Assembly: GCF_016925675.1 (NCBI RefSeq)
Contig: NZ_CP070507.1
Coordinates: 62,001 to 126,000, forward strand
Reading direction: 5' to 3'
DNA from: Pseudomonas hygromyciniae
Lineage (GTDB): Bacteria; Pseudomonadota; Gammaproteobacteria; Pseudomonadales; Pseudomonadaceae
Length of the DNA: 64,000 bases
In this document: positions 1 through 64,000 of the stretch, piece by piece
How positions within the stretch are numbered: the first letter of the stretch is position 1
How the letters are laid out: each line of letters starts with the position of its first letter
Position numbers and translations under genes: made by a program
The notes under the pieces: model-generated
Told to the model about the DNA's origin: nothing
What the model saw: the letters and a program-made list of their open reading frames with translations, nothing else
Databases searched by the model: none

Positions 1-30
1 TCCCAGGGGATAGGAGAAGTCGCTTGATAT

Positions 31-867
31 CTAGTATGACGTCTGTCGCACCTGCTTGATCGCGGCCGCGATAGCTAGATCGCGTTGCTCCTCTTCTCCA
101 TCCGCGTTCCAAGCTGCGGAAAGGCACCCATAAGCGTACGCCTGGTCGAGCAGGCGACGCGGATCGACGTCCAGCGCACGAGAGAATGCGTCCGCCATCT
201 GTGCAATGCGTCTAGGATCGAGACAAAGGTCGTCTCTGTCAGCCGGATCGTAGAACATATTGGCGGCGCCAAAGCCCACTTCACCGACCAGACCGACGGG
301 ATCTATCACCAGCCAGCCGCGACTGGAGAACATGATGTTTTCATGATGCAGATCGCCATGTAGCCCACGCAGTTCCGAGGCATTGCTCATCATTTGATCG
401 GCTATAATCGCCGCGTGGACGTAGTCAGTTTGACAACCTGCGTTTTGATCATCGCGCGCCCGCTGAAACAAAGCTGCAAAGCGATCCCGGATCGGGAGAA
501 GGGCAGAAGGCAGGGGTTCCTCAGATGCGGCATACAGCTTCGCCATTAGTTCCGCTGCAATTTCGGTCGCCTGGTAGTCGCCGTGCTCGGCAACGATGTG
601 AGAGAGCATTCGCTCCCCGGCATATTCGAGCAACATCAGATTGTTCTCACGACCGAGCAACCGGACTGCTCCCCTCCCATTGCGCCATACCAGATAGTCG
701 GCCCCGCGCAGTTCATCAGCAATGTCTTCTATAGGTTTCAATCCCTTGACGATTGCAGGAGTCCCGTCTGGCAATGAAACTTTCCAAACGAGGCTGGAAA
801 AGGTGTCCGCAATGAGAACAGGTTGCGAAACGTGCCAATGAGCAGGAAAAACAGGCGGCATGAACAT
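31..867 (-). CDS. strB: Aminoglycoside 6-phosphotransferase APH(6)-Id (StrB)
   Basis: Streptomycin 6-kinase of 278 residues. It transfers phosphate from ATP to streptomycin in the cytoplasm and inactivates it. I recognise the protein over its full length as APH(6)-Id. It has the phosphotransferase catalytic segment LHGDLHHENIMF, with the DxxxxN Mg/ATP pattern, followed by VIDPVGLVGE. The start used here (MFMPPVFPAH) gives the known 278-residue product. Its ATG shares the A of the TGA stop of strA, so the two genes are translationally coupled. Identity is clear, and nothing suggests damage. Confidence 0.97.
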   Translation of the reverse strand: MFMPPVFPAHWHVSQPVLIADTFSSLVWKVSLPDGTPAIVKGLKPIEDIADELRGADYLVWRNGRGAVRLLGRENNLMLLEYAGERMLSHIVAEHGDYQATEIAAELMAKLYAASEEPLPSALLPIRDRFAALFQRARDDQNAGCQTDYVHAAIIADQMMSNASELRGLHGDLHHENIMFSSRGWLVIDPVGLVGEVGFGAANMFYDPADRDDLCLDPRRIAQMADAFSRALDVDPRRLLDQAYAYGCLSAAWNADGEEEQRDLAIAAAIKQVRQTSY

Positions 868-1670
868 CAACCCCAAGTCAGAGGGTCCAATCGCAGATAG
901 AAGGCAAGGCGTTCGCGGTCGGGGGCTTCGATCCCCAATACATTGAATAGGACAGCGAAGGCGCGCTCTGCTTCATCTGGCGCTGCCCAGTTCTCTTCGG
1001 CGTTAGCAATCATGAGTGCCAAATCGGCATAGCGATCTGCTGTTCCGAGCCGCCCAAGGTCGATCAGACCCGTGCATTGAAGAGTTTTAGGGTCCACCAT
1101 GAAGTTCGGCATGCAGGGATCACCATGGCAAACAACCATATCGGTGCGCTCTTGGTCGAGCCGCACCGGTAGCTCTCGTTCGACACGAGCCAAAAGATCG
1201 AGCTGCGGCGTACTCTTGTCCTCGTCCGGTAAGAAGTCGGGATTGACGGCATTGCGGGACACCACATCAACGGCGCGTCCGAACATTCGCGACAGCCTGC
1301 GCTCAAACGGACATTGATCAACCGATAGGCTGTGAACAGCGCCAAGTTGCTGCCCCATTGACGGCCACGCTTTGAGCAAATCCGCTCCAGACAGATCAGC
1401 CGCCGGTACTCCCGGAATTGCCGTTATCACCAAGCATGCACCCTCCTGTTCCTCCTGCCAGTTGATCACCTCGGGGCAAGCCACACCTCGACCTTTGAGC
1501 CAAATGAGGCGGTCACGCTCTCCAGCGAGCTCACCGCGGCGGGAAGCAGGTGCGATTTTCGCGAAGGCATGCCCGTCACCACGTCGAAAAACAAAATCAC
1601 CAGATTCTCCGCCTCTGACAGGCAACCAGTCAGAATGCGATTCACCAAAAAAAATATTAGTTCGATTCAA
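867..1670 (-). CDS. strA: Aminoglycoside 3''-phosphotransferase APH(3'')-Ib (StrA)
   Basis: Streptomycin 3''-kinase of 267 residues, the usual length. It has the APH catalytic motif CHGDPCMPNFM and the downstream LIDLGRLG metal-binding segment. It lies immediately upstream of strB on the same strand with a TGATG overlap, the classic strAB pair found in Tn5393-type and sul2-strAB contexts. No tnpR, sul2 or repC is visible next to it here. The pair has therefore been separated from its usual neighbours, and the gene upstream on the right is a glutathione synthetase. Confidence 0.97.
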   Translation of the reverse strand: MNRTNIFFGESHSDWLPVRGGESGDFVFRRGDGHAFAKIAPASRRGELAGERDRLIWLKGRGVACPEVINWQEEQEGACLVITAIPGVPAADLSGADLLKAWPSMGQQLGAVHSLSVDQCPFERRLSRMFGRAVDVVSRNAVNPDFLPDEDKSTPQLDLLARVERELPVRLDQERTDMVVCHGDPCMPNFMVDPKTLQCTGLIDLGRLGTADRYADLALMIANAEENWAAPDEAERAFAVLFNVLGIEAPDRERLAFYLRLDPLTWG

Positions 1671-2069
1671 TGGAGGTTCCTTCAGTTTTCTGATGAAGGG
1701 GTCCGCTTGGAAAACGGAAAATATCCCACGCTAAGACTGTTTGCTGTACAAATTGATGTCGACAGCGCGTAATGACCGTAGTCACAGGAACAGCTAATGG
1801 TATTGAAAATTGACCCGTAACTGAAACAGCATCGACCCAGCAGCGATGATGTGAACCTTGAAGAACTTTGGGTGCAGCCTCTTATAGCAGCAGTTTTTGC
1901 TGTTGTTCCCTTAATAAGATATGCCCTGTAAATACCCTCATGGCTTCATTTATAATACTATTATTAGCTTACTACGACTCAGTCTAGAAACAGCATCATC
2001 TCCACTGGGGCTAAAACACCACTTACCGCATGCTTTCATATAACCAGATTTCAGCCCCCTTGAAAAGGA
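1671..2069. other. Gene-free spacer between strA and the glutathione synthetase gene
   Basis: About 400 bases without a convincing gene. It must hold the promoter of the strAB pair (both read leftwards) and the end of the neighbouring transcript. An AT-rich stretch around 1920-1975 contains TATAAT-like sequence. I cannot fix a promoter or a terminator here with confidence. Confidence 0.4.
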
Positions 2070-3506
2070 CTAATCGCTGTATACCAGCGAGTCTAAAACA
2101 CCTTGTCCACTATGGACCCCTCCCTCTGTCGATTCAGCTGATTTGCTACGAATTAGATATCCAGCAAAACTGTGCTCAGCACTGGAGGGATTGTTATCTG
2201 TCTGCACGGAGAACATTCCAAGTTCGCTTATCAAATCATTCACCTTATGCAACTCCCCTTTACGCACAATCAAGGTGGGCATAGCTCGGGGCTGAGGGTG
2301 TAAACGGCGCATCAGCGACCAGGACTGATATTGTTGTGGAGTGAGTTCCGTCAGTTTTGTCAGGATATCCGCACCAAACAGACAATGCCCCCCGCCTTCA
2401 CCCTGATTTTTGAGAACCCAGGTTTCCGAAGGAGACTCTTTTGCAAGGTTGATACTATCCGGGCTGATGGGTAACATCTCACCCAGTATCGTTTTTGCTA
2501 TTTTAGCTTCCTGCAGTGTTAATCCAAATGCGACAAACTCGTCGTAACCCAATTGCGAGAGCAGCATTTGTACTCGCTTGCTGGTCGCCAGTTGCTGGCC
2601 AACTGTGGCGTTCACTGCAACCCGGTGCTGCTCAATGAATACTCGGGTCGCCATCAGCGCCTGACAACACTCCTGCTCATCGATATTGAATGCTTCATAA
2701 TCAGAATACTGATATCCGGCACGTAAGTAGACGGTATCAAGTGGGCCTACACCCTCGAGAATGAGCCTGTTGTCGGCGCCTGTACTCAATTGATTATGCA
2801 GTTCACGAAAAGTCCTGCGATGCGTTTCGATTCCTTTTTGCTGGAGGGCGAGCTCAAGCAAGTGTTGATCAAACACATTATTTTCATTCTCCTGCACAAT
2901 CATCAGGAACCTGGCAGGGCCGGGGTCTCCGAACTCCTGCTTAATTCTGCAAGTTGCCTGACAAATCGCTGCTGATAACCCTTCGATCGCTTGATTGTCG
3001 ACAAGCGCCCCTGTTGCCTGATTCGATAAATCAGAAAAGACAGCGGGACATTGCCGTTGTAGATAGTGATGCAGATCATGTATCCGCTGACCAAACGGCC
3101 CCATTCCTGCAGCTATACCATTGAACTCTATAAGCCTGAACCCATCACGATTATCATCCATAAAGTCGCTACGCATAATGAGTAATGGTAATCGAGGAGC
3201 ATGCCTTGATGATGAATGGATTTGTTGATGCATGTTCAGGAGGGCTGAAAAGAAGGCATTCCCGGCCTTGATGGGATAAATCGCAGAGTACAAAAAATCA
3301 TGATCCTCAGAAACTGAATAGATTAATTTGCTGAGTATTCCTGTTGCATTCTTTAAGTACTGATAGGATTTACGGCTGATAGGTGTTGGTGTCAGGGTAA
3401 ACGGGGTATGCACTGCGGAATACGACGATTCCTTGAAAGCAACACCATGAGTTAAGGCCCATTCGACGGCATCATCCTTGAGCTTCTGAACATCAAGAGT
3501 ACTCAT
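2070..3506 (-). CDS. Eukaryotic-type glutathione synthetase (ATP-grasp)
   Basis: A 478-residue protein resembling eukaryotic-type glutathione synthetase, which joins gamma-glutamylcysteine and glycine using ATP. It differs from bacterial GshB. Supporting segments are the ATP-grasp glycine-rich loop VLKNQGEGGGHCLFG (human GSS has an equivalent REGGGN loop), VYLRAGYQYSDYEA, ISELGMFSV, and a C-terminal GYLIRSKSAESTEGGV segment matching the substrate-binding end of that family. I placed the start at MSTLDV because AGGGGACG lies just upstream of that ATG. A longer start nine codons upstream is possible. It sits between strA and IS26. Substrate specificity is inferred; a related ATP-grasp ligase is the alternative. 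Confidence 0.75.
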   Translation of the reverse strand: MSTLDVQKLKDDAVEWALTHGVAFKESSYSAVHTPFTLTPTPISRKSYQYLKNATGILSKLIYSVSEDHDFLYSAIYPIKAGNAFFSALLNMHQQIHSSSRHAPRLPLLIMRSDFMDDNRDGFRLIEFNGIAAGMGPFGQRIHDLHHYLQRQCPAVFSDLSNQATGALVDNQAIEGLSAAICQATCRIKQEFGDPGPARFLMIVQENENNVFDQHLLELALQQKGIETHRRTFRELHNQLSTGADNRLILEGVGPLDTVYLRAGYQYSDYEAFNIDEQECCQALMATRVFIEQHRVAVNATVGQQLATSKRVQMLLSQLGYDEFVAFGLTLQEAKIAKTILGEMLPISPDSINLAKESPSETWVLKNQGEGGGHCLFGADILTKLTELTPQQYQSWSLMRRLHPQPRAMPTLIVRKGELHKVNDLISELGMFSVQTDNNPSSAEHSFAGYLIRSKSAESTEGGVHSGQGVLDSLVYSD

Positions 3507-3621
3507 TTTACGTCCCCTGATTTTACCTGGCATATCATTGGTGGTTGTTACTTGGCTATCAGCCTATAAAATTTGATTGATTACTTCAATAGTTCTTGTA
3601 GCATTGAATTATGAAAAAAGA

Positions 3622-4441
3622 GGCACTGTTGCAAAGTTAGCGATGAGGCAGCCTTTTGTCTTATTCAAAGGCCTTACATTTCAAAAACTCTGCTTACCAG
3701 GCGCATTTCGCCCAGGGGATCACCATAATAAAATGCTGAGGCCTGGCCTTTGCGTAGTGCACGCATCACCTCAATACCTTTGATGGTGGCGTAAGCCGTC
3801 TTCATGGATTTAAATCCCAGCGTGGCGTTGATTATCCGTTTCAGTTTGCCATGATCGCATTCAATCACGTTGTTCCGGTACTTAATCTGTCGGTGTTCAA
3901 CGTCAGACGGGCACCGGCCTTCGCGTTTGAGCAGAGCAAGCGCGCGACCATAGGCGGGCGCTTTATCCGTGTTGATGAATCGTGGGATCTGCCACTTCTT
4001 CACGTTGTTGAGGATTTTACCCAGAAACCGGTATGCAGCTTTGCTGTTACGACGGGAGGAGAGATAAAAATCGACAGTGCGGCCCCGGCTGTCGACGGCC
4101 CGGTACAGATACGCCCAGCGGCCATTGACCTTCACGTAGGTTTCATCCATGTGCCACGGGCAAAGATCGGAAGGGTTACGCCAGTACCAGCGCAGCCGTT
4201 TTTCCATTTCAGGCGCATAACGCTGAACCCAGCGGTAAATCGTGGAGTGATCGACATTCACTCCGCGTTCAGCCAGCATCTCCTGCAGCTCACGGTAACT
4301 GATGCCGTATTTGCAGTACCAGCGTACGGCCCACAGAATGATGTCACGCTGAAAATGCCGGCCTTTGAATGGGTTCATGTGCAGCTCCATCAGCAAAAGG
4401 GGATGATAAGTTTATCACCACCGACTATTTGCAACAGTGCC
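3622..4441 (-). mobile_element. IS26: IS26, left copy (complete, 820 bp)
   Basis: Complete IS26 of exactly 820 bp with the perfect 14-bp terminal inverted repeat GGCACTGTTGCAAA at both ends. The flanking 8-mers (AAAAAAGA on the left, TCGTCATG on the right) do not match, so this copy has no target duplication of its own. That fits IS26 co-integrate formation or later deletion. It truncates the methyltransferase gene on its right. Confidence 0.98.
3674..4378 (-). CDS. tnpA: IS26 transposase (IS6 family)
   Basis: The 234-residue DDE transposase of IS26, starting at MNPFKGRHFQRD. The HMDETYVKVNGRW and CDHGKLKRII segments carry acidic residues of the catalytic core. An upstream ATG six codons earlier is also in frame but is not the usual start. 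The same protein is encoded by the copy at 27801-28505. IS26 moves by replicative and targeted-conservative routes that build arrays sharing single IS copies. Confidence 0.97.
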   Translation of the reverse strand: MNPFKGRHFQRDIILWAVRWYCKYGISYRELQEMLAERGVNVDHSTIYRWVQRYAPEMEKRLRWYWRNPSDLCPWHMDETYVKVNGRWAYLYRAVDSRGRTVDFYLSSRRNSKAAYRFLGKILNNVKKWQIPRFINTDKAPAYGRALALLKREGRCPSDVEHRQIKYRNNVIECDHGKLKRIINATLGFKSMKTAYATIKGIEVMRALRKGQASAFYYGDPLGEMRLVSRVFEM

Positions 4442-4785
4442 TCGTCATGTACCTCCGAAAGGACGAAGTTCAGCGGCTTTTCACTGGCATTGTCGAGCGA
4501 TTTCCTACCGGCGAAACGGCGTTCGATGCCTTCAGCCGGCTTGGGGTTTGGTTCGTCCAGCGACAGACATCGGTCAAGGCGACGGGTGCGACCCTTCACT
4601 GGGGCATCGACGATCCGCATGACCTGGAACGAATGGTGCCACGAATGAAGTTCGCCGCGGAAGTGCCTGCCTATGATCCATCCTATCTAGACCGCTTTTC
4701 ATTTGCGGGCCGCATGAGCATCAAAGCCATGTTGGAAATCCCGGCGTTACGACGGACTGGCCGGTTTCTGCGGTACCGCTTTTAG
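4442..4785 (+). pseudogene. 3' fragment of a TcmP-like O-methyltransferase (LCMT family)
   Basis: About 113 codons of the C-terminal part of a SAM-dependent methyltransferase of the leucine carboxyl methyltransferase/TcmP type. The segment FSRLGVWFVQRQTSVK followed by LHWGIDDPHDLE is characteristic. The first half (SAM-binding domain) is missing because IS26 cut the gene at 4441. An open reading frame continues into IS26 but has no meaning there. Full-length relatives are about 270-280 residues, so the product is not expected to work. Confidence 0.7.
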
Positions 4786-5098
4786 AAGGCGCTCAGACGA
4801 TGTTGGCATATCCATCGCGATTTGGGACCTAATCCATATGTTCAAATGTCCAGTGAGATTTAAGTTCAATGGCTGAGAAATTTGCGACAAGTGATCGTCG
4901 CATAAGAAAGAACAGTGATGCCAGCACGTCAGCCTCGCAGACTGTTTAGCAGTAAGACCGACAACCTATGTCATCGCAACACGCTGCAGATCCTCTTGGT
5001 CTTCGAGAGCTTCGAGCATAGAGAGAAACGGTGGTTGACAATATCTAGAAAAATGCCGCTCTTACTTTGCCTCTCGCGTGCCGTTCGGAGGTAGTTTC
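4786..5098 (+). other. Spacer with a decayed GNAT 3' remnant (about 4918-5015)
   Basis: There is no intact gene. Bases from about 4918 to 5015 align by eye with the 3' end of the acetyltransferase gene at 6267-6998 (around 6870-6975). Both contain tgtcatcgcaa followed by an acg-tgc stretch in the same setting. This is therefore a remnant of a second copy of that gene, just upstream of the C39-like gene. The remainder shows nothing recognisable. Confidence 0.5.
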
Positions 5099-6094
5099 AT
5101 GAGGCATTTCCCGTACACCGGCTCCGGCCCTTATTGTTATTCGAACTCGCTCGCGATGATGTTCGGCGGCGCTGCGCCCGCTGCGGCGGTCATCGAGTTT
5201 GCGACCGGCAGCCCGTTTGGAATGCAGCTGGTCGGAGGTGCCTTGCCATTCTTCGATCCCTATGGATGGACTCCAGAGCTGGGCGTCGATGCCGCGCTCG
5301 ATGCCATGGGCTGGTCCTCCTCCGTCGCGCGGGGGGGCAGCGCGCAGGAGGCGCTTTACCGGCTTGAGGCCGCACTTGCCAATGGTCCGATCTGGGTTGG
5401 CCCGATGGAAATGGGCTACCTCCGGCATCAGCCGGGCAAAGACGGTCCTATCGGCGCAGACCATTATGTTGTCGTGCTCGCTCTCGAAGAGGGCCTGGTG
5501 CGAATGCATGACCCGCAAGGTTATCCCTTCGCTTGCCTGCCGCTCGATGACTTTCTGATCGCGTGGCAAGCCGAGTCCATCGACTACGGCGAGCCTTACT
5601 CGATGCGCGCCGATTTCCGACGCGTGCGCGAGGTCAATGAGGAGGATATCATCCGGGCCTCACTGCCCGCCGCGATGCAGTTGCTGTCCATGGAAGGCAC
5701 GCAACATTTGCCGGAAGGCACAATCGGCAACGGCGACGCCGCCGAAGCCCTTGCGTGTATGCTCGAAAGCGGGTGCGACGACGACCTTCGCGGTCACCTG
5801 ATCCATTTCGCCATCCGCGTGGGGGCCAGGCGGCTCGCGGATGCCGCAACGTGTCTTGCCAGGATCGGTTACACGGATGCGTCGCAAGTCGCATCGAGAC
5901 AGGCGCAATTGGTCGGCTCGTTGCAATACCCATTGACGGTTGGACGCGATGTTGAAGGGGCTGCCGTCCTGCGAAAACTCGCCCCGACGTACAAGCTGCT
6001 GCTCTCTGCACTGCGGGAACCGCGATATGACAGCTTCGGGCGGTCAGCCGTTGGCAACGGACTAGCTTGCTCGCGCAAACTCAATAATCCGTAG
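5099..6094 (+). CDS. C39-peptidase/BtrH-N-like protein
   Basis: A 331-residue protein with a papain-like pattern in its first half: YCYSN early (possible catalytic Cys), ADHYVVV (His, about residue 120) and HDPQGYP (Asp). This is the layout of C39-like peptidases and of butirosin biosynthesis protein H N-terminal domains, which act as acyl or peptidyl transferases. The C-terminal half is not recognisable. The ATG at 5099 is preferred over an upstream GTG because GGAGG lies a few bases before it. It lies in a cluster of possible antibiotic-modifying genes. The true substrate is unknown. Confidence 0.6.
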   Translation: MRHFPYTGSGPYCYSNSLAMMFGGAAPAAAVIEFATGSPFGMQLVGGALPFFDPYGWTPELGVDAALDAMGWSSSVARGGSAQEALYRLEAALANGPIWVGPMEMGYLRHQPGKDGPIGADHYVVVLALEEGLVRMHDPQGYPFACLPLDDFLIAWQAESIDYGEPYSMRADFRRVREVNEEDIIRASLPAAMQLLSMEGTQHLPEGTIGNGDAAEALACMLESGCDDDLRGHLIHFAIRVGARRLADAATCLARIGYTDASQVASRQAQLVGSLQYPLTVGRDVEGAAVLRKLAPTYKLLLSALREPRYDSFGRSAVGNGLACSRKLNNP

Positions 6095-6266
6095 CGCTGC
6101 TAGGCGCAGGCCAACCGAAGAGGGCCGCCGAACGGCGAGGCCCATCTCTCCTGGGCAAAGAGATGAAGGCAATGGCAACGAAGCCGGATATGACCAAATT
6201 CGTTGCCGTATCAGCGATCGCGGCAACGTTGTGTGGCTGCCAATGGACGAATAGCGGAAAAGATTA

Positions 6267-6998
6267 ATGCTGCTTGGAATGGACTGGCTCAACATCGACT
6301 ATTGTACTCTCTTTCAATTGAGAAATGACGGGCGGATCGAGCGCGAAAACGACCCTGACAATTCGCCGGGACCACGCTTCTGGCTGGCTGGATGCGCAGA
6401 GGGCAACATCTTCGGGGTGCGCGACGATTTGCCAGACGACGTCTACACAGAGCTGGAAAGCCTCGCCGCGAGTGAGCCGGCATTCACTCATCCGGCAACC
6501 CCGAGGCACCTCGATCGCTATCTGTCGCTGTTCAACGAAGACGGTCCTGTCGCATATGATCTCGGCCTGATTTACGAACTGCCGCATGCGCTCTCCTACA
6601 GGAGCGACGCTCGGATAATCGGCAGCGATTCCGCAGAAGGCCAGGACCTGATGCTGTCCTGGGCGGCGGAGGGCGTACCGGACGGCCTTGTCGAACTTGG
6701 CTTTCGCGAGGTGACGGACTTCTGGGAACCTTGGTGCGTCGCCACTGTCGACCGGCGGATCGCATCGGTCGCGTTTGCTGCACGGCTGTCGGAGGTTGGT
6801 GCCGAACTCGGGCTGGTGACGGCGAAAGCCTTTAGAGGCCAAGGCCTCGGTGCCGCTACAACGGCGGGCTGGTCACGGCATCCAGCGCTTCAGTCTCGCA
6901 CACTGTTCTACAGCACAGACCGAAACAATGTGTCATCGCAATACGTTGCCGAGCGCCTTGGCCTTCGGCTTCGCGGGGCCAGCTTGCGAATCTCATAG
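6267..6998 (+). CDS. GNAT-family N-acetyltransferase
   Basis: A 243-residue protein with a C-terminal GNAT fold. It has the acetyl-CoA pyrophosphate loop in AKAFRGQGLGAATT (Q/RxxGxG/A pattern) and the terminal strand-helix NVSSQYVAERLGLRLRG. The N-terminal half is less typical and may bind substrate. It is followed after about 100 bases by the aadA-like gene. Decayed pieces of the same gene occur at about 4918-5015, 15410-15490 and, on the other strand, 17535-17665. The substrate is not predictable from sequence. Confidence 0.75.
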   Translation: MLLGMDWLNIDYCTLFQLRNDGRIERENDPDNSPGPRFWLAGCAEGNIFGVRDDLPDDVYTELESLAASEPAFTHPATPRHLDRYLSLFNEDGPVAYDLGLIYELPHALSYRSDARIIGSDSAEGQDLMLSWAAEGVPDGLVELGFREVTDFWEPWCVATVDRRIASVAFAARLSEVGAELGLVTAKAFRGQGLGAATTAGWSRHPALQSRTLFYSTDRNNVSSQYVAERLGLRLRGASLRIS

Positions 6999-7102
6999 GT
7001 CAGATCGTGAGGGGCCGCATCCAACATCAAGAATGCAGTCGCCGGATCCGATAGGGCACAGCCACGGTATTCAGGAAGACGAGTTTCCATTCAGGACGAG
7101 AC

Positions 7103-7913
7103 ATGCAGGAAGCAACAACAGAAATCCCGAAACAAGCGCGGGCGGTATTGGACACTGTTCGAGGCGTCTTCGAGGACGCCTTGCTGGCAGTATATCTGCA
7201 TGGATCAGCGGTCTCCGGTGGTCTGCGGCCGCAGAGTGATATTGACCTCCTTGTCGTCATCGATCGCCCGATGACAGAAGCGCTGCGCAAAAGCCTGCTG
7301 GCCGCCTTGCTGCGGGTTTCCGGTCGACATCCTGCCAGTCCCGGCGGCCCGCGCTGTATCGAGGTGATGTTATTCCAGAAATCTGAACTCGCCGTGCCGG
7401 GATTTCCGGCGCGGGCTGACTTCATCTACGGTGAGTGGTTGCGGGACGCCCTTGAAGCTGGCGAACTTCCGATGCCTGTGACAGACCCTGAAATCACCCT
7501 GGTGTTGGCGCAGGCCCGGAAAGAGTCTCGCCCCCCTGTTCGGTCCCGACGCTGCCGACTTGCTGCCGGAAATTCCTGCGGAGCACATCCGACATGCGAT
7601 GCGCGATTCACTGCCTGCGCTACTCAACGGCCTGCATGGTGATGAACGAAATGTTCTGCTGACGCTTGCCCGGATGTGGCACACGGCAACCACCGGGAAG
7701 TTCATTAGCAAAGACGCCGCAGCGACATGGGCGATGCCTCATTTGCCAGAGCCGCTGGCGGAAGTAGTGGCCTGTGCCCGTGAGGCATATCTTGGCCGAG
7801 TCAAGGATGACTGGGGAACCAGCCAGGCTGATGCGCGGCAGACAGCTAATCACCTATACCAACAGGTGATTACTCTTCTGAAGCGCGAGGAGTCCCAGTT
7901 GAACTCAACGTAG
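7103..7913 (+). pseudogene. Frameshifted aadA-like aminoglycoside nucleotidyltransferase
   Basis: A divergent relative of ANT(3'')/AadA adenylyltransferases, about 269 residues if the frame is restored. The nucleotidyltransferase motif LHGSAVSGGLRPQSDIDLLV (GSx-DxD) is intact. So are FIYGEWLRD, GDERNVLLTLARMW, KDAAATWAM and the final AREAYLG helix, all in the AadA order. The frame breaks at a run of six C at 7531-7536, where five would join the two halves smoothly (RPLFGPDAADLLPEIP). This is either a real inactivating insertion or a sequencing error. If the frame is intact, streptomycin/spectinomycin-type adenylylation is likely but unproven. Confidence 0.8.
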
Positions 7914-8014
7914 ACCGATGTCCCTCCGAAATGAATACAACGAAAATTGTTCACCCGCGCGCCGGCGGCAACTGAAGTCATAACCAAGATCTATCTTTTC
8001 TCGATCGTGAAGTT

Positions 8015-8620
8015 ATGAGGCCAATGCAGAATTACGTCCCGATCTCGATGAATACGGTTGACGCCCTGATCGTAGTCGATGTGCAGAATGCCTTCGTATC
8101 AGGTCCGGAGGCTGTTCCAGGACATAAAATGCTCATTTCTGCGATTGAGCTATTACTTACTCAGGCTAGGCTCGCCAACGCGCCTGTGATCTTCCTCCAA
8201 AACGATGGTCCTGTCGGTGCCACCGATGAGCCGTTCCAACCGGGGTGGGCACTCTTCTTTCCTCCGCGACCACACGAGAAGATCGTACGGAAAAAGAATG
8301 ATAACGGGTTCGACGGAACTGATCTGCACACTATCCTTACAGGCCTCGGCATACGAACAGTCGCGATGTGCGGAATGCTCTCGGATATGTGCCTTGCTGC
8401 TACAGCGCGGGCAGCCATGGAGCATGGTTACGGCGTTTTGCTGCCGCACGACGCGCATGCAACCTACGACGTTCCGGCCGGCCCAGGGTCAGAAGCCGTT
8501 CCCGCAGCGATGGCGGCGCGAGCGGCAGAATGGTCGCTTGGAGACGAGATAAAGATTTGTGCGGCGTCGCATGAAGTCCGATTTGTAGCAGCGCGCTCCG
8601 ACGCGCCGGCCATCTTTTGA
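8015..8620 (+). CDS. Isochorismatase-family cysteine hydrolase
   Basis: A 201-residue hydrolase of the isochorismatase-like superfamily. The Asp-Lys-Cys triad is visible: VVDVQNAF (Asp, about residue 22), IVRKKNDNGF (Lys), and GMLSDMCLAATARAA with the nucleophilic Cys, preceded by the usual cis-peptide region. Enzymes of this fold hydrolyse isochorismate, nicotinamide, N-carbamoyl amines or streptothricin. The last group makes a drug-resistance role conceivable given the neighbours, but nothing in the sequence decides it. The start is uncertain among three nearby ATG codons. Confidence 0.75.
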   Translation: MRPMQNYVPISMNTVDALIVVDVQNAFVSGPEAVPGHKMLISAIELLLTQARLANAPVIFLQNDGPVGATDEPFQPGWALFFPPRPHEKIVRKKNDNGFDGTDLHTILTGLGIRTVAMCGMLSDMCLAATARAAMEHGYGVLLPHDAHATYDVPAGPGSEAVPAAMAARAAEWSLGDEIKICAASHEVRFVAARSDAPAIF

Positions 8621-8674
8621 TGACTGTCTGAAAGCTAGACCGCCGTAGATGTCAAAGTGACAGTCAATCCGCTA

Positions 8675-8702
8675 GCCGCCCGTGTTATGTGGCACGGGCG
8701 GC
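8675..8702. terminator. Bidirectional hairpin between convergent genes
   Basis: A perfect 10-bp stem (GCCGCCCGTG / CACGGGCGGC) with an 8-base loop lies between the convergent hydrolase and methyltransferase genes. It has no long T-run on either side. Position and stability suggest a terminator serving both strands. Confidence 0.6.
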
Positions 8703-8709
8703 TTGACGC

Positions 8710-9450
8710 CTAGCGTGTTTCTATCTTCCGAGCCGAGACCAGGAGCATCATTGGCCGCTCCAGCTCTTCGGCCAGTTCAGGCGAGCGCTCAATCTGTTCG
8801 CGCGTCGGGGCGAACTCCTCGATCCTCCGCAATCCGAAACCAGCATCAATCAGCGTATTGAGGGTGGTGCCGAGGCTCCGGTGATACTTCAGCACGCCCT
8901 TGGCGAACCAATCCGTGCGGCGCTCGCCCTCAAGTGAGTAGCCATTAACCGGCCAGGTCTTGCGGCCGTCTTCATCGATGATCCAATGCGGATGCGCCGC
9001 AGCCATGAAAATCGGATGCTCGGCCGTAAAGACCAGATCTCCGCCGGGAACGAGCGTCTTATGAATCATACGCGTGAGGCGCCGGAAGTCTTTGACATAG
9101 TGGAACGTCAGAGCGCTGTAGACGACGTCGAAAGCGGCCTCAGGCAGTTCCAGCGTCTCGAGATCTGCGATCTGATATTCGATGGCGGGGTCCGAGGTAT
9201 CGGCTTTAGCGCGGGCAATCATGTTCTGCGACAGATCGAGGCCAAGCACCGAGACCGCACCTTGCGCGCGCATCCAGCGCGATGCCCAACCGAAGCCGCA
9301 CCCTAAATCGGCCACGCGCTTGCCCGTGAGCGCAGGCAGCATCGCCCGGATTGCCGGCCATTCGGGCGCACCGTCAAGCCCGTGAACCTGTCGCGGCAAC
9401 TGGCTGTAGCCAGCAAAGAAGTTGGGATTGTCGTAGATATTCTGTGCCAT
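8710..9450 (-). CDS. Class I SAM-dependent methyltransferase
   Basis: A 246-residue methyltransferase of the UbiE/Methyltransf_11 type. Motif I is VADLGCGFGWASRW, the acidic post-I loop is VLGLDLSQNMI, and motif IV is FDVVYSALTFHYV. I chose the ATG at 9450 because GGAGCTAAAC precedes it. An upstream in-frame start would add 20 residues unlike the family. A TTGACA element in the spacer near 9655 on the minus strand could be part of its promoter. The substrate is unknown. Confidence 0.8.
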   Translation of the reverse strand: MAQNIYDNPNFFAGYSQLPRQVHGLDGAPEWPAIRAMLPALTGKRVADLGCGFGWASRWMRAQGAVSVLGLDLSQNMIARAKADTSDPAIEYQIADLETLELPEAAFDVVYSALTFHYVKDFRRLTRMIHKTLVPGGDLVFTAEHPIFMAAAHPHWIIDEDGRKTWPVNGYSLEGERRTDWFAKGVLKYHRSLGTTLNTLIDAGFGLRRIEEFAPTREQIERSPELAEELERPMMLLVSARKIETR

Positions 9451-9510
9451 GTTTAGCTCCATAGGGAATGGAGGACGAGGCACGTTTCCAAGCCGAAAGA
9501 CCTCGTCCAC

Positions 9511-9912
9511 GAGGGGCGAGGCCAGGGTTGGCGATCCGCGTGTTCAGCTTGCGTGGTCGACATCCCGGCACCCCGCCTTGGGGATGCCGGCCAACCGGGC
9601 GACAATATGGGTGTCCTTCTCGACCATGGCCGAGATTTTGGTGAGATCTCAGGCAGTGTCAAGTCTGCGGCACAGCAGGAACTGTAGCAAATGCATCGGT
9701 AACTCAGTTCAGTCGATGCCTCTAGCAAGCTCCGGTGATGTAGAATGTTCAAGGGCCGCCATTTCGATCCCTCGGTGATCCCGCTCTGCCTCGGCGCCGC
9801 TCTCGACGAGTTCAAGACCTAGCAGACCGGAGTTTACGGCAAGCTTCCTGCGTCCTTGAATTGAAAAAAGAATCAGCTATTCTCTTTTAGGGATCAAGTT
9901 CACGGAGCCGAT
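9511..9912. other. Gene-poor spacer between the divergent methyltransferase and amidase genes
   Basis: About 400 bases hold the promoters of the divergent genes. A short minus-strand reading frame beginning near 9630 (MVEKDTHIVARLAG) looks like a gene scrap, but I cannot name it. No repeats were seen. Confidence 0.3.
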
Positions 9913-11349
9913 ATGTCAGTTTCAGCCACGTCACTTGCCAGTCTGGATGCTTGTGCCCAGGTCGAGTTGGTGCGCACAGGAGAAGTCTCGGCCTTGGAAC
10001 TGACCGATGCCGCTATCGAACGTATCGAACGCCTAAACCCGCTTCTCAACGCGGTGGTATCGTTTGACTTTGACCAAGCCCGTCGCCGTGCCCGCGTGGT
10101 CTCCAAGGACGCATTGTTTGGTGGCGTGCCCACACTGATCAAGGATGTCCTACCCTATCCAGGGCTTCCGCTCGGAATGGGTGGGAGATTCCTGCCGCAG
10201 TTTCCCATGCCGAGCGGCTCCCCCTATACGGACGCACTGGATGCGGCAGGTCTTGTCGTGCTGGGAAAAAGTGCGACCTCTGAATTCGCTCTCCTGGGCA
10301 CAACCGAGCCCGTCGGCGGCAAACCCGTGCGCAATCCATGGAATTTGAGCCTCTCGTCAGGCGGGTCGTCTGGTGGCGCCGTTGCCGCGGTCGCATCTGG
10401 CATGGTGCCGATCGCGCATGCATCCGACGGTGGCGGCTCGATCCGTGGCCCGTCCTCATTTTGCGGGCTCTTCGGCTTCAAACCAAGTCGAGGACGTACC
10501 CAATCCAATGGCCTGCCCGAGAGTAGTCCGAGCGTGCAGTTCCTCAGCGAACATTGCGTCAGTCGCTCAGTACGCGACAGCCTCGCTTGGCTTCAGGCGA
10601 CGGAGCGACAAGACAACCATCAGCACATGCCGTCGCTTGATGAGCTTCGGGCCAACCGAAGGCCGTTTAGGATCGGCGTCTATCGCAACGATGGTTTCGG
10701 CAATGCCCCTGATCCTGATGCTGCGGCCGGCCTCGAGCTGGCCATGCGGACATGCGAGGCGCTGGGACATTCGGTCGTCGAAATAAGTTCGCCCCCAATA
10801 GACACGAAGGCGGCAAGTGAAGCTTTCTTCACCCTTTCGGCAAGCATGGTTGCGGGCGGGCTGGAATTCTTCCGCAGCATGCTGGGCAGCGCCTATAACG
10901 AGGATAACCTCGAGCCCTACACACGCGAATTGGCAAAGCGAGCTCGAGCCATGCCGCAGGAAGCTTGCATCAGGGCCCTCGAAACGCTTTCGTCCGCGGC
11001 GGCGGTCGCTAAAGGAACCATGGCGGGTTTTGATGTCCTGCTCTGCCCGACGGTCGGCTTTCCGGCATTCGAACTTGGCAGATATACACCGGACAAAGAC
11101 GTGGAAGAGCTCAACGCTTTTATCGTGAGAGTGGCGAGTTACACATTTCCGGCATCGCTCGCCGGATGGCCGGCGATGTCGATGCCGCTATATTGGACGC
11201 ACGCCGGTTTGCCGCTGGGCAGCCACTTCAGCGCGGCAACTGGGAACGATGCCCTGCTGTTCTCCCTGGCCCTGCAACTGGAAGAAGCGCTGCCTTGGCA
11301 GCCCCGGTTCGGTTCCCTTATGGATCGCTTGTATGCCGCAACGGCTTAA
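9913..11349 (+). CDS. Amidase (amidase-signature family)
   Basis: A 478-residue amidase-signature enzyme. These hydrolyse amide bonds with a Ser-cisSer-Lys triad. Visible are the catalytic Lys in VPTLIKDV (about residue 77), the glycine/serine-rich signature LSSGGSSGGAVAAVASG (about 152-168) and SDGGGSIRGPSSFCGLFGFKPS with the nucleophilic Ser. The length is typical. The last 17 bases overlap the start of a TetR gene, so the pair is probably a coupled unit in which the regulator responds to the amidase substrate or a related molecule. Confidence 0.88.
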   Translation: MSVSATSLASLDACAQVELVRTGEVSALELTDAAIERIERLNPLLNAVVSFDFDQARRRARVVSKDALFGGVPTLIKDVLPYPGLPLGMGGRFLPQFPMPSGSPYTDALDAAGLVVLGKSATSEFALLGTTEPVGGKPVRNPWNLSLSSGGSSGGAVAAVASGMVPIAHASDGGGSIRGPSSFCGLFGFKPSRGRTQSNGLPESSPSVQFLSEHCVSRSVRDSLAWLQATERQDNHQHMPSLDELRANRRPFRIGVYRNDGFGNAPDPDAAAGLELAMRTCEALGHSVVEISSPPIDTKAASEAFFTLSASMVAGGLEFFRSMLGSAYNEDNLEPYTRELAKRARAMPQEACIRALETLSSAAAVAKGTMAGFDVLLCPTVGFPAFELGRYTPDKDVEELNAFIVRVASYTFPASLAGWPAMSMPLYWTHAGLPLGSHFSAATGNDALLFSLALQLEEALPWQPRFGSLMDRLYAATA

Positions 11350-12013
11350 AGACGATGTTCGCCAGAACATCCTAAGGTCCGCCGCCCACGTTTTTGCCGA
11401 GAAGGGTTATGGGGCGGCCACGCTCGCCGAGGTGGCGCAAGGTGCGCATGTCACGACCAGCAATATCTACAAGTATTTTCCTAACAAGGAGGGATTGCTA
11501 AACGCCCTTGTGACACCGACTATTGCTTCTCGCCTACTGCGCCTTGTGCGTGCTCGCATCCGCGAACTGGCAATCCGCGAAAATTGGAGTTCGGGGCAGG
11601 CGGATCAATCGCGGCCCGCCCAAGAATTGCTCTCCTTCTGGATCGAGCATCGGCTGGCCGTTCTCATTCTTTTGCGTGGTGCCGATGGTACACGTTTTGA
11701 CCACATCCGCGATGTCCTGATCCGTGAGATGGAGCGCCTTTCATTGCGCTTCCTTGAGCGTCAGAGCCATGGCGAGACGGCTTCTCCTGAGGTTCGCTTC
11801 GTGCTCGTTCGACTCTTCACCAACACAATTGATATGATTGCCGATATCCTCGAAAACTTCGAGAACCGCGACGGGATCCGAGCGGCTTTCGCTGCCTTCT
11901 GGACTTACCAGCTCGCCGGACTCCAAGCCATGCTCCATCCTGAGAAACCCGGACGAACGCCTTCGAGTGCTGTGGACCGCCGCGGCTGGACAACCGACGA
12001 CCGCACGGAATGA
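11333..12013 (+). CDS. TetR-family transcriptional regulator
   Basis: A 226-residue regulator. The N-terminal helix-turn-helix (ILRSAAHVFAEKGYGAATLAEVA then TSNIYKYFPNKEGLL) is a textbook TetR DNA-binding domain. The C-terminal part is a helical ligand domain. The ATG at 11333 (MPQRLKDD) begins exactly with the family's N-terminus. Longer upstream frames overlap the amidase out of phase and are rejected. It overlaps the amidase stop by 17 bp, which implies translational coupling. Confidence 0.88.
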   Translation: MPQRLKDDVRQNILRSAAHVFAEKGYGAATLAEVAQGAHVTTSNIYKYFPNKEGLLNALVTPTIASRLLRLVRARIRELAIRENWSSGQADQSRPAQELLSFWIEHRLAVLILLRGADGTRFDHIRDVLIREMERLSLRFLERQSHGETASPEVRFVLVRLFTNTIDMIADILENFENRDGIRAAFAAFWTYQLAGLQAMLHPEKPGRTPSSAVDRRGWTTDDRTE

Positions 12014-12100
12014 GCACACAAGACCGGAATGACCGCAAAGGATCGAAAGCTCTCTCTAGGAGCATCCGTCTGGACGCCGGCCCTTCCCATTTCCTGACGC

Positions 12101-12914
12101 TTGGTCAACTTCAGCTTCATGCTATTCAGAGACGTTCCGGATCATCGATTTCACGAAAGCCTGTCTATGGGTGACGTCAAGGCTTGCCTCCACCTGAAAA
12201 ACCGGGCTGAAGCGCTCCGCTCAGCAAGCTCCAAGAGCAGCTTCACAGATATGGCAGGTGTATCGAACAGCAGCTGCAAGCATCATCCATGCGTGGACAA
12301 AGCGATCAGTCATGTTCGCAGCCGATCAGAAGGCTCTCCAGTTCCCACGGGATTGCCGGTCACCCTGAACTTCCATCCCGATATCCTGCATCGGGGCCGG
12401 TTGATGATTGAGGCTCTCGCACAGGAGGGAATCTATCGCTCGCAGTTCGAAACCGGCACGAGCAATGGCGGCATGACAGCTCACCCTAGCGGCGACCGTT
12501 GGCGGTGGGAAAGCGAGATGTTCGGCACTGCCTATGATAACGTGGCCCCAAACCTGCGCCCAAAATACGGAGCTCTGAACTATCTCAGAAGTGTGACAGG
12601 CGGTTCGCCGCGTTTTGGCTCTTCACACCTGCGGCTGCGCCCCCACGTTCTGGCTCGCACCACGTTCTGCTATCCTGATAGCTACCTAGATCCGGTTGAT
12701 TTCGGTGTAGCCGACCGCATGAGCCTCATTGCCCTGGCAGAAAAGGGGCGAGCTGCGATGGACGTGCTGGACAGCTACATCGAAGCCCACGTGCATGGCC
12801 CGCTGATCCTGGCGGAGGACGTGGAGGCCATGGTCCTGGATTCGTGCTACCGCAACACACCCATAGAAGCGGTGGCAGCGACACTGCCCTTTGCTCTCGA
12901 ATGGCATCCTGGTC
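12101..12914 (+). pseudogene. DUF3626-type protein, 3' end cut by an IS3-family element
   Basis: The conserved core (LNFHPDILHRGRLMIEALA, then SQFETGTSNGGMTAHP, RPKYGALNY and GGSPRFGSSHLRLRP) is that of DUF3626 proteins, whose function is unknown. The frame runs into the left end of the IS at 12915, and only three residues from the IS are added before a stop. The C-terminus is therefore lost. The true start is uncertain: the first in-frame start, a TTG at 12101, has no good ribosome-binding site. Confidence 0.65.
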
Positions 12915-12976
12915 TGCCCCCCTGAAAAGTGGTCCTCCCTGAATTAGGCTATTGAGCCATTTGAGAGGACGTTGGA

Positions 12977-13255
12977 ATGCCCCAGAAGAAGCACAAGCCC
13001 GAAGAGATTGTCGCAAAGCTGCGCCAGGTCGATGTTCTGTTGTCTCAGGGCCGATCTGTTGGCGAAGCGGTTCGTTTGATCGGCGTGACGCAGTTCACCT
13101 ATTACCGCTGGCGCAAGGAGTTCGGTGGCCTGAAGGGTGACCAGGTAAAGCGGCTGAAGGACCTTGAGAAAGAGAACGAGCGGCTTCGCAAGGCGGTGTC
13201 GGACCTGACGCTCGAGAAACTGATTTTGAAGGAGGCTGCCTCGGGAAACTTCTGA
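12977..13255 (+). CDS. IS3-family transposase OrfA
   Basis: A 92-residue helix-turn-helix protein (KPEEIVAKLRQVDVLLSQG, then YYRWRKEFGG) with a leucine-zipper-like tail rich in KDLEKENERLRK. This is standard for OrfA of the IS407/IS2-type branch. OrfB follows in another frame. A full-length OrfAB product would need a programmed frameshift near the OrfA end. Confidence 0.88.
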   Translation: MPQKKHKPEEIVAKLRQVDVLLSQGRSVGEAVRLIGVTQFTYYRWRKEFGGLKGDQVKRLKDLEKENERLRKAVSDLTLEKLILKEAASGNF

Positions 13256-13290
13256 GCCCTTCCCGCCGCCGCCGATGCATTGACCATGTC

Positions 13291-14145
13291 ATGGCGAAGT
13301 TCTCCGTCTCGGAGCGCTTCGCCTGCAAGGTTCTGGGCCAGCACCGTTCGACCCAGCGCAAGAGGCCTGGAGGCAGGCCAGATGAAGAGGCATTGACCGC
13401 CGACATCATCCGGCTCGCTTCCCGCTATGGCCGTTATGGCTATCGCAGGATCACCGCGATGCTGCGGTGCGAAGGCTGGACGGTGAATGCCAAGCGCGTC
13501 GAGCGCATCTGGCGGCGGGAGGGGCTTAAGGTTCCCCAGAAGCAACCGAAAAGAGGACGTCTCTGGCTGAATAACGGATCGTGCATCCGGCTTCGACCGG
13601 AGCACCCCAACCATGTCTGGTCCTATGACTTCGTCGAGGGCCGCACCCACAATGGCAGGAAATTCCGCATGCTCAACATCATCGACGAGTTCACCCGGGA
13701 ATGCCTGGCAATCCGCATCGATCGCAAGCTCAACTCCACCGACGTCATTGATGTCTTGTCGGACCTGTTCATCCTGCGCGGCGTGCCGGGTCATGTTCGT
13801 TCCGACAACGGCCCGGAGTTCATCGCCAAGGCCGTGCGGGAGTGGATTGCTGCTGTCGGTGCGAAGACCGCATTCATCGAACCAGGAAGCCCATGGGAGA
13901 ACGGCTACTGCGAGAGCTTCAACTCGAAGCTTCGCGACGAACTGCTCAACGGTGAAATCTTCTATAGCCTCGCCGAGGCAAAGGTCATCATCGAAGCTTG
14001 GCGACGCTACTACAACACCGAGCGGCCGCACTCATCGCTCGGATATAAACCGCCGGCACCGCAGGCCACCATCTGGCCTGCGCCGCCGCCCGGATCGACA
14101 CCGCCATCTGCCCAGGCCATGGCCGAAAAGCCGATCATACATTAA
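13291..14145 (+). CDS. IS3-family transposase OrfB (DDE integrase core)
   Basis: A 284-residue catalytic subunit. The DDE triad is visible: WSYDFVEG (D), VRSDNGPEFIA (D) and ENGYCESFNSKLRDELL (E). The RPHSSLGYKPPA motif is near the end. The frame is open further upstream than the ATG shown, as expected if it is expressed mainly by frameshifting from OrfA. It appears intact. Confidence 0.9.
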   Translation: MAKFSVSERFACKVLGQHRSTQRKRPGGRPDEEALTADIIRLASRYGRYGYRRITAMLRCEGWTVNAKRVERIWRREGLKVPQKQPKRGRLWLNNGSCIRLRPEHPNHVWSYDFVEGRTHNGRKFRMLNIIDEFTRECLAIRIDRKLNSTDVIDVLSDLFILRGVPGHVRSDNGPEFIAKAVREWIAAVGAKTAFIEPGSPWENGYCESFNSKLRDELLNGEIFYSLAEAKVIIEAWRRYYNTERPHSSLGYKPPAPQATIWPAPPPGSTPPSAQAMAEKPIIH

Positions 14146-14174
14146 GACTGAAACCGGGCCACCTAATGGGGTCA

Positions 14175-14599
14175 GGCCAAGATCGGCCTGGCCCTACGAT
14201 TTAATAAAGCCGCCCCACAGTCTCTCAAGCGCGTGTGGCATTGCGTGGCGAGGTTCGGTAGCCCCATCGCCGAGTAGCATCCGGACAGGATCTGCCGCAA
14301 TTTTCTACTGCGGACAGAAAGATCCTAGATCGGCTTGTGTCTGTGAGCTGATCGGGCAAGAGGAGGAGATGTCTGTCATGTCGGGATTGGTAATCGCAGT
14401 TTCTGTGGCGCTAGCCGCGACCACTGCTCGTTGAGGTCAGCTCCCTGAAGGAATCCAACCGCTGGAAAGTCCCAGCCTCTGGTTAGATATATCACAGACT
14501 GTTTTCATGATTTGTGGGCCACGCCGATGAAGCAGATTGCTAGGCCGAGACGAGATAGTCGGCAGAGCTTGACCCCACGCCTAGTCGACGGAGTCTATT
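14175..14599. other. Spacer after the IS3-family element
   Basis: About 425 bases without a recognised gene. It contains one possible micro-ORF at 14369-14434 (21 residues, hydrophobic, MSVMSGLVIAVSVALAATTA), preceded by a strong AGGAGGAG. That could be a truncated signal peptide or a leader peptide. Nothing else is supported. Confidence 0.35.
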
Positions 14600-15235
14600 T
14601 CATTGAAGTGATTGCTTGAGAAGTTCGTTTAATTGAGACATCTCGAAGAAAGGTACAGAGCCTTTGTGGCATGCCGCGTCTTTGTCTGGGACATAGTGGA
14701 AAGCCTTCATTCCAGCTTGCAGTGCGGCCTCGATACCAACCTCGCTGTCTTCGACAACCGCACACCTGTTCGGCGCAGCTCCTATCATTCTCGCTGCGTG
14801 TAAGAGAAGACCAGGATCAGGCTTCCAAAGCCCGACATCATAGGCGCTGAATACACGACCGATGAAGTGTCCGTCTATCCCGGTCCTTTTCAAGGCCTGG
14901 TGAATCTTGTGAGCCGGGCCGTTCGATACTACACACTTAGGGAGCGGCAAACTGTCGAGCATAGCTACGACACCAGGAATCGGTTCAAGGTCAATGGCGA
15001 AAAGCTCTGAAACGCGTGATCTATAAGCTTGTTCAAAATCTACCGGAAGCCTTCGACCTATAGACGCTTCAATTTCATTGAAGATCACGGACAGCTTTTT
15101 TCCTCGATAGTATTTTATCAAATCTCCAATGGGCTTGTTCAAATCGGGTAGCAGGTCCAGAAGCGCTTGATTACATATTGCCTCGCTGTCAACCAGTGTC
15201 CCGTCCAAATCAAACAAGACGCATACGCTCTTCAT
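14600..15235 (-). CDS. HAD-superfamily hydrolase (phosphoglycolate-phosphatase-like)
   Basis: A 211-residue HAD hydrolase. Motif I is LFDLDGTLVDSE with the nucleophilic Asp, motif II is CVVSNGPAHK, the Lys is in GLWKPDPGLLL, and motif IV is VVEDSEVGIEAA. The alpha-helical cap between motifs I and II classes it as subclass I, like beta-phosphoglucomutases and phosphoglycolate phosphatases. The substrate is unknown. It lies in the same resistance-rich region but shows no drug-specific feature. Confidence 0.85.
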   Translation of the reverse strand: MKSVCVLFDLDGTLVDSEAICNQALLDLLPDLNKPIGDLIKYYRGKKLSVIFNEIEASIGRRLPVDFEQAYRSRVSELFAIDLEPIPGVVAMLDSLPLPKCVVSNGPAHKIHQALKRTGIDGHFIGRVFSAYDVGLWKPDPGLLLHAARMIGAAPNRCAVVEDSEVGIEAALQAGMKAFHYVPDKDAACHKGSVPFFEMSQLNELLKQSLQ

Positions 15236-15409
15236 TCGATTGCCTTCAATTCTACGGACTGTGTCGCGAACGATATCAGGACGAACACCGAGTACGATAA
15301 GTTCTACATAGAATTGTGAAACCTAACACGGCATACCCTGGAATCTGTCCGTGAGGGGCGGGGTAATGGTGATGGCGGCGTTTGCCAAGTCCACCCGACC
15401 ATACTCGCA

Positions 15410-15600
15410 CCTTCACCGAGCGACGCTCGGCTAATCCGCAGCGATACCACGCAGGACCAGGAACAAATTCTGTACCGGACGGCGAACCGTGTATCTGTGC
15501 GGGTCAGCGGTCTCTGATGGGCTGCGACTGCAGAGTGATACTGACCTCCTCGTCTTCATTGATCACCCCATGAGTCCTGCGCACCAGCGGACGGATACTC
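15410..15600 (+). pseudogene. Decayed GNAT-aadA-like pair (second copy)
   Basis: Bases 15415-15490 align with the middle of the GNAT gene at 6267-6998 (gagcgacgctcgg, then a cagcgat stretch). The sequence then jumps straight into YLCGSAVSDGLRLQSDTDLLVFIDHPMS, the nucleotidyltransferase motif of the aadA-like gene at 7103. This is a collapsed second copy of the GNAT-aadA-like arrangement with the intervening DNA deleted. It overlaps the 3' end of the MATE gene on the other strand and cannot make a working enzyme. Confidence 0.65.
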
Positions 15601-16959
15601 GACCTTTATCAGGCGCTGCAAGGCATAGATCGCAGCGATTCCCGACAATGCGCTACCGACTGCCCATCCAAGGATAGCGCCTTCTGCGTCATAATGATGA
15701 GCACCTAGCGTCACTGGAACGACTACACCAACCGTCGATGCAAGCCAGCTGAGGAGCATGGCCATTCCCGCGCGTTTCATACTGGAAAACGCCGCGGTTG
15801 TGATGAACAGTGCGCCGTTGAAGAAGAAGAACACTGCTGCGAAACGGCAGTAGAAAATAACTAATTTCCGAGCGGTGCCTTCCGCACTGAAAAAGGCCGC
15901 CAGTTGTTCGGCGCAAAGCGCTATAATCAACCATACGAGTGCGACGTACAAGGCACTCAGGGACAGCGCGCTCCGTACCGTAGAGCGTATCCTGTCTCTC
16001 CGTTGGGCGCCGTAGTTCTGACCGACGATCGGAGACACCGCTCCCCCGATTGCGAAAAGAGCTCCAAAGGCGATCGGTATCAACCGCCCGATAATCGCCC
16101 AGCCAGCAACTGCTCCATCCCCGAACCGCGCCATTGTATGGGTCATGTATGCGCTGCTGATCGGGGTGGCGAGTTGCGCGACACTCGCAGGCACCGAAAC
16201 TCCAAGAAACTGGCGCAGAAGGCGAACCGACATTTCGAAGGAGGGCGGTGCAACCAGCTTGTGAACCCGTATGGCTCCATGAGCCGCGAGCAGAAGCAGC
16301 GCAGCGCGAGAGATGACGGTGGCGATGGCAGCTCCCTCAAGCCCGCAATTCATGCCGAAAATCATGAGTGGGTCGACAACCGCCGCAATCAAGCATGACC
16401 AGATCTTCGCCTTCGTGGCACGACGGACGTCGCCTGCAGCACGTATAATTCCCGTCGCGCACATGCCGAGCACTGTGATCGGTGTTGAAGCGAGCGTGAT
16501 TGTCAGAAAGTCCCCAGCGAACCTGCTGGTGTTTCCAGAAGCGCCAAGGAGCGCGAGGATATAATCCAGTTTGAGCAAGGACAGAATCGTTATGAGGATT
16601 GCAGGCAAGACGCTCAGTGTCATTGACACGCCCCCTGCCTCTGCAGCTTCTTCTTGGCTTCCGCGACCCAAGGCTTGGGAGACCATTGCCGTCGTCGCAA
16701 CCGAGAGACCAATTGAGAGGGAGGTGGCGAAAAACTGGACCGCCGATGCAAATCCCACTGCGGCTGTGAATTCCTCTATCTCTAGCATCGAAATGTAGAA
16801 GAGGCTTAGAGCATCGACAAGGAAGACCGCGAGAGCCCCTGCAGCACTTGTTATCGACATGACGACAACATGTTGCATCGTCGAACCAGATGTAAATTTG
16901 GCTCTGTCACTTTGCACTGGGTCTGCCTCGCGCACGGAACCGACAAGACGGTGGTTCAA
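15556..16959 (-). CDS. MATE-family efflux transporter
   Basis: A 467-residue integral membrane protein of the MATE family (Na+ or H+ antiport of cationic drugs). About 12 hydrophobic segments are visible. Family-like stretches are TSGSTMQHVVVMSITSAAG at the N-terminus, ALGRGSQEEAAEAGG in the first cytoplasmic loop, GIIRAAGDVRRATKAK and GAVSPIVGQNYGAQRRDR in the second half. Full length and apparently intact, although its last codons overlap a decayed gene on the other strand, so its C-terminus may be newly acquired. Confidence 0.88.
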   Translation of the reverse strand: MNHRLVGSVREADPVQSDRAKFTSGSTMQHVVVMSITSAAGALAVFLVDALSLFYISMLEIEEFTAAVGFASAVQFFATSLSIGLSVATTAMVSQALGRGSQEEAAEAGGVSMTLSVLPAILITILSLLKLDYILALLGASGNTSRFAGDFLTITLASTPITVLGMCATGIIRAAGDVRRATKAKIWSCLIAAVVDPLMIFGMNCGLEGAAIATVISRAALLLLAAHGAIRVHKLVAPPSFEMSVRLLRQFLGVSVPASVAQLATPISSAYMTHTMARFGDGAVAGWAIIGRLIPIAFGALFAIGGAVSPIVGQNYGAQRRDRIRSTVRSALSLSALYVALVWLIIALCAEQLAAFFSAEGTARKLVIFYCRFAAVFFFFNGALFITTAAFSSMKRAGMAMLLSWLASTVGVVVPVTLGAHHYDAEGAILGWAVGSALSGIAAIYALQRLIKVEYPSAGAQDSWGDQ

Positions 16960-17061
16960 TTGTTACTTCTTCTGACGGAATCGCCGCGTGGTCGTACTCT
17001 CAGGTTAGCGGGACATCCGTTCAACCTTGCAGGCAAGGTTGCAGAAGGTGGCAGCCAGCCC

Positions 17062-17524
17062 CTAAGTTACCGATGCAGCGAGTTCATCATCCGTAGGTGG
17101 CTCAAACACCTGCACCCATTCTAAAATCATCTCCTCAGAGATGCGGAAAGCTGTGGCCGGAAGCGCCGCATTCCGGGCCGCCAACCGGGTTAAGATCTCT
17201 TCGACGGGCGTCGGCACATAATGAATGACAGTGTTGGCTTTCGATTGCACAGCACGCCTGCGAAACTCGTCGCGCTCAGTCCGAGACCAGGAACCAAAGT
17301 GCAATACAATATCGACGCCCTGTACGAGTATGCGCTCGGCTATCTCCCAGAACAGTCCTTCTATGGCACGGTGCCTTGTGTCGTGCTCGGGATCGTCCAG
17401 ATCTTGACCGAAGATGCGACTCATCCGGCGTCAGCCGAACAGCGGGCACCGACCTTTCGAGTTTCTTCGCCCGCGTTGTTTTGCCAGAGTCCGGTAGTCC
17501 AACCATCAGATGCAGTGTCGTCAA
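17062..17524 (-). pseudogene. Frameshifted P-loop kinase (AAA/zeta-toxin-like)
   Basis: The N-terminal 35 codons (MTTLHLMVGLPDSGKTTRAK, a Walker A) and a C-terminal stretch of about 120 codons (MSRIFGQDLDDP, then VDIVLHFGSWSRTERDEFRRRA) belong to one small P-loop kinase but lie in different frames. They join near 17421-17426. Intact relatives usually read TPDEWM across this point. Loss of a few bases between two GGATGA-like repeats would explain the break. Such kinases include phosphotransferases acting on small molecules or drugs. The substrate is unknown. Confidence 0.65.
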
Positions 17525-17534
17525 CGAGTATCCT

Positions 17535-17665
17535 TTCCGCGGGATTGCTGCCGATTCGCGAGCGTCGCTTGTGCAGAACAGCGAGTTCGGGCAGCTCGTA
17601 AATCAGGCCGTAATCATGTGACAGGGCCACATCTGTTGAACATCAACAGACGGCGATCGAGGGTC
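17535..17665 (-). pseudogene. GNAT remnant upstream of the broken kinase
   Basis: On the minus strand this stretch reads ALSHDYGLIYELPELAVLHK, then RIGSNPAE. It matches the middle of the GNAT gene at 6267-6998 (VAYDLGLIYELPHALSYR, then RIIGSDSAE), and the DNA is clearly alike. It ends where the kinase ATG begins. Confidence 0.65.
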
Positions 17666-17763
17666 TCTGAGGCGGAAGCTTGTCTCAAATGTCTCAGCCA
17701 TCATTGAACTTAGGACTTCACGTGACCCGCAAATGCGTGCCACTCACTACACTTTCTTCTGTC

Positions 17764-18300
17764 TCATTCCGTCAGGAGATACGTTCCGCTTCGTACAGCC
17801 TGGATGACCGCGGCAAGGGTTTCCTCCCGAGTATACGCATCTATCGGCAGGGCATGCCTTTCAAGCTGACCGAGCGATGAGAGTTGCTTGTGGAGTTCCG
17901 TAATTGGCCCAGGATCCGTCAACGTGTTGCCGCCTCGCTCCTGGCAGCGCCGAATGGCCACGTCGAGAGCTGGGCGGAGAACGACGTAGTGAACAGGCAC
18001 CGGGATTTTCTTGAATGGAGCGAGGAACCACGGTCCGACAATCCCATCCACGATGACAAAATAGCCGCCCCTGGCATAGCCTTCGGCGGCCTGCGCGAGC
18101 ACGTCGAGAACAACGGTGTTCTGGTCATGCGCTTCCGGCAGATAGGGTTGGATCGCTCCATTCTTGATGAAATGCCAGAAGTCGTCGGAATGAAGGTGGA
18201 CCTTCGACGATCCGGGCTCTCCGGCGAGAGTCTGCGCCGTCGTGGTTTTACCGGAACCAGGAGTGCCCGTCAGGATGAGTATTTCGCCTGTATGATTCAT
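17764..18300 (-). CDS. AAA-family ATPase/P-loop kinase
   Basis: A 178-residue P-loop protein with Walker A GTPGSGKTTTAQ at residues 12-23. HLHSDDFWHF could bind substrate or act as base, and VIVDGIVGPWFL is a Walker B-like strand. The layout resembles chloramphenicol phosphotransferase-like and shikimate-kinase-like small-molecule kinases. It is a separate gene from the broken kinase on its left. The substrate is not known. Confidence 0.7.
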   Translation of the reverse strand: MNHTGEILILTGTPGSGKTTTAQTLAGEPGSSKVHLHSDDFWHFIKNGAIQPYLPEAHDQNTVVLDVLAQAAEGYARGGYFVIVDGIVGPWFLAPFKKIPVPVHYVVLRPALDVAIRRCQERGGNTLTDPGPITELHKQLSSLGQLERHALPIDAYTREETLAAVIQAVRSGTYLLTE

Positions 18301-18551
18301 GCTTTCTACCTACATTGAGCAGGCCGATTGATAGCCTGCAGATCGCGGTCCGTCCTAAGTCCTCCGGCCTGGACAGTAGCTTGGAAATCGTGCCTGCATT
18401 CGTCATTGCGACGGAGATGCTCCCAGGCAAACCCGGCGGCAGGAATACGGCGTGGTCGGATATCGCCCGTGAGGTCAGTCGATATGCAGCATAGCGTCAC
18501 CCCCATTTGAGGGCGGTGATAGTGAATGCCCCAATAGAGATTCTCCGCTGC
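18301..18551. other. Spacer between the kinase and the operator region
   Basis: About 250 bases without a supported gene. Reading frames here on both strands are short and look random. It probably holds the kinase promoter. Confidence 0.3.
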
Positions 18552-18559
18552 TCATATCT

Positions 18560-18670
18560 AGACTGGTGGTCTATCATACAGACTGACGGTCTGATTTCAA
18601 GGGGCATTCATCTACCTAGCCCACGGTTGTTTTAAAGAGACCAGTAGTCTAACATACCGACCGATGGTCG
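18560..18670. promoter_or_regulatory. Four TetR-type operator palindromes in two evenly spaced pairs
   Basis: Four imperfect palindromes share the core GAC-N5-GTC: 18560-18572, 18579-18593, 18638-18650 and 18658-18670. Within each pair the centres (18566/18586 and 18644/18664) are exactly 20 bp apart. The last lies just before the start of a truncated tetR. This is the expected autoregulatory control region for that regulator and the MFS pump downstream. Confidence 0.75.
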
Positions 18671-18692
18671 TTTGATGTCATGGAGACGCTGA

Positions 18693-18800
18693 ATGCCGCG
18701 AGTGATCAAGCCCACGGCTGTGCGCCGATTGGAAATTCTGGAATGGGCGCAGCGTATTTTTCTGTCGCGCGGCTAGGCAAGACGGCGGTTCAGCATCTCA
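18693..18800 (+). pseudogene. TetR-family regulator, N-terminal fragment, frameshifted
   Basis: The ATG at 18693 opens MPRVIKPTAVRRLEILEWA, then QRIFLSRG, a typical TetR N-terminus, but a stop follows at 18774. Shifting frame by one base continues as GKTAVQHLTVN, the expected recognition-helix region. The sequence then stops resembling TetR and runs into the MFS gene. The regulator is therefore both frameshifted and deleted, and its operators upstream may now be unoccupied. Confidence 0.65.
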
Positions 18801-18891
18801 CGGTGAACTTCAGGAACGCGGGGCCGCTCCTTGTGCCCGGACTTTTCCTGCTGCTAACGGCATCCTCATTTCAATCGAAGCGATATCAGTC

Positions 18892-20124
18892 ATGACTTGC
18901 GAAGCGTCACCTCGGTCGAGCCCAACTCGCGCCACTCAGTCGCCGGAGTCCGCGTCGCGCTTTGCCATTTTTGTTTTGCTCTCAGCTCTGTCGGTGGTGC
19001 CAGTCAACTTGATAGCGCCTGCACTGCCTACAATGGCGGTGGAACTGCTTTCCGATCCTGCGGTGATAAGCCTCGCTGTTGCGGGTTACGCCGTTGTCAC
19101 CGCTCTGGTTGAACTCATCTCGGGCGCGATTTCAGATCGGTACGGGAGACGGCCCGTTGCGCTGGTCTCCATGGCAATCTTCATTCTCGCCTCTATTGGC
19201 TGTGCAGCGTCTGCCAATATCATGACCTTCCTGTTCTTCCGAGCACTGCAGGCCGCCATTGCTGCCTGCTTTTCTGTTGCGCTTGTCGGAATCAAGGAAA
19301 CATCAAGCGATCGCGACGGCGCGAGCCGAATGGGATACGCCGCAATGGCATGGGCGCTGGCTCCGATGCTCGGCCCTACCGTTGGCGGGGCACTCGATCA
19401 GTTCCTGGGATGGCGCGCGATCTTCATCACCCTTGCTCTCTGCGGAACGGCAATGCTTCTACTGTCGCTGAGAGCGCTCGGGGAAACCGCGCCCTCGCTC
19501 ACTTGGCGCGAGCGCAGCTATCTCAAATCTTATGCGCTGCTTTTGGGGTCAGTGCGGTTTTGGGCCTATGCAGCCTGCATGGCCTTTTCAACGGCCACGC
19601 TCTACATTTTCCTGGTGGGAGCCCCCCTGGTCATCGGCGGCTCGAGTGCCGTTCTGGGGCTGTATATGGGGCTCGTCCCGACGGGGTTCATCTTCGGCAG
19701 CTATTTGACAGGGCGCTTTGCTTCCAGATTCCCACGAGGAACCGCTTTGATCGCCGCGCGGGCTTTGACCTGTGCCGGATTGCTGGTGGGGCTGATGCTG
19801 ACCACGATGGGAAACACGGATGCCCCGGCCTTCTTCCTGCCGTGCATGTTCATTGGCATTGGGAACGGCTTGACCTTACCGCTGGCGAATATGGGCGCAA
19901 TGTCATTGCATAGCGATCTTTCCGGCACGGCAGCCGGCTTGGCGGCAGCCATGCAAATGGGCGGCGGCGCGGTCATTGTTTCTATTGCTGGAATTCTCCT
20001 GCCCGAGGCAGACACCCATGCCCTATTGGCCATGATGCTGAGCGTCGCGCTGCTCGCCCTGTTCGCTGCAACCGTCGTGGCACTCCTGGAGCGACCGCTG
20101 ACAACAGCACATAGACCTGGATGA
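18892..20124 (+). CDS. MFS drug-efflux transporter (Bcr/CflA type)
   Basis: A 410-residue major facilitator with about 12 membrane helices. Motif A is GAISDRYGRRPVALV after helix 2. The proline/glycine-rich motif C of drug antiporters appears in helix 5 (ALAPMLGPTVGGAL). It belongs with Bcr/CflA and CmlA/FloR-like proteins but is not FloR or CmlA itself. It lies downstream of four TetR-type operators and a wrecked tetR, so expression may be constitutive. The drug range is unknown. Confidence 0.82.
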   Translation: MTCEASPRSSPTRATQSPESASRFAIFVLLSALSVVPVNLIAPALPTMAVELLSDPAVISLAVAGYAVVTALVELISGAISDRYGRRPVALVSMAIFILASIGCAASANIMTFLFFRALQAAIAACFSVALVGIKETSSDRDGASRMGYAAMAWALAPMLGPTVGGALDQFLGWRAIFITLALCGTAMLLLSLRALGETAPSLTWRERSYLKSYALLLGSVRFWAYAACMAFSTATLYIFLVGAPLVIGGSSAVLGLYMGLVPTGFIFGSYLTGRFASRFPRGTALIAARALTCAGLLVGLMLTTMGNTDAPAFFLPCMFIGIGNGLTLPLANMGAMSLHSDLSGTAAGLAAAMQMGGGAVIVSIAGILLPEADTHALLAMMLSVALLALFAATVVALLERPLTTAHRPG

Positions 20125-20228
20125 TACTTGGAAAGCGTTGAGCGCGACCTCGCCAACGCCCCCGTTTTCTTAGGCTACAGGGCTAAGGAAAATGGCTACT
20201 AAAGAAAAGTCGAAACAGGAAACCGAGG

Positions 20229-20942
20229 ATGAATTCAAAAGCTGTCATTATCGTGACCTCTCATGCCGACCTTGGAGATACAGGCCGTATAAGCGGGTTT
20301 TGGTTTAATGAAATGAGCGCTCCATACTGGGCGCTGACAGATGCTGGCTTTGACGTGGATATCGCGTCACCAAAAGGCGGGGCAGCTCCATTCGATCCAC
20401 ACGGCATATCCGACGAAGAGAAATCGGCCGACACGGACAGATTTCTTCGATCCGATGTCGAGCAACGCAAAATCAATGCCACACTCGCTGTTCATCAGCT
20501 CAAAGCTCATGATTACGCTGTCACCGTGTTTCCAGGCGGCTTTGGCACAATGTGGGATCTGGCACAATCAGAACAGGTCGCCGCATTTGTAAGCGCCGCC
20601 TACGAGAATGGCGCGATTCTCTGTGCCATCTGTCACGGTCAGGCTGGCCTGATCGGCGCTAAAAAACCAGATGGAACGCCGCTGACCAAAGGTATGCGGT
20701 TATGCTGCCCGCCCAACTCCGAAGAAGAGGCTAACGGCGTCGCCTCGATCGTTCCCTATCTGCTCGAAACCGAATTTCGGAAGCTTGGAGCTCTGTTCGA
20801 GTGTGGGCCGGACTATTCCTCTAAAGTCGTGAGAGATGGCCGACTGATCACCGGGCAGAATGGCCAATCAGTAGATGCTGCGGTTCGCGAGTTGCTGCGT
20901 GCCATCACAGAACTGCAGCCCGCACCGGCAATGAAATCCTGA
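20229..20942 (+). CDS. DJ-1/PfpI-family protein (Hsp31/glyoxalase III-like)
   Basis: A 237-residue class I glutamine-amidotransferase-like fold. The nucleophile elbow AICHGQAGL carries the Cys and the following His. The Glu-containing FNEMSAPYWAL segment and the YAVTVFPGGFGTMWDL strand are also typical. This branch includes Hsp31/YhbO-type chaperone, deglycase and glyoxalase III enzymes that act on methylglyoxal. The ribosome-binding site is AGGAAACCGAGG just before the ATG. It is intact. Confidence 0.8.
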   Translation: MNSKAVIIVTSHADLGDTGRISGFWFNEMSAPYWALTDAGFDVDIASPKGGAAPFDPHGISDEEKSADTDRFLRSDVEQRKINATLAVHQLKAHDYAVTVFPGGFGTMWDLAQSEQVAAFVSAAYENGAILCAICHGQAGLIGAKKPDGTPLTKGMRLCCPPNSEEEANGVASIVPYLLETEFRKLGALFECGPDYSSKVVRDGRLITGQNGQSVDAAVRELLRAITELQPAPAMKS

Positions 20943-21155
20943 TCTTGTTCATCCGCTTCATTACCAACGCAGGTGCGGCGGCAACCATTTTGCGGACGGG
21001 CGAATTTGCACATTCGTGTTTGCATTCACGAGATTGCGCTGCGGCCTTTCAGTCCAACTGATCGGCATGCATATGAGGATCCTTGAATGCCTATTGCGGA
21101 CGGCCCGGCGATCTTGTCGCAAAACTAAGATTTCCGCGACGCCGCATTGCTCCCG
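20943..21155. other. Spacer without recognised features
   Basis: Just over 200 bases between the DJ-1 gene and the GNAT fragment. I see no gene, repeat or hairpin that I can support. Confidence 0.3.
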
Positions 21156-21420
21156 TTAGCTGATGAGTGGCAGATGATAGCGAGTATACTTCTCGAAATC
21201 AGCGACAGGAGAGAAGCCCGCACGCGCGAGCAAAGCCACGCTTCGCGCATTCCCGTGCGTGACGCCCGCATAGAGATCAGATGCCGTCAGCGCATTTTTC
21301 GCATGTCCAATCAATGCCCGTAGGGCAGCAGTCGCATAGCCCTTCCCAGTTTTGTGCTGGTCCAGCCAATACTCCAGTCCGTGACCAAACGATGGGAGGC
21401 TGCGATCAAGTTTCTTGGCA
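21156..21420 (-). pseudogene. 3' fragment of another GNAT acetyltransferase
   Basis: On the minus strand this reads FGHGLEYWLDQHKTGKGYAT, then ALRALIGHA, SDLYAGVTHGNARSVALLARAGF and a stop at 21156. This is the acetyl-CoA-binding second half of a GNAT (HxTGxGY and the N-R-S-V-x-L-L motif). The first half is missing. The fragment joins the 3' end of the APH(4)-like gene, whose last codons overlap it in another frame. It differs from the GNAT at 6267. Confidence 0.65.
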
Positions 21421-22344
21421 GCCCGTCGAAGCGCTTCTCACTTTCTCATCCTGCGTGGCAATCTCCTCACAGCGCGCCATCGCCCACGCGAGATCTGCGG
21501 CATCCCCTGCTTTTGCACTCTCGAAGATCTGAACAAGCCCAATGTGGAGCTGGTAACAGCGCAGGGCCTCAGCGTTTTGCAGGAACTCAGGGTGTCGCGT
21601 CTCGATGTGGCGCGCTTGCGCCTCCATGCAGGCAAGCCAGGGGCGCCAGAAGAAAATGTTGGCCACGTCATAGATCGGATCGCCGAATAGGGCTTCGCTC
21701 CAATCGATTACAGCGGTGATACGCCCCTGGTCTGTCAATACGTTATTGGAACCAAAATCGCCATGTACGAGCCGGCGAACATCGGCGCACCGTGGCATGA
21801 ATTCGCTAAGCAAGCGAAAATATCCATCGATCTGCCGACGATCCACAACGGCCTCGATCCGCTTCCAATCGTAATGCGCTTCGTCAGTGATGGCAGCTAT
21901 GAAGTCCTGCCAGCTTGCGTGCCGTCCGATGCCGCTCGGATCGAACGGGCCGAAGCCCTCGGTTCCATCAAGTATCGCCTCAGCCATGGCCGACATGACC
22001 TGCGAGACTGGGCCGACCACTGTGGGCAGAGTCTCGATGGCTAAGTCCTGTAACGTGACGCCTAGTGCTCGCCGCGATACGCACCACGTATGGTCTTCAA
22101 TCTCGCCTATTGCGACGACCTCAGGGATCGGGAGATCGCGGGAGGCGAAACGGCTATGGCAGAAGGCGTCTTTGTGAAATCCAGCTGCAGTGCGGTTCAC
22201 GCGCAGCACGAAGTCCTCGCTTCCAACACAAATGGCGAAGGCCTGCGACTCTTCACCTTCGGTAATGGGTCTGCATTCCGAGGGTCTATCGAAATCGCGC
22301 GTAATGGCAGAAATTACAGCTTCTCGGGTAAATCGCGGCTTCAT
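21406..22344 (-). CDS. APH(4)-like hygromycin B phosphotransferase homologue
   Basis: A 312-residue kinase matching hygromycin phosphotransferase APH(4)-Ia along almost its whole length at roughly half identity by eye. Shared segments are ITEGEESQAF, VLRVNRTAAGF, FASRDLPIPEV, GVTLQDL, LVHGDFGSNNVLTDQGR (catalytic loop), ITAVIDWSEALFGD and ANIFFWRPWLACME. The ATP-site Asp and metal-binding residues are present. Hygromycin 4-O-phosphorylation is therefore likely but not proven. I chose the ATG at 22344 (MKPRFTREAV) to match the family N-terminus. The last dozen residues come from a junction with a GNAT fragment. Confidence 0.78.
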   Translation of the reverse strand: MKPRFTREAVISAITRDFDRPSECRPITEGEESQAFAICVGSEDFVLRVNRTAAGFHKDAFCHSRFASRDLPIPEVVAIGEIEDHTWCVSRRALGVTLQDLAIETLPTVVGPVSQVMSAMAEAILDGTEGFGPFDPSGIGRHASWQDFIAAITDEAHYDWKRIEAVVDRRQIDGYFRLLSEFMPRCADVRRLVHGDFGSNNVLTDQGRITAVIDWSEALFGDPIYDVANIFFWRPWLACMEAQARHIETRHPEFLQNAEALRCYQLHIGLVQIFESAKAGDAADLAWAMARCEEIATQDEKVRSASTGCQET

Positions 22345-22420
22345 CGGCGTTTTTCTCAACATTTTTTACAGATATGATCAATCCGCCTATTAAACCGGAG
22401 TGTGCTGTTCAGGGCAATAC

Positions 22421-24420
22421 CTAAATAGCGAGACCCCTCTGACGCCCTAACATCCACGACACCGATCCGCCCTGCACGATGCCCATAACCTCGCGGCCGA
22501 GCTGGCGGTCGATGACCGGCCGCCAGGGGACAAGCGTGAACTCGTGGCTCTTTTCCACGACGGCGAACTTGCCGCTCGATAGTTGCACGGTCCCGGTGAA
22601 CCTGCCGCTAACGGTCTCGCCGTCCGTTGCCACCCGAAACGGCAGCGTCTTGTTCGCTGCCATCTCAGCGCCTGCATGGGCAACTTCGCGCTCGCGCAGG
22701 GTGGCGAGAAGGTTGCTCCGATAGGAGACTCGGCCGTCCTGCTGGCGTGTGGCGTCGCCCTGCTCGATATGATGCTCACGGCGGCGGTCCATCGCCTCGC
22801 GCACCTCATGACCGAATCCGGCCGGTGCGAGATCCGATGCGTCACTCGCAAGCAGCCGCCGATCGAGCCAGGTCGATCCTTCCGCGCCGATCTGGTTTTC
22901 CAGATTGAAGATGGATAGGACGCGGATGCTGGCCTGCCGGTTGCGGCCGGCATCGAAGGCTGCGGCGCGGCTCTCGAGATCTTCGGGGATGCGCCACTGG
23001 TCGACGTCGATCCGCTCGACGATTCCGGGGCGGCGCAAAGCTTCGAGCCGGCGCACATGAGCATCGACGTAGCCCTCATAGTCGCCCCCCCCCCGGAACA
23101 CGGCCTTCGAACCTCGCCTGTTCGCGATGGCGGCTCGGCCGATAAATGCCGCCCTCGGAGATGCTGGCGATGGTGCGGTCGGATGGACGGCTCGCTGTCT
23201 CGGCCGGGCCGATCTCGATGACGCTGCCGATCCGGGCGTCCTCGATGCGGGCGGCGTCGATGCCTGCGACATGGTGCGTGCGCCCGTCGATACCATCGAC
23301 CACGATGGTCAGGTTCTCGCCAAGCTCGTCGGTCAGATATTTGTCGAGGACGCGGCCGGTGATCGGGACTTCCGGCGCAACGTCATGAATCTGGAAGGTC
23401 ATCGGATCTCGCTCCAGCCCGTCGGCCTTGAGCGCCTTGTCCATATTGCGGATGATGTCGCCGCGTTCACCCAACTCGCGCAGCACCTGTTCCATCCGCT
23501 CGCTCAATTCCCAGACGCCGGTTGCACGCTCGGTGGCGAGGCCCATCTTCTCCAGCTTGCCGAGACGGCGCAGGCGCAGCGTGCGGTCGAACTGGCGGCG
23601 ATGATCGGCCGGCTCATGACGCAGGTCGAGGAAGCGGTCCTCCGCTTCCTCGGTCATGGCGCGGTCGATGCGGGTGAAGCGGTCCTGACCGATCTCGGCC
23701 GAGAGCTTGCGGCTCTGCTCGATCTCGGTGACGGGGCCGAGTTCGAGCGTCGTAAGATCGCTCGCCCGCTCGCGGATGCCGTTGGCGAGATAGTCGCCGT
23801 TGATGACAAGGTTTTCACCCAGCTCGTCCGTGCCGCGCATGATGACATGGACATGGGGATGGCCGGTGTTGTGGTGATTGACCGCGACCCAATCGAGCTG
23901 GGTGCCGAGATCGGTTTCGACCTGGGCCATGAGGTCGCGGGTATAGGCGGTGAGGTCCGAAAGGTCCGCGCCGTCCTCGGGCGAAACGATGAAGCGGAAC
24001 TGGTGGCGATCGTCCGCGCCGCGCTCGATGAAGGCAGCGCCGTCGGCGCGGTCTTCGGTCGCCGAATAGAGCTGGCCGCGCTCGCCGTCGCGCGAGGTGC
24101 CGTCGCGCTGGATGTAGCGAAGATGGGCGGCGGATTTGCCGTTCTTTCCCGCGCCCTGGACGTAGCGGGTTTTGACGACGACGCGGCGCCGACCGGGACT
24201 GCTATGCTTCCATCCGCCTGAGAGCGTGCGGGCGCGCACGAATGCCGCACCGCGTCCGCGTTTCAGGCCCGGCCAACCGCTCGTCCGTGATGCCTTGCCG
24301 CTCTTCGCCGATGACTGCGACCGGGCGCGCTGCGACGATGATGCCGAGGATCGCGACGCAATGTTGCTCTGCTGCCAGGCGATCTTCTTGGCCTGCGTGA
24401 GAAAGCTCTTGGCCTTGCCA
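22421..24420 (-). pseudogene. Relaxase with DUF3363 domain, frameshifted and fused to tamB
   Basis: A plasmid/ICE relaxase of the kind common in Alphaproteobacteria. The N-terminal nuclease part has HLRYIQRDG, then [15 protein letters not shown] and the metal-binding histidines in [20 protein letters not shown]. The C-terminal DUF3363 part ends at 22421. The frame breaks at ten consecutive C (23085-23094). One base fewer would join the halves ([15 protein letters not shown]). The N-terminal end is joined in frame to TamB at about 24420, so the native start is gone. Without the frameshift the fusion would carry an otherwise nearly complete relaxase. Confidence 0.8.
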
Positions 24421-27149
24421 TTGAAGTTCATTGCCAGTTGGCTGGGCTGCATATCGAACGGCATGAAGTTACCTTCCACATCCACACCGTTGAGCTGCAT
24501 CTGCCCGAACAACTGCGGGCTTTGCAGATTCCCGCCGAGCCGTAAGTTAGCGTTCAGCGTACCCGCCGCTTTCTCGCCGCGCGTAAAGATGGCGTTAGCC
24601 ATCGCCAGCGAGAAATTGCGGATATTGACGTTACCGCCAAGGTTACGTCGCCCCTGGGGATCGGTGACCTGCACCTGCCCGTCAAACTGTCCGTTATTGG
24701 TCAGACGGATCAGCCAGCCTAAATCCGCACGATTATTCTGCAACTTCGCGTTAAGGTTCAGTGTTTCGAAAGCGACCGGCAGCGGTGCATCGTTCACTAC
24801 CTGGGTCACTTTGACGTTACGCCCGGATAGCGTCACTTCACCCTGCGGCAAGCCTTCTTTGGTGGCATCCCACGAGACATCAGCCTTACCGCTGAATGTG
24901 CCGCTGGCCTGGGTGGTATCCGGCATAAAGGGTTTCAGCATCGCCAGGTCGAAGCGGTTCAGATTGACCACCGCACGCCCCTGCGCCCCGGCATCGATCG
25001 TCTGCGGCACGCAAAGCTCCGCATTCGGGTTGGTCCAGCAGTGTGGCCCAATACTGATCTTCTGTTCCTGATTGCGGTAATCCAGCGCGATTTCACGGTT
25101 CAGGGCAACTAGCCCGACGGGCGTGGTGAAGCGTGTATCGCTAAGGGTGCCCTTCCAGCGCTGTTCGTTGCGATCAAAACTCCCGGCCAGTTTTAACTGC
25201 CCGGCGACCGGCTCACCCTGCACCCGCAACTCAAGTTCGTGCTGCTTTTCACTGCCTTTGGCAGCAAGCGTTGCCAGGCTGATATTCACCCCAGGCTGAG
25301 AGAGGCGTTCAACCCGCACATTCATCGTACCGGCAAGCTGATCGGTCGATTTCACATCCCCTTTCACCAGGACACGGGCCACACGCAGCGCTTGCCAGCG
25401 CAGATTGCTGGCGGTGATATCCGCCATTACCTGTGGCGCATCCACCGTACCGCGAATATTCACCAGCCCTTTAGCCGTACCGCCCAGCCCTGGCAGTGCG
25501 TTATCCAGACCTGGCGCGTCGATGTTGGCATCCAGGTTAAGATCTTTTACTCCCAGCTCGCCTTTGACATCGGCTTTGTTGCGTCCCAGTTCCAGATGTA
25601 GCCCCGGAATGGTCCACTGCATATAGCTGTTGCCTTTAAGCTGCCCGTCAACGCTGACTTTATTTTGTTTCACGTTCCCGGCGAGTTTCAGCTCCGGGAT
25701 ATCAAGCTGCCAGGTTCCGCCGTAGAGACTGCCGCGCATTTTCGCCAGCCCGTTCAGTTTTGCAGGCCAGTCCGGGAAGGTTTTTGCGGTGTTGATACCG
25801 TCCAGCGTTAACTCTCCGCGCCAGCTAATCGCCTGCTGCCAGTCGAGCAAGGCTTTGAGTTCGGTTTTCCCTTCCAGCGCGGCGACGCTCAGCTTGTCGA
25901 TGCTGATTTGCTGCTCGTTACCTTTACCGTCCAGAGTGATGGTGGCTGGTGGTACGTCCTGGCCCTTTACCGCCGTGCGGAACGACAGTGTGTAGTCAGT
26001 CATTTTACCGGTCAGCTTGAGCTTAAGGTCGTCGGCCTGATACTGTTTTTCACCGGTAAACGGCCAGTAGAGCTGCTCGCTGGTGATGTCCAGATTGAGC
26101 GGCAGCCCCGCCTCGGCAAGCTGTGTTTGCCCACGTAGAACAATATCCACCGGGCCGGACAGGTTGACGCCAAACTCCAGTTGTTTGCGCACCTCGCCGC
26201 CGACTTTGAGCTTCACTTTCTCGCCTTTCATCGGATCGACATTCAGGGTGCTGTTGAGGGTGATATCCACCGGCCAGTTATCCCGCAATGTCGCCGTGCC
26301 CGTGGCATTAAGCGTGCCCTGATTTGAATCGATATCGAACGCATCAAGCTTCATATTGCCGTCAATGCTGCTCACTTTGAGCAGCATATTGCTGACCGTG
26401 ATATCGGTGTCACCGGTTAAGCGAAGCTGCTCACCGTGAAATTCTTCAATATTGAGATTGAGCGGCAGATGCACATCCGTCATCTGCGGCAGCAGCGGTT
26501 TGGCGAAGAGTTGCTTAAGGGATTCGCCCAGCGGCAGTTCATCCGGTTTCGGATTCTCAACCTTCGGCTCCACCACCTGTTCCTGCGCCACCTTCGCTAC
26601 TTTCGGCAGGGCAATTAGCAGGCCGCTCAGCGAGGTGGGTTTCAGGGTCAGGTTCTTCTCTTCCCAGTTCAGGGCAGAGGAGAAGTTCATGACGGAGACG
26701 GTCGTGTCATCAATATTAATATTGACGTTATTGAGGGCTACGCGGCTTAACGTAATGGGGTACGGCGTGAAAAGGTTTAACGGCCCGTTATCCTCTTCTT
26801 TCACCGGCGCGGCAGGTGGCATCTTTTTGGTATCGATGACCACATTGATATCTTTTAGCGAGATATCGTTCACGCACAGGCTACTGTCACGCAGGCAGCC
26901 CAGTTTTACCGCCAGATGGAACTCTCCGGCATTCACCGCGATACCCGGCTGATCGTAACGAATGTTTTTCAGCGATAAATCACGCCAGCCGCCGATCACC
27001 TGGCCGATTTCCAGTCCCGGAACCCAACGGTTGGCGGCCTTAAACAGCAGGTGTAACCCGCTCGTCGTCCCGACGAGAAAAATAACCGTCCCCAGCACTA
27101 ACAGGATAAACACCAGTACGCCGAGGCTTATCTTCTTCCATAAACTCAT
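24421..27149 (-). pseudogene. tamB: TamB, first two thirds, fused in frame to a relaxase
   Basis: About 909 residues of enterobacterial TamB, the periplasm-spanning protein of the translocation and assembly module. The product starts [14 protein letters not shown] with the single N-terminal membrane anchor and follows TamB through [17 protein letters not shown]. At about 24420 it passes without a stop into relaxase sequence. Full-length TamB is about 1259 residues and ends with a beta-domain that docks to TamA. That domain is lost here. Sequence is closest in feel to Klebsiella/Enterobacter-type TamB, quite unlike its neighbours. Confidence 0.9.
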
Positions 27150-27748
27150 AATTCAGGCCCCAAACCGATGTAAAACTGTAATCCGTGCTCGTCTTTATCG
27201 CCGACCGGAACGGCCAGATCGAATTTGATCGGGCCAACCGGTGATTGCCAGCGCACCCCGACGCCGGTACCGGTTTTGAAATCACTGCGGCGGATATCGC
27301 TCACGGCCTCACCGCTATCGACAAAGACCGCGCCCCACCATTTACCCGTCACGTTGTATTGATATTCCAGCGATCCGGTGGCCATTTTCGAGGCGCCGAT
27401 CAGCTTACCGTCATCATCCTTCGGCGCGATAGATTTGTATTTATAGCCGCGGATGCTGCGATCCCCCCCGGCGAAGAAGCGCAAATCTGGCGGTACGCGG
27501 TTAAAATCGTCTGTTTCGATCCACCCCAGGTTGCCACGGGCCACAAAACGGTGGCGGTCATATAACGTGCGGATCCAGGCGTTTTGCGCCTGCATCACGA
27601 TAAACTCCACATCCGAGCCCCAAGCGGTGCTGGAGTAATCGATGGAATAACGCTGGGAATCACCCCAGGTCGGCATCAGACCGCCGCGCGAACGGGTACG
27701 GCTGATCATCACCCCCGGATAAAGCAGCATGGTGGTGTTGGTCACGCT
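27146..27748 (-). pseudogene. tamA: TamA, C-terminal part, cut by IS26
   Basis: About 200 residues of the C-terminal beta-barrel of TamA, an Omp85-family outer-membrane protein. Recognisable stretches are [34 protein letters not shown], the family hallmark loop, and the end [18 protein letters not shown]. The stop overlaps the tamB start by ATGA, as on enterobacterial chromosomes. The POTRA domains and half of the barrel are missing beyond IS26 at 27749. Confidence 0.9.
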
Positions 27749-28568
27749 GGCACTGTTGCAAAGTTAGCGATGAGGCAGCCTTTTGTCTTATTCAAAGGCC
27801 TTACATTTCAAAAACTCTGCTTACCAGGCGCATTTCGCCCAGGGGATCACCATAATAAAATGCTGAGGCCTGGCCTTTGCGTAGTGCACGCATCACCTCA
27901 ATACCTTTGATGGTGGCGTAAGCCGTCTTCATGGATTTAAATCCCAGCGTGGCGTTGATTATCCGTTTCAGTTTGCCATGATCGCATTCAATCACGTTGT
28001 TCCGGTACTTAATCTGTCGGTGTTCAACGTCAGACGGGCACCGGCCTTCGCGTTTGAGCAGAGCAAGCGCGCGACCATAGGCGGGCGCTTTATCCGTGTT
28101 GATGAATCGTGGGATCTGCCACTTCTTCACGTTGTTGAGGATTTTACCCAGAAACCGGTATGCAGCTTTGCTGTTACGACGGGAGGAGAGATAAAAATCG
28201 ACAGTGCGGCCCCGGCTGTCGACGGCCCGGTACAGATACGCCCAGCGGCCATTGACCTTCACGTAGGTTTCATCCATGTGCCACGGGCAAAGATCGGAAG
28301 GGTTACGCCAGTACCAGCGCAGCCGTTTTTCCATTTCAGGCGCATAACGCTGAACCCAGCGGTAAATCGTGGAGTGATCGACATTCACTCCGCGTTCAGC
28401 CAGCATCTCCTGCAGCTCACGGTAACTGATGCCGTATTTGCAGTACCAGCGTACGGCCCACAGAATGATGTCACGCTGAAAATGCCGGCCTTTGAATGGG
28501 TTCATGTGCAGCTCCATCAGCAAAAGGGGATGATAAGTTTATCACCACCGACTATTTGCAACAGTGCC
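27749..28568 (-). mobile_element. IS26: IS26, right copy (complete, 820 bp)
   Basis: A second complete IS26 of 820 bp with perfect 14-bp ends, in the same orientation as the copy at 3622-4441. The flanking 8-mers (GTCACGCT left, CTCTCCAG right) differ, so it has no target duplication. It cuts tamA on the left and the Tn3-family tnpA on the right. Together the two copies delimit a 23.3-kb segment with the shape of an IS26 translocatable unit or pseudo-compound transposon. Confidence 0.98.
27801..28505 (-). CDS. tnpA: IS26 transposase (IS6 family), second copy
   Basis: A 234-residue transposase, the same protein as that encoded at 3674-4378. It is intact, so the segment between the copies could be mobilised as a single-IS26 translocatable unit. 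Confidence 0.97.
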   Translation of the reverse strand: MNPFKGRHFQRDIILWAVRWYCKYGISYRELQEMLAERGVNVDHSTIYRWVQRYAPEMEKRLRWYWRNPSDLCPWHMDETYVKVNGRWAYLYRAVDSRGRTVDFYLSSRRNSKAAYRFLGKILNNVKKWQIPRFINTDKAPAYGRALALLKREGRCPSDVEHRQIKYRNNVIECDHGKLKRIINATLGFKSMKTAYATIKGIEVMRALRKGQASAFYYGDPLGEMRLVSRVFEM

Positions 28569-30538
28569 CTCTCCAGGACGTGGTACGGGATGTCGCTGGT
28601 ACGTGCCATAACCTGGTTGCCGTGGTTCATGGCTTGGGCAATGATCACCGCCATCAGACTGTCGGCGTCGGCTACCTTCTTCGCATAGCGTGGCTGCAAT
28701 GGTGTCAGCGCCGACAGGAACTGGCACTGGCCGTTGACGAAGCGAAACACGTCGGCGACATCGCAGTATGGCAGTTGCTCGTAGAGAGCTTGCTCGCGCG
28801 CCTTCTGGTTCTCCCCCTTGGGCTTGCGCCAGGTCAGTCTCTGCGTGTCCTTGTCGTATTCCAGGTGCGTCAGCTTGCCCTGTTTCAGCTCGCGATTGAA
28901 CGCCACCCATTGCGCACGCAACTCGGCCGCCAGTGCATCGAGCTGGGCACTGACCGGCTGCCGCAGGAAGGGGATGTCCATCTGCGCGAGCACGGCGGCT
29001 TTCTCGTCCATCGAAACCAACTCGTCGGACAAATGCCGGTGCTGCAAGCTGTCGTCAATGTAGAGCTCGCCCGCCTGGAAGCGTTTCCTGACCTGACGGT
29101 AAAGCCAGAATTCGTAACGATCGGCATGCAGGCCTGTCGGCGTGCCTTCGGCATCGAACATCAGCAGGTACGGACGCAAGCGTTTCGGCAGCGTTGCCGC
29201 CGGACATTCGTCGAGTGGCCGTTGTGATAGGCGCTGCTGCTTGGCGAACACGCTCTTGGCCCAAGTCAGCGCCGCGAGCCATGGGTTATCGGGGGCCGTG
29301 CCGGCGAAGTCGAGCGCGACGTACAGCGGCCGTAGATGGCGTCGAATGCGTTCGGCCAGGCCGTCCACCGCCTGCCAGTGCAGCGCCAGTTTGTTCAGTG
29401 GCTTGACGCTCATGCGCTGCGCCGTGTTTTGCAGCAATTCCCTGGACATGATTTTGTAGGCGCGTTGGCGCACCTCGCCGAACGGCGTCGGATCGGCCAC
29501 GCTGTCGTCCACGTACAGCGACAGCAGGCGGCCAACCTGCGGCGTTTCCTGATGGCGTCGCAGCTGTTCGGCGACAAAGGACTGTTTCGCACCCGTGCGG
29601 CTCTCGTCCTCAAGTTTTTTCATGTGGAAGGCCATCGCGTCGACCAGGTTGTCGGTGAGCTGCCGGTAACGTACCCAGGCATAGCACAGCAGGTAGAGCC
29701 GGGTCTGCTCCGCCTTCAGGTGGCGCAGGTCATGGACGGTATAGAAGTTCGCCAGGCTCGCGTAGTACAGCAGGTTCTGCTGCGAGATGCCGAGCTTGGG
29801 CAGCAGCGCCTTGGCGATCCCGTGCAAGGACTTCAGCGTGGCGCGCTTCTCGCGCTCCCCTGCCATCTGACGCCAGCCGAAATCTTTAGCGTCCTGCTTG
29901 AGCGCTGCCAGTTGAGACAGGGTGTCGTCACGCACCAGGAGCTGGCCCAGCGCAGCTTTGGCCGATTCGTCCAACACTTCTGCCAGCAAGCCGCCCAAGC
30001 GCCTGCGTTCGGTGGACAGGGCTTCACTGACCAGCTCTTGTAAGGTGGTGTGGCCGGGCCGGATGATTTTGTGCTCGCTGAGCCAAACGATCAGTTCGGC
30101 GGCCACGAATCCTGGCATTACGTCGCGCCGCACGATCTGTTCAGCCTGCTGTGCCAGTTGCGGCAGGAAGCTAGCCGCCCACGACCGGTAGCCGAACAGT
30201 TCGGCGATCTGACCCCTCTGGCTGTAGTGCTCATGCTTGGTGATCGCCTTGCGTTCGAACGCTTCGCCGTGGAAATAGCGACTCAGCACGAAGGCGCAAT
30301 CGTCCTCGACCTCATGCCAATCGAAGCGGAAGAAAGCATGCTTGGCCTTGAAGTAGCCGATCTGCAAGACGCAATAGACTTGGGCCTGCAGGCTAGGCCG
30401 GCTGCTGGCGAACGCCAGTTCAGATTCGGTCAACGCCAGGTATTCCAGCCGCTGAGCATCGTCGAAGTCCGGTAGGCCGTACAAGGCTTCCTGCTCTGCG
30501 TCAGAAAAGACGGTGAGTAGCTTATTCTTGTTGCTCAT
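28569..30538 (-). pseudogene. tnpA: Tn3-family transposase, 5' two thirds (cut by IS26)
   Basis: The first about 656 residues of a roughly 990-residue Tn3-family transposase, starting MSNKNKLLTVFSDAEQEAL. It runs through the N-terminal DNA-binding domain to the beginning of the catalytic domain (AKKVADADSLMAVIIAQAMN) and is then cut by IS26 at 28568. It resembles the Tn4662a/Tn5501-type branch, in keeping with the toxin-antitoxin pair next to the resolvase. Its first codons overlap the resolvase stop by 17 bp. Transposition cannot work without the missing DDE residues. Confidence 0.88.
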
Positions 30539-31124
30539 CGACCGTCCTTCCCGCACCACGCCAACCTGCTCGCGTCAATGTTTCGATCAACGTAGTGCGC
30601 TTGACATTGAAGTTGCGGCACACCGCCGCCTTAGACATGCCGCCATCGAGCGCGGCGACGATGGCGTCCAGCTTCTCACCAGTGATCGCCTGCGGCCGGC
30701 CGCCGATCCGGCCGCGTTTGCGTGCGGCGGCCAAGCCCGCGACGACGCGCTCCTGAATCAAGGCGCGCTCGTACTGCGCGAGCGCACCGAACACCTGGAA
30801 CAGGAATTCGCCCGAGGGCGTCGTAGTGTCCAGGTTCTCTGTCAGCGAGCGGAACGCCACCCGCTTGTCCTTGAGCGAAGTCACAATGGCGAGCAGGTGC
30901 GACAGCGAGCGACCGAGCCGGTCGAGTTTCCACACCACCAGCACATCGCCGGCTCGAACGAACTCAAGCGCCCGCGCCAAGCCGGCACGGTCATCCTTCG
31001 CGCCAGAGGCACGATCCTCAAACAGGTGACGCGGATCGACGCCGGCGGCGAGCAGCGCGTCGCGCTGCAAGTCCGTGCTCTGGCGGTCGGAGTCCGACGA
31101 CACGCGCATGTAGCCAACCAACAT
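30522..31124 (-). CDS. tnpR: Tn3-family serine resolvase
   Basis: A 200-residue serine recombinase. The catalytic Ser lies in GYMRVSSDSDRQSTDLQRD, the Arg pair in LVVWKLDRLGRSL, and a C-terminal helix-turn-helix (GGMSKAAVCRNFNVKRTTL) binds res. It resolves transposition co-integrates. The ATG at 31124 gives the usual start MLVGYMRVSS. An ATG 11 codons upstream is also open. It lies upstream of tnpA and downstream of the res region. Confidence 0.92.
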   Translation of the reverse strand: MLVGYMRVSSDSDRQSTDLQRDALLAAGVDPRHLFEDRASGAKDDRAGLARALEFVRAGDVLVVWKLDRLGRSLSHLLAIVTSLKDKRVAFRSLTENLDTTTPSGEFLFQVFGALAQYERALIQERVVAGLAAARKRGRIGGRPQAITGEKLDAIVAALDGGMSKAAVCRNFNVKRTTLIETLTRAGWRGAGRTVDEQQE

Positions 31125-31315
31125 AGGCGGATAACCATCAAAAACAGGTTTCCGCATAATAGTGAATAGCGATAGAGTTTTCCGTACATTTTTGAGGGGG
31201 TGTTGCACAGGTAGCACAGCGGCGGCTGACAGCCTGTCGCAAAACAAATGTTTTACGACACCTCCTTGAGGTTGCCGCGTTTACATCATTACCTGAACAG
31301 GTATAAAATTCCGTC
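31125..31315. promoter_or_regulatory. res site and divergent promoters of tnpR and the toxin-antitoxin pair
   Basis: The spacer between divergent tnpR and the TA pair contains a 26-bp near-perfect palindrome at 31235-31260 (TGTCGCAAAACA / TGTTTTACGACA). This is the expected shape of a resolvase crossover subsite. Promoters for both directions must lie here. Confidence 0.65.
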
Positions 31316-31693
31316 ATGACAAACAAAGAAAAACCGCTCGAATGGATCGCGAGCAGCCACAAGGATTTGATGGCGTTGCCGTCCGACGTGCGTCGCCGTT
31401 TCGGTTACGCGCTCTCGTTGGCGCAGATAGGCGATCAGGATGACGCAGCAAAGGTGCTCAAGGGGTTCGGTGGTACCGGCGTGCTGGAGGTCGTCGAAGA
31501 CGATGCCGGCGGCACCTATCGAGCGGTATACACGGTCAAGTTTGCGGAAGCGGTGTTCGTCCTGCACTGCTTCCAGAAGAAGAGCAAGAGCGGAATCGCC
31601 ACGCCAAAGGCCGACATGGACATCATCCGCGCTCGGCTGAAGGTGGCCGAGGTATTGGCACAGGAGCTACGAAATGCAAAAACGAATCATTGA
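31316..31693 (+). CDS. RelE/ParE-superfamily toxin (Gp49/HigB-like) of a Tn3-borne TA pair
   Basis: A 125-residue toxin of the Gp49-like/RelE superfamily. Conserved stretches are ALSLAQIGDQDDAAKVLKGFG, GTYRAVYTVKFAEAVFVLHCF and QKKSKSGIATP. It overlaps the antitoxin frame by 20 bp. TA pairs of this kind sit between resolvase and passenger genes in several Tn3-family transposons and are thought to favour retention or control transposition. The toxin probably cleaves mRNA, by family inference. Confidence 0.82.
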   Translation: MTNKEKPLEWIASSHKDLMALPSDVRRRFGYALSLAQIGDQDDAAKVLKGFGGTGVLEVVEDDAGGTYRAVYTVKFAEAVFVLHCFQKKSKSGIATPKADMDIIRARLKVAEVLAQELRNAKTNH

Positions 31694-32009
31694 AGGCGTC
31701 GAGGTTCAGCGCAGCTCGGGCAACGTCTTTGCCGACCTTGGACTGCCTGACGCTGAAAAGCTCAAGATCAAGACCGGCCTGGTGGTCGAGATCAGGAGGG
31801 CCATGCGCGCCCTTGGGCTGACTCAACAAGCGGCGGCCAAACGCATGGGCATCCCGCAACCGAAGGTGTCGGGCATGATGCGCGGCGACTTCACCAATCT
31901 ATCCGAACGCAAGCTGATGGATTGTCTGAATCGCCTCGGCTACGACATCGAAATCAAGGTACGGCCAGCAGCCGAGCCGATCGGGCATCTAACGCTCGCA
32001 ACCGCTTAA
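31674..32009 (+). CDS. XRE-family antitoxin of the Tn3-borne TA pair
   Basis: A 111-residue helix-turn-helix protein (RAMRALGLTQQAAAKRMGIPQPKVSGMMRG). This is the standard HigA-like antitoxin that neutralises the upstream toxin and represses the shared promoter. The overlap with the toxin gene indicates coupled translation. Confidence 0.85.
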   Translation: MQKRIIEGVEVQRSSGNVFADLGLPDAEKLKIKTGLVVEIRRAMRALGLTQQAAAKRMGIPQPKVSGMMRGDFTNLSERKLMDCLNRLGYDIEIKVRPAAEPIGHLTLATA

Positions 32010-32023
32010 TCGGAGCTCTCCTG

Positions 32024-32359
32024 ATGGCAGCCCGCATCACCGACGACGAATGGGACGAACTGACTCCCGAGAATTTCGATACCACGGCACTGCTGCGTGC
32101 AGTCGATGCCGTGGACGTGCTGCGCGGCGATTTGAATGACAGCGCAGACGGCGCACCTCCGCAACTGCGCACCGACCTGTTGAAGCTGCATCAACTGGCA
32201 ATGGCCGCGTTCAACGAGGGATCACGCAGCCGAGTGGCTGAGCTATTTGATCTCGCCGTGGATCTTCAGGATCAGGTTGATCATCTGATGACCTCGCTGG
32301 AACAAGTGCAAGAAACCCTGTCCCGGTTGACGGCGCTCTACCCAGAAAGCCTGTCCTGA
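32024..32359 (+). CDS. Small acidic hypothetical protein, first of a three-gene set
   Basis: A 111-residue acidic protein beginning MAARITDDEWDELTPENF with a helical, coiled-coil-like second half (VAELFDLAVDLQDQVDHLMTSLEQVQETL). The family is not recognised. The ATG at 32024 lies 14 bases after the antitoxin stop. It forms a run with the two genes downstream and looks like Tn3 passenger or backbone DNA. Confidence 0.6.
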   Translation: MAARITDDEWDELTPENFDTTALLRAVDAVDVLRGDLNDSADGAPPQLRTDLLKLHQLAMAAFNEGSRSRVAELFDLAVDLQDQVDHLMTSLEQVQETLSRLTALYPESLS

Positions 32360-32382
32360 ATGTTCTTGGAGACAACCACATC

Positions 32383-32709
32383 ATGAGCCGCAGCCGCCGC
32401 AAAACGCCCATCGTTGGGCACACGACCTGCCGTAGCGAGCGCGAGGACAAGAAACTCTGGCATCAGCGCTGGCGAACCCACGAGCGCACCGCGCTGGCCA
32501 GCGCGTCGCCGGAAGCTCTATGCGCCCATCTGCCTCTACTGGAAAACCAGGTCAGCAACGTCTGGTCGATGGGTAAGGATGGCCGCTCCTACTGGCCCAT
32601 CAAGCGCCAGGCCGCCACGGCGGATCGCATTGCCAACCACAAGGGACGCAATCCGCAAGAGCGCGCCTCCCTGAAAAAGCGTCTGCTGCGCAAGTGGATG
32701 AGCAAATGA
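32383..32709 (+). CDS. Small basic hypothetical protein
   Basis: A 108-residue, strongly basic protein (MSRSRRKTPIVGHTTCRSER, then LKKRLLRKWMSK at the end), rich in Arg, Lys and Trp. It might bind nucleic acid. No family is recognised. The stop codon overlaps the next ATG (ATGA). Confidence 0.6.
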   Translation: MSRSRRKTPIVGHTTCRSEREDKKLWHQRWRTHERTALASASPEALCAHLPLLENQVSNVWSMGKDGRSYWPIKRQAATADRIANHKGRNPQERASLKKRLLRKWMSK

Positions 32710-33086
32710 ACCTGTCCACCATCGAGGCGCTGGCTATCGCTTGGGCGCGAATCGCTGAAGAAGCAGAACTCCCAGCCGGCTACGAGGGCACGGCGACGCC
32801 AGAGGCGCATCGGGCCTGCGAGGTGATCCAGGAGCGGATTCGAGAGCACGTCGTCGCCACCAATGACATGCGGCTGTTCGGCCTGCTGCACCTGCTTGGG
32901 CAGGCGTCGCTGCGCATGGAGCAAGCGCTGTGGCCGGAAGAATATGCGCGGATGACCCGCGAGGTCGAGGAAGCTCTCCGAGAGGCCGACGACCCCAACG
33001 CCAAGTCGTACACCCACGAAGAAGTCATGCAGGCGATGCAGGAACGCATCGACCGAGCGCGAGACAAAGCCATGTTGATCGGCTGA
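32706..33086 (+). CDS. Hypothetical helical protein
   Basis: A 126-residue, mostly helical, acidic protein (MNLSTIEALAIAWARIAEEA, then YTHEEVMQAMQERIDRARDK). The ATG at 32706 overlaps the stop of the previous gene by ATGA, which sets the start. No family is recognised. Confidence 0.6.
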   Translation: MNLSTIEALAIAWARIAEEAELPAGYEGTATPEAHRACEVIQERIREHVVATNDMRLFGLLHLLGQASLRMEQALWPEEYARMTREVEEALREADDPNAKSYTHEEVMQAMQERIDRARDKAMLIG

Positions 33087-33203
33087 CGGAAATTTCGGCG
33101 GTTCCGGCTGATCCAAGAATCTTGGCGTGACCTTACCTCCGCTCTACCGCTGGGTGCCAGCCTCGGCGCACGCCTAACCACCCAACTCAGAAAGGAAAAT
33201 AAG

Positions 33204-34498
33204 TTGGTAAAACGCATTCCCGTATCCGAGCTTCGTCTCGGCATGTACATCCACAAGCTCGCCGGCTCTTGGGTTCGACACCCATTCTGGCGCGGCAGCT
33301 TCCTGCTGACCGAGCCTCAGGATCTCTCTGCCATTCGAGAATGTGGCGTCAGGGGAGGTCTGGGTCGACTTGGCCAAAAGCCAAGTCGACCCAGAGAGCC
33401 CAGAGAGCCCAGAGAGCCCAGAGAGCCCAGAGAGCCCAGAGAGCCCAGAGCCCAGAGCCCAGAGCCCAGAGCCCAGAGCCCAGAGCCCAGAGCCCAGAGC
33501 CCAGAGAATTGTCGGAGGAGCAATCTCTGCCGTCTAGTCCACTAAGCAAGAAAAGTGACGGCGCAACCTCAATGGAGAGCGAAATGTGTTATGCACGGAA
33601 ACTCTGTCTTGCGGCCAAGTCCCAAGTCATGGACATGTTCCAGGAAGCCCGGCTTGGCAAGGCCGTCGACCCAAGCACGACGTTGCCGCTGGTCGGAGAA
33701 ATCGCTGCCTCGGTGCTGCGCCAACCTCATGCCCTCATCAGCGTCGCACGCATCAAAACGCACGACGATTACACCTACCTGCACTCGGTTGCCGTCTGCG
33801 CCCTGATGCTATCGCTGGCCCGGCATCTCGATCTAGACGAGGAGCAAACGCGCCTGGCTGGCATCGGCGGACTGATGCACGACCTAGGCAAGGCCGCGAT
33901 GCCGCTGGAAGTGCTTAACAAACCAGGCAAGCTCACCGATGCCGAGTTCGCCATCATGAAGCGCCACCCTGTGGAGGGCGCAAAGATGCTGCGCGCAGGC
34001 GGGGCCGAGCCCGGGGTGGTGGACATTGCCCTGCACCATCACGAGAAGATCGACGGAACCGGCTACCCGGATCGCTTGGCCGGTGACGCCATTTCACTCC
34101 TGGCCCGCATGGGCGCAATCTGCGACGTCTATGATGCCGTGACGTCGGAGCGAGCCTACAAAAAGCCGTGGGACCCGTCCGCGGCGATGCGGCAGATGGC
34201 CAAGTGGGAGGGCCATTTCGACAAACGCATCTTCCACGCCTTCGTCAAGGCCGTGGGCATCTACCCCGTCGGCTCCTTGGTTCGCCTGTCCTCTCAGCGT
34301 CTGGCCGTTGTCGTTGAGCCGGGAATGGAATCACTGCTGACTCCCAAGGTTCGCGTGTTCTTCTCGCTACGCTCGAGAGAGCCGATCCCGATGCAGACCA
34401 TCGACCTGGCGGCCACGAGTTGCAAGGACAGTATCACTGGCCCCGAAGACCCGACGCTCTGGAACTTCAAGAACCTCGACGACTTGTGGATGGAATAG
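33204..34498 (+). pseudogene. HD-GYP c-di-GMP phosphodiesterase, frame broken at a repeat tract
   Basis: The N-terminus (VKRIPVSELRLGMYIHKL, TTG start after AAAGGAAA) is a DUF3391 domain. The C-terminal 300 codons carry a complete HD-GYP domain: HSVAVCALM, GLMHDLGKAAMP (HD), HHHEKIDGTGYPDRLAG (GYP). Such enzymes degrade cyclic di-GMP. The two parts lie in different frames. An extra G near 33352-33355 shifts one frame, and a block of 9-bp and 7-bp repeats (33390-33506) separates the other. Changing the heptamer count by one could restore a continuous frame. An internal start near 33572 (MESEMCYARK) could also give HD-GYP alone. Confidence 0.75.
33390..33506 (+). repeat. Tandem repeat tract: 6 x CCCAGAGAG then 9 x CCCAGAG
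   Basis: Six perfect copies of a 9-mer (33390-33443) run directly into nine perfect copies of a 7-mer (33444-33506) that is the same unit lacking AG. The 9-mers keep frame. The 7-mers change it with each gain or loss. It lies inside the HD-GYP gene between its two domains. Perfect short units like these slip during replication. Confidence 0.97.
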
Positions 34499-34655
34499 CC
34501 CCCACAAAACGACGGCCCCGTGAGGGAGCCGTTGAACATCGTCGAGCGATGCCCGTCCAGGGAGGGATGGCCGAGCTCGATTCTCCAGAAGGTAGCTGGT
34601 GACACGAGTGTTGAGCCCACCCAACTAGGGTGACGGAAATTTCTGGGGTTCCGGC
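34499..34655. other. Spacer after the HD-GYP gene ending in an IS66-like terminus
   Basis: No gene. The stretch TGACGGAAATTTC followed by GGGGTTCCGGCTTAC (about 34632-34658) is nearly repeated at 33085-33112, so similar sequences flank the HD-GYP gene. Its last bases, GCTTAC, look like the outer end of an IS66-family element and abut the truncated IS66 transposase. Confidence 0.4.
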
Positions 34656-36023
34656 TTACATCCCCAACCAGTTCGACCGCCCAAGCGCCCACGGCCGGAT
34701 CAAGTTCTCGATCTGATTGTTGTCGATGGGCACAGCACCATCTTCCAGGTAGCGCGTCAGCGCTACCCAGCGTTTGAGACTGTAATCCAGGGCCTTGGCC
34801 GTAGCTGAACCCTCGGGCACAAGTGCACGCTGAGCCAACATCCACTCATGCAGCTTTTCAGCGATGGGCACTGCCGTTTCCTGGCGTAATCGCCAACGGT
34901 CTTCGTCGCTCATTTCCTTGGCGTGTCGCTCGACTTCATACAGCCCGCCAATCGAGTGAAGCGCCTGCTCTGCCAACTGGCTTTTATTGGCTACATGCAG
35001 GTCGAAGAACTTGCGGCGCGCATGGGCCATGCAGCCGATCTCGGTGATGCCCAGCTCAAAGCTGGCCTTGTAGCCGGCAAAGTCATCACAGACCAGCTTC
35101 CCGTTCCAGGTGCCCAGGAAGTTGCGCGCATGTTCGCCGGCACGGCTGGGGCTGAAGTCGTAGACCACGGCCTTGAGGGCCGAGAATGGCGTAGTGCTGT
35201 AGGCCCAGACATAAGCGCGGTGGGTTTTCTTCTCGCCGGGCGCCAGCATTTGTACCGGCGTTTCATCGGCGTGAACCACGCGCTGGGCCAGCACCACCTC
35301 GCGCAGCGCATCGACCAGCGGCTGAAGCTGCACGCCGGTTTGACCCACCCACTGCGCCAGTGTCGAGCGCGGGATAGCCAGGCCGGCACGGCGGAAGATC
35401 TTCTCCTGTCGATACAGCGGCAGGTGGTCGGCGAACTTGGCCACCATCACATGCGCCAGCAGGCCCGCCGTGGGGATGCCCTTGTCGATCACTTGAGGCG
35501 GCACCGGCGCCTGGATCAGTGTTTCGCACTGCCGGCAGGCCCATTTCCCACGCACATGCTGCTCGACAGTGAACACGCCCGGCGTGTAATCCAGCTTCTC
35601 ACTGACATCTTCACCGATGCGCTGAAGCTGGCAGCCGCACGCGCATTGCGTGTCGTCCGGGTCGTGATGGATCACAGTGCGTGGGAACTGCGGTGGCAAC
35701 GGCGCACGCTTGGGTTGCTGGCGTGGTTCTGCCTGCGCAGGTGCTGGATGAAGGGCTTTTAACTCGGCCTCGATGGCTTCGAGGTCAGTATTAAGCAGGT
35801 CATCGAGCAAGCTGCCTTGCGCCGGGCTGATCTGCTCGCTGCGTTTGGCGAACTTGTGGCGTTTAAGGATGGCGATCTCGTGAGTGAGCTGCTCGTTGAC
35901 CGTCTCGATTCGATGGATCTTCTTGCTCATGGTGTCGACCTGGGCCTGCAAATGCACGGCCCGCTCGGCCAGCGCGCGGAGCTGTTCCGGGGTCATTTGG
36001 TCGAGATTGAGCAAGAAAGTCAT
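34656..36023 (-). pseudogene. tnpC: IS66 transposase TnpC, C-terminus missing
   Basis: 455 residues of an IS66 DDE transposase. It has an N-terminal leucine-rich helical region, a zinc-finger-like CACGCQ then CRQC segment, catalytic VVHADETPVQM and LVCDDFAGYKA, and WVALTRYLEDGAVPIDNNQIEN. Relatives continue about 50 residues past GRSNWL, but here two foreign residues and a stop follow. The protein is probably inactive or impaired. Confidence 0.88.
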
Positions 36024-36073
36024 GCCGTGGATTTTACCAAAGCAGCGCGACTGCTTCAGCTAAAAGGCAATAT

Positions 36074-36409
36074 TTAAAGCAATGTAATTGCGCCGCCCGT
36101 ACCCACTCGTTGCCAAGGTAATCCAAGTACCAGTACTTGGAGTTGCTCGGGGTCGAGTTCAACCTCAGTCCCACGATGGATGCCCGGCCAATGGAACTTG
36201 CCCTGGTTCAAACGGCGCGCCGCCAGCCAGATACCGACGCCGTCGTGCACCAGGACTTTCATCCGGTTGGCCCGCCGGTTGGCAAAGAGGTAAGCGCAGT
36301 GCGGCTTCGCCGCACCGAACACCGCAACTACTCGGGCCAGTGCCGTTTCAGTGCCGGCGCGCATGTCCATGGGTTCGGTGGCAAGCCAGATGGCATCAAC
36401 GCGAATCAT
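36074..36409 (-). CDS. tnpB: IS66 family accessory protein TnpB
   Basis: A 111-residue TnpB of IS66 (MIRVDAIWLATEPMDMRAG, then CAYLFANRRANRMKVLVHDG). The start at 36409 overlaps the tnpA stop by ATGA. It is required with TnpA and TnpC for IS66 transposition. It is intact. Confidence 0.9.
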   Translation of the reverse strand: MIRVDAIWLATEPMDMRAGTETALARVVAVFGAAKPHCAYLFANRRANRMKVLVHDGVGIWLAARRLNQGKFHWPGIHRGTEVELDPEQLQVLVLGLPWQRVGTGGAITLL

Positions 36410-36723
36410 TGAGCCAGACCACGAATGAAACACGCGCAGCCGTCCGGATCCGAGACTGGCCATTTTACGGTGATGGACTTATCACCCAGAGGCAGCGAGA
36501 TGATCACCATCTCTTCAGTTGCACGCCTTGGCGCCGGTTTTACCGGAACGAAGGCAGGCAAGGCTGCGACGGGTTGATCCCGATAAATCGGTAGCCACTT
36601 GCGGATCACGTTGGCGTTGATGCCGTGATGGATAGCTACGCTGGAAATTGTCGCTCCGGGTTGCAGGCATTCCTGAACGACTTGGGCTTTGAATGGTTTG
36701 GGGTAAGAGCTTCGTTGGCGCAT
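36406..36723 (-). CDS. tnpA: IS66 family protein TnpA (helix-turn-helix)
   Basis: A 105-residue basic protein with a helix-turn-helix (KPFKAQVVQECLQPGATISS, then HGINANVIRKWL). This is the first gene of the IS66 set, and its stop overlaps the tnpB start. It is intact. Confidence 0.88.
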   Translation of the reverse strand: MRQRSSYPKPFKAQVVQECLQPGATISSVAIHHGINANVIRKWLPIYRDQPVAALPAFVPVKPAPRRATEEMVIISLPLGDKSITVKWPVSDPDGCACFIRGLAQ

Positions 36724-36833
36724 GGAAATCCCGGCGATAAGGGCGATCGCGTCCGCTTAAAAATACGCGGACACCATCGCCCTTAATGCTGGGATTTTGA
36801 AGGTGTGTTCGCCGGCCGCTTACATTCCAACTT

Positions 36834-36882
36834 GGGGACGATAGAGAAGACGGAATAAATCGTACGCTAAGCGCTTCGCCTG
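36834..36882 (+). repeat. 49-bp inverted repeat, left arm
   Basis: Begins GGGGACGATAGAGAAGACGG and ends GCGCTTCGCCTG. It is an exact reverse complement of 42124-42172, with no mismatch over 49 bases. The two arms enclose the Hsp70 module and nothing else. On the minus strand this arm can be read as coding (AKRLAYDLFRLLYRP), as can the right arm on the plus strand. Confidence 0.97.
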
Positions 36883-36975
36883 GGCGCGCAGCCCGGAACG
36901 GGCGAAGGCAAGAGGGCTTATAGTGCTTCGTGGTGGAGCGACGGGCCGGTGAAGACCCGCCGCAAACGGCGTTGC

Positions 36976-39477
36976 TTAAACGATACCGGTATAGAGTCGC
37001 ACGTCTTCCTCTGCGCGCTCGGTATCGGGAACAAGCATCCACAATTGACCATTTACATCACGCAAATCGTCCCAGTTCTTGGTCGCAACCAGCCGGCGTC
37101 CATGGTCGATAAGTTGCTTGGCCTGCGCTTGATCGTTCATGGTCGGCCGTATCTCTTCCAGGTGCTGGAACATACCAACTAGGAAGTCGGGCTGGCGAGC
37201 TAGGATTTGGAAGTGAAGTCGCTGCAATTCGCTCGTCGCAGCGTCGATACGCTCTGGGTTGGTTGAGTGGATATGCAACTCCTCTCGGGCCAGGATTTCC
37301 TTCAGCTGATGCCGCTCGCGATCGTTGCCCGACTCTTGAACCATGGAGGCCGTATCGGACTTGACCTGGAGATAGTTTGCTTTTGCAGCATCGATCCGCT
37401 TGGATGCTGTCAGCTCAAAAATCCCTTGAGCAATCTTGCACTTCTTGTCTTCGAGCTTGAAGCGATCGTCGGTCACGTCATCGCTAGAAAGCGATGCGCT
37501 CTCAACGATAAGCGACTGGAGTTCGTCATTCAGTTTCTCCAACTTAGCTGCGCCATCATGGTTGTGGTTCGCCTGAGCGTCCTCAATCTCTGTCTGGATC
37601 TTCGTTTCGAGCTGAAGCACCTCGGTGGCCAACAGGCGGGTATCGACGTGGCGGGCCTGGCCCTTGAAGACCTGAGAGAACTCCTGTCCCGTACCGTTAA
37701 GGTAGGCGGACACCGTCAAATCTCGTGACTCCGACATTTCGAAGGTCAGATCCACCTCTGTGCCGCGAAGAAGGTCACGGTTAATTTGCTCACCGGTGAT
37801 AGCCAATATTCCAATCGGCTTATTGGTCGATGAATGTTTTTCGGATGGTCCTTCAACGACCATGATGGTGATGGCGTCGCGAGAGCCTTTGACGATGGTC
37901 TTGGCGATCTCAACGGTGCGCTTCCCTTTGGTAGGTAGTACGCAGTTCTTAGCAAAAACAAGGTCGAGTCGTGTGTCCTTGGTAGAACGATCGTCCTTAA
38001 CTAGGCAAATATCTTCTGGAAGCATCTGACCGGCGACGCTGTAGCGCCCCTGTGCAATCTGGATCGAATCAAAGCCAACATCGATGATGTTGTTCTGGCC
38101 GTCAAGGATCTTGAAGGTGAATAGATTGAAGGATCCTTCGCGCAGCGGAAGATCTTCAGCGATACGGGTCGTGAGGGGCTTCAGACCACTGTCAAAGGAG
38201 CCGTCGTCATTTGAGATTCTATAGAACAGACCGGCGGTATTTCCTTCAACCTTGGCGGTAAAGGTTTCTTCGCTTTCCTGAGAGTTGCGGTTGTAAACAG
38301 CACGAAACTTGATTTGTGAGTTCGTCTGGGCTTTCGGCGCAGCGCCTTCCTGCTTGAATTCCTTGCTGCCCGCAAAGTAAGCAGCTCCGATGGTAATCGC
38401 GCTGGTCGGATCAATCGATGTATTGACCGGGATGTTCATCATCTCCTCGACGCGCTTGCGAACGTAGGGGCTGTAGGTCGAGCCACCCACCATCAAGATG
38501 AACTTGAGATCACTCGATTGCAGGGAGTTGCGCGTCAGAATTTTTTTCATCATATCGACAGTGCCATCCACTGCGTCCTTGATGACATTTTCGAATTCAG
38601 AGCGAGTGATATTCAGGATGGTGTCAATGGCATTGCCCTCGTCATCCACGAGGTCACGAATCATGCCCAGATCGATTTCCGCCGATGCCTTGGTGCTCAA
38701 TTCGATCTTGGCTTCCTCCGCCTTGTGCAGCAAGACAGTCCAAAGCTTGTTGTATTTGCCTTTTTCGCTTTTCATTTGAGCAAGAAGGTCTTCGAACTTT
38801 CCGCGGCGGTTGATCTCCGGAACAAGGATCCTCTCAACGATCATCGAGTCAAAGTCAGATCCACCTAAATAGTTATCACCTTCGTGATCAACCACCGTTA
38901 ACTCCCCTTCGACAATCTTGACCAATGCTACGTCAAAGGTACCGCCGCCCAGGTCATAAACAATCCATTGGCTGTTCCGAAGGTCGTCGCTCTTTTCCTT
39001 GTTCGCATACGCCAAACTAGCTGCAATCGGCTCTTGTAGCAGGACAACGTGCTTGAAGCCGGCTGATATTCCTGCGTCCTTGGTGGCGTTTGACTGCACC
39101 GTATCAAATGAGGCGGGTATGGTGATTACCGCAGCTTCGACTGCTTCGCCGGAATGTACAAATCCCTTTAGCTCCTTGAGAACAAAAGCAGAAAGCTCGA
39201 TCGGAGTCTTGGATGCATTCAGTGACTGAATCTTGATGGTTTCTGTAGTGCCCATCTTTCGCTTGAAGCGGCTGGCAACGCTCTTCGGGTCCTTTTCGGC
39301 ATACGTGCGAGCCTGGTCACCTACCATGATCCGGTCATTTCGGAAGCCTACGATCGACGGGAGTGTTTCCTTGAAGCCGTTGGGATTCTTGAATACCTCG
39401 ACTGACCCTTTGTCAAATTTAGCGATCAGCGAGTTGCTGGTTCCCAGGTCAATCCCGAAATTGATCATCTTTGTCAT
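36976..39477 (-). CDS. Divergent Hsp70-family ATPase, 833 residues
   Basis: An Hsp70/DnaK-like protein. The N-terminal ATPase domain is clear: FGIDLGTSNSLIAKF (phosphate 1), PASFDTVQSNATKDAG, LLQEPIAASLAYA, IVYDLGGGTFDVALV (phosphate 2), LGGSDFD and FILMVGGSTYSPYVRKRV (adenosine). From about residue 400 it leaves the DnaK pattern. It has a beta-rich domain and a long helical C-terminus (LETKIQTEIEDAQANHN onward), about 200 residues longer than DnaK and without the EEVD-like tail. The start is fixed by GGAGGTATCACA before the ATG, which overlaps the GrpE-like stop (ATGA). It is last in a three-gene operon. The client is unknown. Confidence 0.88.
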   Translation of the reverse strand: MTKMINFGIDLGTSNSLIAKFDKGSVEVFKNPNGFKETLPSIVGFRNDRIMVGDQARTYAEKDPKSVASRFKRKMGTTETIKIQSLNASKTPIELSAFVLKELKGFVHSGEAVEAAVITIPASFDTVQSNATKDAGISAGFKHVVLLQEPIAASLAYANKEKSDDLRNSQWIVYDLGGGTFDVALVKIVEGELTVVDHEGDNYLGGSDFDSMIVERILVPEINRRGKFEDLLAQMKSEKGKYNKLWTVLLHKAEEAKIELSTKASAEIDLGMIRDLVDDEGNAIDTILNITRSEFENVIKDAVDGTVDMMKKILTRNSLQSSDLKFILMVGGSTYSPYVRKRVEEMMNIPVNTSIDPTSAITIGAAYFAGSKEFKQEGAAPKAQTNSQIKFRAVYNRNSQESEETFTAKVEGNTAGLFYRISNDDGSFDSGLKPLTTRIAEDLPLREGSFNLFTFKILDGQNNIIDVGFDSIQIAQGRYSVAGQMLPEDICLVKDDRSTKDTRLDLVFAKNCVLPTKGKRTVEIAKTIVKGSRDAITIMVVEGPSEKHSSTNKPIGILAITGEQINRDLLRGTEVDLTFEMSESRDLTVSAYLNGTGQEFSQVFKGQARHVDTRLLATEVLQLETKIQTEIEDAQANHNHDGAAKLEKLNDELQSLIVESASLSSDDVTDDRFKLEDKKCKIAQGIFELTASKRIDAAKANYLQVKSDTASMVQESGNDRERHQLKEILAREELHIHSTNPERIDAATSELQRLHFQILARQPDFLVGMFQHLEEIRPTMNDQAQAKQLIDHGRRLVATKNWDDLRDVNGQLWMLVPDTERAEEDVRLYTGIV

Positions 39478-39827
39478 TGTGATACCTCCTCCTTGCTCTG
39501 TACTACAACGATCCCTTTTTGCACAACCCGTGAAACCGGGCCATTTACCAGCCTAATCACAGGCTTGATGACCTCAGTGACTACCAGATTCTCAATGCCT
39601 GCTCCGACAATGGTGGCTTCGAGGTCCGTGCGTGTCTCTTTGAAGGGCTGTCCCAGCGGATCCTCGATAATCAAGGACTGCTGTTCGAATTCCTCCTTGA
39701 TTCGGTCAACGTTGCGTTTAGCGTGTCCAGGGTCGCCGTGAACTTCCAGCTTGCGTTCTATTTCATAAAGGCTGTTCAGTACGACAAGCGTCCAGCGTGG
39801 TATTTCAATTGGCGGGGGAATGGACAT
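39474..39827 (-). CDS. GrpE-like nucleotide exchange factor
   Basis: A 117-residue protein with a short helical first half (RWTLVVLNSLYEIERKLEVH) and a C-terminal beta-rich half (IEDPLGQPFKETRTD, then PVSRVVQKGIVVVQS) like the end of GrpE. The position directly before and overlapping the Hsp70 start supports a nucleotide-exchange role. It is much shorter than normal GrpE (about 180-200 residues), so the long dimerisation helix is reduced. Resemblance is moderate, and an unrelated adaptor is the alternative. Confidence 0.6.
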   Translation of the reverse strand: MSIPPPIEIPRWTLVVLNSLYEIERKLEVHGDPGHAKRNVDRIKEEFEQQSLIIEDPLGQPFKETRTDLEATIVGAGIENLVVTEVIKPVIRLVNGPVSRVVQKGIVVVQSKEEVSQ

Positions 39828-39835
39828 GACTATCC

Positions 39836-41956
39836 TTAATCGCAGTTGAATGACATTGGAAATAATCGGAGCAACATGGCGTTTGGAACGTCACGTAAGC
39901 TGATAGGGAGAGACTTCTTTCCTCTGATTTTATCTACTACTATGGCTGAGCCATTCTGAAGCACGACATCTATCCCACTCCAAGGCACTTGATTTTGGCT
40001 GGTGAAAATCAGCCATTTTGATTCGAAGCTCATGCCATTTTGTGTGATCTGGATCGGACCAACTGTCAGGGTTCCGCCACGTTTTAGCTCGCCGAGGAGG
40101 TTTTCCATCACGTCGGGAATGATGTAGTGAAACGCGGCATTGACGAGCTTTTCGAACAGCTCATCCTGTTTGTCGCGGTCGGAAGATGTCCATGTAAGCA
40201 TGTACTCCTTTCCAGTCCGCCGCTTAGCGGCGAATAGATAGTTATGTGAGCCATTTTGCTCGACCATTATTCCCCAGCGTAAGGCTCGGATCTCATTCGC
40301 TGGGCACAGGTCACCGTTATCGGAAACGCCTTCCTTCGTAATTTTCCAGTGGCGAGCATTCCCGAAGGTCAAGTGAGACTCGTGCTCTCGTTGCTTTTTG
40401 ATCATCTCCGAGATGGCTTCGAAGTCTTCTTTCAAACGCTGTGTGAGCTCAATGGACTTGAAGGAAAACTCTTTACTTTTCTCAATAATCGCCAAAGAAA
40501 GTTCCGAGTCTTCATGGACGTTGTGCGCATCAATGGCAATGCTTCTGACCAAACCTACCGCTTCATTTTGCAAGTTGCGGAAGTAGGGCGGCAGCAGATT
40601 CAGGATGCTGATGATTTTGTGCGTCTCCAGAACCTCATCGATCTGTTTGACCGTTACTTTAATAGCCTCTGCCCGATTCTTGAGCTCCCGTAGCGGGATC
40701 AATATGGAGTCCGCTTCTCGTAATGCGTTTTCAAAGCAGCGATCGGCATAGGAGGGCATGACCCAGCGACGGCCATCGAGCAATGCTTCAATGACGGGCA
40801 CATCCCGGGCTGCAACGGCCTTATTAAAAATGCGGTCGTACTGTGCTGAAAATGGATCGCTTAACCACTCCCTGAGCGCTTCGGAAACACTCACTCGCTC
40901 GATAAAATCGAGGGGCGACCACTCTTCGTCCAGAAGGAAATGGTTGATATCGCCTTTTGACAAAAACTCCAGAAGAGGTTTGCACTTATATACTTCCCAG
41001 TGATGGGAGGCGACCTCTATGTCGGACAGCTTTTCCGCTAACTCAATCGCCTTTGAACGATCGACAGTTAGCCCAGGCATCCAATGTAGTTTTCCCTCCT
41101 CAAGCTCAATTTCCTGAAGTAACGTCTTTTTCCATTTTTGGACAACCTTGGGTTCAAGATCACCGAAATCGAAGTCTTTCGGGCAATTCAGGAGCTGGAA
41201 AGGGTTGATGTAGATCGAGTACCACTGATCTTCCGCCTGGCAGAGTGACTTTCGGGACGATTGAACCTTGCGAGCCAAATCCAAAAGTGGAGCCTTGACA
41301 GACAGGATGCGGTTTGGCGCCTTTTCGTTAGACTCGTCTTTGCGCATGACCAAGCGCCAACAGTCAACGGCATCAACGTCTTGGGACACGTCATCCAAGT
41401 TGTAGGCGAGGCCCAGGTTGAAAAGCGATGCGGTGTCATCGCTTTGGTGCGCGTTGCGCGACCAGTATTTGATGGCATCAAAGCCATGGTTGTTGAGGAA
41501 ATGTAGGATGCCTAATCGATTCAGGTGCCATGGACTGAGACTCTCAAGTTCATCGAGCTTGGTGAGTACTAGAATTTCTTCCGCTCGCTTCTCAGTGTCA
41601 TTGTTCTGTCCGTAGATATGAGCAAGCCCTCGTAGCGCCTCAATCTCCTCATTGTCACAGTTAAGTGCAGTCTCGAACGAGCTTGCTGCTTCCTCAGGAG
41701 CCCCCAGATCAAGCTCCAAGCTGCCCCGTTTTGCCCACGCTTGGGCAAAGTATGGGACTTTGTCGTTGGTTTCCTTGAGAGCTTCTAGGGCAGCCTCTTT
41801 CCTGCCTAGGGAAATATTGTTGAGTGCCAGAAGCCACCAGCCATCAGCATTGTCGGGATCCTGGACCGTGGCTGCTTTGGCAGAAATTACTGCTTCCTCG
41901 TATCGATCGCGCCTACGTTGATCTCTAGCCTTTTCTATTAGCTCTTCTACGTCCAT
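39836..41956 (-). CDS. TPR-repeat protein with C-terminal PH-like domain, partner of Hsp70
   Basis: A 706-residue protein. The N-terminal about 230 residues are tetratricopeptide repeats (AVISAKAATVQDPDNADGWW; FAQAWAKRGSLELDLGAPEE; NDTEKRAEEILVLTKLDE). The middle is helical. The last about 130 residues (LRWGIMVEQNGSHNYLFAAK, then YMLTWTSSDRDKQDELFEKL) look like a bacterial PH-like domain. There is no HPD motif, so it is not a J-protein. It precedes the GrpE-like gene by 8 bases. It may recognise targets and deliver them to the Hsp70. I preferred the start MDVEELIEKA. An earlier ATG would add 18 residues. Confidence 0.75.
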   Translation of the reverse strand: MDVEELIEKARDQRRRDRYEEAVISAKAATVQDPDNADGWWLLALNNISLGRKEAALEALKETNDKVPYFAQAWAKRGSLELDLGAPEEAASSFETALNCDNEEIEALRGLAHIYGQNNDTEKRAEEILVLTKLDELESLSPWHLNRLGILHFLNNHGFDAIKYWSRNAHQSDDTASLFNLGLAYNLDDVSQDVDAVDCWRLVMRKDESNEKAPNRILSVKAPLLDLARKVQSSRKSLCQAEDQWYSIYINPFQLLNCPKDFDFGDLEPKVVQKWKKTLLQEIELEEGKLHWMPGLTVDRSKAIELAEKLSDIEVASHHWEVYKCKPLLEFLSKGDINHFLLDEEWSPLDFIERVSVSEALREWLSDPFSAQYDRIFNKAVAARDVPVIEALLDGRRWVMPSYADRCFENALREADSILIPLRELKNRAEAIKVTVKQIDEVLETHKIISILNLLPPYFRNLQNEAVGLVRSIAIDAHNVHEDSELSLAIIEKSKEFSFKSIELTQRLKEDFEAISEMIKKQREHESHLTFGNARHWKITKEGVSDNGDLCPANEIRALRWGIMVEQNGSHNYLFAAKRRTGKEYMLTWTSSDRDKQDELFEKLVNAAFHYIIPDVMENLLGELKRGGTLTVGPIQITQNGMSFESKWLIFTSQNQVPWSGIDVVLQNGSAIVVDKIRGKKSLPISLRDVPNAMLLRLFPMSFNCD

Positions 41957-42123
41957 ATTCGTATTTTGGATCCAGTTATGGCAGTGGCGAAACTGCCATG
42001 ATTCTGGCAATTTCGGATATGCGCAAGAGCAAGCCGACCTCCCGCGACCAGCGCCGCATCAGAGTAGGGTCGATTTCTGCATTTCCTGACGCTCCAGCGT
42101 CCACCTCTATTGCCTCAACCTGA
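41957..42123. promoter_or_regulatory. Upstream region of the chaperone operon
   Basis: The only gene-free DNA ahead of the three-gene operon inside the inverted repeat, so its promoter should lie here. I cannot pick the -35/-10 elements with confidence, and no heat-shock-type promoter is obvious. Confidence 0.35.
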
Positions 42124-42172
42124 CAGGCGAAGCGCTTAGCGTACGATTTATTCCGTCTTCTCTATCGTCCCC
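42124..42172 (+). repeat. 49-bp inverted repeat, right arm
   Basis: An exact reverse complement of 36834-36882. It starts CAGGCGAAGCGC and ends TCTCTATCGTCCCC. An in-frame TGA lies just before it. The reading frame then runs through the arm into a protein-like C-terminal region. Confidence 0.97.
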
Positions 42173-42369
42173 TACCTGAGTTGTATCAGAGCGACTTGGA
42201 ACTCTCCCCTAAGCAAATGGAGGAGAAATACTCTCATCTCGGAGGTGAACATCCCTTCTTGAACAATTACCAATGGCTTCAAACTGTCCGTCACAACCAG
42301 ACCCAGTTGGGCTACTGGGAATGGGTTCGTGGAGAACTGCTGACCTTGCGCCGTGACCTTCTTAACTAA
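42124..42369 (+). pseudogene. 3' part of a hypothetical gene entered through the inverted repeat
   Basis: An open frame of 81 codons without a convincing start reads through the 49-bp repeat into LPELYQSDLELSPKQMEEKY, then EHPFLNNYQWLQTVRHNQTQ and LGYWEWVRGELLTLRRDLLN. The second part looks like a genuine conserved protein, while the repeat-encoded part also occurs at the left arm. This may be the C-terminal end of a gene split by arrival of the chaperone module. Function is unknown. Confidence 0.4.
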
Positions 42370-42629
42370 TTTTTAACTTGGCTAGCTACTTCACTTCGAC
42401 CGAATAATCTTGTGTTGGCTTGTATTGCCTGAGCACCAGACTTTGACAACGTTGGTCGTAGACCAGACCATGCAAATATCGCTTGGGCGCTATGCCCGTG
42501 CAGCTCGCCCGCATCAGCCGCGCCGTCTAACTAAGGAAATCGCTCAGCTGCACCCTCAAGCCCGCCCCGTGCGGGCTGAGGTCGTAAAGGGTTAGCGATT
42601 TTTCGCGCCCATTTCAGAAGGATAATTTC
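42370..42629. other. Spacer with a GC-rich hairpin at 42556-42580
   Basis: No gene. A strong hairpin (AGCCCGC / GCGGGCT with extended CTCA/TGAG arms) lies at 42556-42580, without a T-run. It could be a terminator or a leader structure for the small genes that follow. Confidence 0.45.
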
Positions 42630-42896
42630 ATGTCGATCCAAGCATTGCGCGCTGTATGGGGTACTCAATTCCCGCTTCTGAGTGAGCGAGTAAAAGCGAG
42701 TTTGTTCAGCCAGCTCGCTCACATCCAGGACGCAACCACCGAAGCCGCCGTAAATGAAGCAGTATTCTTGGCTAAAGGCTTTATCGTCGCGCTCCTTGAG
42801 GCTGAACTGACCGACGAACAAGGTATGCATCTATTAGGCACAAGCCTGTTGCGCGTTGAGAGCGAGGCTTTGGCTCGAATCCGCGCTACCCGCTGA
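42630..42896 (+). CDS. Small hypothetical protein, 88 residues
   Basis: A helical protein (MSIQALRAVWGTQFPLLSER, then EAAVNEAVFLAKGFIVALLE) with a good ribosome-binding site (AAGGA) before the ATG. The family is not recognised. It is the first of a run of small plus-strand genes typical of Pseudomonas megaplasmid backbones. Confidence 0.6.
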   Translation: MSIQALRAVWGTQFPLLSERVKASLFSQLAHIQDATTEAAVNEAVFLAKGFIVALLEAELTDEQGMHLLGTSLLRVESEALARIRATR

Positions 42897-42931
42897 GTCC
42901 GGTAAGTATCTAAAGTATTCGAGGAAAACCT

Positions 42932-43114
42932 ATGGCCATCTACGACGAAATGCGCGCCCAACTCCAGGAACTGATCGAGCTGTTGGAGCAGGATACGCAG
43001 TACACCGCTGCTGTTGCGCATGGTGCGATTGTGGCCGACCAAGGCACAGCGCAGTCCCACCAGCAGCGTGCTGCTCGCATCGTCGAACTGAAGCGTAATT
43101 ACGGGCTCAAGTGA
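42932..43114 (+). CDS. Small hypothetical protein, 60 residues
   Basis: An acidic helical protein (MAIYDEMRAQLQELIELLEQ) preceded by GAGGAAAACCT. It lies 35 bases after the previous small gene. No family is recognised. Confidence 0.55.
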   Translation: MAIYDEMRAQLQELIELLEQDTQYTAAVAHGAIVADQGTAQSHQQRAARIVELKRNYGLK

Positions 43115-43141
43115 CCCCTCACAGCCACAACGGAAAAAGCC

Positions 43142-43621
43142 ATGCTCAGAAAAATGGTTACATTTAGTTTGATCACTTTGATAAATGGATGCGCGTCGAA
43201 CAATGTTGCACCAGTTCTACTGTCTAATCCGAACGTAAAAACTGTAGTAGGTGCTCAGGGCTATCCTGTCTTGGACGTTATTCGCTTTGAACGCCACAAA
43301 CCATCTACCCTCGAGCAAGCATCGCAATGCATCAAGGCGAGCGTTGATGGTCTAGAAGCTGCTCCAATTTTGATAGCCCAGAACGTACAGGCTTCAGGTA
43401 CAAGCTCATTCGAGCCGCCACCTCCATCGATTGGTAAGCCGTTCCGCTTCACTCTGACGGCCAGCACTGGAACCTCAACTGTCTTCACTTTCGAGCGAAT
43501 CCGCTACACAAACGCAGGGCCTATTGGCGCTATAGAGGGGATTGGAGCAGAGAACGCTTACGAGGTAATGCGAGATATTGCAGATAGAATCGAACGATGT
43601 TTGCCCCTTGCCAGCACTTAA
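43142..43621 (+). CDS. Hypothetical lipoprotein
   Basis: A 159-residue protein with a short signal peptide and a lipobox ending in Cys17 (FSLITLINGC), so it is probably lipid-anchored in the envelope. The mature part has a Pro-rich stretch (SSFEPPPPSIGKP) followed by beta-rich sequence (FRFTLTASTGTSTVFTFERI). Function is unknown. The start is supported by ACGGAAAAAG upstream. Confidence 0.6.
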   Translation: MLRKMVTFSLITLINGCASNNVAPVLLSNPNVKTVVGAQGYPVLDVIRFERHKPSTLEQASQCIKASVDGLEAAPILIAQNVQASGTSSFEPPPPSIGKPFRFTLTASTGTSTVFTFERIRYTNAGPIGAIEGIGAENAYEVMRDIADRIERCLPLAST

Positions 43622-43719
43622 TAATTCACAACGTGCAGTACCCAAAGCCCTGCCGTCGAACGCTGGGCAGTGGCAGTAGAAACATGCCAATTCAGGCACT
43701 CGGCTAGAGCAGGAAAAAT

Positions 43720-43968
43720 ATGCCTCGCACTTACCCTCCAGGGTACTGCCCTGATAGATGCTCCGGCGGTCGATCAGATCGACAAATGACCGTACAGGAA
43801 GGAATGCTTTACCAGCTTCCAGATACTGTTCGTGCTGAGATCACGGCACACGGCGGCGCTAAGCGGTGCACATACTGCGGTCTGGTGTATTTGTCAGCAC
43901 CGCTCCAAATGGGTGGCCGCCTTGGGTTCTGGAACTCTGGTGTTCGGGGCCAAGGCTGGGCAGATTAG
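43720..43968 (+). CDS. Small Cys-rich hypothetical protein
   Basis: An 82-residue protein with PGYCPDRCSGG and RCTYCGLVY. This is a possible zinc ribbon with a CxxxC and a CxxC knuckle about 37 residues apart. The ribosome-binding site is AGGAAA. Function is unknown. Confidence 0.5.
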   Translation: MPRTYPPGYCPDRCSGGRSDRQMTVQEGMLYQLPDTVRAEITAHGGAKRCTYCGLVYLSAPLQMGGRLGFWNSGVRGQGWAD

Positions 43969-43977
43969 GAAAAAGCC

Positions 43978-44118
43978 GTGAAGTTTCGCGATGAGTTGAA
44001 TCTCCACCATTGGGGAGATGTGGCAGAGATAACCACGACCAGCCCCGCAGATTTGATCGAAGCAGGGGACAACGAACTTCATGCGCTGCGCCGCAGCGCG
44101 ATATCGCGTGTTGCGTGA
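43978..44118 (+). CDS. Micro-ORF, 46 residues
   Basis: A short acidic frame starting with GTG (KFRDELNLHHWGDVAEITTT), preceded by GGAAAAA and ten bases after the previous stop. It may be coupled to that gene. A second frame of 38 codons overlaps its end (GTGA at 44115). Both are weak calls. Confidence 0.35.
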   Translation: MKFRDELNLHHWGDVAEITTTSPADLIEAGDNELHALRRSAISRVA

Positions 44119-44239
44119 GCACTGGTTGCGGATCGAGGAAGGATCGACAGTGCACCGTACCCGGGGATTGGACCTCTGGTGCGACAAGCGTCTACCAGCC
44201 TCAAAAGATCAATCACCGAAAAGTTGACGGATAAGCACC

Positions 44240-44605
44240 ATGGACGTGAAAGCCAACCTTCACCCTTGCGCTCATTGCGAGCGCACTGGCACATGCAGTA
44301 AAGCGGCTAATGGGGCCACATGCGCCTCATGTGTGCAGAGCAACGACCTGAAAGGATCTGGGCACGTTGGGCTTCCATGCGGAATCTGCGGCGGGCTGGG
44401 CCATGCCGAGCCGAAGACGGAACGAATCAACAAACGTATGCAGCCGATTTTGGCCATCGTGACGTTGTACTTCTTAATGGCGGCCATTTTGGTAAGTGCT
44501 ACCGTCAAGAGTCCCTACTTCTCAGAAATTCTGGCCTTCGCCAGTCCCCTGATCGGTGTAGTGCTGGCATTTTACTTCAGTGCGCGCAGCAGCACTCGAC
44601 CATAG
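44240..44605 (+). CDS. Zinc-binding membrane protein, DnaJ-like Cys-rich N-terminus
   Basis: A 121-residue protein. The N-terminal half has paired cysteines: CAHCERTGTC, ATCASC, and CGICGGLGHAEPK, like one DnaJ CxxCxGxG knuckle. The C-terminal half has two membrane helices (ILAIVTLYFLMAAILVSAT and ILAFASPLIGVVLAFYF). It probably sits in the inner membrane with a cytoplasmic zinc domain. Role unknown. Confidence 0.55.
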   Translation: MDVKANLHPCAHCERTGTCSKAANGATCASCVQSNDLKGSGHVGLPCGICGGLGHAEPKTERINKRMQPILAIVTLYFLMAAILVSATVKSPYFSEILAFASPLIGVVLAFYFSARSSTRP

Positions 44606-44777
44606 GAAAAGTCGCCCAGGTTCACCTTGGGCCTCACCATTGTGCGGGCCCGGGTCACTACCTATTTCTCATCTCGATATTAGGAGAACGCCTCCTCCTG
44701 CGCCCATCATTTGGGTTTATCTGTTGCCGTCATAGGTTGAGTCTGTAAGCACCAAATAGGTGTTATGAGGACAGCCA

Positions 44778-45896
44778 ATGAACGCGTCAATCTCCCGCGA
44801 ACACCAGTTCGACGACCAGGTAGTTATCCCAGCGCTGGGCCAGCAGCTCAACTTGCTTGGGTTCGAGCCTGAGCCTGCTGTGCTGGCAGAGGGAACCTAT
44901 TTCGATGCCCCGACAGTGGATCTCGACAGCTATGACCACGTTGTAGTCTGTGTGTCTGGCAAGGACAGCATCGCTTGCCTGCTGGCACTGATCGAACAGG
45001 GTGTGGATCTGCGTCGTGTTGAGCTCTGGCACCATCGGGTGGATGGTGCAGAGGGGAGCACCCTCATGGACTGGGCTTTCAATGACAGTTTTATCGAGAA
45101 GTTCGCTGCTGCATTCAATCTGCCGCTCTATTTCTCATGGTTGCAGGGTGGCATCGAGGGCGAAATGCTCAAGATGGAAGCCTACTCCAAGCCTCACGTG
45201 GTCGAAACTCCAGCCGGAACTATCTGCCTGGATCGCGATACCAGTCGGACTTCTCCAGCGACCCGCCGCCGGTTTCCTCAGCAAAGCGCCAACCTGGCAA
45301 CGCGCTGGTGTAGCTCTGCAGCCAAGATCGACGTGGGCCGCCGGGCCATCACCAACCAGGGGCGCTTCCTCGGTAGCAAGACCTTGTTCGTTACTGGCGA
45401 GCGCCGCGCTGAGTCGAGCAACCGCAGCAAATACAACCAGTTGGAGCCTCATGCAGTTGACCGGCGCAAGGGTCGCCTCGGCCGGCACGTAGATGCTTGG
45501 CGACCGGTACTGCACTACAGCGAAGAACAGGTGTGGGAACTGCTTGCTCGCCATCGGGTAGAGGCACCTGTTCCCTACCGTTTGGGATGGGGGCGCTTCA
45601 GCTGCATGACGTGCATCTACAACTCACCAAAGGTATGGGCCACAATCCAAAAATACTTCCCAGAACGGGTCACCCCGATAGCAGGTTACGAGGACGAGTT
45701 CGGCTGCACCATCAGTCGACAGAAAATCAACGTGGTGGATCTGTCGGCCACAGCGGACGCGTTTGATATCACCGATCTGGACGCACTTGCCCAAGGGCGC
45801 CAGCGCGAGTACACGCTGCCGATCTTCACGCCCGAGGGCAAAGCCTGGCAGTTGCCAGCTGGAGCTTTCGTAACAGAAGGCTGCGGATCGGTTTAA
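44778..45896 (+). CDS. PAPS-reductase/ATP pyrophosphatase family protein (first of two)
   Basis: A 372-residue PP-loop enzyme. The nucleotide-binding loop is VVVCVSGKDSIACLLALIEQ, an SGxDS form one glycine short of the usual SGGKDS. It is followed by VELWHHRVDG, TRRRFPQQSANLATRWCSS, TLFVTGERRAESSNRSKY and FSCMTCIYNSPK (Cys pair). This family uses ATP to activate or transfer sulfur and is common on phages and megaplasmids. The start follows GAGGACA. A second, longer member lies 123 bases downstream, so the two probably act together. Substrate unknown. Confidence 0.75.
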   Translation: MNASISREHQFDDQVVIPALGQQLNLLGFEPEPAVLAEGTYFDAPTVDLDSYDHVVVCVSGKDSIACLLALIEQGVDLRRVELWHHRVDGAEGSTLMDWAFNDSFIEKFAAAFNLPLYFSWLQGGIEGEMLKMEAYSKPHVVETPAGTICLDRDTSRTSPATRRRFPQQSANLATRWCSSAAKIDVGRRAITNQGRFLGSKTLFVTGERRAESSNRSKYNQLEPHAVDRRKGRLGRHVDAWRPVLHYSEEQVWELLARHRVEAPVPYRLGWGRFSCMTCIYNSPKVWATIQKYFPERVTPIAGYEDEFGCTISRQKINVVDLSATADAFDITDLDALAQGRQREYTLPIFTPEGKAWQLPAGAFVTEGCGSV

Positions 45897-45971
45897 AAAA
45901 CTCCTCTGCGGTTTCCTCACGAACCGAGGCCGTTCTCAATCCCTTGGGATTGCCGATGCCTGCCGTACCTT

Positions 45972-46003
45972 GAATCCATCAGCTCCAGTGAGGAGTTGGA
46001 TTC
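45972..46003. promoter_or_regulatory. Long hairpin just upstream of the second PAPS-reductase gene
   Basis: An inverted repeat with outer arms GAATCCA / TTGGATTC and inner CTCC / GGAG closing on AGTGA. It ends 16 bases before the ATG at 46020, partly over the ribosome-binding region. It could regulate translation or end the upstream transcript. No T-run follows. Confidence 0.45.
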
Positions 46004-46019
46004 AAGCACGGAGCTTGTC

Positions 46020-47804
46020 ATGCAGCTGTTCGATTTCGATCTATTCTCTTCTGCTGGCGTCCAGGAGATGCCTGCCAAAGTTATTCGTGGGCCTAAGAAG
46101 ACGTTGGCCGAGAAGATTGCCGAGGCGGTCGACGCTGTGAAGCGCGTCGTGCGAGCCGGCAAGCAGCCTGTTGTGGCGTGGAGTGGCGGCAAAGACTCAA
46201 GCGTTACGCTGAACATCGCGTTCACTGCAATTCGCGAGTTGGCCACCGAAGGTTTCGAGGTGCCAACCTTGAACGTCATGCACTCCGACACCCTCATGGA
46301 AAACCCGGTGATCCACTGCTACAACCAGAGCCAGATGCAGCAAATGCAGGCTTACGCGAAGGCTGAGGGCATCGAGTTGAAAGTGTGGGTAGCGAAGCCA
46401 GGCCTGAGCAATGACTACTTAGTTAGCATGGTCGGTGGGCGCATCATCGCCAGCGTTGGCTCCAACGCCAAATGCCAGCAAATGACCAAAGCAGACCCCA
46501 TGAAACGAGTGAAGAAAGCAATCCTTCGCGATGTTTCGGCGCGCCTGGGCCGAAAGTGTGCTGATGACGATATCGTTTCGCTGATCGGTACCCGGTTCGA
46601 TGAGTCCGTGCAGCGCGAGCGGAAAATGTCTGAGCGCGGCGAGAGCGCCTTTGAAGCTGTGAACCTCGGCGCCGGCGCTGGCTCGCACGACTGGGTACTC
46701 AGCCCAATCGCTGAAATGACCACCATGGACGTGTTCAGCTACATCGGCCAGGTGGTAGCCGGTCGGATTGAATGCTACGACCGCTTTAATCGGTTGGTTG
46801 AGATCTACCGCGACATGAATGGCGGTGACTGCATGGTGAACGTCTACCTGGCAGGGAAACAATCAGAGCGCCCCGCGTGTGGCCATCGCACAGGCTGCTG
46901 GTCATGTACCCGTATCTCTCGAGACTCGTCCGCCGAGAGCATGATTGCCAAGGAAGGCGGCGAGTACGAGTGGCTCAAGCCCCTGAACGACTTGCGGAAC
47001 TACATCAAGGCCCGCCACTTCGATCCGAGCGCTCGATGCTGGCTGGCGCGCACGGTTGATAAGGAAACGGGGACGATAGAAATCGCTCCGAATTCCTACT
47101 CGCCGGCATTCACCAAAGATTTGCTGGGAATCATGCTCACGATTCAGCTCGATGAATTTGACGCTGCACATCAAGCCGGTATTGAGCCCCGTTTCACACT
47201 TCTGGACATCCAGCAACTGCTGGCAATAGAGGCGCTTTGGGGGCGGTATGGGTACCAAAAGCCTTTTACGGCAATGAGGGTGTTCCTGGAGGTCTACGAG
47301 CAAGGGGTTCGCTATGAAGTCCCGAATATAACGTCGCTGCCAAAATATACCGAAGCGGATCTGAGATACCCAGAAGTCGAAGTCCCGTTCTGTGATGATC
47401 AGTACCTGGGAATGTTCAACGGCTTACGCAGTATTTCCCATGCGGCTGCAGATGCAGAGCTCCTGACCAGAACACGCAATGGCATGTTGGTCATGGACGT
47501 GGTGACCAGCAGTGGGTTTGAGATCGATCGCGAGGGCGCAGAGCTATTCGTGAACCTTGAATTGGACAACGCCCTGTCTCGAGTTACCTTTGACCAGTCT
47601 CCGACCGCTGGGCTGCACTACCTGCTGGGGTTGGGAACAATCGCAATCTTCAAGGGTGATCATTCCGACTGGGACCGGATGATGCGCATGTCCAATCAGA
47701 TCTTCAGAAGCGATCTGCAGCCCATCTTGCACGATCGGGCTAGGCTGATCAGGAAACTTGGCGGTCATACCCTTGGCCAGCTTGAATTATTGCCAGTTCC
47801 ATAG
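46020..47804 (+). CDS. DndC-like PAPS-reductase family protein (second of two)
   Basis: A 594-residue ATP pyrophosphatase. The PP-loop is VVAWSGGKDSSVTLNIAF (about residue 50), with LNVMHSDTLMENP, IIASVGSNAKCQQMTK, IGTRFDESVQRERKM and a Cys cluster CGHRTGCWSCTRISRDSS that may hold an iron-sulfur cluster, as in DndC. The C-terminal 250 residues are extra and unrecognised. DndC takes part in DNA phosphorothioation, but no dndB, dndD, dndE or cysteine desulfurase lies nearby, so a standard Dnd system is absent. I preferred the ATG at 46020, preceded by GGAG. Confidence 0.78.
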   Translation: MQLFDFDLFSSAGVQEMPAKVIRGPKKTLAEKIAEAVDAVKRVVRAGKQPVVAWSGGKDSSVTLNIAFTAIRELATEGFEVPTLNVMHSDTLMENPVIHCYNQSQMQQMQAYAKAEGIELKVWVAKPGLSNDYLVSMVGGRIIASVGSNAKCQQMTKADPMKRVKKAILRDVSARLGRKCADDDIVSLIGTRFDESVQRERKMSERGESAFEAVNLGAGAGSHDWVLSPIAEMTTMDVFSYIGQVVAGRIECYDRFNRLVEIYRDMNGGDCMVNVYLAGKQSERPACGHRTGCWSCTRISRDSSAESMIAKEGGEYEWLKPLNDLRNYIKARHFDPSARCWLARTVDKETGTIEIAPNSYSPAFTKDLLGIMLTIQLDEFDAAHQAGIEPRFTLLDIQQLLAIEALWGRYGYQKPFTAMRVFLEVYEQGVRYEVPNITSLPKYTEADLRYPEVEVPFCDDQYLGMFNGLRSISHAAADAELLTRTRNGMLVMDVVTSSGFEIDREGAELFVNLELDNALSRVTFDQSPTAGLHYLLGLGTIAIFKGDHSDWDRMMRMSNQIFRSDLQPILHDRARLIRKLGGHTLGQLELLPVP

Positions 47805-47984
47805 GCGCAGTAGGGTTAACCAGCTACGAAGAATGGAAGAATGCCCGTTTCAACTTCAGGGCTTGTTCCAACTGGTTGATAGTCAGAGCACTCTCCTCAT
47901 TTTGTAGATGCGATAATAGGGGCTCCCTACTGACCTGGCACCGCGTCTGAGGATTGGACTTGTGGTGTACCTGGGCGACTTCCT
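47805..47984. other. Short convergent spacer
   Basis: 180 bases between convergent genes. No clear terminator hairpin with a T-run was seen. Confidence 0.3.
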
Positions 47985-48461
47985 TCAACACTCTATGAGT
48001 CGGGTAAATGCCAAAGCGGCCTCACCAGAAACGCTATCAGTTGTCAGCTCTGGGCTCTGCGATATGGTCTTGGTTGCTACCTTTATCGAGGCGAGGTTGG
48101 ACGTGCCTACGACAGCCTCGATGTAGAACTGTTTCACACCGTGCCGGGCCAGCCCGTTGCGAAGTTCTTCTAATCCCTGCACAACAATTTCAGTTGCCCA
48201 TCCTCTCCCGCGATAAACTTCTGGAACGGCATATCCGATTTGAAAACATGCAATGCCGTCTATGGGATCAACACTCACAAACATTGACATCGCCTTGACT
48301 CGGCCATGCTCGACCCGGGCATAGGTGTACCTAACACGACCATTTTTTTTATCAGCCACAACCCGCACAGACTGGTAGTTTTCAGCAGGGTGGGTAGGCA
48401 TACCTTTACGAACCTCCACCTGCAGGCTCACGAGTGCCGCGAGCGGGTCAGTCATTGACAT
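47985..48461 (-). CDS. GNAT-family N-acetyltransferase
   Basis: A 158-residue acetyltransferase. The acetyl-CoA loop is VYRGRGWATEIVVQGLEEL (RxxGxA), and the downstream strand-helix is FYIEAVVGTSNLASIKVA. It starts ATGAGTATG after CGGGAT. It is backbone-like and unrelated to the GNAT remnants in the left half. Substrate unknown. Confidence 0.7.
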   Translation of the reverse strand: MSMTDPLAALVSLQVEVRKGMPTHPAENYQSVRVVADKKNGRVRYTYARVEHGRVKAMSMFVSVDPIDGIACFQIGYAVPEVYRGRGWATEIVVQGLEELRNGLARHGVKQFYIEAVVGTSNLASIKVATKTISQSPELTTDSVSGEAALAFTRLIEC

Positions 48462-48528
48462 TTGATTATCCCGTTAATGGTTCAGTTGGTAACCGTGACT
48501 GATTTCTGTTGGTTAGCGGACTTAACCG

Positions 48529-48795
48529 TTACTGGGCACCCTCGTCCGACAGTCGACTACTGGCCTGCACCATGGTTTCAATCAGTTGGCAACTGATGAC
48601 CCCGCCCTCTTGCCTGGTGATCAGACCGGCATCTACCAGGGCTTGCAGATAGCCCTGTCCCTGATGGAACTCAAGCCTAACCTGATCTCTGGATTGGGCT
48701 GTTCGAAGCTGTTTCAGACGCTCCTCACAGCTTCGTTGTATTTGTTCATTGGGGTACTTGGCCTGTACGTCGAAAGCGGTAGGCTTGTCGGTCAT
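48529..48795 (-). CDS. Small hypothetical protein, 88 residues
   Basis: Begins MTDKPTAFDVQAKYPNEQIQ and is mostly helical. The ATG at 48795 follows AGGAGAGACACA, a strong ribosome-binding site. Longer upstream frames lack one and look non-coding. Family not recognised. Confidence 0.6.
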   Translation of the reverse strand: MTDKPTAFDVQAKYPNEQIQRSCEERLKQLRTAQSRDQVRLEFHQGQGYLQALVDAGLITRQEGGVISCQLIETMVQASSRLSDEGAQ

Positions 48796-48955
48796 TGTGT
48801 CTCTCCTATTATTTTCCGTGGCTTGTGGAGCGTGTGGTGGACGAGGAGACTCTCCGCTTCGCGCAAAAGCAACGTTCAAAGCCTTGGAACATGATTCGTA
48901 CATTGCTCGCCAAAGTTCAATACACGAGTTGTGCAAAGGCTGAATATTTGAGGAA

Positions 48956-49690
48956 TTACGGCTTAGGTCCACGGTCGCTTGGTTTAGGCGCACGCGCCAC
49001 TAACCTATGATCATCATCTTGCCGAGTTGGCCACCAGCTACCAGCAGGTTGCGCTGGCCGAGCTGCCGGCTTTGATGGCTTAGCAGGCGCTGACGGCTTG
49101 AATGGCTTAGCAGGCACAGCCACTGCGGGTTTTGGCCCATTGCCCGAGTGCAATTTGAGCTTAGGGAGACTGACAGGTTGCTGTTTATTCGATACAGACA
49201 TCGCTAAGGCGGCATCTACAGTAGCCTTACCAGGTGTTGGGGCGAATGCTTTCGGGTCCATGCTAAATCTCTCAGCTAGAGCGAACGCCATTCTATGGCT
49301 GATCGGTAATCTGCCGTTGAGCACCTTTGATACAGCTGCCTTATCGCCAATTTCCGGTAGATCTGAACCTGTGAGCTGCAGTGTTTCCATCAAATCTTTA
49401 AGCAGCTGCACCGGCGTGGTTTTGGCTGTGAAAGATTCGTTGAAGGCCTTGAACTGCTCACCGTCTTGCTCGTAAGCGAGAATAGCGTCCTCGAGCTCGA
49501 CCAGAATCTTTTCCTCATACTTGTTGAGGTCATGCCCGTCGGTCAGCTCATCAAGCAAGACCGAGGCGCGTGCGTAGTCCGCGGCGTCATTAATGCCATT
49601 GACGAACTGGCCGCTCAGCTGCTCGAGAAGCATTTGGAGATCTTCGAGCGCGGCGCGCACGGTCTGCGAATTCTCTAGAACAGTGATCAT
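48956..49690 (-). CDS. higA: HigA-type antitoxin with long Pro/Lys-rich tail
   Basis: The first about 145 residues are a HigA antitoxin, with LKDLMETLQLTGSDLPEIG, then AAVSKVLNGRLPISHRMA (the XRE helix-turn-helix). The protein then continues for about 100 residues of low-complexity Pro, Lys and Ala sequence (AVPAKPFKPSAPAKPSKPAA) not found in usual HigA proteins of about 130 residues. The start overlaps the higB stop by ATGA. It should neutralise HigB and bind the operator at 50053. The tail's role is unknown. Confidence 0.8.
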   Translation of the reverse strand: MITVLENSQTVRAALEDLQMLLEQLSGQFVNGINDAADYARASVLLDELTDGHDLNKYEEKILVELEDAILAYEQDGEQFKAFNESFTAKTTPVQLLKDLMETLQLTGSDLPEIGDKAAVSKVLNGRLPISHRMAFALAERFSMDPKAFAPTPGKATVDAALAMSVSNKQQPVSLPKLKLHSGNGPKPAVAVPAKPFKPSAPAKPSKPAARPAQPAGSWWPTRQDDDHRLVARAPKPSDRGPKP

Positions 49691-50019
49691 GGTTTGATTC
49701 CTCGTTTGTTGCTGGCATACCACTCTGTAGCCGTGTCGTAGTCAGCATGGGTGTAAATGTGCTTCACATAAAGCTTTTGCCTGGCGTAGTTAACGCCTGC
49801 AATCAGCCTCAAATTGTTCCCACCAATATCAATTACTACCCAACAGTCATCAGCGCGGTATTTGAAGAGATCGATAGTGTGACCGAATATTTTTTCCAGA
49901 TCCGTGTAGCTCTTTGGCTCTGCCTCCGTCAGCAATCTGTAACATCGTTGAAGCCCGCTCCGATCGTTCGGGTAGCGATTCGCGGCATCTTGAAACCGCT
50001 GCTTGAGCAATACGTCCAT
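49687..50019 (-). CDS. higB: HigB-type mRNA interferase toxin
   Basis: A 110-residue HigB toxin. Family stretches are YTDLEKIFGHTIDLFKYRAD, WVVIDIGGNNLRLIAGVNYA and KLYVKHIYTHADYDTA, the last near the conserved catalytic His/Asp-Tyr end. The ATG at 50019 follows AGGAAAGCCC. The toxin-first order and overlap with higA are typical of higBA. It cleaves mRNA on the ribosome (family knowledge). Confidence 0.88.
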   Translation of the reverse strand: MDVLLKQRFQDAANRYPNDRSGLQRCYRLLTEAEPKSYTDLEKIFGHTIDLFKYRADDCWVVIDIGGNNLRLIAGVNYARQKLYVKHIYTHADYDTATEWYASNKRGIKP

Positions 50020-50052
50020 GGGCTTTCCTAACATTTAGGATCAAGAATACTC

Positions 50053-50074
50053 CAGTTGTGTATTTTGACAACTG
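50053..50074 (-). promoter_or_regulatory. higBA promoter/operator
   Basis: A perfect inverted repeat CAGTTGT-N8-ACAACTG lies upstream of higB. On the minus strand it overlaps TTGTCA, followed 16 bases later by TATTCT, a plausible sigma-70 promoter. HigA binding here would block transcription. Confidence 0.6.
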
Positions 50075-50169
50075 ATATTTCGATCCGCCTTCAGCGAAGT
50101 GCCACTTTTTTTGTACATGGGTGGTGCCGATGCTCAGGCTTCTGGTCGACACTGATAAATCACAGAAAA

Positions 50170-50811
50170 TCACACAGCCACGGCCATCCGATCTGCTGGG
50201 TACTGCCGCATGAATTCCATGCTCTCGCAGGCTGGAGCTTTCAACCAGTCGCTGTATAGCCCCCGGGGCAGTATGACGACCATACGTTTTTCATCCTGGG
50301 GTTTGTGGTAGTTGCGCATGAATGGGTGATCGTCCGCGTTGATGGTCAACATGGTGTAGCTGTGCAAGATCTCCCCGGTGCCGGGATCGCGCCATTGCTC
50401 CCATAGACCCGCGATGCCCATCAACTCGCCATCTGTCCGCGCAATCCGCGTGGCTATTGCCTTTCCTGATCGCCAGTCAGGCTCATAGATGGCTGCTGCG
50501 GGAATAATGCAGTGCTGGGCCAGACGCCAGGCACTGCGAAAAGACGGTTTTTCCGCGACGGTTTCAGACCTGGCGTTGTAAGTACGCCGCGCAATTTTGG
50601 TGTCCTTGCTCCAGGACGGTATCAATCCAAATGAACCGGACAGCGCCTCTACCGGCATCTGCACCGCTCCATCGTGATCAACCTGTTCCGCGCGGCGGAC
50701 GAAAGGCCCGATGTAGCCTGGCCATAGGTCCAACTTGCCCTGCTCATAGGGATCGATGCCGAATGTGTGGGCGAGCAGCCGCGGCGTCGGCGCTTCATAA
50801 TGACTGCACAT
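50170..50811 (-). CDS. SRAP-domain protein (YedK/HMCES family)
   Basis: A 213-residue SOS-response-associated peptidase. Catalytic Cys2 follows the initiator Met (MCSHYE) and caps abasic sites in single-stranded DNA once Met is removed. NARSETVAEKPSFR and the CIIPAAAIYEPDW segment are conserved, as is the later MLTINADDHPFM. It lies 28 bases after umuC on the same strand, so it is probably in the LexA-controlled operon. Confidence 0.9.
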   Translation of the reverse strand: MCSHYEAPTPRLLAHTFGIDPYEQGKLDLWPGYIGPFVRRAEQVDHDGAVQMPVEALSGSFGLIPSWSKDTKIARRTYNARSETVAEKPSFRSAWRLAQHCIIPAAAIYEPDWRSGKAIATRIARTDGELMGIAGLWEQWRDPGTGEILHSYTMLTINADDHPFMRNYHKPQDEKRMVVILPRGLYSDWLKAPACESMEFMRQYPADRMAVAV

Positions 50812-50839
50812 GTAAAAACTCCCTCAGATTATTTACGCC

Positions 50840-52138
50840 TCAATTGGCGTTCACCGTCCATAACTGGTCAAGCCTCGTGGTGTAGCTCTGGCTCATCAAC
50901 TCACGCCGCATCGCCCAGGCCGGCGCTGCCGGCACTGCTGCGGCGCGCAGCGTACCCCGCCCCCACCGGTTATTGATCTCATCGAGGACATTCATCACCT
51001 TATCCGCCGCGGCTGGTTGCGTATGCGCAAAGAGATCATCTGTGAATTCACCAGGTTGACGCAGATCCATGAGCAAAACTTCGGCCTTGCTGTATCGAAA
51101 CCCGGGGCGGAACAGGCGTTCTACTGCCTGTGTCGCTGCCTTGGTGATCAGGCGCACGTCATTGGTGGGATAGGGAAGCTCCACAAGAACGCCGTTGGCG
51201 TAACGCGCTTCGTCCGGGTTGAACATGCCGGTTCGAATACTCACGCGGATCTTTTTGCACAGAGAATGCTGAGCTCGCAGCTTCTCCGAAGCCCGTTGCA
51301 CGTAGGTGGCCACCGCTTCCTTAATCGGCTCGATCGTCTCCAATCGCACACCAAACATTCTGCTGCAACAGATCTCCTGTTTGGACGGAGCTGCGTCTTC
51401 CAGCGCCAGACAAGAAGTGCCGGCAAGCTCGCGTATGGTTTTCTCAAGGACGACGCTGAATTTACGGCCGAGCAGGACCGGGTCCGCCGTGGCCAAGTCC
51501 ATTGCTGTGCGAATGCCCAAGGCCTGCATGTGTGCCGACATGCGTCGACCAATGCCCCACACCTCTTCAACGGCGGTGTTACGCAATACCCAGTCGCGTT
51601 TGAAAGGATCGCACAGGTCCACCACCCCGCCAGTCTGCGATTGCAGCCGTTTTGCGGTGTGATTGGCCAGTTTGGCCAGTGTTTTAGTATGGGCAATGCC
51701 CACACCCACCGGGATACCGGTGTGTTTTAGGACTTTGGCACGGATCTTTCGGCCGAATTCGGTGAGGTCGCCGGGCATGCCGGTCAACGTACAAAATATT
51801 TCATCGATACTATAAATTTCTGAGTCGCAAACCATTGATTCTATTATGGTCATGACTCTTTCGGACAACTGACCGTACAACGCGTAATTGCTGCTGAAAG
51901 CCACGATTCCGTGCCGGCGCAAGGTGTCCTTGATCTGGAAATAGGGTGCGCCCATTTTGACGAAGGGCTTGGCATCGTAGCTACGGGCAATAACACAGCC
52001 ATCATTATTGCTCAGCACGACAATCGGCGTGCTGGCCAGATCCGGCCGAAAAACACGCTCACAACTGGCGTAGAAGCTGTTGCAGTCAGCCAGCGCAAAA
52101 ATCGGCAAGGCTGGATCGACGGCAGTATTAACGCTCAT
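50840..52138 (-). CDS. umuC: Y-family DNA polymerase subunit UmuC-like (RulB type)
   Basis: A 432-residue translesion polymerase subunit. The palm motifs are FALADCNSFYASCERVF (first Asp) and SIDEIFCTLTG (catalytic Asp-Glu). The IPVGVGIAHTKTLAKLANH and VWGIGRRMSAHMQALGIRT (HhH) segments are also present. The ATG at 52138 overlaps the end of umuD. It is probably active with UmuD' as a Pol V-like enzyme. Plasmid rulAB genes are common in Pseudomonas. Confidence 0.92.
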   Translation of the reverse strand: MSVNTAVDPALPIFALADCNSFYASCERVFRPDLASTPIVVLSNNDGCVIARSYDAKPFVKMGAPYFQIKDTLRRHGIVAFSSNYALYGQLSERVMTIIESMVCDSEIYSIDEIFCTLTGMPGDLTEFGRKIRAKVLKHTGIPVGVGIAHTKTLAKLANHTAKRLQSQTGGVVDLCDPFKRDWVLRNTAVEEVWGIGRRMSAHMQALGIRTAMDLATADPVLLGRKFSVVLEKTIRELAGTSCLALEDAAPSKQEICCSRMFGVRLETIEPIKEAVATYVQRASEKLRAQHSLCKKIRVSIRTGMFNPDEARYANGVLVELPYPTNDVRLITKAATQAVERLFRPGFRYSKAEVLLMDLRQPGEFTDDLFAHTQPAAADKVMNVLDEINNRWGRGTLRAAAVPAAPAWAMRRELMSQSYTTRLDQLWTVNAN

Positions 52139-52556
52139 GATCGCGAACGCTGTAGTTAACCACACCCCATATCACCAGTTCGTCGCCCTCCATCACATAT
52201 CTAGGCGGAAATTTGGGGTTTTCGGCCATCAACACCACTTGGCCATCTCGCTTGTGCAGACGTTTGCACACGCACTCGGTGTTGAGCGCCGCAATGACGA
52301 TATCGCCATGTCGCGCCGTTTTACTTCGATCAACGATCACCAGATCACCGCTGAAAATGCCCGCGCCTTGCATGCTGTCGCCCAGGATCTTGGCTAGGTA
52401 CACATGCGGTGCCCTGATATCAAACAGCTCGTCCAGAGATATCAGCTTTTCAAGATGGTCCGCTGCCGGCGACGGAAAGCCAGCAGATACCTGACACGAA
52501 TACAGCGGTAGCGATTTACCACCGCTCGCAATGGGACCAAGAAGGGTCACGCTCAT
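52128..52556 (-). CDS. umuD: UmuD/LexA-like S24 peptidase (RulA type)
   Basis: A 142-residue self-cleaving protein. The Ser is in ILGDSMQGAGIFSGDLVIVD and the Lys in ALNTECVCKRLHKRD. Upstream, VSAGFPSPAAD is the cleavage region (usually Ala/Cys-Gly). RecA-stimulated cleavage makes UmuD' for Pol V. It is first gene of the umuD-umuC-SRAP operon, with a LexA box 22 bases upstream. Confidence 0.92.
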   Translation of the reverse strand: MSVTLLGPIASGGKSLPLYSCQVSAGFPSPAADHLEKLISLDELFDIRAPHVYLAKILGDSMQGAGIFSGDLVIVDRSKTARHGDIVIAALNTECVCKRLHKRDGQVVLMAENPKFPPRYVMEGDELVIWGVVNYSVRDHER

Positions 52557-52577
52557 AAACCTGGCCTGAAGAAATAA

Positions 52578-52593
52578 CTGTATGGATACACAG
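52578..52593 (-). promoter_or_regulatory. LexA (SOS) box upstream of umuD
   Basis: CTGTATGGATACACAG has the full CTG-N10-CAG form of a proteobacterial LexA operator and lies 22 bases before the umuD start. It places umuD, umuC and the SRAP gene under SOS control. Confidence 0.85.
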
Positions 52594-52772
52594 TTAACTG
52601 CGTACTCAACGCGCCGTCAATCTTCGCCGACCGGATGCACAATCGTTAGAGGTACCCCACCAGGACGCGCAGTGGGCTTTGAAGACCAGCCCGCCTTCAA
52701 CCACTTTCCAGACGGGGGGATGCTTTCTTTGACTTTGGCTCAGGATAAATTCGGTCCAAGAGGCAGTTACAG

Positions 52773-52946
52773 TCAGAGCGCCCGCAAAGCTTCATCACAA
52801 CGGGCTGCCAGCAGATCATGCAGTATTTCGGCGTCATTGGCCGCATCCACGCAATCGCGGAGCAGCGCTTTCTCCAAACAGCTTTTCAGCCAGTCACTGG
52901 TAGCAGGGTTGTTGAGAACTGCTTGAATTTTTTCGTCGATGGCCAT
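52773..52946 (-). CDS. Small hypothetical protein, 57 residues
   Basis: A short helical protein (MAIDEKIQAVLNNPATSDWL, then DAANDAEILHDLLAARCDEA). The plus-strand frame over the same bases is Ser/Arg-rich and looks like a shadow. The family is not recognised. The sequence between this gene and the LexA box shows nothing further. Confidence 0.5.
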   Translation of the reverse strand: MAIDEKIQAVLNNPATSDWLKSCLEKALLRDCVDAANDAEILHDLLAARCDEALRAL

Positions 52947-52982
52947 GGTTCGAGTCCGATATCAAGTTTTGGGAGATTTTCT

Positions 52983-53513
52983 TCAGCGAGTAGCTGGCGC
53001 GGTACATGGCAGATCGCGACTCGGAAACTCGATATGCCGGTCTATGACTTCGAACACCGGCGAGATGAACTCTGCCGCAATTGCTTCGGACAGCGACTCC
53101 AATTCGAAGTCAGATACCTGCAGGCTCCCAGGCCAGATCTTGATATGTGCAGATTTACGAATGCCGACGCTTTGTCCTCGCTTGAACATCGCTTCATTCA
53201 CGATGATCCCGAGCATCTCGGCCAACGCCACGCGACTCTTGAAAAGTCGAATGAGTGAGGAAAATTCGCAGTTGAGTATCACCCCGTCAACGATCACCTG
53301 GTTGGGCTTGATGTCGATGACGATGCGATTCGCTATCATTTTTTGCCACGACCGTTCCAGTAACCATGCCCCTCCCCCCGCGCCAAGGGTGATCGCGCCA
53401 GCAAAGAACCAAGTTCCGTAACCAATCGGTTCCCCGGTCCAGGGGGTGAGCGATGCTACCAAAGGCAGTGGCGCTATTGACATCGCTAGCAAAGCTTTTG
53501 AGATTTCGTTCAT
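52983..53513 (-). CDS. Hypothetical membrane protein
   Basis: About 176 residues. There are two N-terminal membrane segments (ISKALLAMSIAPLPLVASL and GTWFFAGAITLGAGGGAWLL), then a soluble domain (FSSLIRLFKSRVALAEMLGI, then ISPVFEVIDRHIEFPSRDLP). A GTG at 53558 would add 15 residues. Neither start has an ideal ribosome-binding site. Function unknown. Confidence 0.5.
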   Translation of the reverse strand: MNEISKALLAMSIAPLPLVASLTPWTGEPIGYGTWFFAGAITLGAGGGAWLLERSWQKMIANRIVIDIKPNQVIVDGVILNCEFSSLIRLFKSRVALAEMLGIIVNEAMFKRGQSVGIRKSAHIKIWPGSLQVSDFELESLSEAIAAEFISPVFEVIDRHIEFPSRDLPCTAPATR

Positions 53514-53617
53514 TTGAGGGCCATTTAATCGCGGGGTTTGAGCGATTATTTCATTCACCCTTCGAACGCAAGGCCGATTTCAGGACGGAAACCAGTCGGA
53601 AAACATCCACTCGAACT

Positions 53618-53990
53618 CTATTGCCGGCGGTGCGTTACGGGGAACACAACGGCTGTGCTTTCGCTGCCGAGAACGTACCTGCGAAGAGGGATCTGAAGGC
53701 TCGGCCTAGGCGGTTTGATGGTTTGATCCCACAATCGCTGGGCGTACACAACCAGCACGGCACTATCTACCGCTTTGAGCACAAATCCCTTCGGGACACG
53801 CTCTTCTGTGACCACTGGATCGTTGCTGGCACAAAGGTAGGCCACCATATTTGCACAGGTGTTCGCTAACCGCCCCGGGCTGAGCCAACTGACTGGTCCG
53901 AAACCTAGCCGTGAGGCGATATCGTCCGGAGTGACCTGGTGTCGAGCTAACGCTCGCTTTCCCGGGTTCTGGTAATCGCAGCTTCGCCGG
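53618..53990 (-). pseudogene. Decayed partial copy of the SF1 helicase gene
   Basis: The minus strand reads RHQVTPDDIASRLGFG, then MVAYLCASNDP, VPKGFVLKAVDSAVLVVYAQ and LWDQTIKPPRPSLQIPLRRY. This matches residues about 240-340 of the helicase at 54972-56912 (RHQVTPEDIASRLGFG, IPKGLALDAVDRLVLVGYAQ, LWEQTIEPTDPRLQLPLRGY). Only this middle part remains, without helicase motifs I or II. It is clearly diverged, so the duplication is not recent. Confidence 0.75.
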
Positions 53991-54102
53991 GGATTTTACG
54001 TTCGGCGTGTTTGTGTGCTGCCTAATCAGACATCACACCTTGAAGCGTTGGGATTTCGGTAGGAGATGAGACGGTGGCCACCTCCTACCAGGAACCACCA
54101 GC

Positions 54103-54993
54103 ATGGAACTCAACCGCCTCCCCGCTTGGCTTCAGGCTTACCGCGATGGCCATCGTCAAGGCAACGCCCAAGCGCTAGCAGCATATGCCGATTACTACTG
54201 TATGGACGGGTCAGCCGACATGGAGTTGGATATTGAGGAGCGGCTTGGCTACATCCCCCCGCCGATGGTCTCGTATGCAAGCCGAACCGGCACACGCCGC
54301 AACCTCGCAGCAATGCGCGGGGCGGGTTGGCGCTTACTCGTTTCTGCGGCCGGGGTTCTGCGCACTGAGGGGTTCGAGCATTACGCTTTGGACAACGGAG
54401 CGTGGAGCGCTTACCAGCAGGGCACGCAGTTCGATGAGCGTGCTTTCGGCCGTGCCGTGGATCTTCTTGGCGAAGACGCTGACTGGGTTGTCCTACCTGA
54501 CATCGTGGCAGGTGGGATAGAGTCTCTGGATTTCAGCCTGCGCTGGCTGGATCGGCTGAAGGGATTTCCTCGAAGGTTGCTCATTGCTGTGCAGGATGGA
54601 ATGGAGCCAGACGATGTGCGTGAGTTCCTGAGCCCATCCGTAGGGATATTTCTCGGAGGGAGCACCCCTTGGAAGCTGCAAACCATGGCTGCATGGGGTG
54701 TCCTTTCTCGTCGCCGCAACTGCTACTACCACGTTGGCCGGGTAAACAGCGCTCGACGGATCGGAATGTGCGCTGCCGCCAGTGCAAATTCCTTCGACGG
54801 GACCAGCGTGACACGCTTCGCCGACACGCTGCCTGCGCTCCATGCCGCACTATGCTATGCAGATTATCAGGGTGATCTTTTCTCTCTAGCCAAGGAGGAC
54901 GTTGCGGCAACGCCATTCAATTGCTGTTGGCCGCTGCCTTCGAGACAGCACTGTTTTGATGGAGCCCACCATCATGAAGATGAGGTTATCTGA
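54103..54993 (+). CDS. TGT/DpdA-like protein (possible 7-deazaguanine transglycosylase)
   Basis: A 296-residue protein resembling the tRNA-guanine transglycosylase-related DpdA proteins of phages and mobile elements. Stretches include HYALDNGAWSAYQQG, DWVVLPDIVAGGIESL (an Asp in a TGT-like position), LLIAVQDGMEPDDV, SVGIFLGGSTPWKL and HVGRVNSARRIGMCAAASAN. DpdA-type enzymes insert 7-deazaguanines into DNA; TGT acts on tRNA. No preQ0 synthesis genes are visible nearby. It overlaps the 3' end of the convergent helicase gene. The assignment is by remembered pattern and needs a profile search. Confidence 0.5.
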   Translation: MELNRLPAWLQAYRDGHRQGNAQALAAYADYYCMDGSADMELDIEERLGYIPPPMVSYASRTGTRRNLAAMRGAGWRLLVSAAGVLRTEGFEHYALDNGAWSAYQQGTQFDERAFGRAVDLLGEDADWVVLPDIVAGGIESLDFSLRWLDRLKGFPRRLLIAVQDGMEPDDVREFLSPSVGIFLGGSTPWKLQTMAAWGVLSRRRNCYYHVGRVNSARRIGMCAAASANSFDGTSVTRFADTLPALHAALCYADYQGDLFSLAKEDVAATPFNCCWPLPSRQHCFDGAHHHEDEVI

Positions 54994-56912
54994 GCTTTCG
55001 CTGCCGTGGACATATCAGACGCCCAGTCCCGGAGATAACCAGGAACGATGAGCTTGTGACGAGCTCTCGATCCACCCGTGTAAAGGGCTGCAAAAGCCCT
55101 GCTCGCTGCAATTCGGTCGCCAGGCCCTACTTGACTGAGCAAGTCTGGAGCGAGCATCACTGCGTCGATTTCGGAATTGCGTGCGTCCATGACCCGGCCA
55201 AGCTGAAGCAGGGCTGTACCTGACACATCGAGGTTGAGTAACGATGCCTCGAACTCATATGAGCTATAGCCTTTGCTGAGCATCCGGTCGATGCGCTGAA
55301 AGCTACTATTTTTGCTGCCCATGTCCGCCCGGAGATCATCCCAGTGGGTGTATTTGAAGAGCGCGCTATGCTTTGGCCGTTCTTGATCATGGAACAGGCC
55401 TATGCAGTCGAGAATGAACCGGCGGAAGGTGTTGACTGCACCCGGTAGCAAACTGAAACGCGCGCCAGCGATGGCCAGGCGCTGAAACCACTCGAATAAT
55501 CCCCACTCGGAATCTACGAGAATTGTCACAGCCCCAGTGGGAACCTCTGGCTTGTCGTAGTAAACAATCTTCGTCTCGATACCGTTGTTGCCCTCGATCG
55601 AGGCCAATTTCAGGATCGGGTGTTTGTCGATGAGGGGGTTTATGACTCCCTCGATTTGCCGGCCGGCGCGAATGGAGTGTGTGATCTCGTGCTTGCGGAG
55701 GGTGCTAGCACGCTGGTGGTAGCTCCCATCAAGGCGCTGGCATGCATCACCCAATGTAATCACGGGCTGAGTACAGCGGTCGAGAAATACCGAGAGTGGC
55801 CAGCTAAGGTCGTGCGCTTCGTCGACAATAATGTGGGTGAATTCTAGGCCTATCACTGCCTCATGAAGCAGGGTCATGTGCTTAATTCGGTGATACCCAC
55901 GAAGCGGGAGCTGAAGGCGCGGATCGGTCGGCTCTATGGTCTGCTCCCACAATTTTTGCGCATACCCCACCAGCACCAATCGATCTACGGCATCAAGAGC
56001 AAGCCCCTTTGGGATGTGCTGCTCGGCTAACGCAAAATCAATGCTGTTGCAAAATGCGGCCACCATTCTTGCGCAGGCCGTGGCTACTTGAGCTGGGCTG
56101 AGCCTACTGATCCATCCGAAACCCAACCGTGACGCAATGTCTTCCGGGGTAACCTGGTGCCGAGCAGATGCCCGCTTACCTGGTCGGTAATAGCCGACAC
56201 CTCGCTCGAGCACATAGTTGGCGAGATCTCCGAACGTCATTCCTCTCACGTTCGCGGCTCCGATTCGTTGCATCAATGCCTGGAGCTGGACCGCGGTGAA
56301 AGCCAGCACGAGTGGTCGGCTTGAGGAAAGCGAGTCCACTAAGCGTTCGATCATATGGGTCTTACCGGTACCAGCGAGGCCCTGGATATGAATGCTCTCA
56401 TCGGGTTCGGCATGAATAATGCGGAATGTACGGCTCTGCTGATTCGACAGAGAAATTGTTTTTCCCGATGACGTCTCGAACGAATGCTTGAGCGGGTTGA
56501 GCTTCTGGGCGTGCGCAGCACGGAAATTGAAGTCCCAGATCCCACCGTTGAGGAATTGTTTTGCGTCCAACGTCTCCTCATCAAGGAAGCGAACACGCAG
56601 TCGAGGCATGAGCGCCAGCCCGCGCTCAAACAACTCTGGCTTAAATTTGCCTGCGATCAGATTAGAAAAAGTACCTGGTGGATGCGTGTGGCTCAGCTCT
56701 GTTCCAATCGAAATCAACTCGGCCAGGGCTTTCTCTACGAGCATTTCGCTTTTCGGTTTACCGTCCAGAGCCGGCAAATTCTGGAGGACTGCCACCGAAG
56801 CCACTTGGGGGACGTCCCACTGCCCCAACAGGACGCGAGCAGAAGTACTCGGATCAACCAAGGAATTGGCCTGGGAAGCCAGCAGCGGGATGTAAAGAAC
56901 CGAATCGCTCAC
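54972..56912 (-). CDS. UvrD/SF1-like helicase or P-loop NTPase
   Basis: A 646-residue protein with Walker A IQGLAGTGKTHMIERL (about residue 174), LVLAFTAVQLQALMQRI (motif Ia), the Walker B/DEAH box HIIVDEAHDLSWPLSV (about 360) and VITLGDACQRLDGSY (motif III). This order is that of SF1A helicases such as UvrD/Rep or their DNA/RNA helicase-domain relatives. The start is GTG at 56912. The N-terminal 150 residues and the C-terminus are not recognised. Its 3' end overlaps the convergent TGT-like gene by 22 bp, and a decayed copy lies on that gene's other side. Confidence 0.75.
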   Translation of the reverse strand: MSDSVLYIPLLASQANSLVDPSTSARVLLGQWDVPQVASVAVLQNLPALDGKPKSEMLVEKALAELISIGTELSHTHPPGTFSNLIAGKFKPELFERGLALMPRLRVRFLDEETLDAKQFLNGGIWDFNFRAAHAQKLNPLKHSFETSSGKTISLSNQQSRTFRIIHAEPDESIHIQGLAGTGKTHMIERLVDSLSSSRPLVLAFTAVQLQALMQRIGAANVRGMTFGDLANYVLERGVGYYRPGKRASARHQVTPEDIASRLGFGWISRLSPAQVATACARMVAAFCNSIDFALAEQHIPKGLALDAVDRLVLVGYAQKLWEQTIEPTDPRLQLPLRGYHRIKHMTLLHEAVIGLEFTHIIVDEAHDLSWPLSVFLDRCTQPVITLGDACQRLDGSYHQRASTLRKHEITHSIRAGRQIEGVINPLIDKHPILKLASIEGNNGIETKIVYYDKPEVPTGAVTILVDSEWGLFEWFQRLAIAGARFSLLPGAVNTFRRFILDCIGLFHDQERPKHSALFKYTHWDDLRADMGSKNSSFQRIDRMLSKGYSSYEFEASLLNLDVSGTALLQLGRVMDARNSEIDAVMLAPDLLSQVGPGDRIAASRAFAALYTGGSRARHKLIVPGYLRDWASDMSTAAKAQITSSS

Positions 56913-57266
56913 GCATTGTTCTCAATGGGATGCACGTCTACGAACGCCACCACCAGTAGCGCCAGTGGCAGGGCTTAGCTACCCAGTGTATGCCAGGTCG
57001 GCCAAACGTCACAGCATCTCACCGCCGGTACCAGTTGAGCTGGCAGCACCTAGCGGCCATGAGGATTTGGTTAGGCGGTCGCAGGTAGTCGAGATACCGA
57101 CTAAAACTTTTCGCAGTCGGCGGGCCGAGTCTGTGCCATTAAGCAGCATTTGAGAGCGGCTGAGGTCGTTACTTTCTTCCCAGCCAATTCCTCTGGTATT
57201 TCCATCACCTGACTCATGATGGCCTCGCTTACCAAAGCATCGCCTTTCACTCAAGAGGAAATACCC

Positions 57267-57386
57267 ATGGCAAAGCATGACGATGACAACCGCTCCAACC
57301 AACTGAATCCTACTAGCGACGCCTACTGGAGTTCCCGTGGCGAAGATGAGCGCCCGGTGGACTGGGAAGACCAAATAGCAGACTGA
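57267..57386 (+). CDS. Conserved micro-protein, 39 residues
   Basis: Encodes MAKHDDDNRSNQLNPTSDAY, then WSSRGEDERPVDWEDQIAD. It is short, acidic and Asn/Asp-rich, with a good ribosome-binding site (AGAGGAAA). I recall similar micro-proteins from Pseudomonas genomes. Function is unknown. Confidence 0.6.
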   Translation: MAKHDDDNRSNQLNPTSDAYWSSRGEDERPVDWEDQIAD

Positions 57387-57427
57387 TGTGCAACGGGAAG
57401 GGTCGACATCAACTCGACTCTTCCCGA

Positions 57428-58624
57428 TCAGACCAGGGGCTGGCCTAGTAAATTTCGAGCCTTGCGGTACTCCTCTACATAGGAAAAAAAAACCGCCTCG
57501 ATTAGCGACTCTGAGAAACGTCTCTTTTGCATTTCACCCAGCATATACCGACTGGTCTCAGCGAAATGAAAGCAGTAAACCAAGCCTGTGACCTCAGCCT
57601 GGGCCTCGCTTGCAGTTAGACCGCGTAAAACAGTCGCCTTGTGTGCGACCGCCGTGGCGAACGACAGCACGCTGTTGCGCTTGGGTCGCCCTTTCTCGCC
57701 AGAGAGCCAATCACGCAGCGTGTGTTGCCGGGAAGCAATCTCCGGGAATTCATTTTGATCGTAGTCGTGCTCGGCCCAGATCCGACCCAAGGAAGATGAA
57801 AGGGTATCGTCGGCTGGGCAACGGCACAGCACAGCGAAATATTTCAGGCAGAACTCAACTGCATTCGTCCAGCCTCCCGCTTTCTGCCTCACAGGAAGCA
57901 GATCCGCGAACAACATTTCGTTCTGTTTCCCCGCCCGAATCGTAAGCACCCATTGGGCCAAACTGCTGTCCACTATGTGCCAGGCGGCGAAGCGAAGCAG
58001 GAAACTAGCCAGGTCCGCTAGCCGATAATTGATGAAGTCAGAGCCCGCCACCACCTTGTCAGCATCGGACTCACAAGCCAGCAGTTGCAGCATACGCTCG
58101 GGGGAGCCTGGAGCACCCAACGTGTGCATCAGCGAGCTATTGGCCAGAGCTTCCAATCTGGCCCGGTTAGTAGGCATCGCTGGGAGAATTTTGCACATCA
58201 ATTGCCATTCCGTTTCTAGCAAGCCCGCCCAGTAAGCGCTGCAAACTTCACTCTGGAAAGTGCGGTGAACAAGGACAATCCATTGGGCGTAAGGCTTCCA
58301 GAGGGCATCCTTCCGCAACGAGTCATGTAGCAGCCCATGGGAACTAGGGTTGGTCGCGAGTGTTTTAGTGAGTTTTAGGATCTGGCTTGGCCGCAACTGC
58401 ATGGCAGCAGGCGGCTTGCTCATCCATTTGCTGAAGGTCTTCCAGGTCAACCAGCCAGGCTGATGATTTTGCTCATAGCATTGCTTGGGCAACTCAGGCA
58501 TGCCGAGCACATCGAAGACGAATTCAAGTGGAGGGAAGAAGGTACAACCTTCGCGATAGGGTACTAGAGTCTCGCCCGGGCTGTTGATCAGGTCGAGAAG
58601 TTTCTCACTGGCTTGAGCATCCAT
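57428..58624 (-). CDS. Hypothetical protein, 398 residues
   Basis: A soluble, helix-rich protein without motifs I know. Stretches include CTFFPPLEFVFDVLGMPELP near the start, HTLRDWLSGEKGRPKRNSVL and VFFSYVEEYRKARNLLGQPL at the end. The ATG at 58624 is preferred over a TTG nine bases earlier. It stands alone between the micro-protein and an IS3-family insertion. Confidence 0.6.
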   Translation of the reverse strand: MDAQASEKLLDLINSPGETLVPYREGCTFFPPLEFVFDVLGMPELPKQCYEQNHQPGWLTWKTFSKWMSKPPAAMQLRPSQILKLTKTLATNPSSHGLLHDSLRKDALWKPYAQWIVLVHRTFQSEVCSAYWAGLLETEWQLMCKILPAMPTNRARLEALANSSLMHTLGAPGSPERMLQLLACESDADKVVAGSDFINYRLADLASFLLRFAAWHIVDSSLAQWVLTIRAGKQNEMLFADLLPVRQKAGGWTNAVEFCLKYFAVLCRCPADDTLSSSLGRIWAEHDYDQNEFPEIASRQHTLRDWLSGEKGRPKRNSVLSFATAVAHKATVLRGLTASEAQAEVTGLVYCFHFAETSRYMLGEMQKRRFSESLIEAVFFSYVEEYRKARNLLGQPLV

Positions 58625-58960
58625 GTTTTGCAAAGCTCCAGACGATTCGAATCCAATACATTATTGGCTGATACCAAATCGTAGAGTAGCGCAACTAGGG
58701 TGATCCGCGATGCGTATGGTTTGTCGGTAGAGCTTTCGCTTTGCCAATGTGGACGGCAGGCACCTACCAGTGTGCCGAGGGGAATATCTCTGTCTCGATT
58801 GCGAACGTCAAGTGTGATGCCGGATTTCGCCCTGCTGATTGAAATTTGAGCATCGCCGGGGGAGCGTTCCCCGTCAGCTGCGGCAGGGCTTTATCCACAG
58901 ACTTACCCCCATTTTCAGGGGGTAAATATGATGGAGAAAGCACTGGGCAAGAAGACAGTA
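58625..58960. other. Intergenic region with a DnaA box and a perfect hairpin
   Basis: There is no gene over 336 bases. A perfect DnaA box, TTATCCACA, lies at 58891-58899. It is followed at 58903-58925 by TTACCCCC-N7-GGGGGTAA. The IS3-family element is inserted 35 bases further on. A single DnaA box is not proof of an origin. Confidence 0.45.
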
Positions 58961-59022
58961 TGAATCGCCCCTAGTTTCGTAGACACCTCCAAGCCTTAAA
59001 ATGAGGCCCATTAGGAGGTGCC

Positions 59023-59301
59023 ATGAGCAACCAGCGATATCCCGAAGAATTCAAAATCCAGGCGGTCAAACAAGTGACCGAAAAGAAGCTTCCTGTCTCG
59101 GAGGTGGCTGCACGATTGGGTGTGTCCGTGCACAGCCTCTATGCCTGGGTTAAGCGCTACACCAAGCCCCAGGAACAGCGCGTTGAGGAGGATGATCAGA
59201 GCGCTGAGGTTCGTCGTCTACGGGCCGAGCTGAAACGGGTGACGGAGGAGCGAGACATCTTAAAAAAGGCCGCCGCGTACTTTGCCAAGGAGTGCGGCTG
59301 A
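59023..59301 (+). CDS. IS3-family transposase OrfA
   Basis: A 92-residue helix-turn-helix protein (RYPEEFKIQAVKQVTEKKLP, then VHSLYAWVKRYT) with a leucine-zipper end (RRLRAELKRVTEERDILKKA). The slippery A6G at 59262-59268 allows a -1 frameshift into OrfB, which overlaps by 10 bp. Confidence 0.92.
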   Translation: MSNQRYPEEFKIQAVKQVTEKKLPVSEVAARLGVSVHSLYAWVKRYTKPQEQRVEEDDQSAEVRRLRAELKRVTEERDILKKAAAYFAKECG

Positions 59302-60173
59302 AGTACGCCTTTATTAAGCAGCAAGCGGGTCATTACGCGATTCGACGGCTTTGCCTGACGCTCAAGGTTCATCCCAGCGGCTACTACGCGTGGCTATCAG
59401 AACCAAAATCTGCGCGAGCCAAGGACGATCAGCGACTGCTTGGACTGATCAAACACTCCTGGTTGGAAAGCGGTGGTGTTTATGGCTATCGCAAGATCCA
59501 TGATGACCTGCGAGAGGTTGGTGAGAGCTGTGGCCGTCACCGGGTAGCTAGGTTGATGCGCCTTGAAGGTTTACGTTCTCAGACTGGGTATCGACGGAGG
59601 CCGGGAAAATATGGCGGTAAACCAGCCGTTGCCTCACCGAACTTACTGAAGCGCCAATTCGATGTCAGAGAACCCAACAAAGTCTGGGTCACAGACATTA
59701 CCTACATCCGAACATATGAAGGCTGGCTGTATTTGGCCGTGGTGCTCGATCTGTTTTCACGCCAGATCATTGGTTGGTCAATGAAGTCGCAGATGACCAG
59801 CGACGTAGCCATTGATGCACTGCTGATGGCGGTTTGGAGACGTAAGCCGAAGCAAGAGGTGATGATCCACTCGGATCAAGGCAGTCAGTACAGCAGCTCA
59901 GACTGGCGAAGCTTCTTGAAAGCTAACAACCTGGTAGCCAGCATGAGTCGTCGAGGTAACTGCCACGACAACGCTGTGGCGGAGAGCTTTTTCCAGCTGC
60001 TAAAGCGGGAGCGGATCAAGCGTAAAATCTACACTACACGCCAGGATGCTCGGGATGATGTGTTCGATTACATCGAGATGTTTTACAACCCAAAACGACG
60101 CCACAGTTTCAACAATCAGCTGTCACCGGTAGAGTTTGAAAAGCGTTACGCAGCGAGCCTGGAGAGTGTCTAG
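59292..60173 (+). CDS. IS3-family transposase OrfB
   Basis: A 293-residue integrase-core protein. The DDE residues are in WVTDITYIRTYEGW (D), IHSDQGSQYSS (D) and CHDNAVAESFFQLLKRE (E). The RRHSFNNQLSPVEFE motif is near the end. It is expressed as an OrfAB fusion by the A6G frameshift. Intact. Confidence 0.94.
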   Translation: MRLKYAFIKQQAGHYAIRRLCLTLKVHPSGYYAWLSEPKSARAKDDQRLLGLIKHSWLESGGVYGYRKIHDDLREVGESCGRHRVARLMRLEGLRSQTGYRRRPGKYGGKPAVASPNLLKRQFDVREPNKVWVTDITYIRTYEGWLYLAVVLDLFSRQIIGWSMKSQMTSDVAIDALLMAVWRRKPKQEVMIHSDQGSQYSSSDWRSFLKANNLVASMSRRGNCHDNAVAESFFQLLKRERIKRKIYTTRQDARDDVFDYIEMFYNPKRRHSFNNQLSPVEFEKRYAASLESV

Positions 60174-60210
60174 GAAACCCGGGGCGATTCAGTATTCGTA
60201 TTTCTCAGAT

Positions 60211-60534
60211 CTAGTTTTTGAAAGGAATCACCGAAGCTTCTGCACTGGGCATGTCTTCTGGACAGCCACTACGGTACTCACTTAGCCCCCAGAGTGCTTG
60301 GTGCACCGCTGCGGGTGAGCAACCTTCACGAATAATTAGCGTCATCCCTTCGATAAAGACCAGTGCCTTCCTTTGCTCATCACTCATTTGCTGTACATGA
60401 GGATAACAAGCCAGAGCGCTCATCCTGTAACTATCGCTCAGTCCGTTTAAATCTGGCCATGGTACTAAAACTACCTGGTCAGTTCCTGGATTCCAGCACA
60501 GCATTCGATTTTTACAGCTCGCACTTGAATGCAT
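60211..60534 (-). CDS. Hypothetical protein, 107 residues
   Basis: A soluble protein (NPGTDQVVLVPWPDLNGLSD, then LVFIEGMTLIIREGCSPAAV), preceded by GGAGATAGTTGA before the ATG. It lies downstream of the paralogous pair on the same strand. Family not recognised. Confidence 0.5.
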   Translation of the reverse strand: MHSSASCKNRMLCWNPGTDQVVLVPWPDLNGLSDSYRMSALACYPHVQQMSDEQRKALVFIEGMTLIIREGCSPAAVHQALWGLSEYRSGCPEDMPSAEASVIPFKN

Positions 60535-60567
60535 TCAACTATCTCCAATACAAAGACGCATGTTTTT

Positions 60568-61037
60568 TTATCGATTCACCGACAACCAATATCTCCCCGT
60601 ATTCGGGTTGCTCAGCAAATATACATGTTCCATACCTTCAAACGAGGTGTCCAACTTTTTGACGCCTTCACCTAAATAATCACCCAAACGCGACAATACT
60701 TTTTCCTGCTCTGCTTGCGGATAATCTTTAATTTCATCAAGAACCATCTTCAGCTCTGTGATAGCCGCGGCAAAAAAAGTTCTTGCTCGCAACGCATCAG
60801 CGTGCCCGAGTGTTGGCTCGTATTCACTAAGCAATACCGCCATCACCATAGAACTTCGCTCACGCAACTCTGCACACTCTTGAGTCAGCAAGATTGCATT
60901 TAGGAGATCCTGACTCCAGGAATGTCCGCATGCAGGACCTCTAATATTTCCTCAGACGACCCCATGTCACCAGGTAGGTTGTAGCCATCGAAAGAAAAAC
61001 TAACGCTGGCCCCGATCAACTCATTAACTCCATACAT
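60568..61037 (-). pseudogene. Frameshifted paralogue of the gene at 61105-61590
   Basis: The first 45 codons (MYGVNELIGASVSFSFDGYN, then ILEVLHADIPG) and the rest (SQDLLNAILLTQECAELRER, then LKMVLDEIKDYPQAEQEKVL) lie in different frames. Together they match the neighbour at 61105-61590 from end to end (VPGSHDLLIVLLNVQKCREM; LKILFDRLNTMRVDERDKVL; TSFDELERILLMGNQN). A one-base deletion after CCTGGA explains the break. Family unknown. Confidence 0.6.
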
Positions 61038-61087
61038 AAAACATCTATTCCGTATTTTTGTAGGTCACCGTAACGGCCTGCATTCAT

Positions 61088-61102
61088 CCGCTTCGCGACA
61101 CA
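61088..61102 (-). repeat. Recurrent intergenic sequence, partial copy 1
   Basis: CCGCTTCGCGACACA on the plus strand, upstream of the paralogue at 60568-61037. The same sequence recurs at 61633 and 62672. Confidence 0.55.
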
Positions 61103-61104
61103 TT

Positions 61105-61590
61105 TCATAGATCGCGTTTCACGGCAGACCAATAACTTTCAATATTTTGATTTCCCATAAGTAAGATTCGCTCAAGCTCATCGAATGAGGTTTCCATATA
61201 GCTCCCTGTAGATCTGTAGTATGGACGCATGCCATCAAGAACCTTGTCCCGCTCATCAACTCGCATCGTGTTCAAACGATCAAACAGGATTTTTAGTTCT
61301 GTGAGAAAACCAATGTAAAACGTTCTCAACAGAAAATTGCGATCTCCAGCGTTAAGTTCTTCCTCCGCATCTTTAAGCAGACGGAATACTGCCTCAGAGC
61401 CAAGCCCCCTCATTTCTCGACACTTCTGTACATTAAGCAGCACAATCAGCAGGTCATGACTTCCAGGGACGCGCCTTTCTAGCTCAACAAACATCTGCCG
61501 TATCCAACTCGGTTCGCCGGGAATACAGAATTGGTATACAGCTTGATCGCCACTTGATCCGTACAGACGTATCCCCTTTAGCTTGCTCAT
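61105..61590 (-). CDS. Hypothetical protein, 161 residues, intact member of a paralogous pair
   Basis: A helical soluble protein (MSKLKGIRLYGSSGDQAVYQ, then DLLIVLLNVQKCREMRGLGS and METSFDELERILLMGNQNIE). The ribosome-binding site is GAGGCAGG. A broken paralogue follows directly. Both are preceded by parts of a recurrent intergenic sequence. No domain is recognised. Confidence 0.6.
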   Translation of the reverse strand: MSKLKGIRLYGSSGDQAVYQFCIPGEPSWIRQMFVELERRVPGSHDLLIVLLNVQKCREMRGLGSEAVFRLLKDAEEELNAGDRNFLLRTFYIGFLTELKILFDRLNTMRVDERDKVLDGMRPYYRSTGSYMETSFDELERILLMGNQNIESYWSAVKRDL

Positions 61591-61632
61591 GCCTGCCTCG
61601 TCATTTCATCTATTTTCGGCCGTCAGGGCTAT

Positions 61633-61687
61633 CCGCTACGCGACACAGGTTGACCTCTACAAGATCCACCAAAGTTTATTTTATGGA
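61633..61687 (-). repeat. Recurrent intergenic sequence, copy 2
   Basis: On the plus strand CCGCTACGCGACACAGGTT, then about 25 variable bases, then TTTATTTTATGGAAGT. It lies upstream of the minus-strand gene starting at 61590, so it may be a shared promoter or operator. Confidence 0.6.
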
Positions 61688-61752
61688 AGTAAGTCGCTTC
61701 ACTTCTAACACGGTTGATGGCCCAGTCGTCTTGCTGGGCTGTCGCCTCACTA

Positions 61753-62121
61753 CTAATGACTGGGTAACACCTTTCGTTTTGACTCGTAGCTGATGCGATT
61801 CATCAGGCAGTAGTCGACAGTGTATCCGTCTATCCGGGTAACGATTTCCCCAGTCAGATCGAGCAGCGCAGATGCCCCTGCGTTAAATCCAATTCCGCCG
61901 CTGGCATATTTTCCGCTCCGAATCTGGAATCCTTTGGCGTCAGTGATGGATACGCCGGCTATCTCGTGCCATAGGAGAAATACACCCTCCCCGTACAGGC
62001 CGTCTTCTCGCACTGAAAAAAGAACCTGCCGGAGTTGGCTCCCATGGGCAACGCCTATGAAATCGCCGTTTGGTAGCACCGGCGGGAATAACCTACCGTC
62101 ATCTCTTTTTCTAAACTCCAA
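61753..62121 (-). CDS. Hypothetical protein, 122 residues
   Basis: Starts with TTG (an in-frame stop lies just upstream), preceded by AGGCGGTGA. The protein is beta-rich (DFIGVAHGSQLRQVLFSVRE, then LLDLTGEIVTRIDGYTVDYC). It is third in a tight minus-strand run with the two small membrane-protein genes at 62125 and 62307. Family not recognised. Confidence 0.55.
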   Translation of the reverse strand: MEFRKRDDGRLFPPVLPNGDFIGVAHGSQLRQVLFSVREDGLYGEGVFLLWHEIAGVSITDAKGFQIRSGKYASGGIGFNAGASALLDLTGEIVTRIDGYTVDYCLMNRISYESKRKVLPSH

Positions 62122-62124
62122 ATG

Positions 62125-62310
62125 TCACCGCCTGTTCATTGCCGTGTTTCGCCGGCTCTTTATGTTCGATATCACGCTGGTGACAACCAATGCTGACTTG
62201 ATCGACAAGCTTACGCAGCAAGCGATGCCGGTAATGCACATGCCAGGAAAAATCATCCCGTGGATCGCTGATGTCCATGCTCCGAGGTATGGCAGGTTCG
62301 CGAAGATCAT
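62125..62310 (-). CDS. Small membrane protein, 61 residues
   Basis: One hydrophobic segment (ITGIACCVSLSIKSALVVTS) and a basic end (NIKSRRNTAMNRR). The ATG overlaps the stop of the upstream small gene (ATGA), which fixes the start and suggests coupled translation. Function unknown. Confidence 0.5.
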   Translation of the reverse strand: MIFANLPYLGAWTSAIHGMIFPGMCITGIACCVSLSIKSALVVTSVISNIKSRRNTAMNRR

Positions 62311-62504
62311 TCGCTTGGCCCTCCCCTTACGCTCGCATATTTGCCAGCCAAGGCTTTCATCGCCGCCCGCAGTTTCGCGCAGTCGGTTTTCGCATCGCTG
62401 AGTACATACCTCGATCCGTAGCAGGTCAGCCAGGCGGTTGCTAACCCGGCACTCAATGCGCCGATTGATCCAAGCAGTAGTTCCAGTTGTTCGCTCCCGT
62501 GCAT
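62307..62504 (-). CDS. Small membrane protein, 65 residues
   Basis: One membrane helix (LLLGSIGALSAGLATAWLTC) and a basic soluble end (KLRAAMKALAGKYASVRGG). A strong GAGGGAG site precedes the ATG. It is first gene of a three-gene run. Function unknown, though the size and shape recall small phage or plasmid membrane proteins. Confidence 0.55.
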   Translation of the reverse strand: MHGSEQLELLLGSIGALSAGLATAWLTCYGSRYVLSDAKTDCAKLRAAMKALAGKYASVRGGPSE

Positions 62505-62671
62505 GAGATTTACTCCCTCTCAATCCTGGCTGCTTACTCCAGCCCGCAAATTTGCGTTGTGCCAATGCTCCCACCATCGCAATCAATCCCAAGGATTTAG
62601 TGCGCTCCGAATCCGCTAGCTGCCCTCTCCCGTCCGCAGGCGTTTTCTCACTTCCGATACACCGCCTTCCC

Positions 62672-62737
62672 CCGCTTCGCGACACAGGTTTAAAGTTTTG
62701 AGCCCCACTCCCCATCTTTTATTTATGGAAGTCTGAG
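62672..62737 (-). repeat. Recurrent intergenic sequence, copy 3
   Basis: CCGCTTCGCGACACAGGTT, then about 25 bases, then TTTATTTATGGAAGT. This is the same plan as copy 2 and lies upstream of the gene starting at 62504. Confidence 0.6.
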
Positions 62738-62767
62738 GTGTAACTTCCCATAGAGAGCAGCCTTTCA

Positions 62768-62787
62768 CGCGGTCAATCCGCGTTTTT
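62768..62787 (+). terminator. Rho-independent terminator, plus strand
   Basis: Stem CGCGG / CCGCG with loop TCAAT is followed directly by five T. It reads on the plus strand, although no plus-strand gene lies upstream. A short non-coding transcript starting in the preceding 100 bases is possible. Confidence 0.5.
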
Positions 62788-62828
62788 GGCTTTAAGCCCG
62801 CTCCATGCGGCTTTCAGGCATATCGAGC

Positions 62829-63030
62829 GTGAAGGGGTGTCGTCATGGAGTGTCGTCATGGGAAATTGGCGTTGTGAAGAGGTGTCGTGAAGAGGTGTCG
62901 TGGCTGAAAGCCGCATGGCACGCGGCTTGTGGGTTTTGCCACGTCCTGGTTCGGTAGCCCGTATACGTGAAGAGGTGTCGTCATGGGAAATCGGCGTTGT
63001 GAAGGGGTGTCGTGAAGAGATGTCGCAGCC
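62829..63030. repeat. Iteron-like repeat field (GTGTCGTCAT and GTGAAG-rGGTGTCGT units)
   Basis: The motif GTGTCGT occurs at 62837, 62850, 62882, 62895, 62975 and 63007, often preceded by GTGAAG and followed by CATGG. A block of about 60 bases from 62847 onward recurs with few changes from about 62967. Related GTCGTCAT copies lie at about 63650 and 63738, the last about 50 bases before the ParM-like start. This suggests a centromere, an origin or an oriT. Confidence 0.65.
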
Positions 63031-63053
63031 TGACTACCGTAATACAGCACTAC

Positions 63054-63527
63054 TTAGCGCCGGTCCTCCGCGAGAATGACCACCCTTTGCTCAACTGACG
63101 CTACCCTCGTCGCTGCTGCGATCAGCGATCTGCGGATCTTCTGGAGCATTGAACCGGCTACCCGTATCTCCCGAAGCTGTAGCTCATAACCACGCACGAT
63201 AGGGTTCAAGCTGCCTTTCACAAAGTTGAAGCCATTCAGCGGGTAATTGCTACCCCGTCCCTTATCTAGGGTAGTGATCTTCTGACTGCCGTTCTTCCCG
63301 TCGCCCTTGATTAGCTCAATTTTCACCCAGTTAAACGAGTAAGCATTGGGGCTCGACTGCTTGACATTGATGCCAATGGGGATATGCCCAGGCTTGCCCG
63401 CATGAAGATCCAATGCTGTCTTGAAAAAGGCTTCCCGCAAATCCTCCGCACGCTCAACGAGAACTGCATACATCCGATCAATTTCAGCTACTGCTGGGTG
63501 CTTGGGTGCTTCAGAGGGTGAGTTCAT
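63054..63527 (-). CDS. Conserved hypothetical protein, possibly MobI-like
   Basis: A 157-residue protein (AEIDRMYAVLVERAEDLREA, then HIPIGINVKQSSPNAYSFNW and LKDLQ-free basic C-terminus MLQKIRRSLIAAATRVASVE). The ATG at 63527 follows GGAG, while a longer frame upstream lacks one. It reminds me of MobI-type auxiliary mobilisation proteins, which sit beside oriT. The adjacent repeat field would fit that role. Low confidence in function, good confidence that it is a gene. Confidence 0.55.
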   Translation of the reverse strand: MNSPSEAPKHPAVAEIDRMYAVLVERAEDLREAFFKTALDLHAGKPGHIPIGINVKQSSPNAYSFNWVKIELIKGDGKNGSQKITTLDKGRGSNYPLNGFNFVKGSLNPIVRGYELQLREIRVAGSMLQKIRRSLIAAATRVASVEQRVVILAEDRR

Positions 63528-63788
63528 GTGTTGCTCCTTTGTGGATGGGAGCATTTTGCGGGTCGACAGAGAAGGCGCGGATCGTTTTCAGACGCTAAAA
63601 CGTCCTGAAAACGAAGCCCAAAGCTTTCAGGAAGGCTGATTATTACGGTGTGTCGTCATCTGGTGACCGGGTGATGCAGATATAGCGCTTGGGATTCTTT
63701 GGATATGGGGTTTCATGTGCTGCGGGGTCATGCGCGTCGTCATCTGACGCACTTCTTTTGTCATTTTTTTGCTGGGAGCGGCATACGA
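63528..63788. promoter_or_regulatory. Divergent control region upstream of the ParM-like gene
   Basis: Contains a perfect 8-bp inverted repeat TCCTGAAA-N14-TTTCAGGA (63603-63632) and two GTCGTCAT motifs like those at 62837-63013. Promoters of both flanking genes must lie here. The 8-bp repeat could be an operator. Confidence 0.45.
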
Positions 63789-64000
63789 ATGGGTAACGCC
63801 TTAGGTCTGGATATTGGTTACAGCAACGTCATTTGCGTTTTTGGCAGTGGCGATGGGCAACCGGAGTCGATTATTCGTCCCTCGCAGGCCGCTCCCTTGA
63901 GCGTTCTGCCTGGGGATTCTGGGTTACGCCCCGGTGAAGTAATCGTTGAAGTTGATGGCGCGCCCTGGGTGGCATTTGCCGCGCCCGGCCGAGTTCAGGA
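63789..64000 (+). CDS. ParM/StbA-like actin-family partition protein (5' part)
   Basis: The first 70 codons of a protein that runs off the window. MGNALGLDIGYSNVICVFGS is the phosphate-1 loop of actin-like ATPases (DxGxSNxK-type), and VIVEVDGAPWVAFAAPGRVQ follows as in plasmid ALP/ParM proteins. GGGAGC precedes the ATG. It would form filaments that push plasmid copies apart. The repeat field upstream is a candidate centromere. Confidence 0.7.
   Translation, partial: MGNALGLDIGYSNVICVFGSGDGQPESIIRPSQAAPLSVLPGDSGLRPGEVIVEVDGAPWVAFAAPGRVQ

Follow-up and report, generated by a model that had tools for sequence, protein, structure and literature searches.

The segment at 36,834–42,172 of the window (the whole 64,000-nucleotide stretch of Pseudomonas hygromyciniae DNA that was analysed) is most plausibly a transposase-less Tn3-type cassette, and its three genes probably encode a compact, divergent K-J-E triad. 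The whole reading, of a non-autonomous, TIME-like Tn3-type cassette carrying a dedicated divergent chaperone triad with a putative client-specific role, is proposed with a confidence just short of even. The features of the segment and its left flank are as follows.

34656..36822, minus strand: IS66-like insertion sequence, recognised by eye, abutting the left end of the cassette; its tnpC is apparently shortened
36834..36882, plus strand: left terminal inverted repeat, Tn3-type, with the 38-bp form GGGG...ACGCTAAG; identity with the right end reaches 49 bp
36883..36929, no strand: left inner segment, outside the cargo common to L012, L013 and L020
36930..42012, minus strand: cargo unit, with limits set by BLAST matches to L012, L013 and L020
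36976..39477, minus strand: Hsp70-like gene, 833 aa, ending in a C-terminal tail after the SBD-beta
37663-37965, in the Hsp70 gene: SBD-beta, residues ~505-605, placed by hhalign
37966-38364, in the Hsp70 gene: extra domain, residues ~372-504
38368-39459, in the Hsp70 gene: NBD, residues 7-370 (PF00012, E 4.4e-72)
39474..39827, minus strand: GrpE-like candidate nucleotide-exchange factor, 117 aa, with residues 43-109 aligned to the C-terminal domain of GrpE
39836..41956, minus strand: candidate co-chaperone with TPR, J-like and C-terminal beta parts, 706 aa from ATG
41024-41224, in the TPR-protein gene: J-like segment, residues ~245-311
41258-41950, in the TPR-protein gene: TPR helices, residues ~3-233
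residues ~527-675 of the TPR protein: C-terminal beta modules
42041..42123, no strand: right-end inner segment, which together with the repeat matches 402 plasmid records
42124..42172, minus strand: right terminal inverted repeat, Tn3-type

The layout described in the first-pass annotation holds: between the repeats lies one operon of three same-strand genes, for the TPR protein, the GrpE-like protein and the Hsp70, with an 8-base gap at 39828-39835 and an ATGA overlap at 39474-39477. For the TPR protein, the first start in the list of open reading frames gives 724 aa.

The 833-residue protein is a divergent Hsp70, as first described, with the PF00012 match covering residues 7-370. The phosphate-site residues of its NBD are nearly invariant across the Hsp70 family alignment. 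The SBD-beta was not found by Pfam and emerges with hhalign (E 3e-4, 40% probability, with none of 60 shuffles as good). Between these two parts lies the extra domain of ~130 residues, and the DnaK linker is not seen in the profile alignment. Against the DnaK equivalog TIGR02350 the protein scores 250 bits, below the curated cut-off of 822.55. A phage origin was considered and rejected, as none of the 24 phage records matching the Hsp70 covers 80% of it, and the best 10 of the 24 cover the NBD alone.

The small protein had been called GrpE-like. No GrpE match to it was found in Pfam, NCBIfam or PDB sequences, and none of the 37 members of its family has a Pfam GrpE match. Profile comparison with 29 GrpE sequences, on the other hand, gives E 2.7e-4 and 42% probability, with 0 of 60 column shuffles as good, so that the protein matches GrpE weakly, yet above shuffles. 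Some 42 residues precede the GrpE-aligned part. The small proteins of five plasmid relatives show a weak match or none to the GrpE-like profile (E 0.004 to 0.6).

The third component, the TPR protein, was modelled with a mean pLDDT of 92.4 and a pTM of 0.76. Over the J-like segment, the model places a helix at 252-255, a long helix at 269-285, a strand at 293-297 and a helix at 300-311, a predicted secondary structure compatible with a J-domain fold. Five gammaproteobacterial and betaproteobacterial-plasmid operons (L175, L176, L177, L191, L192) encode J-like proteins that the TPR-protein profile finds through their C-terminal halves, with E 4e-16 to 6e-23, the best of 220 shuffled control sequences reaching E 0.19. 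When the protein was compared by hhalign with five distant J-like proteins, the C-terminal half gave E 1.8e-21 and the J-like segment E 1.4e-4. The J-like segments of eight operons match 24 DnaJ J-domains (E 1.9e-4) and residues 240-345 of the TPR protein (E 1.7e-5), with no column shuffle out of 60 doing as well in either comparison; since the eight were selected by eye because they looked J-like, the DnaJ match is not independent of that choice. The control region 346-530 of the TPR protein gave no signal with these segments.

Other comparisons were more equivocal. Region 240-345 alone reaches 6% against DnaJ in profile comparison. The joint J-like profile gives E 4.2e-4 with one of 60 shuffles scoring higher (score 128), and the three-sequence J-like profile gives 6.4% with two of 100 shuffles at 99.7%; these implausibly high shuffle scores are apparently a program artefact. 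Aligned to the TPR protein, the J-like segment shows gaps in its middle part, and its helices do not pair one to one. Five of the eight operons have their J-like gene after the Hsp70 and AAA genes, outside the trio position (L175, L176, L177, L191, L192). As for the proteins encoded upstream, the TPR-protein profile gives E 0.32 for L092 and 0.022 for L174, no or little better than shuffles, E 0.0056 for L173 and E 1.6e-6 for L178. Its match to the Flavobacterial upstream proteins is by construction, the profile containing the L017 and L018 rows, and was kept out of the evidence; tblastn found no match from the TPR protein to these proteins.

No HPD motif was seen by eye in the TPR protein or in the eight aligned J-like segments, and Pfam DnaJ matched none of the TPR, upstream or J-like proteins scanned. 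The earlier statement that no J-protein is present therefore stands for an HPD-bearing J-domain. It is doubtful as a general claim, because the C-terminal half of the TPR protein is common to proteins bearing J-like segments and the TPR protein itself shows a J-like stretch, if a weaker one; it may thus contain a divergent J-like segment. The alternative is that the TPR protein has no J function, the resemblance being due to chance and the Hsp70 being served by the host DnaJ or by no J-protein. We regard this as a real but minority possibility: the missing HPD and Pfam match, the 6% obtained for region 240-345 alone and the selection of the eight segments by eye all speak for it, whereas the match of those segments, above all 60 shuffles, to both DnaJ and the TPR-protein segment speaks against it, as does the C-terminal half common to five of the J-like proteins. 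Taken together, the Hsp70 domains, the weak GrpE match and the J-like relation of the TPR protein point to what is probably a compact, divergent K-J-E triad.

Of the 11 loci that the homologue search found with the Hsp70, four (L012-L015) retain the whole trio, a count that leaves out L016, where the DNA is the same as in the window. In L012, L013, L014 and L015, respectively, the Hsp70 matches at 98, 94, 87 and 74%, the GrpE-like protein at 97, 91, 74 and 64%, and the TPR protein at 93, 87, 63 and 43%. The dN/dS values for the Hsp70, small protein and TPR protein are 0.11, 0.13 and 0.24 relative to L012 and 0.11, 0.13 and 0.16 relative to L013; the trio is under purifying selection in these two loci. 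None of the four loci has the 49-bp repeats, and one of them lies beside type I restriction and PrrC genes. The presence of the trio without the repeats in four other loci implies that the operon travels by several vehicles. The first-pass annotation had allowed that the trio might be a set known from elsewhere, with repeats arisen by chance duplication; the trio does occur elsewhere without them, while the repeats are of transposon-end type rather than a chance duplication.

Operons of a similar kind recur in Pseudomonadota and Bacteroidota, some adding an AAA ATPase, a TerB or a zinc-ribbon protein, and the IMG/VR contig L092 carries a distant relative. Among the 16 other loci read, a named defence gene lies nearby in five and an integrase, Tn7-like or IS gene in nine, both being raw counts. 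The vehicles comprise plasmids, integrase islands and a Tn7-like element, and the defence genes BREX, Zorya, Gabija-like, type I RM/PrrC and other restriction genes; around L017, L018 and L193 no gene was recognised as mobile. L173 encodes a TerB-family protein, and TerB-like genes were seen by eye after the Hsp70 in L017, L018, L021 and L197. With the trio conserved, under purifying selection and having some distant relatives on mobile DNA or by defence genes, its earlier description as a self-contained chaperone set on mobile DNA is borne out. The Pseudomonas trio has no recognisable effector, each of its three proteins matched 0 families in PADLOC-DB 2.0.0 (E<=0.05), and no description of it was found in the literature on chaperones and defence, subscription papers being mostly outside the scope of that search.

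Because the relatives lie on islands, a Tn7-like element and plasmids, and near defence genes, a putative client-specific role in phage or plasmid conflict appears the most likely function, although our confidence in it remains somewhat below even. The TPR protein would be the co-chaperone that provides targeting: the TPR array and the C-terminal beta modules would hold the client, and the HPD-less J-like segment would dock on the Hsp70. Client binding by the Hsp70 would be controlled by ATP, with nucleotide and client released by the GrpE-like protein. More tentatively, the trio may be a conflict system made of chaperone parts alone, a minimal form without nuclease, protease or toxin, in which the TPR/beta co-chaperone would recognise an invader protein or a corrupted host complex and the Hsp70 would then dismantle or hold it.

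Chaperone cargo is known on other mobile elements, and the trio could instead be a second Hsp70 set that aids the host in proteostasis under heat, cold, metals or envelope stress. The resemblance of all three parts to general chaperone parts agrees with such a stress-tolerance cargo, as do the TerB-family protein of L173, the TerB-like genes of the other four relatives, and the apparent metal and streptomycin resistance genes noticed by eye on the same plasmid near a Tn3 remnant. We nevertheless consider it unlikely given the ~130-residue domain between NBD and SBD-beta, the lack of a visible DnaK linker, a co-chaperone that looks specialised in its TPR and beta modules, and the named defence genes near 5 of the 16 other loci. 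For some plasmids and phages, the host DnaK/DnaJ/GrpE remodel replication or partner proteins, and the Hsp70 of the trio might likewise serve the maintenance or replication of its mobile element by remodelling a replication initiator, relaxase or partner complex. This would accord with relatives on plasmids, integrase islands and a Tn7-like element. We consider it less likely still: relatives also occur where no mobile gene was recognised (L017, L018, L193), and a single client supplied by the vehicle is hard to reconcile with vehicles that differ completely.

The 49-bp repeats are exact reverse complements, as initially noted, and lie 5.2 kb apart in a cassette spanning 5,339 bp. Scanning with the first 38 bp (<=3 mismatches) revealed two copies only in the window, against 0 expected from 100 shuffles, and the same two copies only in the whole 6.29-Mb genome. 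The repeats fit what we take to be the 38-bp Tn3-type terminal form. The matches in plasmid records agree with this form, as does the 38-bp length given in the available text of PMC4133298. Of 72,556 plasmid records, 3,339 are matched by the 49-mer (E<=1), and in 15 the identity is 95-99%. Some part of the right end (the repeat plus ~80 bp inside it) is matched by the 402 records, at 80-90% identity in 301 and at 60-80% in 101, and two of the 40 records listed cover the repeat alone. These matches include small transposase-less elements of the TIME kind. The inner sequence by the right end is 83-85% identical over 106-129 bp with elements, small or cargo-bearing, in L008, L010 and L011/L023, which are called TIME-like from their structure and not by identity to TIME1. 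A related right end with different cargo is found in pKF715D (repeat, mcp gene, TIME-like end and a perfect 5-bp duplication, TTCCT), and similar repeats lie on either side of an mcp region in L026 and of mer genes in L025.

At the left end, 32 bp of the inner segment match pG69 and a P. migulae plasmid. The BLAST matches to L012, L013 and L020 all end at 36930; at the opposite cargo edge, those to L013 and L020 end at 42012 and that to L012 ends 47 bp earlier. A whole TIME split by cargo insertion was rejected, as the joined ends (257 bp) match small elements at the repeats and the right part only. The left inner part having no match to small elements, a clear TIME likeness is confined to the right end. 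When this end was scanned for promoters, one weak site came up on the plus strand (the operon being on the other strand), along with one weak terminator-like site.

Mobile insertion cassettes are transposase-less Tn3-like cassettes, and the present segment resembles them, by description and not by sequence, in having ends and passenger genes and no tnpA. TIMEs, which the available text of PMC4133298 presents as Tn3-derived non-autonomous elements, share with it 38-bp Tn3-type ends, the lack of a transposase, foreign genes inside, occurrence on Pseudomonas plasmids and, apparently, an inner stretch beside one end that is conserved across elements. It differs from the TIMEs described there in its cargo, a three-gene chaperone operon, and in showing no visible target-site duplication of 5 or 6 bp (flanks AACTT vs TACCT). 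Among five comparison elements with the repeat at both ends, a perfect 5-bp duplication was seen in L008 only.

The genome stretches read contained no intact transposase whose ends match those of the cassette. Two transposases on the same plasmid have near-matching ends (5 and 7 mismatches in 38) and are both shortened, and a 1005-aa transposase shows no end of the cassette pattern in the 6.9 kb read. A same-plasmid transposase with matching ends was accordingly rejected as a candidate. The cassette would be mobilised in trans by a Tn3-family TnpA recognising its ends. The first-pass suggestion that the repeats invert the module, as an on/off or orientation switch, is highly improbable and was rejected: perfect, inverted and 5.2 kb apart though they are, the repeats have the Tn3 terminal form; L016, the sole other copy found with repeats, has the same orientation and matches the window collinearly for 11.9 kb (99.99%); and the opposite orientation of the trio in L012 and L013, relative to their island neighbours, is not due to the repeats because both loci lack them.

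Compared with DnaK-DnaJ-GrpE, the trio has the Hsp70 NBD and SBD-beta, a GrpE-like C-terminal domain and a possible J-like segment. It differs in the extra domain between NBD and SBD, the absence of HPD, a very short exchange-factor candidate, a co-chaperone bearing TPR and beta modules, and its grouping in one operon. The GAP1-N2 GTPase conflict systems, for which the available text of Kaur et al. 2020 (PMC7159879) proposes a conflict role with an HSP70 and GrpE theme, likewise have Hsp70 and GrpE beside a protein fused to DnaJ or TPR; in this likeness of description rather than sequence, no GTPase or FNIII protein was noticed with the trio. An Hsp70-like NBD/SBD in a proposed defence system is also known from the CnuD/CnuCD proteins of CoCoNuT, which, in the available text of PMC11090510, have degenerate Walker A-like motifs and are fused to or paired with McrC homologues. 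In contrast to that description, the phosphate-site residues of the trio NBD are nearly invariant in its family, and an McrC gene is absent between the cassette repeats.

Should the triad operate in the proposed way, it would show that an HPD-less J-like partner and a tiny exchange factor suffice for an Hsp70 cycle, and that defence or mobile-element cargo can consist of a chaperone machine alone. The wider operon family would then offer natural variants for finding the client.

The 49-bp inverted repeat is exact (window positions 36834-36882 and 42124-42172) and encloses a single operon on the minus strand, consisting of three genes:

36976-39477, minus strand, inside the 49-bp repeats: Hsp70 gene
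39474-39827, minus strand, inside the 49-bp repeats: small protein gene
39836-41956, minus strand, inside the 49-bp repeats: TPR protein gene

The open reading frame (ORF) coordinates bear out the 8-base gap and the ATGA overlap described for this trio in the first-pass annotation. No target duplication is visible at the cassette edges (AACTT versus TACCT), and the left end is directly bordered by an IS66-like element, identified by eye, whose tnpC is shortened. The window covers bases 62001-126000 of the second contig (249,868 bp), which is taken to be a plasmid. No further copy of the first 38 bp of the repeat was found with up to 3 mismatches, either in the window or in the whole 6.29-Mb genome. 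The window holds other repeats: a perfect 300-bp direct repeat (3622-3921 and 27749-28048, 24 kb apart) and tandem 9-bp and 14-bp repeats (33379-33513), which give short peptide repeat runs within an ORF (33269-34498) of HD-GYP-type appearance.

The first 38 bases of the repeat have what we take to be the Tn3-family terminal form, GGGG...ACGCTAAG, an assignment later supported by the plasmid search. In a collection of 72,556 plasmid records, 3,339 match the 49-mer (E≤1), and identity is 95-99% in 15 of these. Using the right end, comprising the repeat and the adjoining inner stretch, 402 plasmid records match, 301 at 80-90% and 101 at 60-80% identity; coverage is confined to the repeat in 2 of the 40 matches listed. 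Among the comparison loci (L-numbers; plasmid, genome and virus-contig collections), L010 contains an element of 244 bp bounded on both sides by repeats of this kind; L008 (pKF715D) shows a repeat, a chemotaxis gene and a TIME-like end, and its TTCCT duplication is perfect. This is the only perfect 5-bp duplication among five element pairs (not L010, L024, L025 or L026). The elements at L008 5944-8120 and L026 5223-7132 are both transposase-less, with a related right end and a chemotaxis receptor as cargo; the duplication is absent at the latter. Passages of PMC4133298 describe TIMEs, transposase-less Tn3-derived elements, in Pseudomonas as 262 bp long with 38-bp ends, and a hybrid TIME-RES that shares with them the ends and about 60 bp beside one end. 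The cassette is alike in build to the elements in these passages; we call it TIME-like from its structure and set it beside TIME1 by description.

Two shortened tnpA genes on the same plasmid have ends matching those of the cassette at 33/38 and 31/38 positions. One encodes 763 aa matched at 100% to the 988-aa TnpA of L020, a Pseudomonas psychrophila HA-4 locus, and the second encodes 514 aa. No end of the cassette pattern occurs in the 6.9 kb read at a 1005-aa tnpA of this plasmid. Near-matching ends thus accompany only shortened tnpA genes here, and mobilisation of the cassette is therefore putative. The 763-aa tnpA, of Tn3 type, belongs to a region just left of the window and reaching into it (G000:C2:59414-63670), in which, by eye, merR-like and metal ATPase-like genes precede the tnpA and two streptomycin-phosphotransferase-like genes follow it. 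A further fragment (28562-28753), within a 685-aa open frame, aligns with positions 1-65 of the Tn3 transposase domain.

The Hsp70 nucleotide-binding domain (NBD) spans residues 7-370; neither the Pfam match nor any of the PDB matches listed extends beyond about residue 373. Residues 505-605 resemble the DnaK substrate-binding domain (SBD) in a profile comparison with 7 DnaK sequences (E 3e-4, 40%; 0/60 column shuffles as good). The approximately 130 residues between the NBD and this region gave no match to the SBD profile, and a DnaK-type linker was not seen. For the small protein, a GrpE match was obtained for none of 37 members, and in a profile comparison with 29 GrpE sequences the GrpE C-terminal domain aligns with residues 43-109 (E 2.7e-4, 42%; 0/60 shuffles as good).

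Scanning genome contigs with Hsp70 gave 11 loci. L016 (P. gessardii) carries the DNA of the window itself, repeats included, at 99.99% over 11.9 kb. The conservation of the trio stands, as all three genes are kept in L012 (P. abietaniphila), L013, L014 and L015, but the repeats do not travel with it there: they were not found with up to 9 mismatches within the compared stretches, nor with the general pattern. The unit thus exists beyond these repeats and travels by other vehicles. The Hsp70-side edge of the BLAST match to the window falls at the same base, 36930, for L012, L013 and L020; the other edge lies at 42012 for L013 and L020 and 47 bp earlier for L012. By eye, an integrase-like gene adjoins the unit in L012 and L013, whose islands have the same neighbouring genes, with the unit oppositely oriented relative to the island. 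In L012 (7262-12613), the unit is edged by diverged inverted repeats (25 nt, 72%) in intergenic sequence. L020 holds a trio copy (1684-3097) with a large internal deletion, adjoining a Tn3 tnpA-tnpR-integrase region. L017-L019, a Chryseobacterium bin and two loci in one Flavobacterium, are more distant (Hsp70 50%, small protein 38-40%), and L021 and L022 are fragments only. Relative to L012 and L013, dN/dS is 0.11 for Hsp70 and 0.13 for the small protein in both comparisons, and 0.24 and 0.16, respectively, for the TPR protein.

The trio is rare. The TPR protein is present in 3/398 genomes of the genus, its own counted, and in 2/390 of the order (its own and one partial 28% match); the small protein occurs in 1/398 genomes of the phylum, its own. 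The plasmid collection, which may omit the window's own record, yielded no Hsp70 at E≤1e-100 and no TPR protein at E≤1e-10. At E≤1e-40, Hsp70 retrieved 70 plasmid records, 11 with at least 80% coverage; six relatives were opened (L173-L178), five from these 11 and one at 75%. In a genome sample, a profile of the C-terminal part (A4) matched 4/378 Pseudomonadota genomes, own counted, and 12/296 genomes in the phylum of L017, the L017 genome counted.

By eye, a gene of 95-129 aa precedes Hsp70 in L174-L178, L092, L191 and L192, and in four of the 11 short Bacteroidota loci newly found (L197, L198, L203, L205). Candidates are cut or uncertain in L199, L200, L202 and L204. L193 shows none before Hsp70, and the same holds for L201, L206 and L207, for which the sequence covered fewer than 300 bases upstream. 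In L173, a 299-aa protein takes its place. The GrpE-like profile matches these small proteins weakly (L177, E 0.0041; L176, 0.011; L175, 0.023) or not (L178, 0.25; L174, 0.62), so that position and size are the main grounds for their kinship. In L092, L175, L176, L177 and L192, Hsp70 is followed by an AAA ATPase similar to IetA models, and the corresponding ATPase in L173 is fused to a kinase.

The predicted model of the TPR protein is confident (mean pLDDT 92.4, pTM 0.76). It shows helices up to residue 233, where the N-terminal TPRs lie, a short helix (252-255), a long helix (269-285), a strand (293-297) and a helix (300-311), then helices up to 522 and two beta modules linked by a long helix. 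A DUF6585 match close to the C-terminus is under the curated cut-off. The first-pass annotation had described a module without a J-protein. By eye, a further operon protein carries a J-looking segment, NPF..LG.....R..I.......A...L..PR.RL.AE..WLPG; its gene lies upstream of Hsp70 in L092, L174 and L178, and downstream, past the AAA gene, in L175, L176, L177, L191 and L192. A profile of 8 such eye-picked segments aligns with TPR-protein residues 240-345 (E 1.7e-5, 78%) and, at E 1.9e-4 (47%), with a set of 24 canonical J-domains, with 0/60 shuffles as good in either case; residues 346-530 gave no match to it. The alignment with the TPR protein has a gapped middle, and its helices are not paired one to one.

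The TPR-protein profile (A1) also matches the C-terminal halves of these proteins in L175, L176, L177, L191 and L192 (E 4e-16 to 6e-23). Scores are weaker for L178 (1.6e-6), L173 (0.0056), L174 (0.022) and L092 (0.32); among 220 shuffled sequences, the best E was 0.19. The five strong matches place the third gene in one putative co-chaperone family with those proteins, in which the TPRs are an addition of the Pseudomonas type. For L092 and L174, a relationship may be proposed from the J-like segment and position alone. Flavobacterial upstream proteins resemble the TPR protein in this segment by eye; their high score is by construction because they are rows of A1. Other additions among TPR-protein relatives are a TerD domain (P0222) and a topoisomerase-type zinc ribbon (P0191).

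Neighbours were read at 16 other loci (L012-L015, L017, L018, L092, L173-L178, L191-L193), the short loci L019-L022, L028 and L197-L207 being left out of the tally. A named defence gene lies within about 10 kb at five of them:

L173: BREX
L174: restriction endonuclease and Fic/VbhA
L176: zorA
L015: type I restriction and PrrC
L178: GajA/GajB-like genes

At 9/16 (L012, L013, L014, L175-L178, L191, L192), an integrase, Tn7-like or IS gene is present by annotation or by eye. No defence or mobile gene was recognised by eye at L017, L018, L193 or L092, the last originating in the virus-contig collection. As PADLOC covered some neighbours and the counts carry no background rate, these surroundings are suggestive only. 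In the window, two adjoining PAPS-reductase-like genes (44778-47804) resemble DndC/BrxP models, the second matching DndC at E 1.5e-40 and the first matching BrxP and DndC weakly; they have DNA relatives on plasmids of Pseudomonas and others.

DnaJ reportedly takes part in phage sensing by bNACHT25. Literature word searches combining chaperones and defence found no account of the trio. In the portions of text consulted, the papers nearest in idea are the CoCoNuT paper (PMC11090510) and Kaur et al. 2020 (PMC7159879), the latter describing Hsp70 and GrpE, together with proteins fused to DnaJ or TPR, as neighbours of GAP1-N2 GTPases. We rank first, if tentatively, a role of the trio in client-specific conflict with phages or plasmids. 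Stress proteostasis comes second and appears rather unlikely, and service to the mobile element is the least probable of the three. The cassette is most safely described as a transposase-less element of Tn3 type whose cargo encodes a divergent Hsp70, a GrpE-like protein and a candidate TPR co-chaperone that may include a J-like segment.
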